64,000 bases of DNA from Ceratothoa steindachneri. Taxonomy: Eukaryota > Arthropoda > Malacostraca > Isopoda > Cymothoidae. The translations under genes and the position numbers were made by a program. Each line of letters opens with the position of its first letter. The first letter of the stretch is position 1. Of the stretch, positions 1 through 64,000 are shown one piece after another. The stretch is from the NCBI GenBank assembly GCA_963969495.1, contig OZ018329.1:144951521-145015520 (forward strand). The letters run 5' to 3'. The notes under the pieces were generated by a model. The model did no database searches. It saw only the letters and a program-made list of their open reading frames with translations, and was not told where the DNA came from.

Positions 1-55
1 TGCCATATATCCGCCCTAGTCAGAGATAGCTTAGAATCACGATCCGTTCGCCATC

Positions 56-409
56 GTGCATAATTACTTGAGAAGTGCTAATCGGTTCCTCATCGTTAAG
101 TGCCTTATAGATTCCGCCTGCTTCATTGGCTGGGCCGAAGTAGTAGCAGCCCACATAAAGTTTTGTGCCGCTCTGATTAGGGAGAGCCCCAAAGTTTCTT
201 CACCCCTGGTGGCTCATCTCGTGACCACCCGCTCACAAGTAAAGCGAGATTTGGATGCACCAGCACCCCTGGGTACCCCCGGTGCTTCAAAATATAGCCA
301 TTTAGGGAACGACGACTTTACTAAGAAACAGAAGAAGGGTGAATCCTTTCGTCCTCTGCTGACTAAGGCCCAAAATAATACGCAAGAGTACATTAGAAGT
401 GGCAAATAA
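56..409 (+). pseudogene. Protease C-terminal tail and PR-IN linker of element A
   Basis: A 117-codon open stretch begins in the C-terminal part of the element's protease (around IDSACFIGWAEVV) and runs through a VTTRSQVKRD segment. Spacers of this kind precede integrase in Gmr1-like polyproteins. It ends in a stop at 407-409, but the same frame then continues with a segment reading SFIVKDNLFYH, typical of the region just before the integrase zinc finger. The corresponding segment of element B (24785-24816 plus 26513-26870) has the same order of motifs, which supports the assignment. The aspartic catalytic site would lie before base 1. Confidence 0.55.
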
Positions 410-483
410 ATTTCCTTCATCGTTAAAGATAACCTCTTCTACCACATATTCTACAAGGAAGATCCCACAGAGTCTCGAGCCTT

Positions 484-1460
484 ATGTGTTCCTTGTGCAA
501 CTTTATTTACAAACCACACATGACAGTCTTTTCACGGGGTCACTTCAGTCACAAAAAGACTGCCCAACGATTTATTAAGTTCTTTTATTGGCCCGGTCGT
601 CGGACGAAATTCTACGCTATTGTCGATCATGCGACATATGCCCAAAAAACTGCCATTAAGGGAATAGTTAAGCCAGCCCCCTTGCAGAAGAGCCCCGTAA
701 TCTCAGAACCCTTCCCCAGAGTGGCAATCCAATTGGTTGGACCAATACACTTACCATTTAGTGAGGGCCATAGTTATGTCCTCAAGCTGGTCTATTTTGC
801 CACCATGTTCCCCGAGGCTGTCCGCCTCAAGAAGATCGACAGCACTTCGTGTGCCGAAGCCCTTATCTCCATCTTTTCCTGCGTTGGATTACCGAAGGAA
901 ATATTGTCTGGCCGAGGGCGTCAATTTACCTCCCATTTGATGGAGCAGGTAGAAAAATTACTCATGTGGAAAACCCTATTTACCACCCCCATTTCACCCC
1001 GCCGGAAATGGTATGTGCGAGGCGCTGAATGGGAATCTCAAGGTCATTCTGCGGAAGATTTGCACCTAGCCGCCAAGAGAATTGTATGTTATCTGCCAGT
1101 TTCTCTTTTTGGGTATAGAAAGATACCTAATAGAACTCCGTCAGATGTAGGAAGATGTGACGAAATCACCTACCAAATTGCCGATGTTAATCTGAATAAA
1201 TATTAGGCGAACTTTGACTGTAATTCCAAAGATCGAAGATTTAAACCCGGTGAGGAAGTTCTGTTATTACTCCCGACCGACAATAACAAACTGATAAAAC
1301 AATGTAAGGTCACCTACAAAAGGGTAGAGAAACGCGGTTTCGTCGATTATTTGGTTGAAACACCCAAGGGGAGGAAGCTTTTCCATATAAACCTCCTTAA
1401 GAAATAAAAAAAGGCGCGCAGGAGTAAACCAAATATTGGCTATAGACGAAGAATCGGCCA
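484..1460 (+). pseudogene. Integrase (Ty3/Gypsy, Gmr1-like), decayed
   Basis: The open part 484-1206 encodes 240 residues. It has an integrase zinc-finger remnant (GHFSHKKTAQRF...FYWPG) whose cysteine pair is lost (HATYAQ at the expected CxxC). The core follows, with VAIQLVGPIHLPF at the first catalytic position, where the expected Asp is replaced (QLVGP). ILSGRGRQFTS follows, where SDRG is usual, so the second Asp also appears lost. A stop at 1204-1206 is followed in the same frame by the post-integrase segment (GEEVLLLLPTDNN, FHINLLKK) up to about 1405. Integrase normally joins element cDNA to host DNA; this copy cannot be active. RT follows downstream rather than upstream. Confidence 0.75.
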
Positions 1461-1534
1461 TTGAATAAAATTACCCTCTGGACCCCCTAAGTTTAGTACA
1501 AATTGCATGCATAGAGCAAGATAGCGAATAGCCC

Positions 1535-2948
1535 TTGCTCGTATCAGATGTGATGGAATCGTTGTCTACCGAGCTCAAGATAAGCGGCCAGTTATTTGCC
1601 GCTCAGAGAAACCAGCTCACATCTCTCCTCAATCAATTCGGTGACGTCATCTCAGACATTCCATTTTGTACTACTCATTTTGAGCACGATATTAAATTGA
1701 CACCCCAAAAAGCTATTAGGTCCAAGCCGTATCCGTTGTCCGCGCATTAAAGAGAAGCTTTTAATACCGAGGTTGAGAAGTTATTAAATTTAAAGATAAT
1801 CGAGTCGTCAAAATCCGATTACTGTTCTCCCGTCGTCATGGTCAAGAAACCCGATAATTCTTATAGGATGTGCATCGAATTCAGAAAACTAGACGCTGTT
1901 ACCGTGTTCGACGCAGAGCCAATTCTTCTTATCGTCCAAAATCTCCATCTATTCGAGAAAGCGAAGTATATTTCAGAACTGGATTTGTGTAAGGCCTATT
2001 ACCAGATTTCATTGGAGGAAGAGGTCAAAAGGTACACCGCTTTCCCGACCGAAAGGGGGTTATTGAAGTTTTGTCGGCTCCCATTTGGGCTCGTCACCGC
2101 CTGCAGTAATATAATAGGATGATGAGACGAATTAAAGATGGGCTACCACACACAAGTGAATGGGACCAGCACCTGACCGCTCTTCAAGCACTGCTGCAAA
2201 GCCTCAGGGATCATAATTTGACAATTGGTCCAAGCAAATAGCATTTTTCATTTAATACAATTGATTACTTAGGTTTCCGCATAAGGAATAATAAATTAGA
2301 CCCTCAGGAGGAAAAGATACAAGCCATCGTAAAAATTCAGCTGCTCGCAAACAAAAAGCAGTTAAGGTCATTCATGGGTTCCGCCTCCTTTTATTAGCGA
2401 TTCATTTCCAATTTTTCTGCCACCCTTTCTGCTCCCCTTTGCGAGCTCCTGAAGAAGAAGGCCCCATAATTAATAGTTTTGACTCCGTTGTCAATCACCA
2501 GCTTCAAACACCTTACGGGTAAACTCGCGTCTGCCACGATATTACGGTTACCCAATCCACCGAATCATTTCGCATCCAGACGAAAATGATCGGTTGTGAT
2601 TTAGTTTAATACGGAATCAATGACGAGAGTTTTTCAATCGCTTACGCCAGCCGAACGTTATTACAGCGCAAAAAGAACTATGCAGTGATTGAGAGAGTGG
2701 CTCTCGCTATCATATGGGGAATATAAAAACTTGACAGGTATTTGATAGGAAAGGAATTCCTAATCGAAACCGATCAGAAACCCCTGTCGTACCTCCAAAA
2801 CATTAAAAACAACAATGGTAGATTGCTGCGCTGGAGTTTGTTGGTCCAAGACTTCCAGTTTAGAATACGTTACGTAAAAGGCTCTGAGAATGTTATAGCC
2901 GATAGCTTAAATGGAAATCCGGTAGATTCCCTCCCAAGTGAATCTTGA
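1535..2948 (+). pseudogene. Reverse transcriptase and RNase H of element A, decayed
   Basis: The pre-RT connector (1535-1750, around LNQFGDVISDIPF) leads into RT fingers and palm at 1838-2122. Motifs visible are KKPDNSYRMCIEFRKLD, then ELDLCKAYYQI (motif A) and FCRLPFGLVTAC. A frameshift near 2110 follows, and the segment that should hold the catalytic xxDD box is missing: GLPHTSEWDQHLTAL joins what should lie on either side of it. The thumb and connection (YLGFRIRNNKLDP, LRSFMGS) follow at 2265-2390 with stops. RNase H is visible at 2620-2948 (FSIAYASRTL, NYAVIER, ETDQKPLSYL, GSENVIADSL). The missing YxDD region and many stops make this a dead copy. Confidence 0.8.
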
Positions 2949-3344
2949 GCCTACTATTGTTTTATTTTTTGATTTTTTTCTATATATGTATGTCCAAATA
3001 AATTTAGGTCAGAAACATTTACCCTTTTGTATGTAAATAAACTTTAAAATTATAGTTGGAACCGAGGCAAATGTGCCCTCTCCTTAAAATTCAGTGTTTA
3101 TAATCATGATTGTTGTAAATTATTTTTTTCTAGATAATGATCTATCTATCTACATTTTTACAGTCTCTCTAGTTATTTATTTTGTTTGTATTTATTTTGT
3201 ATTCTTTTTTCGTGTGATTTTGTAAACTGTATTCCTTTGCTATGTATTCTTTCTTTGGGTTTCGATACGAATTTATTTATTTTGAATCCTTTTTGAATTT
3301 GAACAATGCGTTTTCTATTTCGTGATGCGAAGATATTGCATCTC

Positions 3345-3926
3345 CTAATCCATTTCCTGGGATGTTCCTTCTTCCGGAAGTCCAATCTTTAGCGGAGAAG
3401 AGATGTCAGATAGAGAGAGAGATTCACGCAGACAAAGAAGCCTAGGAGGTATCTCACGGACGAATGGACCGTCAACCGACGTCTTTCGGTAAACTTCCGG
3501 AGCGATAACGAAGCGAGACGTGTCAAACTGGAGCCCGGAACCCAAGTCAACGAGAGAGCGCTAAGCCTTTACCCGCTCCGCCTTGAATCAGAGTGCGACT
3601 GACTACCGACGGCAAATAAAATCGCTTCCGGCCAAGTCGTATATATAAGGACTCATTCTGGAATAACGCGCTTCGCTCCGTACCCTGCAAGGATACTCCC
3701 TCGAACAACCACTCGAGGCCACCTCTCGCTCTTGGAAAATCGGAAGCTTATTACATTTTTCTCTATCACCGTCGAACAGGCGTGACGCTTTCCACCCCAG
3801 AAGCTTCACCTCGTCATCTCCCGTTTTCTTTTGGATAAATATTGTGCCACTCATAGCTCGTGCCGAAGCATTCATTGTAAAATTAATTTCCTTTTGCTGA
3901 ACGATTAGTTTTCCCATAGTGTACAA
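3345..3926 (-). pseudogene. RNase H-like retroelement fragment, antisense
   Basis: On the minus strand two open stretches (3603-3926 and 3345-3545) with a short shifted join read like an RNase H. FTMNASARAMSG sits where a DAS motif is usual, EREVASSGC resembles the second acidic motif, YSRMSPYIYDL the third, and the shifted frame near 3540-3580 gives TWVPGSSL, reminiscent of the ending before ADALSR. It runs opposite to element A and interrupts what looks like its 3' LTR start. The class of the parent element cannot be told. The similarity is by eye and partial, so this is a tentative call. Confidence 0.35.
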
Positions 3927-5679
3927 ATTATTTTTAATTTCGGTTATTTGGTTGGATAATAGTAAAGATTATTTTGTTTCTTTTGTTTAATTCCAAGAAC
4001 CACATAAAAAGCCATTAGTCTATTTTATAAGTCGACCAACGGTAGAAAACGCATTCGAATACCTCCCCGTACTTAAAATGAACTTCTCCAGCGTCTAGGG
4101 AAGGCAAAAAGGTCAGTGAAGCCTCCCTAACCTACAACAAATGACAACGGATCTTATAGGAGTGGTTGAGATGCGCTTCGAAAGAGTTGTAATCAGACTA
4201 TTGTGTGTTTCTGAATTGAATACAATCTGCGAAAAGAGAACGCACGATTCTTTTCTCTCTTAATATACCCGTAAAAAGTTAAGTAATACATAAAAAAGGG
4301 ATTTGGGTATGTGTTTACGTGGCGGGCGTAATAGGGGGCTTCTAGGATCGCTTGATTGCGCTCTTATGCTCTCCCCTATATTTTTTTAAAAAATTAATGG
4401 GTGTGGAGAGATGGTTTCTCATGGCATCCTAACCTTTTTAGCTTAAATATGGATTAGGGATAACAAGGAGCATTACATTGTCATGCTCGATTTTTAACCA
4501 CTTTTATTTAGGTTTATTCGTGTTTTGACCATTTTTCATTTATTCAGACTCCGTTCTTTGTAGCAGAAGGTTTTTTATTTTCCCTTTCCATTATTCATTG
4601 TAACAGACAGGTCATCTCGTGTGACGGCATAGGAAAGCTGAAACATTTTCTCACCCGTGTAGACAAAAGCGCTCTATTCGTGGGTGATGAAGAGAGAAGA
4701 AAGTGAAAGTGGTCAGGAATGATAAGTTAGAGAAATACGAGAATTGAAACATTGAAAAAAATATTATAGGAATGAATGGAAGAAAAATAATATTTCCAAC
4801 TATATGTTTGCTAACCATAAATGTAAACATGAATGCACAGAGGGGTTCTAGTCAAGTGTAAAAACATCTTTAGAGACTTTAAGTATATTAAAACGAGGAA
4901 ATAAAATAACAATTATCAACAAACAAGTCACAAAAGCAAATCAACCCATTAATACAAAACAAGGAAAACAACATGTAGAATTTTCCAAAGAAAAAGTAAA
5001 CGATTCGTCGAGTACACGCTAGTATTCTACAACAGCACACTTTGGTCAGTTAAGAGATATAACACAACCAAATGTTTAAAAAACGCAAATACCAAATATT
5101 CCTGCAAAGTTTGGAGGTTTTGCTTGCTTCACTATGGTTGTATCCATTTTTCAGCCTTTATGCTTAATAAAGGTAGTTGCTTACAAATCCCCTTAAAATC
5201 AATGATTCAAAACGCTTGATTGTTCGTGAATAAAAACAAAATCAATTTGGGCGATTCAGCAGGTACACTTTCCTGTCAGAGACTTTAGAAATTGTTTTTG
5301 TCGACTTTAATGCTTTATTTAACATGGGTAAACTAAAACTACAATCGAGGCATCCTTTTGGGCAATTATATGCCAAAATGTGAGGGACAGTGGATTCCAA
5401 ATTCATCGGTAGTTGGCATTTATGAAATTTAGTTTCATTTTAAGCCCGACGAATTATTACTCCCAGACCTTTCATTTTTAGCTCCGAACCCCTTTTTCTT
5501 CTACTCATCGCGCACAAAATACGGCCAATAATTAAAGAATTTAATACTAATTTTGAAGTTTTTTTAAAGCGCTATTCCAGGAATTGAACCTTTACAAAGA
5601 GCCAATTGACTAAGAAAATTTGAGAGAAGAGATGGGTCTTAAAGGCCTGATTAAGGCAGTGAGGGAGGGAAATGAATAA
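3927..5679. other. No gene seen; AT-rich spacer
   Basis: I see no coding region, TIR pair or tandem array here. The composition is AT-rich with short homopolymers. It may include eroded LTR sequence at its left side, but nothing aligns clearly with the other LTRs in the window. Confidence 0.5.
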
Positions 5680-7446
5680 ATGTATGACAAGAAGCAGTTC
5701 ATTACACATTCTGAGGGAAAATTTAAAATGCCACATCAATCAGGCCCCACAGTTGACTCATGTAGCGTGGGATATGCTTCATGGTGCTGTCAAACCGTAC
5801 ATCGGCCGCTGGAGTTTCAGTGGAGGGACCTCGAATGTGCTTGGGGAGTTCCCAGGTGCTGGGACTGCTAGGAGAACCACTCAAGCTTCTTGAACATCGA
5901 GGTATCACAGGCTTCCGGTTGCTTGCAAACATGAACAACTACACCCGGAAGTCTTTCAAGCAGAGGCCCTTAGCCTCACCTAAAGACTTGCAATCACAGC
6001 TGTAACATAACCAGGCGTTGGTCACACCAATGTCAACGCATTAGGCGAACAGTCTCATCTACCACCTCTTGAACTTCAATGGGGTGCAGAAGAGGTGGAC
6101 AAGTATGTCACTTTTGACAATGCCCCCCATTTTTGCATTGTAGGAATTTATGACATTGAGGCTCTCAACTTCTTTCTTCTTGCTGGTCTCGGAGTACCGC
6201 ATACATTTGTCCAGAGGCTGTAACCCTAGGTCATTGGAGAGAATAGTGATGACCTTGGTGTCCTTCCACCGAAGAGCCTAGATGCCATCATCAGTGGTAT
6301 TGTAGTCAAAGGTGCCCCGCGGTACTGATTTCTTGTTCAACTACTTGACTGTCCTTAATGGATGATTGCCAATCCTGTTTTCCCGGGCTCTTCTGCGTAC
6401 CTGCAGTCTTGTTTCTGTAGGTACCACATAATCTCAAGGCTGGTGGAGAAATTGTCTGCAATATTGCTGTGGTAGAGGAGCTAGTCATAGTGCTTGCAAG
6501 GACAGAAACTATCTGGCTTGTGTCTCCGAGGGCTTCTTGCTCCGAAGTAAGGGGTGTGCCATGGGCCTCAAGTGTTTTTGGTCCTTGGTAGAGCACCATG
6601 TCATGGACAAACCCATCCTCTGATACTTTGGAGAACAACTTGAACCCCCACTTCTCTGGTTCGCTCTTTATGTACTGCCTTAGATTTCCTGCCGTCTTCC
6701 CCTTGTAGCCAACCATAACCTCGTTGATCGACTGTTTCGGAGACTGAGGCTCACGCCGAAAGTCTTCGTTGAGGAAGGTGAAAAGAAGCCGTACTTTGTA
6801 GAAGCTGCCTATGGTTCCTTTAATGAGGCTGTTGCCGTTGAAGTGGATGGTTCGGCGGAGAAGTCGGAAGCGCTTAGAGGAAATAAGATTAGCCACTTGT
6901 GATACTCTGGTCATCATGGCCCAGTAGTCATCAAGGGATGGGCAGTCCACAATCCCCATGTAGAGCAGGATGGCAACGAAGGTAAGGATCTCATCTTCAG
7001 TGGTTGAGAATAAGGTTGTTATGTCCTTTTGGGCAGTATAGAGGAGTGGTCTAGTATGTAATGTGCTTTAGAAACTTGGGGATGACAAAACGGTCAAAGT
7101 ACTTCTGAGGACTTTTGACAAACAATGGTTGTGTTTGCTGATACTGATGGAATGGGGAGGGGGGATTGGTGGTGTCAACTTTCTCCCATGTAGTAGGTCT
7201 TGTCTGCAGTGCGCTCTTTTTTTTAGCCTTGATCTTATCTTTATCCTCTCCGCCATTCACACGCTGCTCCTCTTCTTCGTCGCCCTCCTCTTCCTTTTCC
7301 TCATCTACATCTAGCTCCTCGAAGATGGGCCTGTTACACCTTCTCTTGTTGGGTGGCTCATCGCTAGAACCCTGAGTATCCTCGTTGTGTGGGTCGGGCA
7401 CATAGTCGGGGTCGTTCTCTTTATCATCCAGCGACTCATCCATCAC
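5680..7446 (-). pseudogene. piggyBac-family (PGBD-like) transposase, broken by frameshifts
   Basis: Read on the minus strand, the protein starts at 7446 with an acidic N-terminus (MMDESLDDKENDPDYVPDP), typical of PGBD proteins. It continues to FDRFVIPKFLKHIT at about 7060, meets a stop and frame change, and resumes at 7055-6306 with TTEDEILTFVAILLYMGIV, a YWAMM segment, SINEVMVGYKGK, LRQYIKSEPEKWGFK and HDMVLYQG. This is the DDE core of the family, which cuts and pastes at TTAA sites. A further frameshift around 6490-6440 scrambles the next acidic region. C-terminal pieces continue to about 5690 (VTNAWLCYSCDCKSLG; ADVRFDSTMKHIPRYMSQ). No TIRs or flanking TTAA were identified with confidence. 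Several breaks make it inactive. Confidence 0.85.
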
Positions 7447-8259
7447 AATCGTCTGGCAGCGGGTCTTTTTATAAAACGAACCAATTGGGATCTGGAAAGA
7501 AATAGAAAATTATTAAGAAATGATCCACGAAATAATGAATTCCATCAAATTTTGGTCATGGCTTTCCTAGGATCAATGAATAAAAAAAATTGGGGCATAG
7601 ATTTCCCATGACCAATTAATTAAAAAAAGGTGGGCATAGATTACCCATGAAACCATCAATTTCACTCATATTTAGTCATAAAACACAAGTATATGGCTAA
7701 TAATAATGAAAACATGGGTGATATCTAAAAGAAAAAGAAAAAAACAACATAAATTCCACAGTGGAATATTCCAGAAGCCTAATCTATGTTGTGCCTACAT
7801 GGCATCGTGGTTCAGGTTACTATAAAAAGAGTTAAATATACATTTATGTAACATTATCCTAAAAAAGATATACTCCTAAACAGGCAAAGTGCTCATATTT
7901 AGTTATTTAGTGGAAGTACGATGTTTACGGCTGACGGGCGTATGTCCATATTTGCGCACTTTAGATTTTTGTCATCTTTATCATTACCGGGTGTATGTCC
8001 ATATAAGGACAACCGCTTTTTCGTTGATAAATTTTACTCATTTCCACATGTCCCAAATAAATAAGACGATAATCAGGTCATAAAGCAAGAATTCAAATAT
8101 CTTATGCTAAACAATTATCAACTTACTAGCATTACGTAAAGTGTTAGGGCGATGGGCGTGAGGACAATTTCGTCGGAGATCCTTATTCTTTTAGGTCTGG
8201 GAAGTAACTTATTTCTGAGCGGCTCTCGACCAATACCTGGGTGGAATACGCAGTCTCGT
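7447..8259. other. piggyBac 5' flank and spacer
   Basis: No gene is visible. It contains two near-repeats of a GGGxGTATGTCCATAT motif at 7936-7953 and 7988-8004, and repeated GGGCATAGATTNCCCATGA segments at 7594-7611 and 7632-7649. These may be subterminal repeats of the piggyBac element. I could not match them convincingly to the left side. Confidence 0.35.
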
Positions 8260-9235
8260 TGTGGTAGGTCCATTTTCGTTTGCCTCAGCTCACTAGTGCC
8301 AAATCTAATGCCCGCCTTTTGTTTCAGGTTTTGGTGAAGGAGGGAGGACAAAGCTGCCTTGGAAGCAGTGTGGGTCCCCCGTCTTTTGCTGAGGTCTGAC
8401 GTTCCTTCCTCCCCCCACAGGTGAAATATATCAGTACAGGTTAATGAGCGATTGGAAACGGCTAATAGTGAATGCACGAAAGAAGTGGAGCTGGAAGTAA
8501 AGCCAGGTACGGTATAAGTGAGTGAGGGAGGGAGGGTGGAACACGTATCACCTTGAAAACAGCAACAGGGGAGTAATTATGTTTCCTTTTTTTTAGCTCC
8601 TTTGGTCCCGCTGCTCTTGTCTGTGAGTGAGGAGAGGGAAGAAGTCGCGCACTAAGCCATCGGTGTGGAGCACAAGTAAGGGCCACAGCCAACTGTCCCC
8701 TTGGTCCCTCTTGAGAGAGAGAGACCGACCGCTTGAGTGCACTTTCTTCCCCGCCCCACACTCAGGGAGAGCGAGTGAACTGTCCGATAACGTGCAAAAA
8801 CGCCCCGGGGCAACCTTTAGTAACCATTAAACTAATTGAGCCGGCTCAATTGGGGGTTTTGTGGTGGCCACGAGTGTTGGAGAGAGAGAGAGAGAGAGAG
8901 GTGGAGGAAACCCTTGGTGCTTCACATACCAGTTGTGTTTGGTTATTGTTAATATTTATTGTGTTGCACCTATTGACCTTTGTATACATTTTGTGTTGCG
9001 CATATTGAGGAAGGTTAAAGTGAGAGCACCTATTTGTATATATTTTTTGTTGTACATTTTCCTTATATATTTATATTGTTGGGTAATTAATTGTATTGGG
9101 TGGTGGATAAATTTATATTATTTTAATAAAAAGAAAATAGGTATCTGTGTATTTTGTCTCCTTCCGATCCGACGGGCGTCTCACGAATGAGTGAGTGGAC
9201 CTTGTGGCGGGTGGTTTCCGGGACTAGCCGCTACA
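8260..9235 (+). repeat. 5' LTR of the OTU-bearing Gypsy element
   Basis: A 976-bp direct repeat of 17608-18549. It starts TGTGGTAGGTCC and ends GCCGCTACA, so it has TG...CA termini. It contains a (GA)n run at about 8879-8900 and an AATAAA polyadenylation signal at 9125-9130. Compared with the 3' LTR it carries 32 extra bases bounded by the direct repeat TGTGTTGC near 8960-9000, a longer GA run and scattered substitutions. Confidence 0.93.
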
Positions 9236-9240
9236 TAGCT

Positions 9241-9258
9241 TGGCACCCGAATAGGGAC
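9241..9258 (+). promoter_or_regulatory. Primer-binding site, lysine-tRNA type
   Basis: The 18 bases TGGCACCCGAATAGGGAC lie five bases after the 5' LTR. They differ at two positions from the well-known primer-binding sequence complementary to the 3' end of tRNA-Lys(UUU). First-strand synthesis of this family was therefore probably primed by a lysine tRNA. The position directly downstream of the LTR supports the LTR end call. Confidence 0.75.
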
Positions 9259-9361
9259 GTCTGTTGGATTTGGCGGAGATCTTTGACACTTGTTGTTCAT
9301 TTCTTCCCCCCTCCTCTAATTAAATAAATAAAATAAAATCGAGAGCGAAGGGTATGAAAGT

Positions 9362-11100
9362 TTGGAATTGGAGTTGAAGCGAATGCGGGATGTGTTGCGT
9401 CAGAAAGACAGTGAAAATGCACAGCTGAAAGAGGAAAATGACTGTTTAAAAAGGAAAATAAGGGAGAGGAAAGTTAGGATGGTAGAGAGAATCAGGGATA
9501 GCGAAATTCGGATTCAGCAGAAGATGTCAGCGCAACTAGAAATGAAAATGGAGAATTGGGCAAGGTTGATAGAAGAGAAAATTGGTGTGAAAATGGCCTC
9601 TACTTCAGTAGCAGGAGCGGTCAGGATCAAGGAAAGGGCATAAAAGGAAATAGTAACGTCGGATCTAGATGAGCCGAAGGTTAGAAAGAAGGGAAAGAAG
9701 ACCTCTAAGAAGCGACAGAGAGACAGGCTAGTTCGAATGAATTCAAAGAGTATAGATTCACTGTACTCTATTATTAATAAAAGTGATGGATCTGAATGTG
9801 AGAGAGAAAGTAAAGAGGGTGAAAGTGGAAATGAAGTTGAAGCGCACAGAAGTGTTTTAATAAGAGAGGTCCCGAAGGTCAGCAAGTTTAGTGTGTATGG
9901 GTCAAAGAATGCAAAGGAATTTTTTAAGGAATATGAAAGTTATTGCAAGGAAAGGTTTGGAGAGAATAGTCGCTTCTGGGTGAAAGAATAGGTGAATTTT
10001 TGGAAGATAGATTGCGTGATTTTTACAAGACTATTGTTAGCGTGGGTGACCCTAGGTACAAGGTGGTAAAGGACCGTATTATAAATCAGGTGGAGAGAGT
10101 GAAATCTGGCGTGAAATATCGGAAGACGAATGAGTTTGAGGAAGCGAAAATGGGGAAGAGTGAAAGAATTGATTTGTATGTTCATAGGCTCGAGACTTTA
10201 GCGAGGAAGAAGTTTGGTGATGATGGAATAAATGATAATAAGGAGTTAATGAGAAAGTTCTTGAGTACAGACCCGAGCGATGTTTCTGAATATGTGAATG
10301 CGAGAAGTAAGGAGAAGATGCGATGGGCCGGGAAGAAATTGTTGTGGAAGGACATTTTGGAGATTGTAGAAGATTGTGAGTTTGAAGGGTATGGCAGAGG
10401 GGGAGCAACCGTGTATGTTGGGGGAAAGGAACGTTCAAGTGGTGTGCCTGAGTACCGATCGTACAAGGAGGCATTAGTATCCAACCCAGTGGAGGTCATG
10501 GCCAAGTTCTTAGATGAGTACTATGGCCAAGAGGAAGAACGAAAGATTTATATGGGTCGAGAGCAGGTCCAGAGTCGAAGTGCTACTGCAGCGAGGAGCA
10601 GGGGTAGTAGAAGTATGACTGGTACTGGGAGGAGCTTTACGAGTATCAATCGTATGAATGAAGGGAACTAGAATGTAGGTCGAATGGAAGAACGTATGAA
10701 TGACTAAGTGAGGTGGGAGTGTAATAAGTTTGGCCATGTGAGAGCAGAATGTCGCCTTGTAGCAAGGACCTGTTTTGGCTGTGGTCGATCAGGCTACCTT
10801 ATCAAGGATTGCCAGAATGCCCGAATGATCAAGTGCTATCAGTGTCAGAAGATGGTTCATTTTGCTCGTAACTGTGATGAAGGGAAAAGAGTGAATGAAA
10901 ATGGGAATGGAGTATGTGGAAATTGTGGACAGATGGACATTATGCGAGAATGTGTGTTAGCCCAAGGAGTATTTATGAGAAGTGTGGTGTAGATGGTCAC
11001 CTGACAAGGTTGTGTCAAACTGTGATAGATTAAAGAACACCAGTGGGGGAAATGAAAGAACGAATTCTGTGACTGCTGGAAAAAATGCAAATCAGGAAAA
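9362..11100 (+). pseudogene. gag (coiled coil, capsid-like, zinc knuckles), broken
   Basis: Three or four frames together form a gag. 9362-9643 encodes a charged coiled-coil N-terminus (heptads around RQKDSENAQLKEENDCLKRK) and reads through a stop into a basic/acidic linker (9644-9991). 10000-10671 is a helical capsid-like region (VSKFSVYGSKNAKEFFKEYE just before it; RIDLYVHRLETLARKKFG within), ending in an Arg/Ser-rich stretch. 10708-10992 holds CCHC nucleocapsid knuckles. CYQCQKMVHFARNC is intact, CFGCGRSGYLIKDC has His replaced by Tyr, and the first and fourth have lost Cys or His. A further knuckle (YEKCGVDGHLTRLC) is readable in another frame near 10970-11015. Gag would package the element RNA; stops at 9641, 9989 and 10669 disable it. 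Confidence 0.8.
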
Positions 11101-11253
11101 CTGAGAAGTGACAGGGTCCTTCATGAGGAACCCTCTAGTGTGCGAGTATTAAGTGTGATGAATGTGAGTGAGGGACTTTCCAGACGTGGAGTGAATTGGG
11201 GTGCGAGAGAGAATAAATGTATGTGTGTGATAGTTAAATATTGAGGGCGAGAG

Positions 11254-11847
11254 ATGCTTGCATTGATAGATACTGGTTGTCAGGTGAAGGTGGTATTTCA
11301 AGAAGCATTTGAATGCATGAATGTTAATGGTACTTATGAAAGTGGCTGTAGTTTGGCTGGATTGGGAAAGAAAGAGGTTCCAATTATCGCCGGATTTAAG
11401 GAGAAAGTGTTAGTTGGCACTGTCCAAATGAGAGAATATGAGTTCTGTGTGGTGAATGGTGCGAATAAGAAGTATGATATGCTGTTGGGGTATAAGTTTC
11501 TGAAAGATAATAGTATTGTAATAGATCCGCAGCAGGGAATGATAGAGTGCAAGAGAAATGGAAGTTTGAAGTGCCAATGGTATGTAAATCAGGATGGAAG
11601 GGTAAAACTGAATTTAATGAAGGAAGTGAACGTGTTTGCTATAGAGAATGTACCACTGAAAAGGGATGGAGTATCTAGTGTGATGTTTGGATCGAGTCCA
11701 TGTATAAGGATAAGTGAGGATGATGAGAATATGTTTGTTTTGGACGGTGGCAGTGCGAAATATCAAGTACGAAGGATTGCTCATGTTTTTGATGGGGTGA
11801 ATGATCTGAAGAATCCGAGAGTTTGTGTGCAGGTGTTACCTTGTTGA
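11254..11847 (+). pseudogene. Retropepsin-like aspartic protease 1
   Basis: An open stretch of 197 codons. LALIDTGCQVKVV carries the catalytic Asp-Thr-Gly at 11269-11277. The flap-like region around GLGKKEVPIIAGF follows, then YDMLLGYKFLKDN, which matches the hydrophobic-hydrophobic-Gly segment that completes the retropepsin fold. This places protease between gag and RT, as in ordinary Ty3/Gypsy polyproteins. It matures gag and pol in active elements. The downstream half (11560-11847) is a linker towards RT. The starting ATG is probably internal to a longer gag-pol frame. Confidence 0.75.
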
Positions 11848-12053
11848 GGAAAGAAAATCTTGTGAGGAATACGTGCTGGGGATAAGTTGGGTACATTGAG
11901 TAAAGTGGTAAATATTGAAAAGGATGTCTTTGTGGTGAATGCGAGTATGTTTTCTGAGAGCGTGCCTTCGGAAGATTGGAAGTATGAAGAGTTAGTTGCT
12001 AAAGTAAAATTGGGAGAAGAGCTGAGTGAATGTGAGAAGCAGAAGATTTAAGG

Positions 12054-13462
12054 TTGTTATGGAATAGTAGAGGTGCCTTGAGCCAGGGAGATGAAAATTT
12101 CGGTAATTCCCGTTTACCGGAATTTAACATCGTGTTGACAAATGACACCCCCATATACCAGAGGCCTCGTCATTTCCTTCCCCATGTTGCTGAAGAGATA
12201 GAGAAGCAGCGTGAGGAGTTAGAGAGGATAGGTGTGATTGAGGCAAGTGAGAGTGCGTGGAATAGCCCGGTTGTGCCTGTAAGAAAGCCTGATGGAAGCT
12301 TGCGAATTTGTATAGACTACCGTAAGGTGAATGAAAGAAATTTAAAGATAAGTTTCCTATGTGTGTGGTGTCTGAGTATGTATATAGTATGCATGGAATG
12401 AGAGTATTTAAGAAAATGGATTTGGTTGTGGGTATTATCAGATGCCAGTGACTGAGGAGAGCCGGCCGATAACAGCGTTCTCGACCGCTAAGAGGCATTA
12501 CCAATTCCAAAATTTGAGCTTTGGATTGGCAAATGCCCCGGCTGCTTTCCAGCGTGCGATGAATGTGATATTGAGTGAGTTTCCGAGTAAGAGTGTGCAA
12601 GTGTTTTTGGATGACATTCTGATAATGAGCAAAGACGTGAATGACCACATGACTGTAGTGAATAATGTTTTACGAAAGTTGGAATAAATGGGAGTAAAAG
12701 TTAAGCTGTCCAAATGTGTGTAGTTTGCAGAAGAAGTGGAATTTTGGGGACATATGGTGAGTGCGACATGGTTGCGAAAATCTGAAAGGTTTATAGAGAA
12801 AGTGAGAGATTTCCCGAGGCCAAATACTGTTAGAGAGTTACGTGGATTCCTTGGTCTAGTTGAATTTGGGAGGAAGTTTATGGAAGATTGTTTAGGTGTG
12901 CTGAAACCCTTGAGTGAATTCACAGGAAAGAAGAAGGGTACCGTGATTAAATGGAGTGAGTCTATGAATGCAGCATTTGATAAGTTGAAAGCATTAGTAG
13001 TGAAAGATGTAGAGCTTGCATATCCTGCTTGAGGTGTATACGGATTCAGGTGGTTATTCTATGGGTGAATGTTTAATGCAGGATCGGTTTGAAAGTGGAG
13101 TGAAAAGGAAGCGAGTGATAGCGTATGTATCAAAAGCTTTTAGTGTGGCAGAGCGTGCATCTTCAACGATCAAGAGGGAATTGGCTGCATTACGTTTTTG
13201 TTTGAAATCGTTGAGACCTTTTTTGTATGGAGTGTAATTTGTAGTGCGAACGAATCATCAGCCTCTAGTATATTTGCAGCGTATGAGGATGGTTGATAGT
13301 AGGCTGGCAAGGACGATGGAAGATTTGTGTAACTTTGATTTTGTGGTAGGGTATTTACCGGGTGAGAAGAATGAAATTGCGGATTTGATTTTGAGATTAA
13401 CAGGAAGTGCAAATGGAAGTGTGACTGAAGGAATAAATCCTGAATATTTGCCGAAAGGATGA
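12054..13462 (+). pseudogene. Reverse transcriptase and RNase H of the OTU-bearing Gypsy element
   Basis: RT begins just after a stop at 12048 and reads RPRHFLPHVAEEIEKQREEL, then SPVVPVRKPDGSLRICIDYR. A frameshift near 12350 precedes motif A (KMDLVVGYYQMPV, about 12416-12450). The frame from 12442 carries FGLANAPAAFQRAM and the catalytic box VFLDDILIMS (Asp-Asp at residues 57-58 of that stretch). The thumb and connection (WGHMVSA, LRGFLGLVEFGRKF) run to 13032 with an in-frame stop at 12685. RNase H follows at 13016-13462 in two pieces, with EVYTDSGG, TIKRELAAL, TNHQPLVYL (Asp replaced by Asn) and GEKNEIADL. The polymerase box is kept, but frameshifts and stops prevent translation as one protein. 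Confidence 0.9.
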
Positions 13463-13873
13463 ACTGTTGGGAAGAGATTTGAGGGTGGTGGTAATTCTAT
13501 GTTTGAGTGTGTGATTTGTGGCTTGCAGGACTTGGCTAATGATGGATTAGAAGTTAAGGTGCCTAAGACTTTGGATGACTTACGAAGAATGGTTATGGAA
13601 GAAGCATATAAAAGACCTGATCAGTTAGGTATGGGTGATGTGAACAAGCCGAAGAAAGAAGTGAAGGTGATGTGTGCGCCGGGAGTGATACCGTTCCAGG
13701 AGGTGTTAGTGGTAGTAAGTAAGGTGTATGATGTGAGAGTGTGTGTACATTATGGAGGGGACAAGCCTGTGGTATATCGTGGTAAGGGGGTGAGCAGAGA
13801 GGGTGGATGTGAGCTGCATTTACAATGTCTGAGTGGGGTACATTATAATTGGGTAATTGAGAAAAAGAATTAG
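13463..13873 (+). pseudogene. OTU-like cysteine-protease-fold domain, between RNase H and protease 2
   Basis: Directly after RNase H the frame reads KRFEGGGNSMFECVICGL, then LDDLRRMVMEEAYKRPDQLG, and ends with VVVSKVYDVRVCVHYGG, PVVY and LSGVHYNWVIE. This is the order expected of an OTU domain: an N-terminal DGNCLF-type loop holding the nucleophile, a helical middle, a beta segment with a V-x-V-x-V pattern, and a C-terminal His in an HYN motif. The nucleophile position is Ser rather than Cys (codon TCT) and the preceding Asp position is Gly, so activity is doubtful. An in-frame TGA at 13460-13462 separates it from RNase H. The OTU assignment is from motif pattern only; it could be an unrelated domain with a chance HYN ending. 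Confidence 0.5.
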
Positions 13874-13945
13874 GTACGGAAGTCTGTAAATGAAGTACCT
13901 GAGGAATGTGCGCCTGGTAATGATGATGACGGGGCTGCTTCTGAG

Positions 13946-14230
13946 GTGTTTGTTGAGAACATGAAAGTTGTAAGCATGGCGTGCGACCATGAGATTGAAA
14001 AGTGGGTGCATATTGTGTTAAGAATAAATGAGAAGAGGTATTGTGGTATGATTGATACCGGTGCGCCAATTTCTTTGGTGAATGCTAAAGTGGTAAGGGA
14101 TGTAGAGAAGCTGAGTTGGAATATACCTAGGCGAGGCGTTACGGTCACGATTTCTGGGTTGGGAGAAGGAAACGTGATGGCATGGGCAGAGGTGAGTGTG
14201 ATAGAACGGTCTGAGGCCGCTTTAATTTAG
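13946..14230 (+). pseudogene. Second retropepsin-like domain, N-terminal half
   Basis: RINEKRYCGMIDTGAPISLV places a canonical Asp-Thr-Gly-Ala active-site loop at 14054-14062, followed by a flap-like VTVTISGLGEG segment. The normal Gypsy protease is already present at 11254, so this is a second one, lying between the OTU-like domain and integrase. The reading frame runs into foreign sequence after about 14200 and resumes at about 15545 on the far side of an LTR-like insertion. The short spacing to the OTU-like domain suggests one continuous pol polyprotein originally. Confidence 0.6.
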
Positions 14231-15530
14231 CCTCTATCACATGTTAACCATGCTTACCCACATGCTTACCCACGTGCATTCGGCCTGCGAGAGGAAGCAG
14301 AAGCGCGTTATCTCCCATCATAGCTAATGTTTAATCAAGGAGGTTTACTCCCCCGTTTCGCCTCCATACGTCGATCTTGCAAGATTGAATTAGACTTATG
14401 GGCAGATAAGGTATTTTTCTAGGCGCCACCCGGACATTCCCCGAAGTCCCCCACTCAATTATCCCCTACGCCATGGAGATGGTTCCGGTTATTTATACCG
14501 TAGCTTTTCCCAATTAAGGCAGATCCAGATTATCTTCGCGAGGCATCAAGCCGATCCGGTCTCCCTTGTGCACCTAGGAACTCTGCCGAGAAACCCCTTA
14601 TTATCCGGAAGAGGACAATATCCCTTGAGTGCCAAGGTTCGTGCCCTTCGATACGCCAAGTCAACAAGGACTCCCTGTTGTTCAGAAAGAAAACAACGTT
14701 AGAACAGCCATTGTTCTTTGAGCTCGTTTGACAAGAAACGGTTCCACCCTCCCTCTGTTGTTCAGAAAGAGAACAACGTTAGAACAGCCATTGTTCTTCA
14801 AGCCGGTTCGTCAAGAAACGGTTCTCGTTCCCAAGACATCACGTCCGGATAATTTAATTTCCCCCTTTTTAACGTTCTTCAAGAGAACGCTTGGTTCCAA
14901 CAATAACCTACATTGTTCATCTAGAACATCTCCGATTTGCTGTCACAAAGATCGCTCGTACTTCCAAGTTCCATTTGGCTCTCACTCCTTGAAGACAGTC
15001 CTTCCCCCTCGTTAAGGACAACCCTCCGAAGTACCCTTCTGCTGGAAATCGCCAGTTGGACCGAAGATTCCTTCGCATCGTCTTCCTCTGCACAACAACT
15101 TTGTAATTACGTGAGCTGAGCATTACCTTTAATCATTTAACCTTTTGCCAACGCAAACCTGTGCTTTAAAGGGTTTAGCGAACCATTCCCCCTTTATTTT
15201 TTTATTTGTTTACCTTTTTAAATCTCTCCAAATCTTAATCCTCAGATTAGTCAGATATTCCCACGACCCTTTTTCATTCCCCGTTTATGTAAACATTTTC
15301 TTTGTGTGTTGTTGATAGTTTAATTAATAAAACTCTATTTTACTAATGGTAGCCATATTATTTATCCTTGCGCACTGTTCCACTTCTTAAGCATATTGAA
15401 GATAAATAAGCCTCTCCAGCCCCCCCACCCTCTTTGGACTAACTTCGGTCAATCAGATTACCACGCACTCTAAATATTAGAATAATTCCCTCAACGAATA
15501 GTTATATATGGTATATCTTCGGGAGCCTAT
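14231..15530. mobile_element. LTR-like insertion (probable solo LTR) inside protease 2
   Basis: About 1.3 kb of T/C-rich sequence unlike the A/G-rich host element separates the two halves of protease 2. It has no coding potential I trust. It contains a TTATTTATACC TATA-like site near 14490, an 80-bp tandem duplication (14675-14754 and 14755-14834) and a TTAATTAATAAAACTC polyadenylation-type sequence near 15323-15338. It could run from TGTTAACC (14240) to a TTACGACA ending near 15540, which would give TG...CA ends. I do not find a clean target duplication, so the boundaries are approximate. Confidence 0.5.
14675..14834 (+). repeat. Two-unit 80-bp tandem repeat within the LTR-like insertion
   Basis: The segment beginning CTGTTGTTCAGAAAG occurs at 14675 and again at 14755. 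Both continue with ACAACGTTAGAACAGCC and CAAGAAACGGTTC. The units differ at several positions. Confidence 0.85.
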
Positions 15531-15539
15531 TTTACGACA

Positions 15540-15761
15540 ATGAGCTTGGCAGTAAGTATAGGAAAGTTGGAAAATGTAATTCACGAATTTGTAGTGTTAG
15601 GTGAGGATGAGCTTCCTTATTGTTTTTTGTTGGGGATTGACTCCTTGCGAAGGAATGCTCTTTTGGTGGATGTGGGAAATGAATGCTTGACGAAAGCTGG
15701 TATGGTTGTGGTAAACTTGCAGAGTGAACTTGTATGTGAAACTGGATTTGCGGGTTTGTGA
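15540..15761 (+). pseudogene. Second retropepsin-like domain, C-terminal half
   Basis: Reads IGKLENVIHEFVVLGEDELP, then CFLLGIDSLRRNALLVDVG. The LLGIDSL motif is the hydrophobic-hydrophobic-Gly-x-Asp-x-Leu segment that closes a retropepsin fold, complementing the Asp-Thr-Gly half at 13946-14230. Codon use is again A/G-rich like the parent element. The frame stops at 15759-15761, about 300 bases before the integrase zinc finger. Confidence 0.6.
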
Positions 15762-15826
15762 GCGTAGATAGGAATGAGGAGCTATTGACGGAAGATGATA
15801 TTGAGAATATGCAAGAGTCATGACCA

Positions 15827-17340
15827 ATGGTGTGTGAGCTGAAGAATAGTATATTGAGGAGTGTGCCTGTTGAAGGATGGAGCAGTATATTGAAAGAGTT
15901 TAAAAGGCTTGCTCAAAAGTTTGTGTTATGTAAAGATGTGATTTATTTTGTACGAATAATAGATGAGGAGGATGTGTATATTCCAGTATTTTCAGTTTGT
16001 GATGCAATTGGGATGGTGAAAATCGTGCATGAGAGGTTTAGATATATGGGGAAGAAAAAGTTATGGGATTGCAAAAAGAGCGTGTGTTTAGTCCATTTTT
16101 GAGGAAAGTTTGTGTGGCTATTGCAACCACTTGCGAGGCGTGTCAGAAGGGAAAGTATCAGAGAGTGTATGTGAGTCTACCTGTTTTGAAATTGTGCGTG
16201 AAAGAGCCGTTTGAAATGGTAGCGATCGATTTTGTCTCTTTGCCTTTGACTGTGAGAGGTCATGTTCGAATGGTTGTAATGGTAGATCATAAGAGTAAGT
16301 TTGTTTATGCTGCACCCTTGAAGAATAAATCGTCTGCAAATGTCGCCAAAGTTGTGAGTGAGAAACTGTTACCAATGTGTGTATGTAAGCCTGCGCAAAT
16401 GTTGAGTGACAATGGACCTAAGTTTGTGGGGCGTGCTTTTGAAGGAATGTTGCGTGTATGGGATATTGCTAATGTGAGAACGACACCTTATGTATCTAGT
16501 GCTAACGGGTTGGTGGAACGAACGATCAGAACCTTGAGTGAGATATTGCGGTTTATGGTGAAAGATGGATTAGACTGGGATGAATGCTTAGGGCGTGTGT
16601 TATGGTCGTATAATATGACAGTGCATATGATGACTGGTATGTCTCCTTGTAAGGTTGTGATGAATTTTGAGAGACTTGTGCGACCGCAAATGAAACTAGG
16701 AGAGAATGATCGTGAGTTTTGGAAGAAAGCATGTGAAAAGTTCAAAAGTTTTTCTGTTGGGGATAAAGTGCTGAAACAGATTGAAACAAAAGGTAGACTA
16801 AATGTGGATCAGTTGAAAGAGAAGTTTGAAAGTCCGTTTGTGGTGAGAAAGGTTTGGTCGAATGGAGTAAGTTATGTGATCGTGCGTGAAAGAGAGGATG
16901 GATGTGTGGATGAATATAGAGCACACCAGAATCAGTTGCAAAGGTGGCGGGAACCTCCAGCATATTTGATTGAGCATCCTGTAAATGAATGGTTATCTAT
17001 AGATAAGGAGGATTGTGAGGAGAATGAATTAGATGAGATCTCAGAAGGGAAGCAGTTAGTGTTAGTCGGGCATGGAGGGGGAAAGCGTAAGAGAAAGCAG
17101 TCGACAAAGTATGGATGGGAAGAACAGTTTGGTGAGAATGAGGTGAGTGAATTTTCTGAATTTTTGCAAGGTCGAGATGGAGTGTATGATAGAACGTATA
17201 GTATTTGTAAGTTTCCGTTGAATGAGTCTAAGTCTATGTTAGTGAGTATAAATGAGATAAGTGAGCAATTGGAGCAAGAGTCAATAAATGCTCTGAAAGA
17301 ATGGGAAGGATGGATGGATGAAGCAGAGAGGCTAGTTTAA
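15827..17340 (+). pseudogene. Integrase of the OTU-bearing Gypsy element
   Basis: 15827-16102 holds the region before and into the zinc-binding domain (KIVHERFRYMG, where the second His is Tyr). A frameshift near 16070 leads to the 425-codon frame 16063-17340. That frame contains TCEACQKG (the Cys pair), MVAIDFVSL with catalytic Asp (residue 56), LSDNGPKFVG with Asp (residue 116) and NGLVERTIRTL with Glu (residue 152). The last two are spaced as the classic D-35-E. A C-terminal domain (SVGDKVLKQ, YVIVRERE, YRAHQNQLQRW) and a long acidic tail follow. The catalytic core is uninterrupted, making this the best-preserved protein of the element; only the N-terminal zinc finger is broken. Confidence 0.93.
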
Positions 17341-17343
17341 GAT

Positions 17344-17538
17344 TTGAGTGAGATTGGTCAGGGAGTATCAGATGTGAGTATGCATGAAGTGCGTATAGAA
17401 GAAGATGGACACGACGAGGGCTTGTTGACAGTGGGGGGAGGGCTAGGCCCTATTACTAGGAGAAGAGGCAGTGTAAAAGAATGTGATTGGGTGATGACGA
17501 AAATTTGGAATGGTTGTGAGAGAGTAAATAAAGAATGA
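17344..17538 (+). CDS. Short open stretch after integrase, unknown
   Basis: Sixty-four codons in frame with a tail following the integrase stop, with acidic and glycine-rich segments (IEEDGHDEGLLTVGGG). It could be a continuation of the integrase tail past a stop codon, or an env-less remnant. No membrane segment or signal peptide is visible. I do not recognise it. Confidence 0.25.
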   Translation: MSEIGQGVSDVSMHEVRIEEDGHDEGLLTVGGGLGPITRRRGSVKECDWVMTKIWNGCERVNKE

Positions 17539-17588
17539 GGTGGGGAGGAAGCAATTGGTGGTGATTGAGAGCACGGTGAAATGAGGCG

Positions 17589-17607
17589 AACTTAGGGAAG
17601 GGGGGGA
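17589..17607 (+). promoter_or_regulatory. Polypurine tract before the 3' LTR
   Basis: A purine-rich run (AACTTAGGGAAGGGGGGGA) ends immediately before the TGT start of the 3' LTR. This is the expected plus-strand primer position. Confidence 0.75.
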
Positions 17608-18549
17608 TGTAGTAGGTCCATTTTTGTTTGCCTCAGCTCACCAGTGCCCAATCTAATGCCCGCCTTTTGTTTCAGGTTTTGGTGAAGGAGGGAGGACAAA
17701 GCTGCCTTGGAAGCAGTGTGGGTCCCCCGTCTTTTGCTGAGGTCTGACGTTCTGACCTCCCCCCCCAGGTGATATATATAATGTACAGGTTGATGAGCGA
17801 TTGGAAACGGCCAATAGTGAATGCACGAAAGAAGTGGAGCTGGAATTAAAGCCAGGTATGGTATTAGTGAGTGAAGAAGGGAGGGTGGAACACGTAACAC
17901 CTTGAAAACAGCAACAGGGGAGTAATTATGTTTCCTTTTTTTTAGCTCCTTTGGTCCCGCTGCTCTTGTCTGTGAGTAAGGAGAGGGAAGAAGTCGCGCA
18001 CTAAGCCATTGGTGTGGAGCACAAGTAAGGGCAACAGCCAACTGTCCCCTTGGTCACTCTTAAGAGAGAGAGAGACCGACCGCTCGAGTGCACTTTCTTT
18101 CCCACCCCACACTCAGGGAGAGCGAGTGAACTGTCCGATAACGTGCAAAAACGCCCCGGGGCAACCTTTAGTAACCATTAAACTAATTGAGCCGGCTCAA
18201 TTGGGGGTTTCGTGGTGGCCACGAGTGTTGGAGAGAGAGAGAGAGGTGGAGGAAACCCTTGGTGCTTCGCAAACCAGATGTGTTTGGTAATTGTTAATAT
18301 TTATTGTGTTGCGCATATTGAGGGAGGTTGAATTGAGAGCACCTATTTGTATATATATTTTGTTGTAGATTTTTCTTATATATTTTTATTGTTGGGTAAT
18401 TAAATGTATTGGGTAGTGGATAAATTTATATTATTTTAATAAAAAAAAAAATAGGTGTCTGTGTATTTTGTCTCATTCCGATACGACGGGCGTCTCACGT
18501 GTGAGTGAGTGGACCTTGTGGCGGGTGGTTTCCGGGACCAGCCGCTACA
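17608..18549 (+). repeat. 3' LTR of the OTU-bearing Gypsy element
   Basis: A 942-bp direct repeat of 8260-9235, starting TGTAGTAGGTCC and ending GCCGCTACA. It has an AATAAA signal at 18438-18443. It lacks 32 bases present in the 5' LTR and has a shorter GA run at 18231-18244. The sequence after it starts ACGTCATAGC and does not match the five bases before the 5' LTR. Confidence 0.93.
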
Positions 18550-18967
18550 ACGTCATAGCTCACGTCATAGCCTCATCACCGGTGATTGGCTGAGGGAGGA
18601 TGACGTGGTGGCAGACACACACCGGGCGGGGTTGTGGGCGCCATTTTGGATGCCCAGTTAAGTTACCATATATGGTTCTTTGCCCGGTAAGAGTTAAGGC
18701 GGGAAAAACTATAGAATAAAATGCCAACATCTGTACTTAATGAAAATACTCTTTTAATTCTCATGAAATTGCACCAAATATTCTTTGGAATTTGCCTATG
18801 ATAGTGATCAAGTTTCATTTCATACAACAGCAGATAAAAATCTTATGAGGAGAGTAATGTGTATTTGAAGAATAGATCCATCCCAAACTAGAGAACGATA
18901 ATACTGGGTTACAAAAATAGAATCTTTGTAAGTCTTCATCAGTTATTATGTCATCATTGTTTAGCAT
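18550..18967. other. Spacer, no gene
   Basis: No coding region is seen. The first part contains repeated ACGTCATAG motifs (18549-18574), a TGACGT site and a GC-rich stretch to about 18650; then AT-rich sequence. Confidence 0.4.
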
Positions 18968-20128
18968 TCAGAACATAAACTTCTGTTTCTTCAAACTTTT
19001 AGAATGTTTAGGGGTAGTGATGTCCCTCTTCAGAGTCTAACAGTAATCAGCCATCATTACTTCATCCCATCATCCCTGATATATGATCTCCATCTCTTTC
19101 ATATCGTGAAGGAAACTCTCCTTATGTCAGTCGCTAATTGACCCCAGATGATAAGAAAACTGATCCCTATGTGAGAATAAGTAATGCATTTTGATGCTCA
19201 TCTTGCATCCGAGGTTTCTGAGCAGTCAAACTAGTGGTGACCAGTTCCTTGTAGTTCCTGGCCTTCTTGGTGTAAATAAAGTTTTCCACCGCCAGAATAA
19301 AAGCCCACGATGTTTCCAGTCCTACTTCCTTCGTTGAGTTTTTAAACTCTGAATCTCTGATGAGATGACAGATTTGAGGACTGTTAAAGATGCCAACTTT
19401 TAACTTATCCATGGCCAATCTTGCATACAGTGGCACAAGTAAGTGAAGCAGCAATTACTCTTATCCAGAGCTTTGGTGTACTGTCTGATCAAGCCGAGCT
19501 TGATGTGCAGAAGTGGGCAGAGTATCTTGTCTCTGTCCACCAGTGGGTTGTTTATGACGTTCATTGCTCTGCAAGGCACCATTTCTTCCCGCACAGTCCA
19601 GTTCTCTTTCGTGTAATGCTGAGTTCGGTTCCTACTATCCCACTTGAACAGATAGCACGGGTACTTTGATGAGCCCGAACTGTTGTCCCAACAAAAGGTT
19701 CACTATCCTTAGATCAACACAAATCAACTCCTCATGCGGATTATATTGAATTTTCTCTAGCACGTTCTTCTTCAGTGTAGTCGAGTGAGTGGAGGGTAAA
19801 GAGGCAACCTGGTGGACCTTTGCAGCATAACATATTTCAACGATCATTTGCTACAGTCAAGAAACAGTCTCCAATCTTCGGTTTAGGACTGTGGCACTCC
19901 AAGCTTGTCAAAGAAAAAATACGTTTTTGTCTGTTACGGTAGAATGTGATGAAGCACTGCCGCAGGTTTTACCTTCAATCTGGTTGCTAGAAGTTTAGCT
20001 GAAGACTTTGATAAGTTTTGATCGCGAACTAGATCTTTTAGCCCCGTTTGGAAAAACGTATATAGAACATCATTGTCAAAAAGAAATTCTTCATTTCCTT
20101 CAACACTGTAGGAATCTTTATCATACAT
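18968..20128 (-). pseudogene. Uncharacterised conserved protein family, copy 1, broken
   Basis: Read on the minus strand from 20128: LKDLVRDQNLSKSSAKLLATRLK, then (19847-19635) LEKIQYN, ICVDLRIVNLLLGQQFG, then (19594-19400) VINNPLVDRDKILCPLLHIKLGL and ALDK, then (19454-19167) IFNSPQICHLIRDSEF and WAFILAVENFIYTKKARNYKEL. In a shifted frame it continues with DMKEMEIIYQG, MMADYC and TLKRDITTP to a stop at 18968-18970. The order matches a protein family I recognise as recurrent, multi-copy and unnamed in arthropod genomes. I know no function for it. Several frame changes show it is a pseudogene. Copy 2 lies about 1 kb to the right in the same orientation. Confidence 0.65.
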
Positions 20129-21103
20129 ATACCTAACATTCTCTTATTTGGGACTCATCATTTATTCAAATACACTTTTAGATCAAACTTAGATTATTCA
20201 GAGGCGAATTTCAAAAGATATTTTGCTCAAATTTCATGGAAATTAAAAGAGAATATTCAAGATGTGTGGTATTTTGTTCTTGAGTTTTAGTTAGTTTTGT
20301 AAATAGGTAGGTTGCGCCCTTCATCTGTGGAAGACATCCAATAGCTAAATAATGGAAATAGCCTTAAAGATCAGTATGACAATCACTAGTTAACTGACAG
20401 GCATCAGAATCCTGAGGCCATTGCTCGGTGGAGGGTATAGGAGTGGGTAAGTGTCCGGGATGTATTGTATGGTTATTTACATACCCAACGATGGTGGTAC
20501 CTTTAGTGACCTCAAGGGGGGGAGCCCGTTCCACGTCATGGGTATGTGGGTATGACTGGCCCTATAGGAAACACGAGTGGTCCATCAGAAGGGCTCCATA
20601 ATAGAAGAGGGGTGGATATGTTGTGCCGTGAATCCAGGAAGGGAAATAATAGCGGTTTTGAATTAGTTATTTGCATGATGATGGATAGGAAGCTTCTTAG
20701 CCCCACGAAAGACCAAGATTAGTGTATCCACCAATGGGCGGCCAGCTCAAAACGCCGATAGAAGTTTTGTACTTTCACTCGTTGAGATTAAACTCCAGCC
20801 TCGACGTCAGGAATCCAACGTCTCATTTCTTGATATTTTGTTCCACTCTTCTCCACAAATCTCCCTCTATGAAGAAAGGTTCTGCAGGTTTCTATTACGG
20901 TAGCAACTGATATTTTCTAAGTGTGTGTATAGCATACATGAAAAAACACTTATTCATTTCAAAGTTTTTTGAAATTTACCTATTCTCTCTGGAAGGAAGT
21001 GGTGGAATTTGAACTGCCATTTGCATAAAGTAGAAACAAAAGGACATGATACAAAAGAAGCATTTATTTATTCTTGAATTACATAAGTGAGACAATCAAA
21101 ATA
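20129..21103. other. Spacer between the two family copies
   Basis: No gene is recognised. It contains a moderately GC-rich stretch (20400-20640) with no repeats I can link to other parts of the window. Confidence 0.4.
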
Positions 21104-21802
21104 TTATAAATGAGTAGTTTTCCGTGATTTACGCTTATACTGTAAATTAATTTCACGACTCAGCCCCCAAATATAGTCTACCATCAGATATCAGCGTTCA
21201 AAGTCTAGTAAATTATGTTGAAAGCGCCTGCCATGCTCTTCAGAGTACGCTCCCATGTTCTCCTTAAATTTATCATGATGAGCGTTAAGAATATGGACTT
21301 TCAGCGACATCCTGCAACCCATCTTGCCGTAGTTTCTCACCAAGATCTCAACAAGCTCTACATAGTTTTCGGCTTTGTGATTACCTAGGAAACCCAGAAC
21401 CACTGCGATAAAGCTGTCCCACTCTGCTTTTTCCTACCTGCTGAGCTTCTGAGGGAAACTCCTTGCACTTGATGATCTTTTTTATTTCTGGAGTGACGAA
21501 GAACTCGGCTTCCACCTTTGCCGCAGATAGCTTAGGAAAGAAATCTTGGAGATACTTAAAAGCTGAGAATACTTATCTAGAGCTCTGACGAATTGTTTAA
21601 TAAGGCTCAATTTCATGTGCACAGGAGCAAATAGTACTTTTCGGGGGTCCAACAAAGGTTCCCATTTGATGATGTTTCTCACCACACGGTATACCTGCAA
21701 TCCCAAACAAGGACACTTGGTAAAGCTGCGTTGAAGACCCATCAATAAGGCCACCATTTTGAAGTATCCGATAACCTCCCAACCGTACTCTTCAAATTTC
21801 AA
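21104..21802 (-). pseudogene. Uncharacterised conserved protein family, copy 2, truncated by LTR insertion
   Basis: Minus strand. Starting at the edge of the element B LTR (21802) it reads LKFEEYGWEVIGYFKMVALLMGLQ, then WEPLLDPRKVLFAPVHMKLSL and QFVRALDK. After a frame change it continues at 21403-21191 with FLGNHKAENYVELVEILVRNYG, MSLKVHILNAHHDKF and YSEEHGRRFQHNL, then VDYIWGL and a basic RKSRKTTHL ending at 21104-21106. Copy 1 has the same segments in the same order (PLVDRDKIL..HIKLGL; ARNYKELVTT). The N-terminal part is missing because the LTR element inserted within the coding region. I did not find the displaced N-terminus beyond 28212. Function unknown. Confidence 0.7.
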
Positions 21803-22750
21803 TGTATCAAAGATAAGAGAGAGAGAAATAAAAAAAAATATGCGCGCTGCCGTGCCTTCACTGGAGAGATAGACAACAGAGTTCTCGTCGACCATTTTTG
21901 TCTGCGCTAATGTCAGTGCAAAATTATGGCACGCAGTGGTGGCATGAAAGCCGGCCATCGCCGAAAGCCGGGACAAGTTTAAGAGCCCAAAAGGTCCCAT
22001 TTGGTGTCGGACAAAGTTTTATCTCACCGACCTAGGAACCTTCTCGCAATCGTGCTAATGGGGTGAGACTACTCTCGCCTCCCGATGCATCGGACCTTGG
22101 AACCCTCCCCTTCGAACGGAGGAGCGAAAACCCCATTCGACCCCATTATGAATACTGCGGTGCCAGAGTTAGAAGGCAGTATCCCCCGCCTGCCCTCTAC
22201 CCGTCAATACCTGCTATTTGCGTCCCGTCGCAGAACTCCTCAAGCTCTGGGAAATCTCGATTAATTCGCGTGAGTCTACACCGTACACATTCCATTCGCT
22301 CCTCAAACGCAACCCGCCCAGTCTCGATTCGTGTTCTAACTCAAAGCAAGATCTAAGCTCATCCTATAATAGTCATTATCAAGAGTCTATTATTTGAAAT
22401 TTGCGCCAAGGCAAGGATTTTTCCCTCGGACCAAATCTCCGAGCTAACAGCAACGCGCATCTCTCCTGTCCAAGTGCTCTCTCTCTACTACGCACCCCAC
22501 CAGTGTAAGACACCATCGTCAGCTTCGGATACGCTCAAGGTCATTTGAGCGACCGTTGGTCAATATTGGTCGTTTGTTTGTACGGCGACCGTCGTTGTCA
22601 AATGCTCCCCGCCCCGTATTTTAGCCACTGAGACTCGTGTACGCCTAATGTGTATATAGCTTGTTTTAAAACCCTTTTTAACCTTGTAAAACCATATTAA
22701 TTTGCATATTGGTAAAGTTATTTTTGAAACCGTTTTTCTATTGTCCCGGA
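21803..22750 (+). repeat. 5' LTR of element B
   Basis: Begins TGTATCAAAGATAAGAGAG and is clearly related over most of its length to 27514-28212. Shared blocks include GGTGGCATGAAAGCC, AGACTACTCTCGCCT, TATGAATACTGCGG and AACAGCAACGCGCA. A GTGTATATAGC TATA-like site lies near 22650. The right end is not sharply defined. A possible but unconvincing primer site (GGCGACTATTTGGTC) starts near 22762. Confidence 0.8.
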
Positions 22751-23099
22751 ACCTCCTAAATAGGCGACTATTTGGTCAACCCACATTCAGTTAATTTTCA
22801 CTCTGCTTGTATTATAAATCTTCCACGCACATAGCCGTCATCGAGCTCGGCGGAGAAATGCAGAAAGGGTTAGCTTGACCCTATTCTAAGAAATATAGTA
22901 ATATCTATTATAAATTAAACGGGTGTCATGTTATTGGGCTTAATCTTGGTCAATCAATTGATTTAAATTTGATCAATCTATTGGCTAACCTTGGTTAAAT
23001 TGTTAATTATCGACTAATTATGGTACCGTTTCTGGAGTTTAAAAGGTGAAAAAAAACATTGCATACCTATTTGCGAAGTGTATTTGTTCCCGTTCCCAT

Positions 23100-23130
23100 T
23101 TTTTTTTTTTGGGGGGGGGGGGGGCGGGGG
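23100..23130 (+). repeat. Poly(T)-poly(G) homopolymer run
   Basis: About eleven T followed by a G-run broken by one C, inside the gag leader of element B. The length is likely to be unreliable in the assembly. Confidence 0.9.
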
Positions 23131-23489
23131 TGAGAATTGATTGTCAAGTGACCGTGTTTAACTATTAATTTTATTCCCGACGGAATTGAATTCTTGTCCT
23201 TCAAGGCCCTATCTCTTACTGTAAGTTGAAGGTATGGTCAAAATAGTATTATTCTTCGTATTGCTGTGCTAGGAGTACTGTAACTCTCGTCTAGATCACA
23301 GTGAAATCTCGACCGCAAATGCTCTCTCCCGAGTGTTTCGCCACCCCCCCCTTTTGTTATTCGTGTTTTCGTTTGTTTATCCAAACCATTCATACTCCTG
23401 CTCGTGGGTAAATGAATCCATAATTCCGCCATATTCATTGACGTGTATTAATTTAATTCGTGTTATTGTGCCTATCGTGTAAAACCAGG

Positions 23490-24645
23490 AGCATGTCGCC
23501 GTTTGAAAATTGCAAAGCCCAAGGTGAGTCACTCCGTCTCAATAGCAAAGATCTGATAGCCTACATCCAGTAAGGACAAAGAAGAGAAAGAGCCGGAGGG
23601 AGGGACATAGAAGAAAGAGAAAAGGAACGAGAAGAAAGAGAGAGAATTCGCTCTCACGAAATGAAAATGAGCAGACTCAGGAAGGAGAGGCTCTACATAT
23701 ACTCAAGTTCTAGACTAAACGCACCACAGTCTCTGAACATAAAACTCCCCGTCTTTAAAGAAGCGAAGACTTCGGGTCTTATCTCGCTCACTCCGATAAG
23801 ATCTTCGAGGTGAACCAGTAAGACATCGAGACCGATGGCGTATCACAATTATTGCCCCGGTTGAGCTCCCAACTGAGGGATATTTTTTCTCCCTCCCATC
23901 AGAGGCAATCTTTGATTACTCATCGTTAAAAGTCCAGTTGCTCGCCGCTTACAACATAACCCCGGATTTCAACCGAGCTAAATTTAGGCACTGTCGCATT
24001 CAACTAAACCAGACATTCCGACATTTTAGCTACTCCCTACAGCCTAATTTTAATTTTTGGATTGACGCGTCCAAGGTGTCTCATGAATACGACACCCTGA
24101 TTGATTTCGTCTTCAAGGAATAATTTCTTGCGTCGCCCTCTTCGGAAATCAGATCCTTAGTGAAAGACCAGAGGTGCCGTACTCTCAAAGAAGGCATCTA
24201 AGATACAGACCTCTACACGGCTAGCCACAACTTATATCGGAAGGAAGGGAAGAAATAAGATCCCCATCTCCTAAATCGAAAACAGGCAAGAACAAATTTC
24301 TTCCTAATAATGGGAATAAGATCGTTAAGGTAATTGGACCCGCTAAACCCAAACCTCTCTTCTCGTCAGACTACCGTGATATTAAGCCCTTTACTCTCAA
24401 TCCCCCTGCTTCGTCGCTCCCCAGGAGGACCATTGTGTGCTATTCCTGTGGAGTTCTGGGTAACGCGAGGTCAAACTGCCCTCAAACCTCGCAATTTAGA
24501 ACCACCCCTCCTTCTCACCAGGTACACCAGGTCAGTGCCACTTCTACGCCCACAATGTCGTAAAATGAAGCTCCGTCTTCTTCAAACCCGCCGAATAATG
24601 CTGGCCACCAGGTAAACTTTTTTTTCGATAAAAGTACACCCTGGA
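23490..24645 (+). pseudogene. gag of element B (capsid and zinc knuckle), broken
   Basis: From ATG at about 23492 the frame reads MSPFENCKAQGESLRLNSKD, followed by a stop and a highly charged Glu/Arg region. 23938-24123 is the capsid-like helical core (AAYNITPDFNRAKFRHCR, YDTLIDFVFKE) and continues past a stop (SSEIRSLVKDQRCRTLKEGI). In a third frame from about 24304 the nucleocapsid region ends in CYSCGVLGNARSNC, a CCHC knuckle with His replaced by Asn. The charged N-terminus plus SCAN-like capsid plus single knuckle is the gag layout I expect for Gmr1-like elements. At least three frame changes or stops make it non-functional. Confidence 0.65.
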
Positions 24646-24659
24646 CCCGATAATTTGAA

Positions 24660-24816
24660 ACTGGAGCAGTGAATGGGTGCCGGATCTTCATGCTAGTCCG
24701 TTATAAAGGGTGCAGTTGCATTGTTGTATCCGATGAACTACTCGCCCCTGTGGCTCTATACCACGATAAGTTTGCCGTAGTGAGTGATTACTTGAGGCGT
24801 GCCAATAAATTCGCCC
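24660..24816 (+). pseudogene. Protease remnant of element B, upstream part
   Basis: One frame reads VNGCRIFMLVRYKGCSCIVV and then VSDYLRRANKFAH. It has the position and shape of a retropepsin whose catalytic Asp-Thr-Gly has degenerated to Tyr-Lys-Gly. The text matches the start of element A (NYLRSANRF at about 62-90) and continues after the L2 insertion at 26513 with VHCFIECAYFTGWAKTM. Confidence 0.5.
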
Positions 24817-24820
24817 ATTG

Positions 24821-26508
24821 ATGAAACCTATCAATTTGGTTTCAAGTCAGGCCACTCAACAGAAACCGCCTTTCTCAATGTGTCTGATTGCTTACGAAGA
24901 GCCGCGGACAGAAGTTGTGCCTCCAACCTCGTTCTACTCGACTTCTCCTCTGCCTTCGATACTATTGACCATACCGTCCTACTTGATCGTCTCCACTCTT
25001 TCCTGGGCATATCAGGCACCTTGCTTGACTGGTTCCGCTCTTACCTCTCGTCTCGTACCCAATCCGTTGTGATTGACGCCGTTTCATCCGACTCTACCCC
25101 TATTCGCTTTGGAGTGCCACAAGGCTCTGTCCTTGGTCCTCTACTATTTCGTATCTACCTTCTCCCTCTTAGATCCCTTCTCCGTATTCTCGGTCTATCC
25201 TTCCACCTATATGCTGATGAAACTCAAATTTTCGTTTCCTCATCCGAAGAGCCGCGGACAGGGGTTGTGCCTCCATCCTCGTTCTACTTGACCTCTCCTC
25301 TGTCTTCGATACTATTGACCATACCGTCCTACTTGATCGTCTCCACTCTTTCCTGGGCATATCAGGCACCTTGCTTGACTGGTTCCGCTCTTACCTCTCG
25401 TCTCGTACCCAATCCAATGTGATTGACGACGTTTCATCCGACTCTACCCCTATTCGCTTTGGAGTGCCACAAGGCTCTTTCCTTGGTCCTCTACTATTTC
25501 GTATCTACCTTCTCCCTCTTAGTTCCCTTCTCCGTATTCTCGGTCTATCCTTCCACCTATATGCTGATGACACTCAAATTTTCGTTTCCTCATCCCCCAT
25601 GTCTCCTGCCTACTCTATCCTGGCTGCCTACTCCTCCATTTCTGACTGGCTCTCTACCAACTTCTCAGGCTTAATCACTCCAAAACTGAGGTCCTCCTCG
25701 TCGGCACCCCTGCTTTTGTCAAAAAATCTAAATCTCTCTTTCCCTCGCTTACTCTGGGCGGTAATACTATCATTTTCTCTGACTGCGTTAGGAATCTGGG
25801 TGTTGTTTTTGATGAGCATCTCTCCTTTAATCCTCATATCCGTAATGTCAGCAATTCCTCTCTATGTTTTCTTTGTATCTTCTCTCGCATTTGCTCTCAC
25901 TTTGATCGCCACAGACTTGAGACTGCTGTTCATGCCTTCATCTCCTCACGCATTGACTACTGTAACTCTCTGCTTGTGAATCTGCTATCCTCCTCTCTCC
26001 GCCCCCTTCAAATTGTACAGAACTCTGCCGCCCGGCTTCTCCTCCGTCACCCTCGCTTCTCTCTCTCGAAACCCTAGCTGCATGAACTGCACTGGCTCCC
26101 TGTCAGATCCCGCACTCACTTCAAGATACTTCTCTCCACATTTAAGGCCCTAAACAACAAGGCTACGTCTTACCTCTCTTCTGCCCTCTCGCCACGCCAT
26201 GTCCTTCGGGCCCTCCGGTCATCACATGCACCTCTTTTGAATATTCCCCGTTCATCTCTCTGCTCAATGGGGGACTGCTCCTTCTCAATCTGAGCCCCTG
26301 GGTTGTGGAATGCTCTTCCTGCTGAAATCAGGTCTTCTCCCTCTCTTACCACATTTAAGCGTCTCCTGAAAACGCATCTTTTCAGTATTGCCTTCTCCTC
26401 TTCTTGAATTTCCATTAAATTTCCATTCTCATCTCAGCACAACATGCGCTCTGGAAAGGCCTCAGGCCTTGAAGAGCGCAATACAAAAGACTTATTATTA
26501 TTATTATT
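24821..26508 (+). mobile_element. L2-clade LINE fragment, 5'-truncated, inserted in element B
   Basis: A 1.69-kb 5'-truncated non-LTR element. RT motifs run from FGFKSGHSTETAF through LVLLDFSSAFDTIDHTVLL, LLDWFRSYLSSRTQ, VPQGSVLGPLLF and YADETQIFVS (the first Asp of the usual YADD box is kept, the second is Glu). A copy of the same segment with YADDTQIFVS follows because of a tandem duplication. The C-terminal part (RNLGVVFDEHLSF, RIDYCNSLL, ELHWLPV) is readable in several frames to about 26405. The 3' end is a TTATTATTATT run, typical of L2. A 4-bp ATTG lies on both sides (24817-24820 and 26509-26512), and the host protease sequence resumes at once. Confidence 0.88.
24895..25594 (+). repeat. 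350-bp tandem duplication inside the L2 RT
   Basis: 24895-25244 and 25245-25594 are near-identical and start CGAAGAGCCGCGGACAG. The join lies after TTTCCTCATC. Because 350 is not a multiple of three, the second unit is read in another frame, so RT is frameshifted at the junction. A few substitutions separate the units. Confidence 0.95.
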
Positions 26509-26512
26509 ATTG

Positions 26513-27195
26513 TTCACTGCTTCATTGAGTGCGCGTATTTTACTGGTTGGGCTAAAACCATGGCAACCCCCATCAAGTTTTGCTCTGTACTAATTGGTCA
26601 GTCCCCCAGGTTTCTTCCGCCCCGTGGCTGAATCTGTTACTACCCGTTTCCGCGCGAAGAAGAAAATGAAAGCCCCTACCCATCTGGAACCCCCGTGTCC
26701 CCCCCAATTCCAGAGTGCGATGACCCATGACGTTGCCAAAAGCCAGAAAGAATGTGATTTTCTTCGTCCATTTTGGTCCAAAACACATAACAAAACACGT
26801 GAAACCGCCAGATGGAATAAGGTAATTTCCTTCATCGCCAAAGACGACCTCCTCTATCGAGTGTGCACCAAGGAAAATGACACTATGTGTATCCCGCTCC
26901 TATGTCTCTCCAATAACAGCGAAAGATTCCCCATTGCTTACTCAAGCAGGAAATTACTCGCGTGCGAGATAAATTATGCGGTAATTGAGAGAGAAGCCCT
27001 CGCTATCATTTGCGTATCCGTAAATCTAGAATGCACTTAGTAGGCAAGGAATCTTCAGTGGAAACGGACCACAAACGGTCGGTTGATACGTTGGAGCTTG
27101 TTTCTCCAGGAATTCCAATTCCGCATTCTGTTTGTAAAACGCACCGTTAAATGAATCGCTGATAGTTTAAGTATAAACCCCTTAGATCTTTTTCC
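26513..27195 (+). pseudogene. Deleted pol of element B: protease tail, linker and RNase H without IN or RT
   Basis: After the L2 insertion the protease tail resumes (VHCFIECAYFTGWAKTM, IKFCSVLIGQSP). The linker VAESVTTRFRAKKK follows, then WNKVISFIAKDDLLYRV, the segment that precedes the integrase zinc finger in element A. At about 26890 it jumps straight to RNase H (FPIAYSSRKLL, NYAVIEREALAII, then ETDHKRSV in a shifted frame). Integrase and RT are absent, a deletion of roughly two kilobases relative to element A. That the flanking pieces occur in this order supports an original PR-IN-RT-RH arrangement. Confidence 0.75.
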
Positions 27196-27513
27196 AAACT
27201 AATTCCGAGCCATTTCCTTTTTTGATCCATGTATTAATTTTTGTTCCTAAAATAACTTTGTATATTCAACCATATAATAATGGTATCATAGAGAAAAACT
27301 TATCCTTCGGCAACCATGTGGTATCATTATATAACCTTGTGTATATATATGGTGCATCCCCACTCGCTCCACTATTTTGTACTTTGACTCCATTTTGTAA
27401 ATATCCTAGGTATTCTCAAACCTTATCCGCTATTGTCATGCGACTTTAATTTATATTTCCCCCCCATTAATCATTTTCAGATGTCACTTCTTCCCCGGAA
27501 GTTCCATCTTGGG

Positions 27514-28212
27514 ATGTCAGAGATCAGCGAGAGAGAGAGAGAGAAAGATAAAGAAGATACCAGCTGCTGGGCTTTCAATGGAGAGAGAAACAACAGACAT
27601 ATGATCAACCCTTTTTGTCTGCTCTAATGGAAGTGCGAAATCATGAGACGCTGTGGTGGCATGAAAGCCCTCCATCGCAGAAAGTTTGAGAGCCCAAAAG
27701 ATAAAATCTGGAGTCAGACAAAGTTTCGCATCTCCGACTTAGGAACCTTCTCACGATCATACTAATAGAGCGAGACTACTCTCGCCTGTCGATACGTCGG
27801 AACTTGAAACCCTGCCTTTCGGACGAAGGGGGGAAATCCCCGTTCGACCCCACTATGAATACTGCGGCACCAGAGTTGTAAGGCAGTATCCGCCCCCTGC
27901 CCGCCCCGTAAGTATCATCTGCCTGCTCTTCCGGCAATATCCACTTATTTAGGTCCCGTTGGACTCTACACAATTCTCTCAGAATCCCTCAAGCTCGATT
28001 ATTTCGCGTGAGTCTAACCCGTACTCGTTCTACCCGCTCCTCATACGCAACGCGCCCAGTCTCGATTGGCGATCTAACTCCAAAGCAAGATCTATGTTTA
28101 GCCCGTAATACTCATTGTCAAGAGAGTATTATTTGAATTTTGTGCCAAAGGAAAGATTACTCCCTCGGACAAAATCTCCGAGGTAACAGCAACGCGCAAC
28201 ACTCTTGTGCGA
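27514..28212 (+). repeat. 3' LTR of element B, truncated at its 3' end
   Basis: Starts TGTCAGAGATCAGCG after a CCCGGAAGTTCCATCTTGGGA stretch. Similarity to the 5' LTR ends around GCGCAACACTCTTG (28200-28212), although the 5' LTR continues for about 250 more bases. The two LTRs are considerably diverged, suggesting an old insertion. Confidence 0.8.
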
Positions 28213-28329
28213 GCAATGAATTAATTCTTAAAAGAATTGCCAAATTGTCATCTTGTTAAGAAAATGACTTATTGACAAACTAAAAAATAATAAATTCTCA
28301 CTTTACATATACAATAAGTAATAACAGAT

Positions 28330-29395
28330 CAGTGTTTATGGCATACGTCCGTTTCCTAGATGATGTCTGCGAACTTTGTGAAGAAATGTATTCTCTATTT
28401 TTTAGAGTATAAATTCGTGGGTTGACGAAAAAGAATAGCATGTTAAAGTAGGCATCATGTGTAACAGATGGTGCTCTATCCATGGGTAGTGAAGATAAGA
28501 AACTTATTGCTTACTTAAAATGTTAGCCCTTATATCCTTACAATACATTCTATTCTACACCATCATCAATATTTTGCTAAAAGTATTAGTGAAGCTCTTG
28601 TGTCACTGACAAAAGTTATTTAACCGGTTCATAAAATAAAATATCTCAGCGAATATGACGAAATTTTTCAATTGTCTTGCATTGATAGCGAATATAAGCA
28701 CATAAGCCGTATTCTGTATACAAAAAGCCGCTGGCTTACAAAAGTAAACTGCGTGGCAAGATTTATAAACCTATTTGTTATGGTAGTTAACTTCCTTGAA
28801 AAAGAAGGTGAAGAAGATTTGGTAAGGAAATAAAAGAAAATAAAAGTGGCATCCATGTTTGGCATGGATTTTCGAAAGTTTAATGAAGTTTCACTCCAGC
28901 TTTTCAGTAAATACTGTACGATGCTAGCTTGCAAGCTTGTTCTAGGGTTTTTCAAATCAATATAAAAAGCAGCATTTTAATAGCATGGCCGAGTTAACAG
29001 AAGTAATAAAACATCTTCCAAACAAAACTAATAAAAATGTGCAGAATATTTATTGAAATAGAAGGAAAAAAATTATGCGATTTTTCGATTTATTTCATTC
29101 GAAGTTCAGCCATGGAATCTGTTAATGAAAATATAGAAGAGATTATTCAACTAAAATGCAATTATGAAGGCAAAAAAAATTTAAAAGAGGTAGAATAAGT
29201 GTATCCAAACATGTGGTCTCAAATATCGAAAACACTGTTATGCTTTCTAACATCGTACTTGGCTGATGTGGATTTAGTGCAGTCAATAAAATTGTGACAA
29301 AAGAAAGATGTAGAATTGATATATGCCTGTGAGGAGACATAATGTTAAACTTACGAATTTAACTCCAGATGTTAGAAACAAAGCATCAAAACACC
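28330..29395 (+). pseudogene. hAT/ZBED-type transposase-derived C-terminal region, decayed
   Basis: Plus-strand pieces in several frames follow the order of ZBED5/SCAND3-like proteins, which derive from hAT transposases. They are ASCVTDGALSMGSEDKKLIAYL near 28448-28518 (a DGA motif), ILYTKSRWLTKVNCVARFIN near 28704 (compare the family's LHTEVRWLSKG), VASMFGMDFRKFNEVSLQLF near 28850, EEIIQLKCNYEG near 29137, and CFLTSYLADVDLVQS (the dimerisation segment, compare TTYLCE) followed by LTNLTPDVRNKASKHQ near 29340-29395. Stops are frequent. No terminal repeats were found, so it may be a domesticated-gene retrocopy or a dead transposon. Confidence 0.65.
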
Positions 29396-30120
29396 AAAGT
29401 AATTCAATTATCCTTAATAAGTTAACAAAAATATGAATTTCAAGGACAGTTTTCAGCTTAATTATACTTAAACATTTTTGTGCTTCTAGCTTGAAGACAC
29501 ACCTTTTAATATGTGTTTTGGCAAGTTGGTAAAGTATTGGGCGATTTCTTTAAAAAATAATGGAAAATGGTGATAGTATGAAAAGGGTTGAAGCCCTTCT
29601 CTTGACAGTGAATATTCATTGCATTTCGCTTTTAGATTTTAGATGTCCCACTGGAGTAATTGATAGAAGGTTTAAAAAGGTGGGACTAACAATAACGATT
29701 TCTTGCTGATTAATCGCTGTGGTAGGGGCGCTGGAGCCATCACCTTCCTTACCCCCAAAAGGGATTAGGGGAAAATTGAGATTAAGATTGAGTTTATGTA
29801 TCTACTGATTGTATTCGGCGCGTAAGAAATGGTCGTAATGTAATCATTGTTGTCATCAATGTTCTTTGTGGAACGCATATCAATGCTCCTTTGTTTCTTC
29901 TATTGTTTCCGATTTGGATGCAGGGCATCCTGAATGTAAAGACGTCTCCATCCCACATATACCCCCCCACCCAAATATGGACACCGGAGTGGGTACAATG
30001 GAGCGCATGAATTGATGATTCTTCTTTCATAACTTCACTGTTGGATAAGAAACTACAAAAGACGACGGGAATCGGGTTCGAAGAGATAAGTGTAAGGAAT
30101 AGTAGGAAATTGTGCTAATA
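29396..30120. other. Spacer, no gene
   Basis: AT-rich sequence without recognisable coding segments. It ends with the TA dinucleotide (30119-30120) at the border of the mariner-like element. Confidence 0.4.
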
Positions 30121-31462
30121 CAGGGTGGCCCCTTCCCCTCCAAAATGGGCCTGCACACACTTTTGTGATAGATCCTTCATTCATTCACTAATCACCTTTA
30201 TTTTGCAGGACATGACAGAAGCAGCGACTGTGAACACAAATAGATCTCATTGAAACTCCAGCAAAGAATATACTGCGTCAAACATTACTAAGACAGGTTC
30301 GTTCAAGAAAGTGCAGAACACTCGTGCATCAGTTCAAATGTAAAAAATCCACCCCAGCCCAAGAGCAGAAATAAGAACTAAGTGGACCACTTCGAGAACA
30401 GTGGACAACCTTAATGCAGCCAGTAACAACCGTCCAAGCAATTCAGAACGCCCCAGGAAGTGTATAGCTGAGCTGGTTGCGAGCGTGAGAGTCAGTTAAG
30501 CAGAGTCTAAAACGCTTTGTGCGCAAGCGAAGTCATTCCCTCCGTATATCCCGTGAGACTTGCAGGAAAGTGCTAGCAATGGATGTAAAGGACTACCCAT
30601 TGAGAATACAGCCGAAGTAGACCGTTACAGCAGAGAAAGGCTATGGCAGTCAAGACACTGGAGAAGATTCAGGAGACCCCAACTTTCCTTAACCTCCTTT
30701 GGACCTCAAATGAAGCTCACTTCCATCTAGAAGGAAAATTAACTGGAAGGTAAATGTCTTCTGGGGAACCTTCAGACCAAATGAGGTAGCTACCATGCCC
30801 CTATACTCCCCTAATTGTACGGTATTTGACTGCAATCTCAGCCAGAGGCATCATTGGACCATTCTTCTTCGAGGAATCTGGCGCGACAGTTATAGTCGCA
30901 AAGGAGTGGTAGGTTGAGGGCCTCAAAACCTTTAAGAGGGAGCTGCAGACCTTGTTCCCGTCGCTTATGGAGAGCTTATGGTTCCAGCAAGATGGCGCAA
31001 GCTCTCACACCTCATTTCTGTTTCTAGATTGGCTGAAAGAGAACTTCGGTGGCCGTGTGATCAGTCTCAAGACTGATTTTGAGTGGGCACCTAATAGCTC
31101 AGACCTTAGCCCCCAAGATTCTTTCTCTGGGGCTACCTTAAAGACAGAGTGTACGCAGGGAGACCCAGGAAGATCACATACTCAAGGAAGCCATCAGGAA
31201 GGAGGTCAGATCCATTAGTCAGTTGGTTTGTAAGGGCGTCATGGACAACTTTGTGCTGCACCTCAAGAAATGCACAGAGCTAAATGGAGGTCATCTCGAA
31301 CACGTGCTCTAGAATAAAAAAGAAAAGTCTAAAGAGTCTCATGTTTTGATATGATGTTTTATAAACACAATAAACTAGTTATCACCAAAGTTTCATTCAA
31401 TCCTTGCATAAAATTCAGAAATGAGGCCTAACGAAAGGAGGCCCGTTTTTTTAATGGCCCTG
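30121..31462 (+). mobile_element. Tc1/mariner-superfamily element with TIRs and TA target duplication
   Basis: The left end CAGGGTGGCCCC..AAAATGGGCCT and the reverse complement of the right end CAGGGCCATTAAAAAAACGGGCCT are imperfect terminal inverted repeats. Each is bounded by TA (30119-30120 and 31463-31464), the target duplication of this superfamily. The 1342-bp length is right for a single transposase gene. The transposase inside is decayed (separate entry). Confidence 0.8.
30300..31310 (+). pseudogene. Tc1/mariner-type DDE transposase, decayed
   Basis: The best-preserved part is 30952-31218, with LWFQQDGASSHTS (second catalytic Asp) and FEWAPNSSDLSPQD (third Asp region), followed in another frame by a LKDRVYAG-like segment. 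Upstream, SNEAHFHLEGK near 30707 corresponds to the first catalytic position, with Asp replaced by Asn. A stop at 30913-30915 and other breaks separate the pieces. The protein would cut and reinsert elements at TA sites. A polyadenylation-like AATAAAAAAG lies just after the coding end at 31313. Confidence 0.8.
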
Positions 31463-32219
31463 TATTTGAAAAGTAGTCCAAATGCCGACGAATGTCTTTT
31501 CTATCTGCTAAATACTTGCTATAAATACATTTTGCCAGATTTTTACATTATCTTAGGCCGTTTCTTTTAATTTTTCCACCTTTTCCTCTATCTTCTTATC
31601 ATTCTTTTCACAGTTTTTTATTTGATATTCATTATGCAATTTTCTCTTGCCCTTCTTCCTTTTTTCCATTCACTTCTTAATAGATCAGGCAAAGATTACA
31701 AGCTTTTTAAAGTGACGTTTTGATTGGAATTCTCATTTCCCCATTGCTATTTCGTGTTGCAATTTTTTTTTTATCGGACCCATCAATGTGAGCGAATCAA
31801 AAAATGAGACTCTTGACAGCGAGATTGTTTGTGGAATTCCTATGAAGAAATAAGAATTCGGCTTCCATCACGCGTATCTAAAAGTTAGTGAAAATTTAAA
31901 TCCAAAAAATAGAAAGAAAAAAAAGACTGAAAAGATTCATTTAACTGATCGATTCCTTGATCCAGTGGGAAGCAATATCCAAAACAGATTTGAAGAGGGA
32001 TATATTAAATAGGATTTTGGATGCATCTACTAATGGAGGATATTTGCGGAGATGATAACATAGCGTAGCCAACGTTAAGTTAGGTTAGATTACATGTTAC
32101 AGCCTATAGTTTACATTGTTATTAAATGTGAAGCAATGTGTAAATTTTGAAAAAATGTGAAGCAGTAAGTAAAATTATCCTTTTTACAACCAATAAAATA
32201 ATTTAATGGTACCTACATT
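31463..32219. other. Spacer, no gene
   Basis: AT-rich sequence, no coding signal. It begins with the right-hand TA of the preceding element. Confidence 0.4.
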
Positions 32220-32698
32220 TTTAGCATCATGGTGCACCTTGTAAGAAAGCAAAAGCAATAACAAAGTTCTTGGCTGAAAAATAACATCGAACATTTGGGA
32301 CCTTCGAACTGGAGTTCGACAGATTTAAACATAATAGAGAATTTATGGTTGATAATCAAACTGGCGTTGATAGACAGAAGCCTTCGAATTGTGACCAATT
32401 GCCGTTGTTTATTGAAAAAAAATGGAACAATATCAGTCAAGTTACCGTCACAAATTGTTCTCCAACCCAAACAAACTGAAGCAATCCTGAAGAACAGGGA
32501 CATCAGTGTGGGTATTGACTGCGCGCAGCAATTGACTGTTTATATTAATAAAATGGGTTTGGGCTCTAAATTTTGGTTTAGTTCACATCAAATTTACGAT
32601 ACAAACATAGTAAAACACAATTCAATGTTTGTTTAGTCGTATCAATTTTCTTATATGAAAAAATACAGTCGTCTCAAAACTTTTACCCAAGACTGTAT
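32220..32698 (+). pseudogene. Tc1-like transposase 3' fragment with right TIR
   Basis: The frame near 32228 reads HGAPCKKAKAITKFLAEK (the Asp region of Tc1 is usually DNAPCH). It is followed by a WSSTDLNIIENLW motif (32310-32345), the third catalytic region with the Ser-Pro-Asp altered, and then a short C-terminal part with KKWNNISQVTV in another frame. The segment ends at 32665-32698 with ACAGTCGTCTCAAAACTTTT..CCCAAGACTGTA, which resembles a Tc1 terminal repeat. The left end is missing. A related fragment lies at 44400-45000, sharing AAAAGCAATAA and GGCTGAAAAATAACATCG. Confidence 0.7.
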
Positions 32699-33659
32699 AA
32701 TCGGGGAAAAGAGTAGTGCCCCATAGGCAGTAACAGAGTGGTCTGCCAATGTAAATAATTTGGCGGATTTCTCCACAACTTTACACTAAATTTTACCTGA
32801 ATGTTTTTTTGTAACATGCTGATTAAAATTAATGTGTCGTACAAAAAATAGGGAAACTAATTTTATCATGTCAAGAATAGGGAATCAAATATTGCCATGT
32901 CAATAATAGCAACCCTAATATAAATAGCAGGAAAATGGAAAAATTAAACATACGTGTTCTTCACATTAATAAGGATGAACGGTATGCTAATTTATTAAAG
33001 AAAATTCGGTGACAATTGATTAAAGAAATGGATTAGCCTGTTTAATTTATTTATTTACATCCACAAGGATTGCGTGAATACCCTGAATGAAATTCGCGTT
33101 TGCATCGTTGCATGATGTTAATTTCTTTCCTTATGGATTCTCAGATACGATTCAGTATGTTGCCTGTGAACGCCTGTTTGTGTATGAACGATGTGCAAAG
33201 AGTGGTTGACAGTTCTGTGCTGATGTTCTAGATTTGGGGTTTGATTTCTGTCTGTTCATGATTCATCCTTATATATTATTGATCCATCTCATACCACTTA
33301 TTCGATTATTGGAAAAAGTGTTTGTCTGTGTCTGCCTTCAACTGCTGCTGAACAACTAGTGTCTTCTAGGCCAAACACCAATATTTGACTTATTAGGCTC
33401 CGACCTTGATGATGTTTTGGTTTATTGAAAGAAAAACACAGAATTCATCTATTCAGAATAGCGAGACCAAATTTACCATGTGAGGACTAGTGCCCCGCTC
33501 CCCTTCTCACCAATTCCCTTGTTTTCGGTATTGCAAAAGTTGTTACCCTCAATTTTTTATTTTTCGACAGGTTTACTTTTGTGATAGAAAAAGTTTCGTC
33601 AAACAAACTTAAAGTTCTACTTTTCCAGCATCGGGTAATTAAAACGTTTTTTCCATTAT
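32699..33659. other. Spacer, no gene
   Basis: AT-rich, no recognisable coding sequence or repeat. Confidence 0.4.
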
Positions 33660-35690
33660 GTGAAGGTGCGTCGAGATGGAAGTGAAAAGACCGGCACATC
33701 TGTTTCGGAGGCTCAGACCAAGACCAAAGTCACTGATGGCAGCAAGATGGCCAGTGGCCAAAGGAAACATGTTCCATCAGATAATACCATTATGGAGGTT
33801 GATTTGCAGAGTGGCGGTGGGGACATGTTTCTCAAACCGGAGCTTTCTTCGGAATACGTTGGAACCTTCGGAGGCGACCGTTATTTGTAAGTGACCTTCG
33901 GACACTCGATGACTCGCAGATGAATGTGACCCCATACTCTAGCATGAATTTCCTAATAGGATTAGTTTACTTCAAAAAATTCCAAGATTCCTCTTCAGAA
34001 CAAGTGACCACCTGAGGAACTGGCTAACCAAGGGAACTTTCGACCATGTGACAAGATAACAGGTAAGGAGGAGCTCGAACCCCCCCTCCTTTCCTACACT
34101 TTTCTTCACGTTCGATCGTGTGAGGTTGCATGAGGCTGTGCGTGCCAGTTGGTATCGCCTCCGCATGATTGCATTTGAGCCCCTACCGCAAAGATGCTAC
34201 TATATACTGCCACTGCTTCGCTATTGTAGATGTGCATTTTTCTCTAATGCCTTACAAGATGAGTCTTTATCAAGTATAGCCAAGTGCTTCAATTGCTGAG
34301 AACCACACCCTACTAGTTCGAAGAAATGTGGTTTGTATCTCGATGATAAGAATATCCTAGCCATTCATGTTGTGGATTGACTCACTTTTAATGAGGCTAA
34401 GGACTTAGTCCTGGTGCGTTCAACGTTGGCGGGGACGTCTTATACCTTAATTCTCAAAAAGGACCCCTCTGTTCCTGGCCCATCCAGGCCTACAAGTACC
34501 GTCGCTTCAGCGCCCAATCGAATCCATTATGTGGATTCTACTCCCTCCTCACGGGCACTCCCCTGATAAAGCAGGCCGCACAAAGGAGTCACAGCAAGCC
34601 TCGGCTAAAACCTAGTCTCTTCCTCCGCCGTGACCGTTTACATAAAGCGAAACGGACGCACGCCCCCACCGCGTCATTAAACTGACAGGAGGCAAACACC
34701 GCGAAGGAAGGTCTTCGATTACTCCTAAGACTCTCCTCGAAGGGAGGATGCACCGAAGGAGCTTCGACTCCTAGGCCTCCAACTAAGGTTTAACCTGGCG
34801 ACTCAAAGAGGAGAGACCATCCAAATGAACGATCTCCACCTCCGAACCTGCCTCACTCCCAACATTTCGAAGCGAAGAGAGGAAAAACTCGCATAACAAA
34901 CCAAAAATCCCTGAATAGATCCTTAAAGTTGACAGTGCCACCATTACCTTGTACGGCCAAAGGCCCTGGAGTTCTGCTTACGGGAAACGTCCGGCCTTTT
35001 CTGAGAGTGTCTTCTAATCGAGAAAGGACACCGCACCTCAGCCTAGCTAGGCCTGGATGGCATATTTCTTGAATGGATTTGCCGTGGACTGCGAGTATAT
35101 TAGAATTTTGGGACCCCACCACCACAGGGGGCGGGAGAACATGAGGATTTCCGATTTACTACTGGCACCATTTCTCCGCTCTTCTATTTGATATAATTAC
35201 CACCTTTGCAGGCAGCGTCAGTGCACCTGCAACTCTTATTTCTGCATACATTCCACCGTTATTCTACTTCTACGCTTCAACTTCCGCTATATTGTGGCAC
35301 AATTGCCAAGGCCCTTTCCCTTGGTCGGAGATTTAAACTGTATACAGCCCCTCTGGGTAGACTACACTATTTTTCCCGGGTGCCATTTCCATGTCGACAT
35401 GATCGACGAACTGGAGATTGGTGTTCTAAATGTAGATGAGTTTACTCATTAGTACCTGAGAAGCGCTTACTTTCTTGTCTGGATCTGTTCCTCTGACCTC
35501 GGATTAAAACCCTGATTTGGGGTGGAGGGTTGTCGATGACATTCATGGTGGTGAACAGTTTCCGATTCACTTATCATTTTAGGGGTTACTAGTACCTAAA
35601 AAACTGCCCAGGAGGAACATGCACTATAAGTGTCGCTGAACGATTTCACCGTCTGTGAATTTCGTTGAACTAGCAATTATATATCTTCTA
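33660..35690 (+). pseudogene. Second, degraded copy of the LINE at 53628 (ORF1 end and endonuclease)
   Basis: Segments parallel 55060-57530 of the full LINE. They include the ORF1 core (TGTGACcCCATACTCTAGCATGAA near 33925 against 55410), the zinc-knuckle zone (34190-34340), GAGGCTAAGGACTTAGTCCTGG at 34394-34415 (55900-55922 in the full copy), the ORF1 tail (CGGCTAAAACC at 34602) and the endonuclease domain (GGATTTGCCGTGGACT, ATTCCACCGTTATTCTAC, GTTCTAAATGTAGATGAGTTTAC at 35421). A deletion joins positions equivalent to about 57250 and 57487. RT, RNase H and the 3' end are absent. Frequent stops mark it as much older than the intact copy. Confidence 0.85.
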
Positions 35691-37429
35691 CACATTTCTA
35701 CCAACTTCATTTTCACCATTTTATCTACTGAACGCTTCTTACAAACATTCTCCCAAAGATGATTTTGTCAGTTATCGCTTCTTAGATTTAATTAACAATT
35801 TAAATAGAGCGCTTGTTATTGACCGCATTGTGGTGATAGCATTTATTTCCATGTGTTTTATCGCATGTACCAATTAGAGCATAGATACTGCTCAGAAGTC
35901 ATTTTCAAGTGCATCTATCATGCCCAGCTCTTTCTCTCTTAGCTTAAGGAACGCAGATACTCGCACGCCATCCCTCTGTATGTCATTGTAACTAAAGCAT
36001 AGTACCATGTGCACCTTCTTACTAATCTCTCCGAATTATTTGAATAGCCAGACAACTGAGGAGTACATACAATACACTTCCTATAAAGGATCTTTTCAGT
36101 TGTTATGGATGGATTTAAAGTTGAATTAAATTAGTAATTGTTCCTAATATATAAGGGTACTTTTGAACTCAAATATTTATATCTTTTATCCTATTAATTC
36201 TATAGAATAGTTAAATTGTAATAAAATGAAAATTTTTTCAAAGAATAGCAATCTTATGAGGACTATCAAGAAAATATTGGTCTCCCTCTCGAATGACAGT
36301 TTATTTATGTGATGATCACACACTGGCATTTCATAAATACATGGTTTAGTATTTGGTTGATCGTGATTATTATCTTATAGAATTAATTTTTAGTTAGCTA
36401 AGGTGTGGCAGCCTTTACTCTAAACGAGAAAACTTCAAAGAGCCAAATCTATCTTCTCTTGGGTGTTAGTTACCCTTTTAGCTGATACGCTAGGATAAGT
36501 CAGTTTGAAATGGTTCTTTTTTGACAATTGCAATAGAAGTCAGAATTTGGAGCGATTGGATAACGTAGCGAATAGAAATCTGTAAAGTTCAGGTTTAATA
36601 AAGATTTATTTCATCAACCAGGACCCTCCAATCACTTAAGCTCAGATCTTGCTCTTATATTTCTTATAGGATCCAGGGATTTTGGAATAAGGAAGGACCT
36701 TAACAATGTATGGCGTACAGTTCCTGATGTACATTTTATTCACTTAGTATCCATCAAAGTTAATTGAAAAGCTACAAATCTTGAAAGTTCTTGTTTACAC
36801 GCTTCATCTAAAGTGCTTATTTTTAACAAATTTGTTGTTGTTTTTCTTATCGTGTTATTAACTTTCTACAAGCCTTATTTTTGGTCATTGTTTTCTCCAA
36901 AAGTCAAATTGTATTAACTCCTTTTATTTGTGCAATTACTAAATCTAAACTATTTTTGCCTCTATCTTATTCATTGATCTATTTTACTAAATCAAGTTCT
37001 GTTTGGACTACAGAGATCGAACTCAAGCAAATCTCCCCCCTCCATCTGTGTTAGGTACGGAAGTAAACAAGATCACATTAGAGCTGTGATCAACGAGAGT
37101 ATCGCGAAAGGTATTCTAGACATAACTAATTGTTGTGGATTGAGGTTAGATCCCAACCTTTTTTGAATTTCTAAGCCCGAGAGAGAGAGGCCTATGAATG
37201 GATTAGTCCGCTATGAGTGTGGGTTGAATTATAAATACATATCGGGGTGCAATTAAGTTTCAGAGGGCAGTTAGGTTGGCTTAGCTATCTTGGATGGTTT
37301 TGTGGTAATAGAAACGGAGTACCAAGATATACTTTATTACTATGCAAATCATATATTAACAAAATCAAAGGGGATTTTAATTAAGGTGTATATAAACATA
37401 GGAGATGTACACGAGTCTCGGCTTCAAAC
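35691..37429. other. Spacer, no gene
   Basis: AT-rich sequence with no supported gene, TIR or tandem array. Confidence 0.4.
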
Positions 37430-37930
37430 AGCGATTTGGAACGGTGTCAACCACCATACATACAAACGGACAATTGACAGATGGAACGCTCAAAGGATCT
37501 TGAGCGCACGCAAGCCAAATGACGGAGTCTTAAAAGGGGGAGGGGGGAGCTTGCAAGGGAGAGTTGCGCGTTGCGGTTACTTCGATCATTTGGTCCGAGA
37601 AAGTAATTTTGCCTTGTTAGGGACGGCACAGAGTCAAAAATAATAGTCTCTTAAGGAAAGACTATTAAACTAGGTGAACTCAAATCTGGCTTTCAGATCT
37701 AGAAAACCGACGCGTCGCTTTCGAGTAACGGGTACCAATGAGTAAGAGTTCACTCACGCGAGTTGGAGGAGAATACACGGTGCTTGGTAGGTTCTGCAAG
37801 GGTTCGCGCAGAATAAGGGGACGGGAAGATGGCGTATACTCGCGGACACAGGCGGTTACTGCCGTCCAAGTCTGGCGTCGGACGATTGTTAGGGGCGAGA
37901 CGGAGGGTCTTTACCCCACACATGAAGGGC
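37430..37930 (-). repeat. Inverted relic of the element B LTR
   Basis: Reverse-complement matches to the 5' LTR of element B occur in order: CAACCACCATACATACAAACGG (LTR near 22575-22600), CGCTCAAAGGATCTTGAGCG (near 22529-22548), GACGGAGTCTTA (near 22505), GAGAGTTGCGCGTTGCGG (near 22450-22470), TTGGTCCGAGAAAGTAAT (near 22412-22430), and a GGCGGTTACTGCC-type segment near 37850. The order is consistent over about 500 bp. No internal region is attached, so this is a solo or fragmentary LTR in opposite orientation. Confidence 0.65.
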
Positions 37931-39642
37931 GAGGGTTCCAGTTGACAGACACTTTGCATAAACTTTCTGCCCATTTAAAAAAAAATATCGTAGTATTTCG
38001 TATTATTCCAATTCATGCCGCCCCAATTCCATTAGTTTAAAGAATTTCTTTGATATATATCTCTGCCATGTTATAAAATTCACTCCTGTAGTTGGCAAAT
38101 CCAATGTTTCGTTGCCTAATTTGAATTTTAATGCTGCAAAACTCGGTTCACGCTGTAATTCAAAGAAAAAAACCTTCGATGAATATTATAAGCTCATCTC
38201 TTAAGTTCTATCATCAAGTGTGACATTTATTTAGATGATATGTGTTTCCAGATATTACCGATTGCTACATATATTATAACTCTAGAATTTCCTTAGTGAT
38301 ACATTGTACAAAAGAATCAAAAGAATCGATAATATGTTCTACATTGTGCTATCAGTAACTAACCCTGCGTGTATTATAATAATATCCCATGGCTACAAAG
38401 CTTCATTTGTTCTTCTCGTCAGAATCTGGAGCACAAAATATTATGAGATTATTTTATTTGTGAAATTCACAAATAAAACTGATATAGATCAATTAATATA
38501 TGTTCATGGAGTAAGAAAAGAAGAAGGAATAGGAGACGAACCAAGAAATGAAGAAATGGGTTAAGTGAAGAGACATAACGAGAATAATTCATAAATAAAA
38601 TCTAATTAACTTCAAAAAAAAATAAGGAGCGATCTTAAGGATATGAAGTAGTCTTGGAGCTTTGCTTCGAGGCTTGGGTAGAAAATTGGAGAGGGATCTT
38701 AGAGTTCGATATTTATGTGAAACTTCGGCCTAAGGGATAAATTAATCACACATCGACACAAAAAAGGAAACTAAAGAATTACGCTTTACTTGTGCGATTC
38801 CTCAACTGACACGTAGCCTTCCCTTTGTTTACACAATTTAAATAGGCATGCAAGTGTAGAGTCAGCTGCGCGCACATATATACATAATGCTGCGAACACG
38901 TGCACACCAAGTAAGACTCTAGACAATCTTGCAACGGGGCAGAAAAGATAATGGATATGAATGATTCAAGGACGTTTCCTATTTATTCAAATGATCTTTG
39001 AATTCCAGAAAGTGAGACGAGGAATAAAAGGAAATTGAGGCAACAGATGTGGACAGTTTCTCTCACTAGAGGAAGAGTAGAGGAAAGAAGAGATGAATAC
39101 AGAAGAGAGTGCATAAAGAAAAAACAGGACTAGCGAAAAAAGTAATAAACCTCCTCAGACTTGAATATTTGTGGAAAGGAAATTTATTATAAGTAAGAAC
39201 AAGTTTGTACAAAGAGTATAGACTTTAAAAAGTACGAAATTTAATGAATCCTGTAGAAAAAAAGAAGATAAATCCAATTTACAGATTAATACGTAGGTAC
39301 GAACAAAGCTATTAATTTAAGGTCGCTACCATATTTCGATCGACTAAGAAAACTGTAGACAATAATTTAGACATTCATCGCCCTCAAATCGACTGAAATC
39401 TAGATAAAATCTCAAAACTCCCACAAACCTATTGGTATGCATTTGTATGTAAAAAAATAGGAACTTCGATTATAGAGCCCCTATTTATCCGTAGATACCT
39501 GTCAATTTAAGCGTCCTCTTCATATAACTTCGTTATAATATTGAGAGCATTGATAGAAATCTCCCGACCAGCAGCTTTCGTGCCTAAGGGATTAAACAGC
39601 ACTGCCATTACCCTAAATGTAGCTTAACGGTCAATCTTCAAA
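37931..39642. other. Spacer, no gene
   Basis: AT-rich. I see no coding region supported by motifs. Confidence 0.4.
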
Positions 39643-39687
39643 TTTTAACTCGCGTCGCTACTAGTCACCTCGTCGGCTCCTCATGCT

Positions 39688-40146
39688 ATGTGTCTTCCTT
39701 CCTCTGGTCAATTTCAGGCACCCGTGAAGGTTATTCGGCATGAGCAAGGCGACGTGATCAAGGGGTTTTCTCCATTTGGAGTACGGATTCAGCTACAAGA
39801 TACTGTCTACCGACGCATCCGCATTTCTAGGACAGGAGTTTCTCGGAGGGATTGTCATTGGAAGTTAACACTTAACAAACCAGGCAAATACGCACTCGAT
39901 GAGGATTTGCAGAGTCCTCTCATTCCTCGTAGACCTCCTCCTCGAAGGTTGGACCACCCGGAAGCAGCGACAGTGGTCCCAGAAACCCCTAGATTGGCAA
40001 ACCCGCCAGAACTGCCCCAGAGTCTTCCCCAGCTACCCGTCCAAGACCTTTACCCACCATACCTTGAAGCCTTCGCGATAGTACATTGGGAACAAGTCGT
40101 CGTGAATCTCAGGGCCAATCTCAGTCTTCAAGACAAGGGATCGTGA
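39688..40146 (+). pseudogene. Gag-like open stretch, unknown
   Basis: 152 codons. The first part is basic (VYRRIRISRTGVSRRD) and the second is proline-rich (IPRRPPPRRLDHPE, LPQSLPQLPVQDLYP). No known domain is recognised. The next stretch in the element, 40455-40685, reads MPPGIDRASRALDDVARDLN with amphipathic helices, plausible for a capsid. Position upstream of RT is the main reason to call it gag-like. Confidence 0.35.
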
Positions 40147-41494
40147 GGAGATAAGTTCATTAATATCTCTTTTTAGGTTCAGATCCTCGCTTGGGCGGGA
40201 GGAATTTATCCGTCTCCACACTCGTCTCCGTTTATATCCCAACGTTTGGCAACACGGCTGGGAAGTGGCCCTTAGAGACTCCGTGAAGCAGTCCGTGATA
40301 TCTTCAGGCATAATTATAAGCGGAAACGCGCTTAACGGCCCAAAGAATTGGCCTTCTTACTACTCTTCCTTTTCATACAGACTACAACGTCCTCCTCTGG
40401 CTTATGGATCTTGAGTCTAACCTTGCCGGATGAGTACGGGAAGCCGAGGCCAATATGCCACCCGGAATCGACCGCGCGTCCCGGGCTCTAGACGACGTCG
40501 CTAGGGATCTTAATTGGTGCCAAAGAATAAGCGTAGACCACGTCAGACTACACATGGGACTTGACGATAGTTCTCGTTCATCCACCTCAGAAAACTTCGA
40601 GAACTTCCCTCTTTTATCGCCACCTCACTTCAGAAGCCCTACTCTAACATGGGATTCGGACGAGATTGTCATTTCTTATTCATAATTTGGTGAGCTATTG
40701 GTTCCTCCTAGGGTCAGTAGGCAGCTTATTCTCAGAATCCTTGTCAGGAAGATCGTCCTCTTCAACGTCAACACCTATCTTTCAGTCTTGTCTTCAGCCG
40801 GTTATCAGCAAAGTCATCGACATTAATTTGGCGGACCATGTCTCACTAGAGGTCAACGCCCCTCACCTTCACCCTGCTGAGGCCCAGGGGGTCGACTCTC
40901 AACTCGAAAATCTCAGGGAGTTTTTTGAACACGACGCTGGCGCCCTGGGCGTCCTCCATATTAAGAAACCTTAACCTCCGGCCTCCATCTGCATATTACC
41001 TCAGCCGGGCTTGGCGGTCCCTGCAGTAATTAACGTCCCTTCTCCGTCTTCTTCCGCCGTTTCAGAGAGCAGCTTCATTCATTCTTCGGAACACGGTGAT
41101 GTCCTGAGGGACGTTATAAGCGGAGCCCTGGACATCATGCGGGTCATCCAGACGGGAACGATGAAAATGGCAACCAAAACAACGTGCGGTGTGACGGCAA
41201 CGCAGGCGGCAATAACAAAGATCCTCAGAAGGATCAAAGGGACGCTATGGGCTTTGTGACTCCCAGTATGGACCCTTTGGAGCCTCAGACACGCCGTCCA
41301 GACTATTCAGCTCCGATTGACACTGTCGTACTGGGGGATTTCTCTCCTACGCACCTCCACGTGCCACTTGGTATGGGTACGCCAAAAGGATGGACTGCGC
41401 GTCTTTATCAAGCGGAGCTAGCACCATTGTTCTGGTTCGGATTCCAGAATTCTCCTCTGGGTACTTCACCTGGTCTCCATTGGCGTCCTTGAGA

Positions 41495-42645
41495 AACCAA
41501 TGGACATCAGGACGGCTCATCGTCTCATCTCCGTCCCTAAACCTAACGGTACGGTCCGTCTCGTTTACGATCTCGGCCCCGTCTCAGGCTATTTCAAACC
41601 TCCGATTTTTTAACTTTCTTCGGTTAACGAAGTCCTCACTGCGGCTTCTCACAATGAATACGCTATAAAACTCGACTTTAAAGATGGGTTTTATCATTTT
41701 CTTCTCCATTCAAAGGCTAGACCTTTCTTCGGTATATCCACCGCGCGCAGAAAATTGCGCTAAAAACTCGTCCTATGGGCTTACCGGGCAGCCGCTTTCT
41801 CATGCAACAGGCGATATCCTTAAAAACCATTTTTGGGCTCGTCGTCATAGGTGCAAGGCCCATAAGTACCAGGATGAAATCCTTCTCATCGGATGTGCTC
41901 GGAACCTTCGAAAGTGTCTAAGTGAAATAAGTAAGAGTTCCTTAAAAATTAATTACGATATGTGTAATGTTTCCTTCCCGATCCATATTATATTTTGGCC
42001 TTTGCGTGCAGCTCTAAAGCCACAAGGTCGCTTTCACGAGTGCCCTTACCAAAAAAGTGCGCAAAGCTATTTTCTACCTTAGTAAAAAAACAAGGCTCCC
42101 CGAAAAACGTGGCTTAGAATGGCAGGCTTTATCAACCTCATTACTTCTGTGCTATAACTAACGTTTATTTGGGTACAAATGTGTTTTAAACAGCTCTTCC
42201 TTCCTAGCCCTCCGGACCTTGTTCCCCTTCTGCCTCTCATTACCACCAAGTGGATCAGGTGGAGGATAAGAAGGGCTTTTCCTCGCATAAGCTACTCAGA
42301 CACTTCCGACTCCGGCATTGGCATAGCTTGCGCGGGCGCCTCTTTGGCTCTCCCTACCGAGAGCCCTAATCTCCTGGGCATATAAGAAAAGAAAAGCTTC
42401 GCTCTTCTTCTCGCTTATCTCTCCACTCCGGATGTTCGTCTATTATCTGACACTCTGGCAGCCATTTGGAATTTTGCCACGAGCAAACTTTTCCCGTCAA
42501 TTCTCCACCTTATGTCGGACTCTGTCAGGTCTCAGTTCTCGTGAATCTCCGAGGTCTTCTACCTTTAATATAGCCTACGTCCGCTCTGCTGCCAACATGG
42601 CTGATGCGGCATCCCGAAGCTTTCACTAAACGTTTCATTTGGCCG
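41495..42645 (+). pseudogene. Reverse transcriptase and RNase H of the uncertain retroelement
   Basis: The frame from about 41497 reads HRLISVPKPNGTVRLVYDLG, then YAIKLDFKDGFYHFLLHSK (motif A with its Asp) and PFFGIS. A shifted frame gives SYGLTGQPLSHAT where PMGL..SPF is usual, then KYQDEILLIG at the position of the catalytic YxDD box (second Asp replaced by Glu). Thumb-like KKTRLPEKRGLEWQAFINLI lies near 42090-42150. RNase H reads YSDTSDSGIGIA (42291-42325), then RLLSDTLAAIWNFA and finally YVRSAANMADAASR (about 42577-42620). The succession supports RT joined to RNase H. At least three frame changes and several stops are present. Confidence 0.65.
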
Positions 42646-42745
42646 CTCCCGCGCTCCTTCACCGATGACCTATATAAGGAGATCTTCAGCCGGGATCCAC
42701 ATGGTCGTTTTAACTCGCGTCGCTACAAGTCACCCCGTCGGCTCC

Positions 42746-44399
42746 CCTCCCTTCCCCCATTTCATTCCTTGTCGTGGAATGGCCACGTAGATACTTTTGT
42801 GGCTTTGGGCCGAAGTTAGTTGAAGACTGTTAGTGAATGGGGAAATTGTTATGAGTCCAGTGGGAATGGTTTATTATTCACTTTGTGGGGTCCTTTTTCA
42901 AACAAATATTTTATAGTGCAGGTTGGCCAATGATTAACAGGTAGTTGGTACGCGTTGGGATTACAAACGAAAGACAATGACAAAAATATATCTTTACTAG
43001 CAACAAAATAATATTTAAATATACACAGATATTGGGTTTAAAGGGAATGGTCGCACAGACGGAGTTAAATGTGTACGCGAAATACAGGTGGGTTAATTAG
43101 GGAAGTAACGTGGTTGTGTTCAGCACAGGGATAAAAAGGGTGGATTTTAAACCGGGGCGCAACATAAAGAATTGATCGATTTGGTAAGCCGTATCCTAGA
43201 TGAATCTGCAGGCGGAAACGGTTACAATTATTTATGTGTTCATTGCAGGAAAGAGGCCAGTCGGGATACGATGACTGCGATATTGTAAGTCGGGTTACCT
43301 CTCACTTCAGATGAGGGAGCACACGTAGATGGCTTCTGAGATCGGAATCCTCATCAGATACTCGCCGATTGACTATGGCAGAGTTCACAGATGTCGATTT
43401 AGCCTTCGTTCTCGAATCGAAATCGTCATTGTCTCCAAACGCGGGAGGGGGGGGAGCGTCCTTCAGCTTGTTGTCGGTGGTAGGTGGGAAGTCTATTAGT
43501 GCTGCTTACTAAACCAAGTTGAAGGATTATATAGACGCTCGGCGAAGTGGCTTTAGATGGCTTGGCGGCCGCCTCCACACGCACGAGCGATTTTGGGAAA
43601 AGGTTGGTGACTCTTTCGGGGGGGAATGGTGATAACGTTGGTATAGAATGTTCTACAAACTTTTATCTATAACGGAAAGTCAGAAATGTTGGCTAAAAGG
43701 CAGCCATGGGAAACGATTAAATCGGTCCCTAAGCAAATACAGCTGGGGTGTGATAAACGGCGTACGCTTGCACAAACACCCTTATTGAGCTTTGCTTTCA
43801 AAGCTCCATGCGGTGATCTCGGGCCAATGTGGGTACAGAAAAGCACGTGTTCGCCCTTCGACCTTATTCTGCTACATGACTGATTTGTATAATCTTTCCG
43901 TCTGACCTTTGCTTGAAGTTTTCTGACTTATTTTTGTATCTTTCTATTGTTAAGAAGTTTTTTCAAATATGTACTTTAAATAAAGGAAGGGTCCTATCTT
44001 CTCCGGGAGGGGGGACCATAAAACAAAACCAATATATATTTTATTTTTTTCTTCCGTTTATAAAATTTAAATAGTAGGAATAATTATTCTAATATTTAGA
44101 TTATTTTAGGTTTATTAAGAAGCCAACATTTCAAAAATAATAAGAAAAACTGCATTTCTTCGCTCTATCGAATATCGAGCTCTGGTCCCTTTCTTGTAGT
44201 AGGTGAGTTTCACTCTCTGGAGCTTTGCTATTTGATCAAAGGGGTAACAAAATGATGACAAATATGGGTTAAATGAATGATATTGTGTAATTCTAATCTA
44301 CTTTATAATATTTTTCCCAAAATAAAAGTTTAAATCCTTTTCAATTCCAGAAATGGTTATTTCCAAAGAAAGAGGTGCAAACATTGTTGCTTTGCACTA
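42746..44399. other. Spacer, no gene
   Basis: Mixed composition. GC-richer islands occur at 43250-43640. No protein motif or repeat is recognised. Confidence 0.4.
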
Positions 44400-45000
44400 A
44401 AGTGATCTGAAATGCAAGGTGATAGTTGTTAAGAGTATTGCATCAAAGAGCTTCATATATGAGATCATCAATGACTTTTAAACGATTGGTTACCCTGTTG
44501 TGAGGAAGTCCTCTGGAAGACCAAGAGCTTAAATGACCGCCAAACCGCCTCCTGGAAAGGGCCTAGCTCAAGGTTAGTTAGGCTTGCTTCCAATTGCAAG
44601 CTAGGGCAGGAAAGGAAAGAAACAAGTGAGAATATTTCAATGCAAAGAGTGAAGGGGAGGCATTTCGGCAAAGATCGTAAGTCGTGAATGACTGCGAAGA
44701 AGCGAAATCTTACTGAGATAAACTTTCGGGAGAGGCTCCCCTTTTTTAGGAAATAAAACGAATGGACTGCTGAAGACTGGATCAAAGTGATATTTACTGA
44801 TGATGTACTTCATCAGCACATTCTTACTACAGTTCAGAAGCAAATCTGGGATAATAACTGCGTTTTTAAGCAAATGGACACAACTTTACACAATGCAAAA
44901 GCAATAAGCAAGTTTTGGGCTGAAAAATAACATCGAACATTTGTGAACTTGGCTCGAAAATTCGCTCGATTTGAATTTTAAAGTGAATCTGGGACCGATA
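44400..45000 (+). pseudogene. Tc1-like transposase relic with internal deletion
   Basis: Frames in succession read IGYPVVRKSSGRPRA (the GRPR motif between the helix-turn-helix domains, 44482-44530), EDWIKVIFTDDV (first catalytic region, 44777-44812), and HNAKAISKFWAEK (second region, 44890-44928). The nucleotide run AAAAGCAATAA...GGCTGAAAAATAACATCGAACATTTG is shared with 32220-32310, so the two belong to one family. Both lack a full middle section. No TIR was identified here. Confidence 0.65.
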
Positions 45001-47939
45001 AAATAAACGCACGTGTACAAATTCAAAGCTAAAAACACCCAAAAATTCATTAGTTTATACATGAAAAAAATTATTTTTGTCAGAGTGATTCGTGCTTTAG
45101 GCGATTCTTTTCTTGGTATAAAACGGGAAAAATAAAGAGCAATAAGTCAATTTATTTTGTTTATTTTATCCTTAAAATAACATTAATATTTATGTTATTA
45201 TTGGGTGAGGTCGTTGAGTCGAAACTATGCCTTGAGAGATGATGTTTATTATGTCAGTGACGGACAACTACCAGTGTTGCCAGAAGCGGTGTTCCTTTTA
45301 TCGAAATTACTCGCTTCCGGCGTTGATAGTTACAGGGAATCCAGCCTACTGGGGATGCGAGCTTAAGGCTCTTTCTAACTTTATACAGACACAACAAAGT
45401 TTAGGTTATGGACAACAATATAGCGTTTTCCAGCAGCTATTACCAACCATAATACAAGTGCCTGCAAGTGAATCCACCTTTATATTGGACCTTAGAAAAT
45501 CTCAGCAGAATTGCTTGTTCGTCTAGTCTCTAGCTCCCCAATTCTCCCAATCATTCTATGGTCCTTCTATATATTTTTTACTTCCACTACCTTCAACAGT
45601 TCATGCATGATCCACTTTTCAAGCACTGCATGGTAGCGAGGCTTTATCCTGCTCTTTCTTCAAACTTTTTTGTTATATACAAGAAATCATTCTACGCTTT
45701 AAGGTAAATATTGTTCGAATCCGTAATTAGTTACCCTGCTTTGGCTATCGATCATTTTCAATTATCTCCTACATATATTGGGTCAATTTAATGAATGGAT
45801 GCTCATTAACAAAGTTATAAATGCCCCAAAATATGGGAAGCGGTAATTCACGAGGAACCAAATAGCAGTATCATAGAAAAATAGAAATGTTAACACTTAA
45901 TGTCACAAACGTTACAGTCTGTACCTTGAAATTGGCATTATTCTTTAACGCGCCTTAGCACCACCAGTCATGATACTCTATTCAATATACCATTTGTCAT
46001 CCTAAACTTCAAGTATAACCTCAATTATAAGGCATCAAGGTGGTCATACCCCTCTCCCCACCATTTGCGCTGATGGCGAATTCCAAGGCTAAAATATCAA
46101 ATTTCAACAGTTCTCCTACGGAGTGTTACTTTGGTCTATTATATAATCATGTTCTTCCGGAAGATGAGGAGCCTCTCTCAGCCTGATGAAATTGGACTTC
46201 ACCGAACTCCTTCTCTAAGAAAACTATTAGCTATGTGTGACAAAATTTCTTAATTGCAACATCCTAATTTCCTAAATCATACCCCACAAAAAGTATTTTA
46301 AGCATGATGCATACGAACGAAGATTCTCTCAAATATTTTCTTTCCGGAATGGAGAATTTTCCATTGTTGTTCACATAAATTTCCATAAGAATAATATAAC
46401 TTAGAGGAAAGGACTAATACATGGTGGACCTTAATATGGGTGCCCGTGGTCTGGCGCCGGTCTTTGGTAAGATGCAAGGAGTTGTTATTACATGGGAATT
46501 GTTGACACTCCTTCTTGAGTCATTGCTTCATTCTGGTATAGTTGTGAATGATACATTAGAGGTTCCTATCCTAACATCAAAGTTGTAAGACGTGTAATCT
46601 TATTTAATTATTTCCGTGATACGATAAACGATAACCTCTGTCATTATTGTATAACTTGCGTGATCATTTCACTGTTCCTCAAAACAAATAATAATTTTCA
46701 GCAGTGGTTGCTCTCAAAGTCTAAATTTTCTTGTTAGTCTTCCATAAAGTTTCATTTGCCACCTTGCACTAAAGCCTAACATTCTTAAATTGACACCAAT
46801 AGACTGAGAATGGCAGTTATCATACTATCGATAAATTAAGAGAAATAATTTTTATTTAATTTAAAACGATAGTATGTTATATGATTAATCAATATATCCT
46901 TCCAATATTTTTCTGATAGGAAACTCGGCCTATTTATTTTCAATTCCTTTAATTTTTATCTTATTTGCAGATAGTTAGCTCAAGTTCACTGGAGTTTTCG
47001 GTAATAGTACTTTGCAGTCCCATTCTTCTGAAAGCACAATGATAAATGAGATGATGAATTGCAAGAAACAGAAGTACAGCTAAAAAAAATCGTAGTAACT
47101 TTATTCTAAAGTATGACAATATAAACTCAGTTCAGTTGTGTGGTTAAAGATATTGAAAGAGTGTCCCAAACAATACTTTTATCTGCGAAGTCGTGTTAGA
47201 TAGAGATGAAACTAACTTAGCTCAATACATTTATTATGATCAAACTCACGGATATAAGCGTGAAGCCAAGAGTTCTTTGGAAGAAAACGCTGCCAAGAAT
47301 AAATTTATGAAGTAACAAGCATCAGTGCTTTCCCTTTGCTATTATCGCTGTAATTTGTACTTTGAGTTTCTATGGATAAGAATCCATACGCTATAGGCGA
47401 AAGGATGTTCAAAGAATATATTAAAGATGTTTGCACACAAGAGTTAAGGACATAGTTTATAAAAACACAATAGCTCGAGTGATTCATGATGTGCAACATG
47501 ATATAGAACATTTATTATTATTATTATTTGAGATAATGAACCGAAAATTGTTGTGGGAAAAGCCTAACGGCCATGAACTTGAAAACAAGCTCCCACAGAA
47601 CGCAGTGTCTATATGTCAAGTAAGAAAGAATGAATAAAGAAGAAAGAAATTGAAATGTGTAAATAAATAAATAAAGAGGTTTCAAATTATTAAAATCAAT
47701 ATTAAAATTATGAGGCAGTAGCACCCACCCTTAATCTAGTATTGCAACCTCGTTTAAAGATATTATGATCTTCCTGCATAACTTCTGCAGGAAGATCATT
47801 CCACTGCTTTACCGTACTTGGCAAAAAGCAAAAGTTCAGGAACCTTTTGCCTTCTTGCCCAATAAATGTGTCATTCTGACTAAAATCAAATTTTAGAGAT
47901 CAAGCAATTTTATTGCTTTCCTACAAAATTTATAGAAAC
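45001..47939. other. Spacer, mostly AT-rich, with one hairpin
   Basis: No gene is recognised in almost 3 kb. A perfect 14-bp inverted repeat with a 7-base loop lies at 47765-47799 (separate entry). Trinucleotide ATT runs occur near 47513-47527. Confidence 0.4.
47765..47799. repeat. Perfect 14-bp hairpin
   Basis: ATGATCTTCCTGCA (47765-47778), loop TAACTTC, then its exact reverse complement TGCAGGAAGATCAT (47786-47799). No downstream T-run or known element is attached. Confidence 0.9.
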
Positions 47940-48600
47940 ACAAGCAGTAAATGCTGGTTTACTCTAGAATGGATACTTTTTCATTTTTATGGATGCCGAC
48001 TACAGCAAACTTAATGCGGCCTTTGGCATATGAAAATTTCCTCCCACCCCCACTGATTTAGAAGATTATGTTGTAGGGGTGCGAAAATGTATCAGAGAAA
48101 AATTCCTAACAACTCGATAATATAAATAGCCCATTAAATTACCAACTCAAGACGGACTAAGCCGTGGCGTAATGGCTAGAGCATGTGCGTTTAAATCTAC
48201 CGGGAACGCGTTTGAAACTCAAAAGTATAAAACCTTTTACGAAGAAATGGAAGTGAAGGGAAACGGAAGAACAAGCAGTAAATGCTGGTTTACTCTAGAA
48301 TGGATACTTTTTCATTTTTATGGATGCCGACTACAGCAAACTTAATGCGGCCTTTGGCATATGAAAATTTCCTCCCACCCCCACTGATTTAGAAGATTAT
48401 GTTGTAGGGGTGCGAAAATGTATCAGAGAAAAATTCCTAACAACTCGATAATATAAATAGCCCATTAAATTACCAACTCAAGACGGACTAAGCAGGGCGT
48501 AATGGCTAGAGCATGTGCGTTTAAATCTACCGGGACCGCGTTCGAAACTCAAAAGTATAAAACCTTTTACGAAGAAATGGAAGTGAAGGGAAACGGAAGA
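47940..48600 (+). repeat. 331-bp tandem duplication containing a tRNA-like (SINE-type) segment
   Basis: The unit starting ACAAGCAGTAAATGCTGG at 47940 recurs at 48271, giving units 47940-48270 and 48271-48600. They are almost identical, differing by CCGTGG against CAGGG and a few bases. Each unit includes a tRNA-like stretch with a box A-type GGCGTAATGGCTAGAGC (48165-48182 and 48496-48513) and, about 35 bases on, a box B-type GCGTTCGAAACTC (48538-48550, with GCGTTTGAAACTC in unit 1). Unit 2 keeps the canonical TTCGA core of box B and unit 1 has TTTGA. Confidence 0.85.
48161..48222 (+). other. tRNA-derived SINE-like promoter, unit 1 (also at 48491-48552)
   Basis: The segment looks like the 5' end of a tRNA with RNA polymerase III internal control regions but without a convincing acceptor stem or anticodon arm. 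A tRNA-derived SINE head is therefore more likely than a tRNA gene. The same segment recurs in unit 2 of the duplication. Confidence 0.5.
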
Positions 48601-50169
48601 AGGACCAACTCATTTAGAGGAACAAGAAATCAACTCAAAATAAATGCAATAAAATGAAGATGCATCAAGAAAAGATACGAAGATCAAGAACCAACCCAGC
48701 CAAGAAGCATATCTAATTCAAGAAAAGTCAAGACAAATGTTTGATGGGGCAAGTTAAGAAAAAAGAAATTTCGTTCAAGAAGAAGTAAATAGATTCGATA
48801 AAGAGAAAAATCAAGATGAAGAATAATATTGATAAAAGATATAATAAATGCCCCCACCATAATGTCATACAACATATTAAATTGGCAACATCTATTTCTT
48901 TGCAGGTTCAGTTTTAAATGTTCGTAGGAATTACTAATTAGGTAGCGTTGATGATGTATGCATATTATGAACATAATGTATGTGAGGGTATCTTATCCAC
49001 TACCAAAAGTGTCGAAAAATCCTAGTCACTACATTGTTAACAAATGTTCATTGAATTCCAAGGTTTGTGTACGCGTTTGTTCTAATGGTGCTACTTTAAT
49101 GAGATGAAGCTCATTTGTAATTGGTTATCAAGATTATAGTACGTGTCTCAAAGTGCAGGGCAACACACTGCTTATATCACAGACAAACACTTGTTAAAAA
49201 GAGAGTGAACCGACTTAATGCTCTCAACGAAGTGAACAAAATTGTAAACAACGTAAAAGTGAATGATTTAAATTCCAGATTATTCTTCAGCATTGCGCGA
49301 TGATGGCGGTTCTCATTATAAACCTTAAAGCATGTCGAGGTCTTTAGACTATTAAGAGGAACAGCAGGTCACTATTATTTCACCTGCAAAAAGGATAATT
49401 TATTATTTTTTCAGACCTAAATATCAACAGAGAGACGGTTGTTAGATAGGTGAAATGGATAACGAAGCCGACTTATCTACCATGATATCAGAGAATATAA
49501 ATGGGCTGCGCTTTGTTAAAATCCCTGAAGAATGAGAAAGGTTGAAAATGCTTAGAAAACCCCTTTTTAAGAAATTCACTCAAATCATTAAAGACTCTCA
49601 GGAGAGTGACGAGAGGGACGGTGAACTTTAGTAATTGTAGGTTTCAGGGGCAATTTTGCAAGCATAGTGTTGGGTAATTAGATTGGGAGCAGTAAGGAAA
49701 TCAACCTAGCATCCTAGTACCATGATTTCTTCAGTGTGAATAAATCAATACTGGCGCCGGAACGAGACGGCAGAGAATGTTATATTTGCTTTTGCTCCAC
49801 TGCATTAGGGTGTCTAAGGTCGTATTTAAAAAATACTTTGCTAACCACATTTCTCTTAGATCATATATCACAATTTTCTCAGATGGGATATGGGCAATGG
49901 TGAAATTGGCTTACTTTACCGTAAAGCTACCACAATTTATAAGACCATCTGGGAGAATGAATGAGTATTAAAGAGAGGGGGTAAAATTTATATGAATGGG
50001 AATAGCTTTGTTTAGATGAAAGAGTTAAGGTGCGTTTTCAAGTGTGTTTGCCATTTCTTCCTCTTGAAAGAATTTATGTAATGATGAAGCAAGAAATCAA
50101 TCATTATAATTGATATAAGGATTCAATAAAACGAGATACAAAGGGTAGAAAAAATAATGGAACCCATTG
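48601..50169. other. Spacer, no gene
   Basis: AT-rich, with purine-rich repeats of AAGAAnAA type at 48600-48840. No supported coding region. Confidence 0.4.
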
Positions 50170-50420
50170 TTAAATGCAAAAATTTTATTAGGTAATCCTA
50201 TGACAACACTTATTACTTCAATTCATTAGGAAGGTTTTACAGTTATTACATAAATATTGAACCAATTTTGATACAAACAAGTTTCACTTACTTCAGTGAC
50301 GCTGTGAGAGGAAAGTGGTTGGACATTTCTTGCTCCAAAACAAACTAAATTCTCGATGATGTTTGGATTGGGCAGTGTGGAGGAAAATCGACGTGTTCCA
50401 CACTGATCTGATTCTCACAG
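50170..50420 (-). pseudogene. Tc1-like transposase C-terminal fragment, antisense
   Basis: On the minus strand a frame near 50405-50225 reads TLPNPNIIENLVCFGARNVQ, resembling the third catalytic region of Tc1 transposases (PDLNPIENLW), followed by a C-terminal part with SVTEVSETCL. The catalytic Asp is replaced by Asn. Only this end is visible. Confidence 0.4.
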
Positions 50421-50849
50421 GGCCAGTCTTAATAGTTCTAGCGGTGTGTATCTATGCATTAATGTTTAGAATGAGTAACTATTAGTAAAACTCCGAATGT
50501 TAACCCAACTTAACCCAACTGCATCAATTGCAAGAAAATTCCATTTTATTACTGCCGCAATCATCACGGTTTAGCTTCTAATGCTTCGGGAGAGATCAAA
50601 GAGTCAAAATTAAAAGCTGAGAATGAAAAAGGCGCAAATAGGCATTTGTTCTACATTTTATAATGTCCAGTTGTGATTATTAGCAGATCATATTTCTTTC
50701 TTTTTAATAATCTCCAGAGCTATGAGAGTTATGCTAATCATGGCTGGAAGTTTTTTATTTTTGTAAGAAAAAAATTCTTAAGAGTTAATTTAAAATTATA
50801 GAACAACTCTACTTTTTTGCTGTGAGAATCTCAAGTTATTTCTTACCAA

Positions 50850-51781
50850 CTGTAGGGGAATCGTCCCTTCACCCCCCCCCCCTCCTCGTTCACTCTTGGT
50901 GCAGTCACAAGGCGGTTACCGCAAAGACATCCGTCGAAGGCATCGGCGGGTTCAGTGCTTAACCCCAGTGTGGCACGACTCGGTGCCATGAAAGACCCTA
51001 AAGGTCAAAATGTAAGATCTCCCCCAGGAGAGTGAGATCCAGTTTCACGTCAAATAAGAAATTGGAGACGTGTTTCTCCCAATCTCGAAGGCTAACGAGG
51101 AGCCGATGTTTGACTTCGTGTGAAAAACCGTTGGCCAAAAGAACTCTCCTGGGGCCGTCCTCAAGCCCCTCTCCCCCTTACCACTCTCCCAGTGGGGTGA
51201 CCAGGTATAAATGAGGAACTCTGAGGAAAATTGAGGTAGTATAAGTCAGTCTCTAGGTGACGAAGTATTCGGATCGAACCAAACTACCGAGACTGGAGAG
51301 GTACTGTACTTGGCTCGCCAGACCAAGAAGTACCCTGCAAGAGAGACAGGGCTACCTACCTTAAGGGACTAAGAAGAAGCTCATCCTCGAGCTAAGTCCC
51401 TGGTTATCAAACCAAACGATAAGTTAACTTTGGTAAGTTCAACTTACTCTCGCCAGAGAGACTCCTCATATCCTGGTGCACCTTAAACACCAGGGGTATT
51501 CCTCGTCCTTGAGGAATTAAGAAAAGAAGAAGGAAAAGGCTCCCTCCTCGGCCCGTTACTCGGTGGCCACACCGAACTCTTAGTTAACTTGGTGAGGAAC
51601 CAAGTTCAACTTGTTCTCGTCAGAGAATTCCCCCCTCCGTTATACTCGCCTTGAGGAAGACTGGAATTAAGAAAAAGCTCATCCTCGAGCTAGTTCCGGG
51701 TTACCAAACCGAACGTTAAGTAATTTATTCTCGCCAGAGAAACCCCCTCTCCATTATCCTCACCCTTTGAAGAAGACTTTC
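50850..51781 (+). repeat. LTR-like sequence with degenerate internal tandem repeats
   Basis: Starts near TGTAGGGGAATCGTCC, contains a GGTATAAATGAGG TATA-like site at 51204-51216, and from about 51370 shows three degenerate repeats of roughly 100-130 bp. Each includes AAGCTCATCCTCGAGCTA or a relic of it, a GTTACCAAACCGAAC-type block, and CTCGCCAGAGA. GC content is higher than the flanks. The sequence is cut by the assembly gap at 51782, so neither the other end nor an internal region can be seen. No protein is encoded. Confidence 0.5.
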
Positions 51782-51981
51782 NNNNNNNNNNNNNNNNNNN
51801 NNNNNNNNNNNNNNNNNNNNNNNNNNNNNNNNNNNNNNNNNNNNNNNNNNNNNNNNNNNNNNNNNNNNNNNNNNNNNNNNNNNNNNNNNNNNNNNNNNNN
51901 NNNNNNNNNNNNNNNNNNNNNNNNNNNNNNNNNNNNNNNNNNNNNNNNNNNNNNNNNNNNNNNNNNNNNNNNNNNNNNNNN
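51782..51981. other. Assembly gap of 200 N
   Basis: Exactly 200 ambiguous bases. The gap follows directly on the tandem repeats of the LTR-like sequence, so the repeats probably caused the break. True length is unknown. Confidence 0.99.
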
Positions 51982-53614
51982 ATTCTTATAATATCAATAT
52001 ATTAGACACTCTTAGCACTCTTAGAAATAGAACAAAAAAGGAGGGGAATTCTACGACGACACCAACAATTTGCCTTCTTTAAAGATTTGAAAGATCTTAC
52101 ATTTTCCTGTGTATTAATACATCGATGCAAAATAGGCATAACTAAATATAATATAGTTTGTATTTCTCTATTGTCTTTTATTTATCTTGCTTCCATTATT
52201 TTGTCAACCCTCTGTACCTAATTCCTATATGCTATTTGTACTAATTTTATCGTTACTGGGGAGAATTGGCTCCATTATATTTAAATAATTCTGCAATGGT
52301 TTCTTTTGTTTATCCATCAAACAAAATATCACATTTATTTTACATTTGCTACACTATATTTAGTATGAAAAAATGAGACTTGAATTAACATATGGGAATA
52401 GAGCACCAGTCCCAAATTCATTAAAGAAACCTTGCAGGGACGCCATATTACATTTTATTTGAGAAGTGTTGGACTGAAGTAAGTTTTCTTATTGAATAAA
52501 CGTGTAGCAATGCTCTATCTTTCGTAGAATTTAGATAGACCAAGTAAACTTTAATTTCTATTGCAATACCATTCGGACGGTATTGCAAAAAGATGTTTCA
52601 GAATTTTGGAATTTAAATATAAATAAGATTTTTATAGGAAGAATTTTGCATTTAGATCCTAAATACATTCTGGAATTGTAATAAAACTGTAATAAAATTG
52701 TAATAAAATCGAATCAATTTAGAGCCTTTTCTTTTCTCCATTCCTTGCATGTTCCTCTTTTTGTCCGTGTAGAGAATTCATTCGCCAAGGTCTATAATTA
52801 GTCTGCCAGTTCAAAACCGTTTATCGGTGAGTATATATTCCCTCGTTCCTGACAGATAACATCTCAAATTGCATCAAGTAGATGAAATTCCAGCTAGAAT
52901 GCCAAGGAAATCTCTGGGAGGTGTCGATAAGTGGTGTTGTAAAATGAACAAGTTTTTCGTCTATCTGATCAACATATTGTCTTTATTGTTCCTCTGCAAT
53001 GTTTTAGAGCCTTTGTTTACAATCTTGTATTTGAAATCATCTTAATTTTTAAAAAATATTTTCCATTTGCATTAATATCTCACTTAACAATAACTGTTCG
53101 CTGGTGCAATACTGGCTTTAATATATGACATAAGTTTGCATTCTTATTTAACCATTCACCATACATCTTTTTATCATATAGGACCTGTTTTACATCAAAG
53201 GTGACCTCTATTAAAAAATCGATCCAATTCTGCCAAACATGCCACGACCAGTGTTCAAACATCGCAATTCTGAGTCTTATTAAATTTATATCGCAATAAC
53301 CACATTTTTAGCGTATTCTTGCCTTATTTACATATAATGAACCCGATTAAGGTCGCTTCCTTAGGCCGACAACCTCTATGAAGTTCCACGGTGAAAGTAC
53401 GCTCTCTCAGAGACCCCTCACTCTGTGTATCTGGAGGTTTAAGCTATATTTGCGTTGGGCATGTTGTAAAGAAGTCTAGTGGAATTGCGTGTGAAAAGTT
53501 GCTTATCTGCGTATGGATTGGTTTGTGGATGATGTGAGGGCCTGAACTCGGGCTAGGTGGACTTGATGGAGTGCCTTGTAGAGTGTAGTTGGGTATTTGC
53601 AATTAATACGGAGC
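51982..53614. other. Spacer, no gene
   Basis: Strongly AT-rich to about 53330 and more mixed after that. Neither strand shows a recognisable coding region. Confidence 0.4.
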
Positions 53615-53627
53615 TGATGGTATAGGA
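53615..53627 (+). repeat. Target-site duplication, left copy
   Basis: TGATGGTATAGGA, identical to 60469-60481, directly before the GC-rich 5' end of the LINE. Confidence 0.95.
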
Positions 53628-54032
53628 CCCCGTAAGGGGCGCGGCGATTTGCCATCCTGGCCGCCGTGCTGACTGGACTCAGCACCCTGTCCGGCCCCAG
53701 CTTAGCCTCTCTTCCTTCCTTCAAAACACTTGTTTCCTCTCTTTTCACACAACCTCTCCCACAACATTCTCTGGTCAGCCTCGAATTTCACAGGGTAGAT
53801 GCTGACCATCCTTTCAGCCAACCGTCCCGCATCGGGGCTGAGGGGGTAGGGGACAATGTTCCCTAACCCCTGAGCTCCGGTCTGGGGTGGCTGGTTTTTA
53901 ACAACCTGCTTCATCCCCACCCATACCTTCCTCACATCCCTTTTCCTCTCCTCTTCACAATCTATATATTTTACGCCGTGTTCAAGGTGGAGCCGCCATG
54001 CCGATGGACTGCCAGGCCACCAGGCGGGAGGG

Positions 54033-56144
54033 GTGGTCCCAAATGGCGGCGCCTGGCTCTGCCGGGCTTGTAAGCACCTCTCGCAGTGCGGGCTACTGCG
54101 AGAGGTGTGCACTATTGCATCCCGTGTTAAAAAAGGGTCACCATGCCCAATGATGAAGATCAAACAAAAAAAACCCAACCCCCAACTTCCCCAAGAACAA
54201 CGGAGCCGCCCTCGGGCAGCTCCAGCAAAAAAATGGAGGTCCCCCCCCCCTGTGCTTGCACAGGGGACCCTCCATATTTCTCTAACCGGAGAGGAGGCTT
54301 ACTCCTCTCCTTCGCCTACGGGTGCAGGGGACTCCCCCTCACCCCCTTCTCTGGAGGTGCTTTCGGGCACCTCCCTATTTCCAGCGGCAGTCCCTCCTTT
54401 TCTTTCTAAGGGGACTGCCAAGAAAGCCAGCAGGCAGCCCATTGCCGACCGCCCCTCTTGTAAGCGGCTCGGTAGGGCAAACCCCCTTAGGGGGGAGATG
54501 GAAGCCAGGCCCCTTCGGTCGCTTCCCTCAAAAGACCTGCTGGCAAGGATATTAAACCTTGCCGGGGTTAAGGCTTGTGCCTCCCCACAAATGACTCTTG
54601 ACGCTGCCAAGGGGACCTGCGATGTCCTGGGAGGGGATGGCCAACTGGAGGCCCCTCCTGTGATAGACATGGTCCTTGAGGAGACCCAGCCTCAGACGGT
54701 AGGGCCTTCCATGGGGGGGAATCCAGGCTCGGCGCCAAGCACCGAACCCGAGTCCGCCCATATGCAAGGTCCCCCTCAAACGGCTGAGGGCTCCGAGGCA
54801 ATACAAGAAGGGGAGGGATCTCCTCCGACAGGTGCCCCCACGACTACCAGGACCTTCTCCATTTCGGAGAGAGACCTGGCTGAGGCCGGCCCATCTTGCG
54901 TGGGGGCTTCTGCCGGCGGAGGTGAGAAGCGGGTTCATTCCCCACCCTCCTCTCCAAAAAAGAAAAAGACTAGAAAGACAAAGAAGACTCGGGGCTCCTC
55001 TCCATCCGCAGGGGCTGCAGGAACGGATAGGTCTGCTGCCACTTTGGTAGGCGACCAAGCCAAGATCGGCACATCCAGCCCCTCTACCCCCCCGTGTGCG
55101 GAGCCCCTGACTAAGACCAAGAGTGCACAGGGCGGAGCCTCGATGACATCGGGGCCCCTCATTCAGAGGTTACCTGGCGTTTTCGAGCCCGCTGGCTTCA
55201 AACGCTTCCTCGTTATTCGCACCACTGATGGCACCATGTTGTCCAAGGGCAACATGATCCATCAGAGGAGAGGATTAGCTAGTGCAATTGGTAGAGAGCC
55301 GAAGGTAACCCGTTTCTCGGACGGCAGCCTTCTGGCGAATGCGGCGAATCCCGTCGAGGCGGCCAAGATAAGTGCTCTTCGGACACTTCATGGCACCCCG
55401 GTGAGTGTGACGCCGCACTCTACCATGAACTTTGTAAAAGGAGTAGTTTATGCGAGGGAACTCATTGACTACTCCATTGAGGACATCACCCTAGAGCTGG
55501 CCGACCATGGGGCGGTCAAAGTCGAACGTGTGATGAGAAAACAGGGAGGGGCCTCAAGACCCACCCCTACACTCTTCGTCACGTTCGACTGTGACAAGCT
55601 CCCTGAGTCGGTGCGTGCCGGTTGGTACCGCTACCGCGTGAAGGCATTCGTGCCACTTCCGTGGCGGTGCTATTACTGTCCCCGCTTTGGCCATACGAAT
55701 CACTCATGTAGACGTGCAAAGTCGGGGTCAGACGAAGTATGTGTAAATTGCTCCAAGGTCGCACACGATAAGTCCAAATCGTGTGTGGCCAAGTGTGTCA
55801 ATTGCGGAGAGCCGCACCCTGCTTCTTCGAAGCAATGTGGTGCATATCTTCTGGAGGAAGAAATCCTGGCCGTTCAGGCCCAGGATAGACTCTCATTCCG
55901 CGAGGCTAAGGACTTGGTCCTGGTTCACCCAGCTCTGCCTGGGACGTCATATGCCTCAGTAGCTAGAAAGGCACCCTCTGCTCCTGGCCCATCCAGGCCA
56001 ACGAGCACGGTTGTTTCCGCGCCCATTCGGAGCCCTTCTGCGGGCTCTACCCAACCCGGGCGCTCCCCTGGTAAAGCTGGCGGCAAAAAGGGTTCATACC
56101 CAGCACGGCTAAAACCAGGGCTCCCCCCTCTTCCCCTAGCGTGA
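54033..56144 (+). CDS. LINE ORF1: nucleic-acid-binding Gag-like protein
   Basis: 703 codons. The first ~370 residues are low-complexity, rich in Pro, Ser, Gly and charged residues (KKKKTRKTKKTRGSSPS near residue 312), with no recognisable fold. Residues ~380-540 form a conserved globular part (PAGFKRFLVIRTTDGTM, MNFVKGVVYARELIDYSIED). Three CCHC-type knuckles follow from residue 546: CYYCPRFGHTNHSC, CVNCSKVAHDKSKSC and CVNCGEPHPASSKQC. ORF1 proteins bind element RNA and chaperone target-primed reverse transcription. The frame begins with ATG at 54033, but a start further inside is possible. The Ser/Pro-rich tail continues in another frame to 56578, which suggests a single-base loss in the C-rich run near 56120. 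Confidence 0.85.
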   Translation: MVPNGGAWLCRACKHLSQCGLLREVCTIASRVKKGSPCPMMKIKQKKPNPQLPQEQRSRPRAAPAKKWRSPPPVLAQGTLHISLTGEEAYSSPSPTGAGDSPSPPSLEVLSGTSLFPAAVPPFLSKGTAKKASRQPIADRPSCKRLGRANPLRGEMEARPLRSLPSKDLLARILNLAGVKACASPQMTLDAAKGTCDVLGGDGQLEAPPVIDMVLEETQPQTVGPSMGGNPGSAPSTEPESAHMQGPPQTAEGSEAIQEGEGSPPTGAPTTTRTFSISERDLAEAGPSCVGASAGGGEKRVHSPPSSPKKKKTRKTKKTRGSSPSAGAAGTDRSAATLVGDQAKIGTSSPSTPPCAEPLTKTKSAQGGASMTSGPLIQRLPGVFEPAGFKRFLVIRTTDGTMLSKGNMIHQRRGLASAIGREPKVTRFSDGSLLANAANPVEAAKISALRTLHGTPVSVTPHSTMNFVKGVVYARELIDYSIEDITLELADHGAVKVERVMRKQGGASRPTPTLFVTFDCDKLPESVRAGWYRYRVKAFVPLPWRCYYCPRFGHTNHSCRRAKSGSDEVCVNCSKVAHDKSKSCVAKCVNCGEPHPASSKQCGAYLLEEEILAVQAQDRLSFREAKDLVLVHPALPGTSYASVARKAPSAPGPSRPTSTVVSAPIRSPSAGSTQPGRSPGKAGGKKGSYPARLKPGLPPLPLA

Positions 56145-56578
56145 CCGTTTTCCGCAAGGCGAAACGGCCACGCTCCTCCACCGAGTCGTTAGACTCACAG
56201 GAGGCACCACCTATGAAGATGGTCGCTAGGCCATCTTCGGGGGTTCCTAAAGCTGTTCCCCGAAAGGAGGACAGCAACAAAGGAGCTTCGGCTCCTTCGC
56301 CCACGCCCCGAGGTGGAGCGAGTGGCTCGGAGACGGTGGTTCCTCGAAAAGAGGGCCCCCCGCCTCCGAAGCCGCAGCGCCCGCCTAAGGTTTCGAGGCG
56401 GAGGGAGGAAATGACTCGAATGGCGAGCCCAACCTCCCCCAATAAGTCCTCGAAGGCGAGAGCGCCTCCAGCGCTTTGTCCGGCCAACAGCGCCCGGGGT
56501 TCTGCCCCCGGGAAGCGTACGACCATTCCCGTGAGGGTCTTGAGTTCGAGGAGGGCCCCCGCGTCTCCTCCGAGCTAG
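56120..56578 (+). pseudogene. Shifted C-terminal tail of LINE ORF1
   Basis: In the frame one base back from ORF1 the sequence reads PSVTVFRKAKRPRSSTES and then a basic, Pro/Ser/Arg-rich tail to a TAG at 56576-56578. The open stretch has no ATG of its own and its composition matches ORF1. The related copy at 34602-34680 retains the corresponding bases. It is best read as the rest of ORF1 after a frameshift in GGGCTCCCCCCTC (56118-56130). Confidence 0.6.
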
Positions 56579-59500
56579 GCCTGGAGGGCACATTCCTTCA
56601 ATGGAATTGCCGTGGACTCCGGGCCAACTGGGAGGAGCTGCGGAGGCTCGTCTCGTCCCGCTCCCCGATAGCTATTTTTTTGCAGGAGACCATGCTAGGT
56701 GCGTGCCCCCTGCCCGCCCTCCCGGGGTACAAGGGTCTTGCGACCCCACCACCGCGGGATGGCCGGGCTGGGGGATGCGCGGTTAACACCCCGCATGATG
56801 TCTCCGTTCTTCCTTTCTCTTTAGATACCTCCTTTCAGGCAGTGGCTGTGCAGCTGCACCTGGATAGGAGGTATACTATCATTTCTGCGTATATTCCACC
56901 GTCAGCTGACTTCGACGCGGGGGACTTCCGCCGCGTCGTGGCACGGTTGCCGAGGCCCTATCTCTTGCTTGGAGATCTGAACGGCAGGCATCCTCTCTGG
57001 GGAGATTACTCAATAAATCCCAGGGGACAAGTCCTTGCCGATCTGATCGAAGAGCTTGAAATGGGTGTCCTAAACGTGGATGAGTTTACGCATCACTGTC
57101 CGAGAACCGCTTCATTTTCTTGCCTTGACCTATCTTTGTGCTCTTCGGATGCACAGCCTGATTTTGATTGGGGGGTGGTCGATGACCTCCATGGTAGTGA
57201 TCACTTTCCCATTCAAATATCATTTTCAGGGCAACTGCCGCCTGAGAGACCACCTCGGTGGTGCTTGGCGCGGGCGCGGTGGCCTGCCTTTCAGGAAATG
57301 ACTGAATTCTCTATCTCAGTCGAGGAGTTTAGGTCGGTAGATGAGGCCGTTAAGTTCTTCTCCGGCAACCTCATCGCTGTGGGCCTGACTACTATTCCTA
57401 GGACGTCTGTCCGTTTTGCACGCCGACCGCTCCCGTGGTGGTCGGCCGAGTGTAAGACGGCCCTCAAACAGAAGCGTTATGCCTACATGCGCTATAAGCG
57501 CCGCCCGAACGATTTCACTGTCGCTGAATTTCGTCGGGCTAGGGCTAGGTTCCGGTATATTTCGAAGCACGCCCGCCGCTCTTCTTGGCGGGCATACGTG
57601 TCTTCACTTAACGGGAAGACCCCTTTAGCTGAGGTGTGGAAGCGGGTCAAAAGGATTCGGGGCAAGTTCTCGCAGGACCCCCCTCCCGTTCTCCAGGAGA
57701 ATGGGACCGCAATCTCGGACCCCGCGTCCGTGGCGGAATCCTTCGCGACCGCTTTTTCTTTATTCTCTAGCCGTGATGCTTCTCTGCCAGCATTCAATGC
57801 ACGTCGTGATGTCGCGGAAGGCCGCCGGCTGGACTTTACCTCCAGAGGCGGAGAACCCTTCAACGACAAGTTTACTGTAAGCGAGTTGCGTTCCGATCTC
57901 GCTTCGTGCGAGGACACCGCCCACGGTCCGGACGATGTCCCGTACGCCATTCTTCGACATCTAGGTGAGCGGGGCATGGCCTTTCTGTTAGATTTGTTCA
58001 ACAGGATCTGGGTGGAAGGTCTTCTCCCAGACTCCTGGCGAATCGCTACTGTGCTTGCCTTTCGCAAACCGGGGAGAGATCACTCTACTCCGACCGGTTT
58101 CCGCCCAATCTCTCTAACCTCTTGCGTGTTCAAGTTGATGGAGAAATTGGTAAATGTTAGATTAGCCTTTTTCCTGGACAGCGGAGGCCATCTGTCTTCC
58201 GCACAGTGCGGCTTCCGCAAGTTCCACTCCACGTCGGATGCTCTGCTCCGACTGGAAAATGCCGTCTGCGAGGCTTTCCTTCGTAGACAGCACTATGCCA
58301 CTGTCTTTTTCGATCTGGAGAAGGCCTATGATACCGCATGGCGATACGGTATCATGGAGACTCTCCACACGATGGGGGCGAGGGGACGCCTCCCAATTTT
58401 TATATCTGAATTTTTGTGAGATCGTCGATTCCGCGTACGGGTGGGGGGAGCCCTCTCCGGCCCAAAGGAGCAGGAAGAGAGTGTCCCGCAGGGAAGTGTC
58501 CTCAGTGTCACACTCTTTGCCCTGAGCATCAACGGCATCACCTCGGTGCTTCCGGGAGATGTTCTCGCTACGCTCTACGTGGACGACCTTTCGATCTCTT
58601 TTGGCGCGGCCCAGATGCCAACTCTGGAGCGTCGACTCCAACAGGCATTGAACCGCGTCTCTCGCTATGCCGAAGCGCACAGGTTTCAGTTTTCTTTGGC
58701 CAAGACTAAGGTGGTGCACTTCTGCCGCCATCCACGGCTTCACCCCGACCCAGATTTGTTTCTTAATGGGGTGCGCCTGGATGTGGTTGAGTCGCACCGT
58801 TTCCTTGGTCTTGTATTCGACCGACGCCTCACCTGGGAGGCTCATATTCGCAGCCTTAGGGTCTCTTGTACCCGCGCCATGGACATTCTCCGTTCCGTGA
58901 CGTTCAGCGCTTGGGGCGCTGATAGGGCTACTGCCTTACTTTTTTATCGATCCTTTGTTCGTTCGAAGCTCGACTACGGATGCGAGTTTTATGCATCCGC
59001 ACCTGAGCGTTTATTGCGGAAGGTGGATTCGATCCACCACATCGGCCTTCGCCTTGCGACCAGGGCCTTCCGCACTTCCCCCATTGAGAGCCTGTTGGTC
59101 GATGCTGGGGGGATTCCACTCGCTCTGCGCCGCGTGCAGTGTATCACTCGACTGTACGCGCGAGCCCGGCGCCTCCCTCAGTCGCCAACAGCTCTCACTG
59201 CATCCGCAGCTGATCTCGATGGTGCCTATGCCGTCGAGAGACGCCAGTCATACCCTAAGCCTTTTGGGTTTAGGGCCAGGAAACTGCTTCAAAAGGTAGA
59301 TATCGCTCTCGGGCCGGTGGCGCCCCTGGTTTTGCCCAGGACGCCACCCTGGAGGGTACCACATTTGGCTATTTGTCGCCACGCCTCTGCTTCCAAAGCT
59401 TGTACTGCGCCGGGAGTATTGCGTTCGACCTTTTTGGAGCACACATCGTGTCACGCTGGAACCGTGCCTGTGTATACGGATGGCTCCAAGTCCCAAGAGG

Positions 59501-60297
59501 GGGTCGGCTTCCACGCCGTATCCCCTCTGTTTGAAGTCAGCGGGGCTCTACCAGGCGCTGCGTCTGTCTTCACGGCTGAGCTGGTGGCAATACACCACTC
59601 GGTACGGGAGATTACGTGACGTGCCCGGTTCGGAGACCGGATTGTGATCTATAGCGACTCACAAAGCGCCCTGAGTGCTCTTGGGGCATTGGAATCTCCG
59701 CATCCCCTGGTTCGCGATATCCGTGACGCCACGGTTTTGGCGAGCCGGGCAGATGTCGAGATTATCTTCCGCTGGGTTCCTGGACATGTAGGAATTGCGG
59801 GGAATGAGCGCGCCGATGAGGGCGCCAAAAAGTCCGCGAGGACTCTGCGACCGGACCAGCGTTTCGCTCTTCCTCACAGCGACTACATGGCAGGAATACG
59901 GGCAGCTCTTCGGACTGCTTGGCAAAGAAGATGGGAGACGGTCGAAGGGAACTTAAAGTTGCGTGCCATTGCGCCGCGACTGTTCCCATGGATCTATGCC
60001 GCGGCGGCTTCAGGTTGCTTTCTGTCGTCTTCGAATCGGACACACTCGTGTGACGCATCGCTACTTAATGGAGCGCTCGCATGCGCCCTATTGCAACGAC
60101 TGCGTCGCCCCTTAGACTGTTCGGCATATTCTTGTCGAATGTCCCATCTGGGTGATCTTCGCGCACGATACCTGTCTTGGGACCGGGATGGGCGGGGTCG
60201 CTACCGCCTGTCCCTTGTACTCGGGACGAGTGCGTGCACCATGACTGGTGGACTTATTGACTTTTTGGGGGAGGCCGGCCTTCTCCCTTTCATTTAA
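56476..60297 (+). pseudogene. LINE ORF2: endonuclease, reverse transcriptase, RNase H (two in-frame TGA)
   Basis: One frame runs from 56476 to a stop at 60295-60297, interrupted only by TGA at 58417-58419 and 59617-59619. Endonuclease: FLQWNCRGLRANW, IAIFLQET (catalytic Glu), ISAYIPP, LLGDLNGRHPLWGD and SDHFPIQISF. RT: FRKPGRDHSTPTGFRPISL, QCGFRKFHSTSDALL, FFDLEKAYDTAW, VPQGSVLSVTLFALSING and LYVDDLSISFG (Asp-Asp box). RNase H: VPVYTDGSKSQEG, AELVAIHHS, IYSDSQSALSAL and WVPGHVGIAGNERADEGAK. The C-terminal Cys/His segment (RIGHTRVTHRYLM, CNDC, HILVECP) is in another frame between about 59990 and 60150. No ATG lies before the endonuclease; the first in-frame one is at about 56689, inside it. 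Confidence 0.92.
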
Positions 60298-60302
60298 CCC
60301 GG

Positions 60303-60360
60303 TTTTATTGTTGTTGTTGTTGTTGTTATTGCTTTGTTATTGTTATTTATTTTTATTTTT
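60303..60360 (+). repeat. (GTT)n-rich simple repeat in the LINE 3' UTR
   Basis: TTGTTGTTGTTGTTGTTGTTATTG follows directly on the ORF2 stop and grades into an ATTT-rich stretch. The 3' UTR then runs to the poly(A). Confidence 0.9.
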
Positions 60361-60468
60361 GTTTCCTGTTGAATTATTTGGAAGTAGCCTAGAACTAGGC
60401 TGTTTGTTTACGGCAACTTATGCCTAAGTCGGCAGTTGCCAGATAGCTCCTTAAAAAAAAAAAAAAAA

Positions 60469-60481
60469 TGATGGTATAGGA
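60469..60481 (+). repeat. Target-site duplication, right copy
   Basis: TGATGGTATAGGA directly after the poly(A), identical to 53615-53627. Confidence 0.95.
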
Positions 60482-63400
60482 ATTGCAGTGATATTAGGAG
60501 ATTGGGTTTCTTCTACTATTAAGAAACTTATTTAAAAGTTCAGTGACAACTAGCATTGTTTCGTGATGCATAAGGTTAATTGTGGTAGTGAGAGTACAAC
60601 CTTTACGGGTCAGGTGTAGTTTGTTTCGTGTCTTCCTATATTGTAGTGAGCTGAATTGATGCGATATTTTTTCCTCATAATGATGAAGAATAGGAGTGTA
60701 AGGGACGAATAACTGTATTGACTGTATGTGCTGGTGGTCGATTCCTTAGCTTGCTTTTAAATGAGTCTAATGAATGTTCAGTGTTTCTTTAGTAGTGTAA
60801 TGGTGTGAAACCGATCACCTTATGTGTTTCATTTAAGAAGATTAGCGGATAGGATAAAGTTATTGGATTCTAATATATAAAATCAAGATGGCCAACTTAG
60901 CAGAAGAATTGGAAAGGCAAGAAATAAAGTTGAATTTGAACGTGATCATTTCAATGGATGCTGTGAATTATCACCAACCCAGTGTCCACTGTTCATCAGA
61001 TGAACAGAGTAACAATTAAATGCAGGAAAACGAAGTGGGTTTGGGGATAGATATTGATCAAATCCTTCACATAAATGATGCTAAAATATAGCTTTTCCTA
61101 CATTTCTACAATGATCCCGCCTCTGATATCTAATGTGTCTTTACCGTTGATATTTCCGAGTTGAGCAAGACAAGAGGCTCCAGCGATTGACTTACAACTG
61201 ATTAGTACTCAATCAGATCGAAGTCGTCTGAGAGTGAAATGTAAAAGTATGGTAGGGATGTATACCTCCCCTACAAGATTAGGAAGAATGGAGAAATTAT
61301 GCTGGGTGAAAATCGCAAAGCACAAACCTAATCTTTACCCCAACACGAGGTTGGCAAAACCGTTGTACTTTGTGAGAAGAAGCAACGACAATGCACAAAA
61401 CACAGCGTATTGACGGCAGACAGCAGGGGAAGACGAGGGAAGACAAGGGAAGACAAGCCACAGCAGTGTCCAACAATTTGCCCGGAATCCCTTACAATTG
61501 TTTTGATAGAATATAACCTGTGAAACCCCAGTGGCTTTAAGGAAAGTGGGATCTCTTGAGGCAACAAGAGTCGGATGAATTGCCAAAGGAGAAATGTAAG
61601 AGAAATTCCCACAGGAAAAATCAAAGCATGAAAATTCAAACCACTGCTAAAAGGGAAAGAAGCAAATTAACAAAGGCATCTCAGACTGGAAGTTTGTAAT
61701 TGCAGATACGTAGAAAAGTGAAGATCGGGGAAGTGAAGATGTGAGGAAGATATATATGGCAGCAGATCTACTTTCAGGATGTCAGCTGTATCATGGTCTC
61801 CCAACCTACCCCTGACCTCCACTGGCATAAAGGGAGAGAGGGAGTACTGTTGTATTCAAGGGTAAGATGCATTGGAAGAAGAGCGAAGAGGATGAAATGA
61901 TGTACTGGCCATGAAATAAGTATTTATTAAAATTATAGACCGTAACCATATAAGAGGCCTAAATTAGAACTTTCAAATATCTTTTAAAACTTGCTGCTGG
62001 GGGCAAAACCCCCCAAATAATGGAAACCAATGTCCAGGTCAGTGTCTATTACCATGTCATCGACGCATCGGTCAATATGGCGACGCCGTTTGACTGAGAC
62101 AAAAAGTATTCCTCAGTATGATATTTTCTGTACTCAAATGATGACACAGCTTTTAATTAAGAGGGGGTGTGGGTTATTACTGGAACAAGATGAGTGGCTA
62201 AATAAAGAAAAAATGAGGAGAACGCACAAATATAGTGTGAAAACTTCATGCATGACAACTTAAGGGTTTAGCTGGGGCAGAGGCAATACAAGATATGGGC
62301 TAACGTTTCGGGTTAACTTAGAAAATGGGTCAAAACAATCCTTCAAGGTAAAAGACCATTACAAGGAAACAACTAAAGCCACGTTCGCAAATTTCAAAAC
62401 ACACGTTCACCAATGGAGCACATGTAAATATGGGAAATGGGACATAAAAGCAGTATGGCTCTAAAATACCCGACTTACATCATGCAACCATGTGACATCA
62501 AAGAGCTTACGATTTGCATCAATTTCACATTTGAAATATACATCGCCCCCTTCCTCGATGTCATCCATTTTTTAGCTTCGTCCAGCGAAAAGCCTAATGC
62601 GGGGAGATTCTGAAAAAGAAAGATCTAAAGCAATAAATCTCCCTCGAGCTCTAGAATGTACATACTCATCTTTTATGTCTGATTTGTTTTTCTATTCAAA
62701 ATGTCATAGACAAAAATGAATAAATATTATTGGCGACAGAGAAAAAATGAATAGAAAAATCTATACCAACCGACCTCATTAACTATAAATATTAGGGTTT
62801 GACGCTTTTGATAAAGTCTCATGACAAATTCCTAGAAAGGAAACAAGTCTGTAAATATATGTTTCATCACCATTTGTAGATTTCAAACTCGTATCTTCGA
62901 ATTTGTTGAACAACACTCTCCCTCTGAACACATAGAATTAACAAGCTGTGTTCTTACCTTTAGTTATCTTAGCCTTATAACATATTGGGTATTTTGGCCA
63001 GTTCTTTTTCTCTATTCTTTGTTTCTTTCCTCATGCATTCTTTGTTCAAAATAGCAACAGTAGTTGCAATCAATTCGTCATTCAATTATAATTAACGAAT
63101 TATTTTTCTTGGGATTCTATTTATTAATTATAATTAAAAAAACGTTATTCTTGTGATTATATTTAATAGTTGGCTCTGCCCCTTCTAGCTCCCTCTTGAT
63201 TCATTCTTTCATTCCATCGCCTGGTTCCGTTTAGAAGACGAATCTCAACTTGGAACAGCAGACGACAAAGGCCATAGCTCATTTTTCTTTAAAAATATCT
63301 GCCCTATTTCTGTTTTTCCCTATGATTTGCAGATCGCTTTGAATTAAAAGCCGAAATGTTTGCCAATGTATTAATTTATATGTCTGTAAATTTCGAAAAC

Positions 63401-63848
63401 TTAGGCGATTTGAAATTAAAATTGCATAGCGACTCGAAATGTAATTTTAGGGTAATCTGTCGATTCTTGGAAGGGTTTTGGAAGGATTCCAGTGTTTTCT
63501 TTGGGGGCTGCCCTCCCCTTTTTGTTGTAGGTCTTAGTTTCCTTTTTAGCGAGTGATTTGTTCTTTAAAAACGCACCTACCTTGCCCAACCAGAGTGAGA
63601 GGAAGGTAGATGGGTATTAAAAAAAAGGTAATTTGTATTGCAATGAATACAAAAATAGTAAAATGATGGTAACTCCATCAGAAATATTGGAAAAGAGGTG
63701 AATATGGGTGAAGGTAAAAATGTTTGGAATATTTAGTAGAGTGAGTTTACATCTTGATACACGAGGTAAGGAGAATAATGAAAGAGAAGATGATCCTTAA
63801 AAAGTCAAGGTGACCGTAAGTACTGGAGGAAGAGAGATAGGTTCGAAC
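60482..63848. other. Spacer, no gene
   Basis: AT-rich for 3.4 kb. Short open stretches occur on both strands (such as 61328-61639 minus and 63356-63556 plus), but none has a recognisable motif. I see no supported gene. Confidence 0.45.
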
Positions 63849-64000
63849 TAGTGATGCTAAAATATCGAACTTTTCAATACCGGTGAAAATACCAATGATT
63901 TTCTTAATACCGTATCAATACCGGTATTAAGAATAAAATGCATTTATTCACTGATTCAAAGGTAAAAATAAGGGAAAAATTAAAGTCATGTACTTTAATG
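63849..64000 (+). mobile_element. Possible hAT-type left terminus, continues beyond window
   Basis: TAGTGATGCTAAAATATCG begins a stretch with repeated AATACCGGT/ACCGGTATT motifs (63877-63935). Many hAT transposons have terminal sequences of this kind, with TAGTGATG-like ends and dense ATACCGGTAT subterminal repeats. The right end is outside the window, so it is only a candidate. Confidence 0.35.

What the first reader, a model, noticed from the sequence alone, without database searches (positions are those of the whole stretch)
13463..15761. Ty3/Gypsy pol with an OTU-like domain and a second retropepsin between RNase H and integrase
Seen: after RNase H, the same A/G-rich coding sequence gives an OTU-like pattern (GGGNSMFECV ... 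VYDVRVCVHYGG ... GVHYNWV). A second Asp-Thr-Gly-Ala protease loop with its LLGIDSL partner motif follows, then an intact D-D35-E integrase. A normal protease already lies before RT. Known: Ty3/Gypsy pol is usually PR-RT-RH-IN with one protease. Inference: this lineage captured one or two extra protease-type modules, perhaps for deubiquitination or extra polyprotein processing. The nucleophile position is Ser, so the domain may be inactive in this copy or family-wide.
Basis: partly seen in the sequence, partly recalled or inferred. Interest (0 to 1): 0.78.

Follow-up and report, generated by a model that had tools for sequence, protein, structure and literature searches.

The report
Gypsy retrotransposons with serine OTU domain
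A broken mobile element in a crustacean genome belongs to a large, recently spreading family whose replication polyprotein carries two surplus parts between RNase H and integrase: a second protease, and a ubiquitin-protease-like OTU domain whose usual catalytic cysteine is nearly always a serine.

The parts
8260..9235 (+). 5' LTR (TG...CA)
   Evidence: 91.0% identical over 980 alignment columns to the 3' LTR; ends read
9241..9258 (+). primer binding site TGGCACCCGAATAGGGAC
   Evidence: 2 mismatches to the pattern searched, 1 in five other copies; the pattern, a tRNA-Lys PBS, is recalled
9332..10671 (+). gag remnants in several open stretches
   Evidence: open frames; named by position, as in L009; no Pfam gag hit for 9970-10668
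11245..11847 (+). PR1, retropepsin before RT (DTG)
   Evidence: Pfam PF13975 E 1.7e-4, below the curated cut-off
12036..12720 (+). reverse transcriptase, broken
   Evidence: position between PR1 and RH; VFLDDI motif read by eye (motif recalled); no Pfam hit for 12036-12398
12784..13453 (+). end of RT and RNase H, in two pieces
   Evidence: tblastn with the L009 RH segment: 78% over residues 1-85, 79% over 89-231
13463..13870 (+). OTU-fold domain, Ser 13496-13498 at the nucleophile position, His 13841-13843
13874..14196 (+). linker and first half of PR2 (DTG 14054-14062)
   Evidence: PF13975 E 0.0044, below cut-off; tblastn to L009 PR2, 55% over residues 1-112
14197..15539 (.). solo LTR of another element inserted in PR2
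   Evidence: TG...CA ends, near-identical 4-5 bp flanks; copy number not obtained (search not answered)
15540..15758 (+). second half of PR2 (LLGIDSL)
   Evidence: tblastn to L009 PR2 residues 94-182, 57%
15806..17502 (+). integrase (H2C2, D-D35-E) and C-terminal tail; open only at 16042-17340
   Evidence: rve E 7.4e-10; tblastn 64% and 70% to L009
17608..18549 (+). 3' LTR

Best explanation
Shown by sequence and modelled fold: this is a decayed member of a Ty3/Gypsy-type lineage whose pol reads PR1-RT-RH-OTU-PR2-IN. The OTU domain has the fold of OTUD-type deubiquitinases but nearly always Ser in place of the catalytic Cys; PR2 is a second retropepsin with both catalytic loops. Inferred: an ancestor acquired the OTU domain once between RNase H and integrase, and PR2 was added later on the integrase side. 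PR2 is most likely an active, dimer-forming protease that cuts pol around OTU and integrase (about 0.65). The OTU domain most likely binds ubiquitin, a ubiquitin-like protein or a pol peptide without cleaving ubiquitin (about 0.5), perhaps shielding integrase or pol from proteasomal removal; it may instead be a Ser hydrolase (about 0.33).
Against: No activity was measured. Ala at the nucleophile in P0059 and P0060. dN/dS pairs share one reference copy, dS is 1.2-1.8 (near saturation), and the two added modules score somewhat higher than RH and IN. Three OTU pols (P0049, P0050, P0064) do without PR2, 3 of 55 PR2 rows have an altered loop (DCG, DGG, DSA), and own-genome copies L016 and L045 show no PR2. 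Ubiquitin binding is inferred from fold alone. Database relatives carry no host names. Single-sequence Pfam finds OTU in only 7 of 46 members. No named Gypsy reference was put on the trees.
Confidence: 0.62

Rival explanations
1. The OTU domain is a working serine hydrolase: Ser-His-Asn replaces Cys-His-Asp/Asn, and it cuts pol or a ubiquitin-type bond, as the cysteine OTU of turnip yellow mosaic virus does for both.
For: The two other triad positions are among the invariant residues of the domain (His 58 of 58, Asn+2 58 of 58), and the nucleophile is Ser, Thr or Cys in 53 of 55. The residue before Ser is Asp in 52 of 55; a more negative site is proposed to let Ser work in papain-like folds (PMC10318531, passages). 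The TYMV OTU has an exposed dyad and no oxyanion Trp (PMC3744425, abstract and section 7).
Against: P0059 and P0060 have Ala. Drosophila CG3251 and Otu, with natural Ser, did not cleave ubiquitin chains, and CG3251 cut no peptide substrates tested, by a data-not-shown remark (PMC4654579, passages).
Confidence: 0.33
2. OTU and PR2 are passive spacers or scaffolds that only position RNase H and integrase.
For: Two relatives lost the Ser while keeping the domain; three OTU pols lack PR2.
Against: Active-site residues are among the best conserved, and dN/dS is well under 1.
Confidence: 0.12
3. A chimera or assembly error: OTU-PR2 is a separate insertion in this copy only.
For: The window copy is broken and carries an inserted LTR.
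Against: Colinear in other copies of the genome and in dozens of separate database proteins.
Confidence: 0.01

Closest known systems
Ty3/Gypsy (Metaviridae) LTR retrotransposons
   Same: LTRs with TG...CA, gag then pol, PR-RT-RH-IN order, DDE integrase
   Different: Two extra modules, OTU-fold and second retropepsin, between RH and IN
OTUD3/OTUD5/Otu2-type OTU deubiquitinases
   Different: Ser not Cys; GGGDS for GDGNC (alignment); A1 consensus has no Trp at the WGG site (site recalled); part of a retroelement polyprotein
Drosophila CG3251 and Otu (OTUD4 homologues)
   Same: Natural Cys-to-Ser change in an OTU domain (PMC4654579, passages)
   Different: Host genes with repeated separate Cys losses and a kept -3 Asp; here Ser spans an element lineage and the -3 position is Gly
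TYMV PRO/DUB
   Same: OTU-fold domain inside a viral replication polyprotein (PMC3744425, abstract)
   Different: Cysteine enzyme in an RNA virus of plants, with proven cleavage
Ginger1 DNA transposons and Helentrons
   Same: Mobile elements with OTU domains; Ginger1 integrase is Gypsy-like (PMC2836005, passages; PMC6431247, one passage)
   Different: Ginger1: TIRs, OTU at the C-terminus after the integrase part. The 15 PF02338 loci fetched from this genome score weakly with our profile (best E 0.61)
Tat LTR retrotransposons and retroviruses with additional RNase H
   Same: A domain added next to the native RH (PMC10508981, abstract)
   Different: Added domain is an RNase H, not OTU and protease

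Membership tests
Ty3/Gypsy (Metaviridae) | gag and pol between LTRs; PR, then RT, RH, IN | tested here: met
   Pfam PR, RT, RH and IN in P0004, P0012, P0014, P0049; P0031 ends before the rve core
Ty3/Gypsy (Metaviridae) | one retropepsin, RH joined to IN by a linker only | tested here: not met
   OTU in 58 of 69 and PR2 in 54 of 69 proteins; I read it as an elaboration of the layout
Ty3/Gypsy (Metaviridae) | RT or IN placed inside named Gypsy clades on a tree | not tested
   no named references were on the trees
OTU superfamily (fold) | OTU fold | tested here: met
   predicted structure only:
OTU superfamily (fold) | sequence-profile similarity across the domain | tested here: met
   E 2.4e-7; PF02338 in 7 of 46, best 7.6e-5; window copy alone none
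OTU deubiquitinases | catalytic Cys | tested here: not met
   Ser 51, Ala 2, Thr 1, Cys 1 of 55
OTU deubiquitinases | catalytic His and Asp/Asn two residues on | tested here: met
   58 of 58 and 58 of 58; role of the +2 residue in vOTU read in PMC3744425
OTU deubiquitinases | cleavage of ubiquitin conjugates | not testable with these tools
   needs protein
Retropepsins (PR2) | D-T/S-G loop and later hydrophobic-hydrophobic-Gly loop | tested here: met
   DTG/DSG in 52 of 55 rows; PF13975 39.5 bits over cut-off 28.2 in P0004, RVP 50.4 over 20.7 in P0014; second loop seen in the alignments
Retropepsins (PR2) | dimer and proteolysis | not testable with these tools
   needs protein
Ginger1 | TIRs, OTU after the integrase | tested here: not met
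   LTRs present, OTU precedes IN
Troyka | CG...CG ends | tested here: not met
   ends TG...CA; definition from PMC12440569 abstract and introduction
Errantivirus-like | env gene after pol | tested here: not met
   L009 has only gag and pol frames of 200 aa or more; other copies not checked for env

The most novel reading that the evidence does not exclude
A whole lineage of LTR retrotransposons encodes an OTU-fold hydrolase that uses a Ser-His-Asn triad, next to a second aspartic protease: it would be a serine-based member of the OTU deubiquitinase fold, used by a mobile element to cut its own polyprotein or to strip a ubiquitin-type tag.
Probability: 0.3. Interest if true: 0.88.

Novelty: new variant of a known kind. 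Interest (0 to 1): 0.74.

Why it matters
Pol of LTR retroelements is a very conserved gene layout, usually with one protease. A lineage with a second protease plus a captured deubiquitinase fold shows that pol can absorb further functions at the RH-IN junction. The near-fixed Ser makes a doubt directly testable: whether the OTU fold can work with serine (PMC4654579 states that serine DUBs had not been described). The lineage also supplies natural Ser, Thr, Cys and Ala variants of one active site, and a lead on how retroelements meet the ubiquitin system.

Tried and rejected
Pfam on the window OTU alone gave nothing, and the protein search with the 136-aa piece found no relatives (only proteins of similar length are candidates); a longer piece did. 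PF02338 in the own genome gave 103 matches. None of the 15 fetched loci matched the RH, OTU, PR2 or IN pieces of L009 by tblastn at 1e-2. Of six loci printed, four were shown on the wrong strand and say nothing; L022 and L032 show an OTU with Cys (GNCLFHSLA). That they are Helitron-like is recalled from motifs downstream of L032, not tested. IMG/VR scans with P0001 and A1 and the GTDB scan with A1 gave no relatives. Single-sequence AF2 failed. Origin of PR2: PR1 and PR2 profiles match (hhalign E 6e-30; in L009 25% identity, E 2e-4) and each set clusters (PR2 3 changes against 33.1 shuffled, PR1 5 against 31.9), but that quick tree has few columns and does not say whether PR2 is a copy of PR1. 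One acquisition of PR2: the integrase tree needs 2 changes, one clade is not rejected (p-AU 0.367); the quick RT tree gives 1 change, SH-aLRT 98. Labels: P0056 and P0063, which do not cover OTU, were labelled OTU+PR2; one search set OTU of both, and PR2 of P0063, to unknown. P0025 and P0045 were left out of A1 as near-copies. In one search pieces over 92% identity or under 60 codons were dropped.

Published description: searches showed no title or abstract start reporting OTU or a second retropepsin in a Gypsy pol. Several lists were cut (20 of 47, 20 of 192, 10 of 439, 15 of 70). Subscription journals, preprints and Repbase were not searched.

Full report
What is there. The window is G000:C13:144951521-145015520 of a 3.93-Gb genome. 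Of 21 matches to the crustacean neurohormone family PF01147, 14 lie within 0.3 Mb of one contig, which marks the host as a crustacean, probably a decapod (inferred). At 8260-18549 lies a decayed LTR element: LTRs 91.0% identical over 980 columns, ends TG...CA, pol broken by many stops and frameshifts.

The finding's two modules. The frame 13463-13870 gives the OTU-like segment; the frame 13874-14227 gives a DTG loop, and 15540-15758 its partner loop. Between them lies a 1343-bp solo LTR, 14197-15539, with TG...CA ends and 4-5 bp flanks that nearly match.

Own-genome copies. A search with the OTU segment scored 150 of 6667 first-look candidates; all 150 match. Window-like copies have open frames of at most 875 aa. 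A second clade (about 64-66% identical) fills most of the other rows, and by my count 32 of the 150 rows lie in frames of exactly 1706 aa. In L009, of that clade, the LTR stretches visible are identical over 300 bases, and gag (905-2659) and pol (2635-7752) are the only frames of 200 aa or more. Its pol pieces read PR1, RH, OTU (GGGDSMF...GVHYNW), PR2 (IDTGA...LFGIDF), IN, with an RT piece between PR1 and RH. In 41 sequences searched, 33 of them distinct, tblastn finds OTU in 41, RH in 40, PR2 in 39, IN in 35; L016 and L045 lack PR2, and some loci end before IN. In the 33 distinct copies the nucleophile is Ser in 33, His is kept in 30, Asn+2 in 33; the PR2 Asp is kept in 29 of 31.

Spread. The protein database gave 47 proteins for the OTU-PR2 region at 24-53% identity and 27 for the integrase region, 5 of them already held, so 69 in all. 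Domain mapping finds OTU in 58 of 69; in P0057 only 22 residues of it are covered. Of the 11 without, P0052, P0056 and P0063 start too late in pol to show it, and P0065-P0072 are Gypsy-like pols or pieces with the weakest integrase matches. PR2 matches of 85 aa or more are found in 54. P0049, P0050 and P0064 have OTU but no PR2. The source gives these proteins no name beyond 'hypothetical protein', and no host.

Active sites. Of the 58 OTU rows, 55 cover the nucleophile: Ser 51, Ala 2 (P0059, P0060), Cys 1 (P0031), Thr 1 (P0015). His and the Asn two on are present in 58 of 58; the residue before Ser is Asp in 52 of 55; the position three before, Asp in OTUD3, is Gly in 54 of 55. Over 55 PR2 rows (54 proteins and L009) Asp is kept in 55, as DTG 37, DSG 15, DCG 1, DGG 1, DSA 1; PR1 has DTG or DSG in 38 of 41 rows.

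History. On an integrase tree of 59 rows, 51 rows (49 known to bear OTU, two not covering it) lie on one side of a branch (100/98) and the 8 OTU-less on the other; OTU needs 1 change, PR2 2, the nucleophile 2 (P0031 is not on this tree). One clade of PR2 is not rejected (p-AU 0.367). A quick RT tree of 52 rows agrees: OTU rows SH-aLRT 96, PR2 rows 98, with P0064 and then P0049/P0050 branching first; its 6 outgroup rows include very long branches. So OTU probably came first and PR2 second. PR1 and PR2 form largely separate clusters, so PR2 is old; its source is open.

Selection. Clade-A copies against L009, one best piece per copy and domain: median dN/dS OTU 0.168 (25), PR2 0.184 (23), PR1 0.132 (8), RH 0.107 (24), IN 0.116 (21). 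dS is 1.2-1.8, near saturation, and all pairs share one reference, so ratios are rough. Both added modules look constrained, a little less than RH and IN.

How it may work. PR2 has the sequence marks of a retropepsin. As PR1 sits at the far end of pol, PR2 may serve the integrase side, or pair with PR1; both are inference. For the OTU domain the evidence pulls two ways. For catalysis: His and Asn are invariant, and the nucleophile is Ser, Thr or Cys in 53 of 55. Papain-like families with conserved Ser are known, and a more negative site is proposed to help (PMC10318531, passages); an Asp precedes this Ser. The plant-virus OTU PRO cuts polyprotein and ubiquitin with an exposed dyad (PMC3744425, abstract and section 7). 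Against: two relatives have Ala, and Drosophila CG3251 and Otu, with natural Ser, did not cleave ubiquitin chains; that paper reports that a Cys at this place did not make them active, and that CG3251 cut no peptide tested (PMC4654579, passages). I rate non-cleaving binding 0.5, Ser hydrolase 0.33, spacer 0.12.

Known or new. OTU domains are reported in Ginger1 and Helentron DNA transposons (PMC2836005 and PMC6431247, passages); an additional RNase H next to the native one in Tat elements (PMC10508981, abstract). The introduction of a 2025 paper on LTR retroelements names chromodomain, env and second RH as additions, and no OTU (PMC12440569). The searches made (open-access library, several lists cut short) showed no OTU domain or second retropepsin in a Gypsy pol.

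Noticed in passing
window 14197-15539: Solo LTR with an 80-bp tandem duplication inside (14675-14824), inserted in PR2.
   Followed up: partly
window 6309-7067, - strand: piggyBac-type transposase fragment (PF13843, E 8.5e-25; the piggyBac name is recalled) with a further frame at 7051-7509.
   Followed up: partly
window 433-1203: Second, weak retroelement integrase fragment (rve E 4.3e-4, below cut-off).
   Followed up: no
window 24796-25979: RT fragment (PF00078, E 8.9e-19), non-LTR type by recall, with a 350-bp tandem duplication at 24895-25595 (96% matches).
   Followed up: no
window 53874-60297: GC-rich (57-59%) non-LTR retrotransposon: 756-aa first frame, then an endonuclease-RT frame with an RNase H-like tail, broken by two in-frame stops (RNase H by recalled motif).
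   Followed up: partly
L022, L032: PF02338 matches of the own genome (103) with Cys (GNCLFHSLA), probably from Helitron-like elements (recalled).
   Followed up: partly
G000:C10:78575573-78850976: Cluster of 14 crustacean neurohormone (PF01147) matches.
   Followed up: no
P0059, P0060: Natural Ala in place of Ser in the OTU domain with His and Asn kept: a test case for non-catalytic function.
   Followed up: partly
P0064: Most distant OTU-bearing pol (GGPNS motif), without PR2: possible early state.
   Followed up: partly
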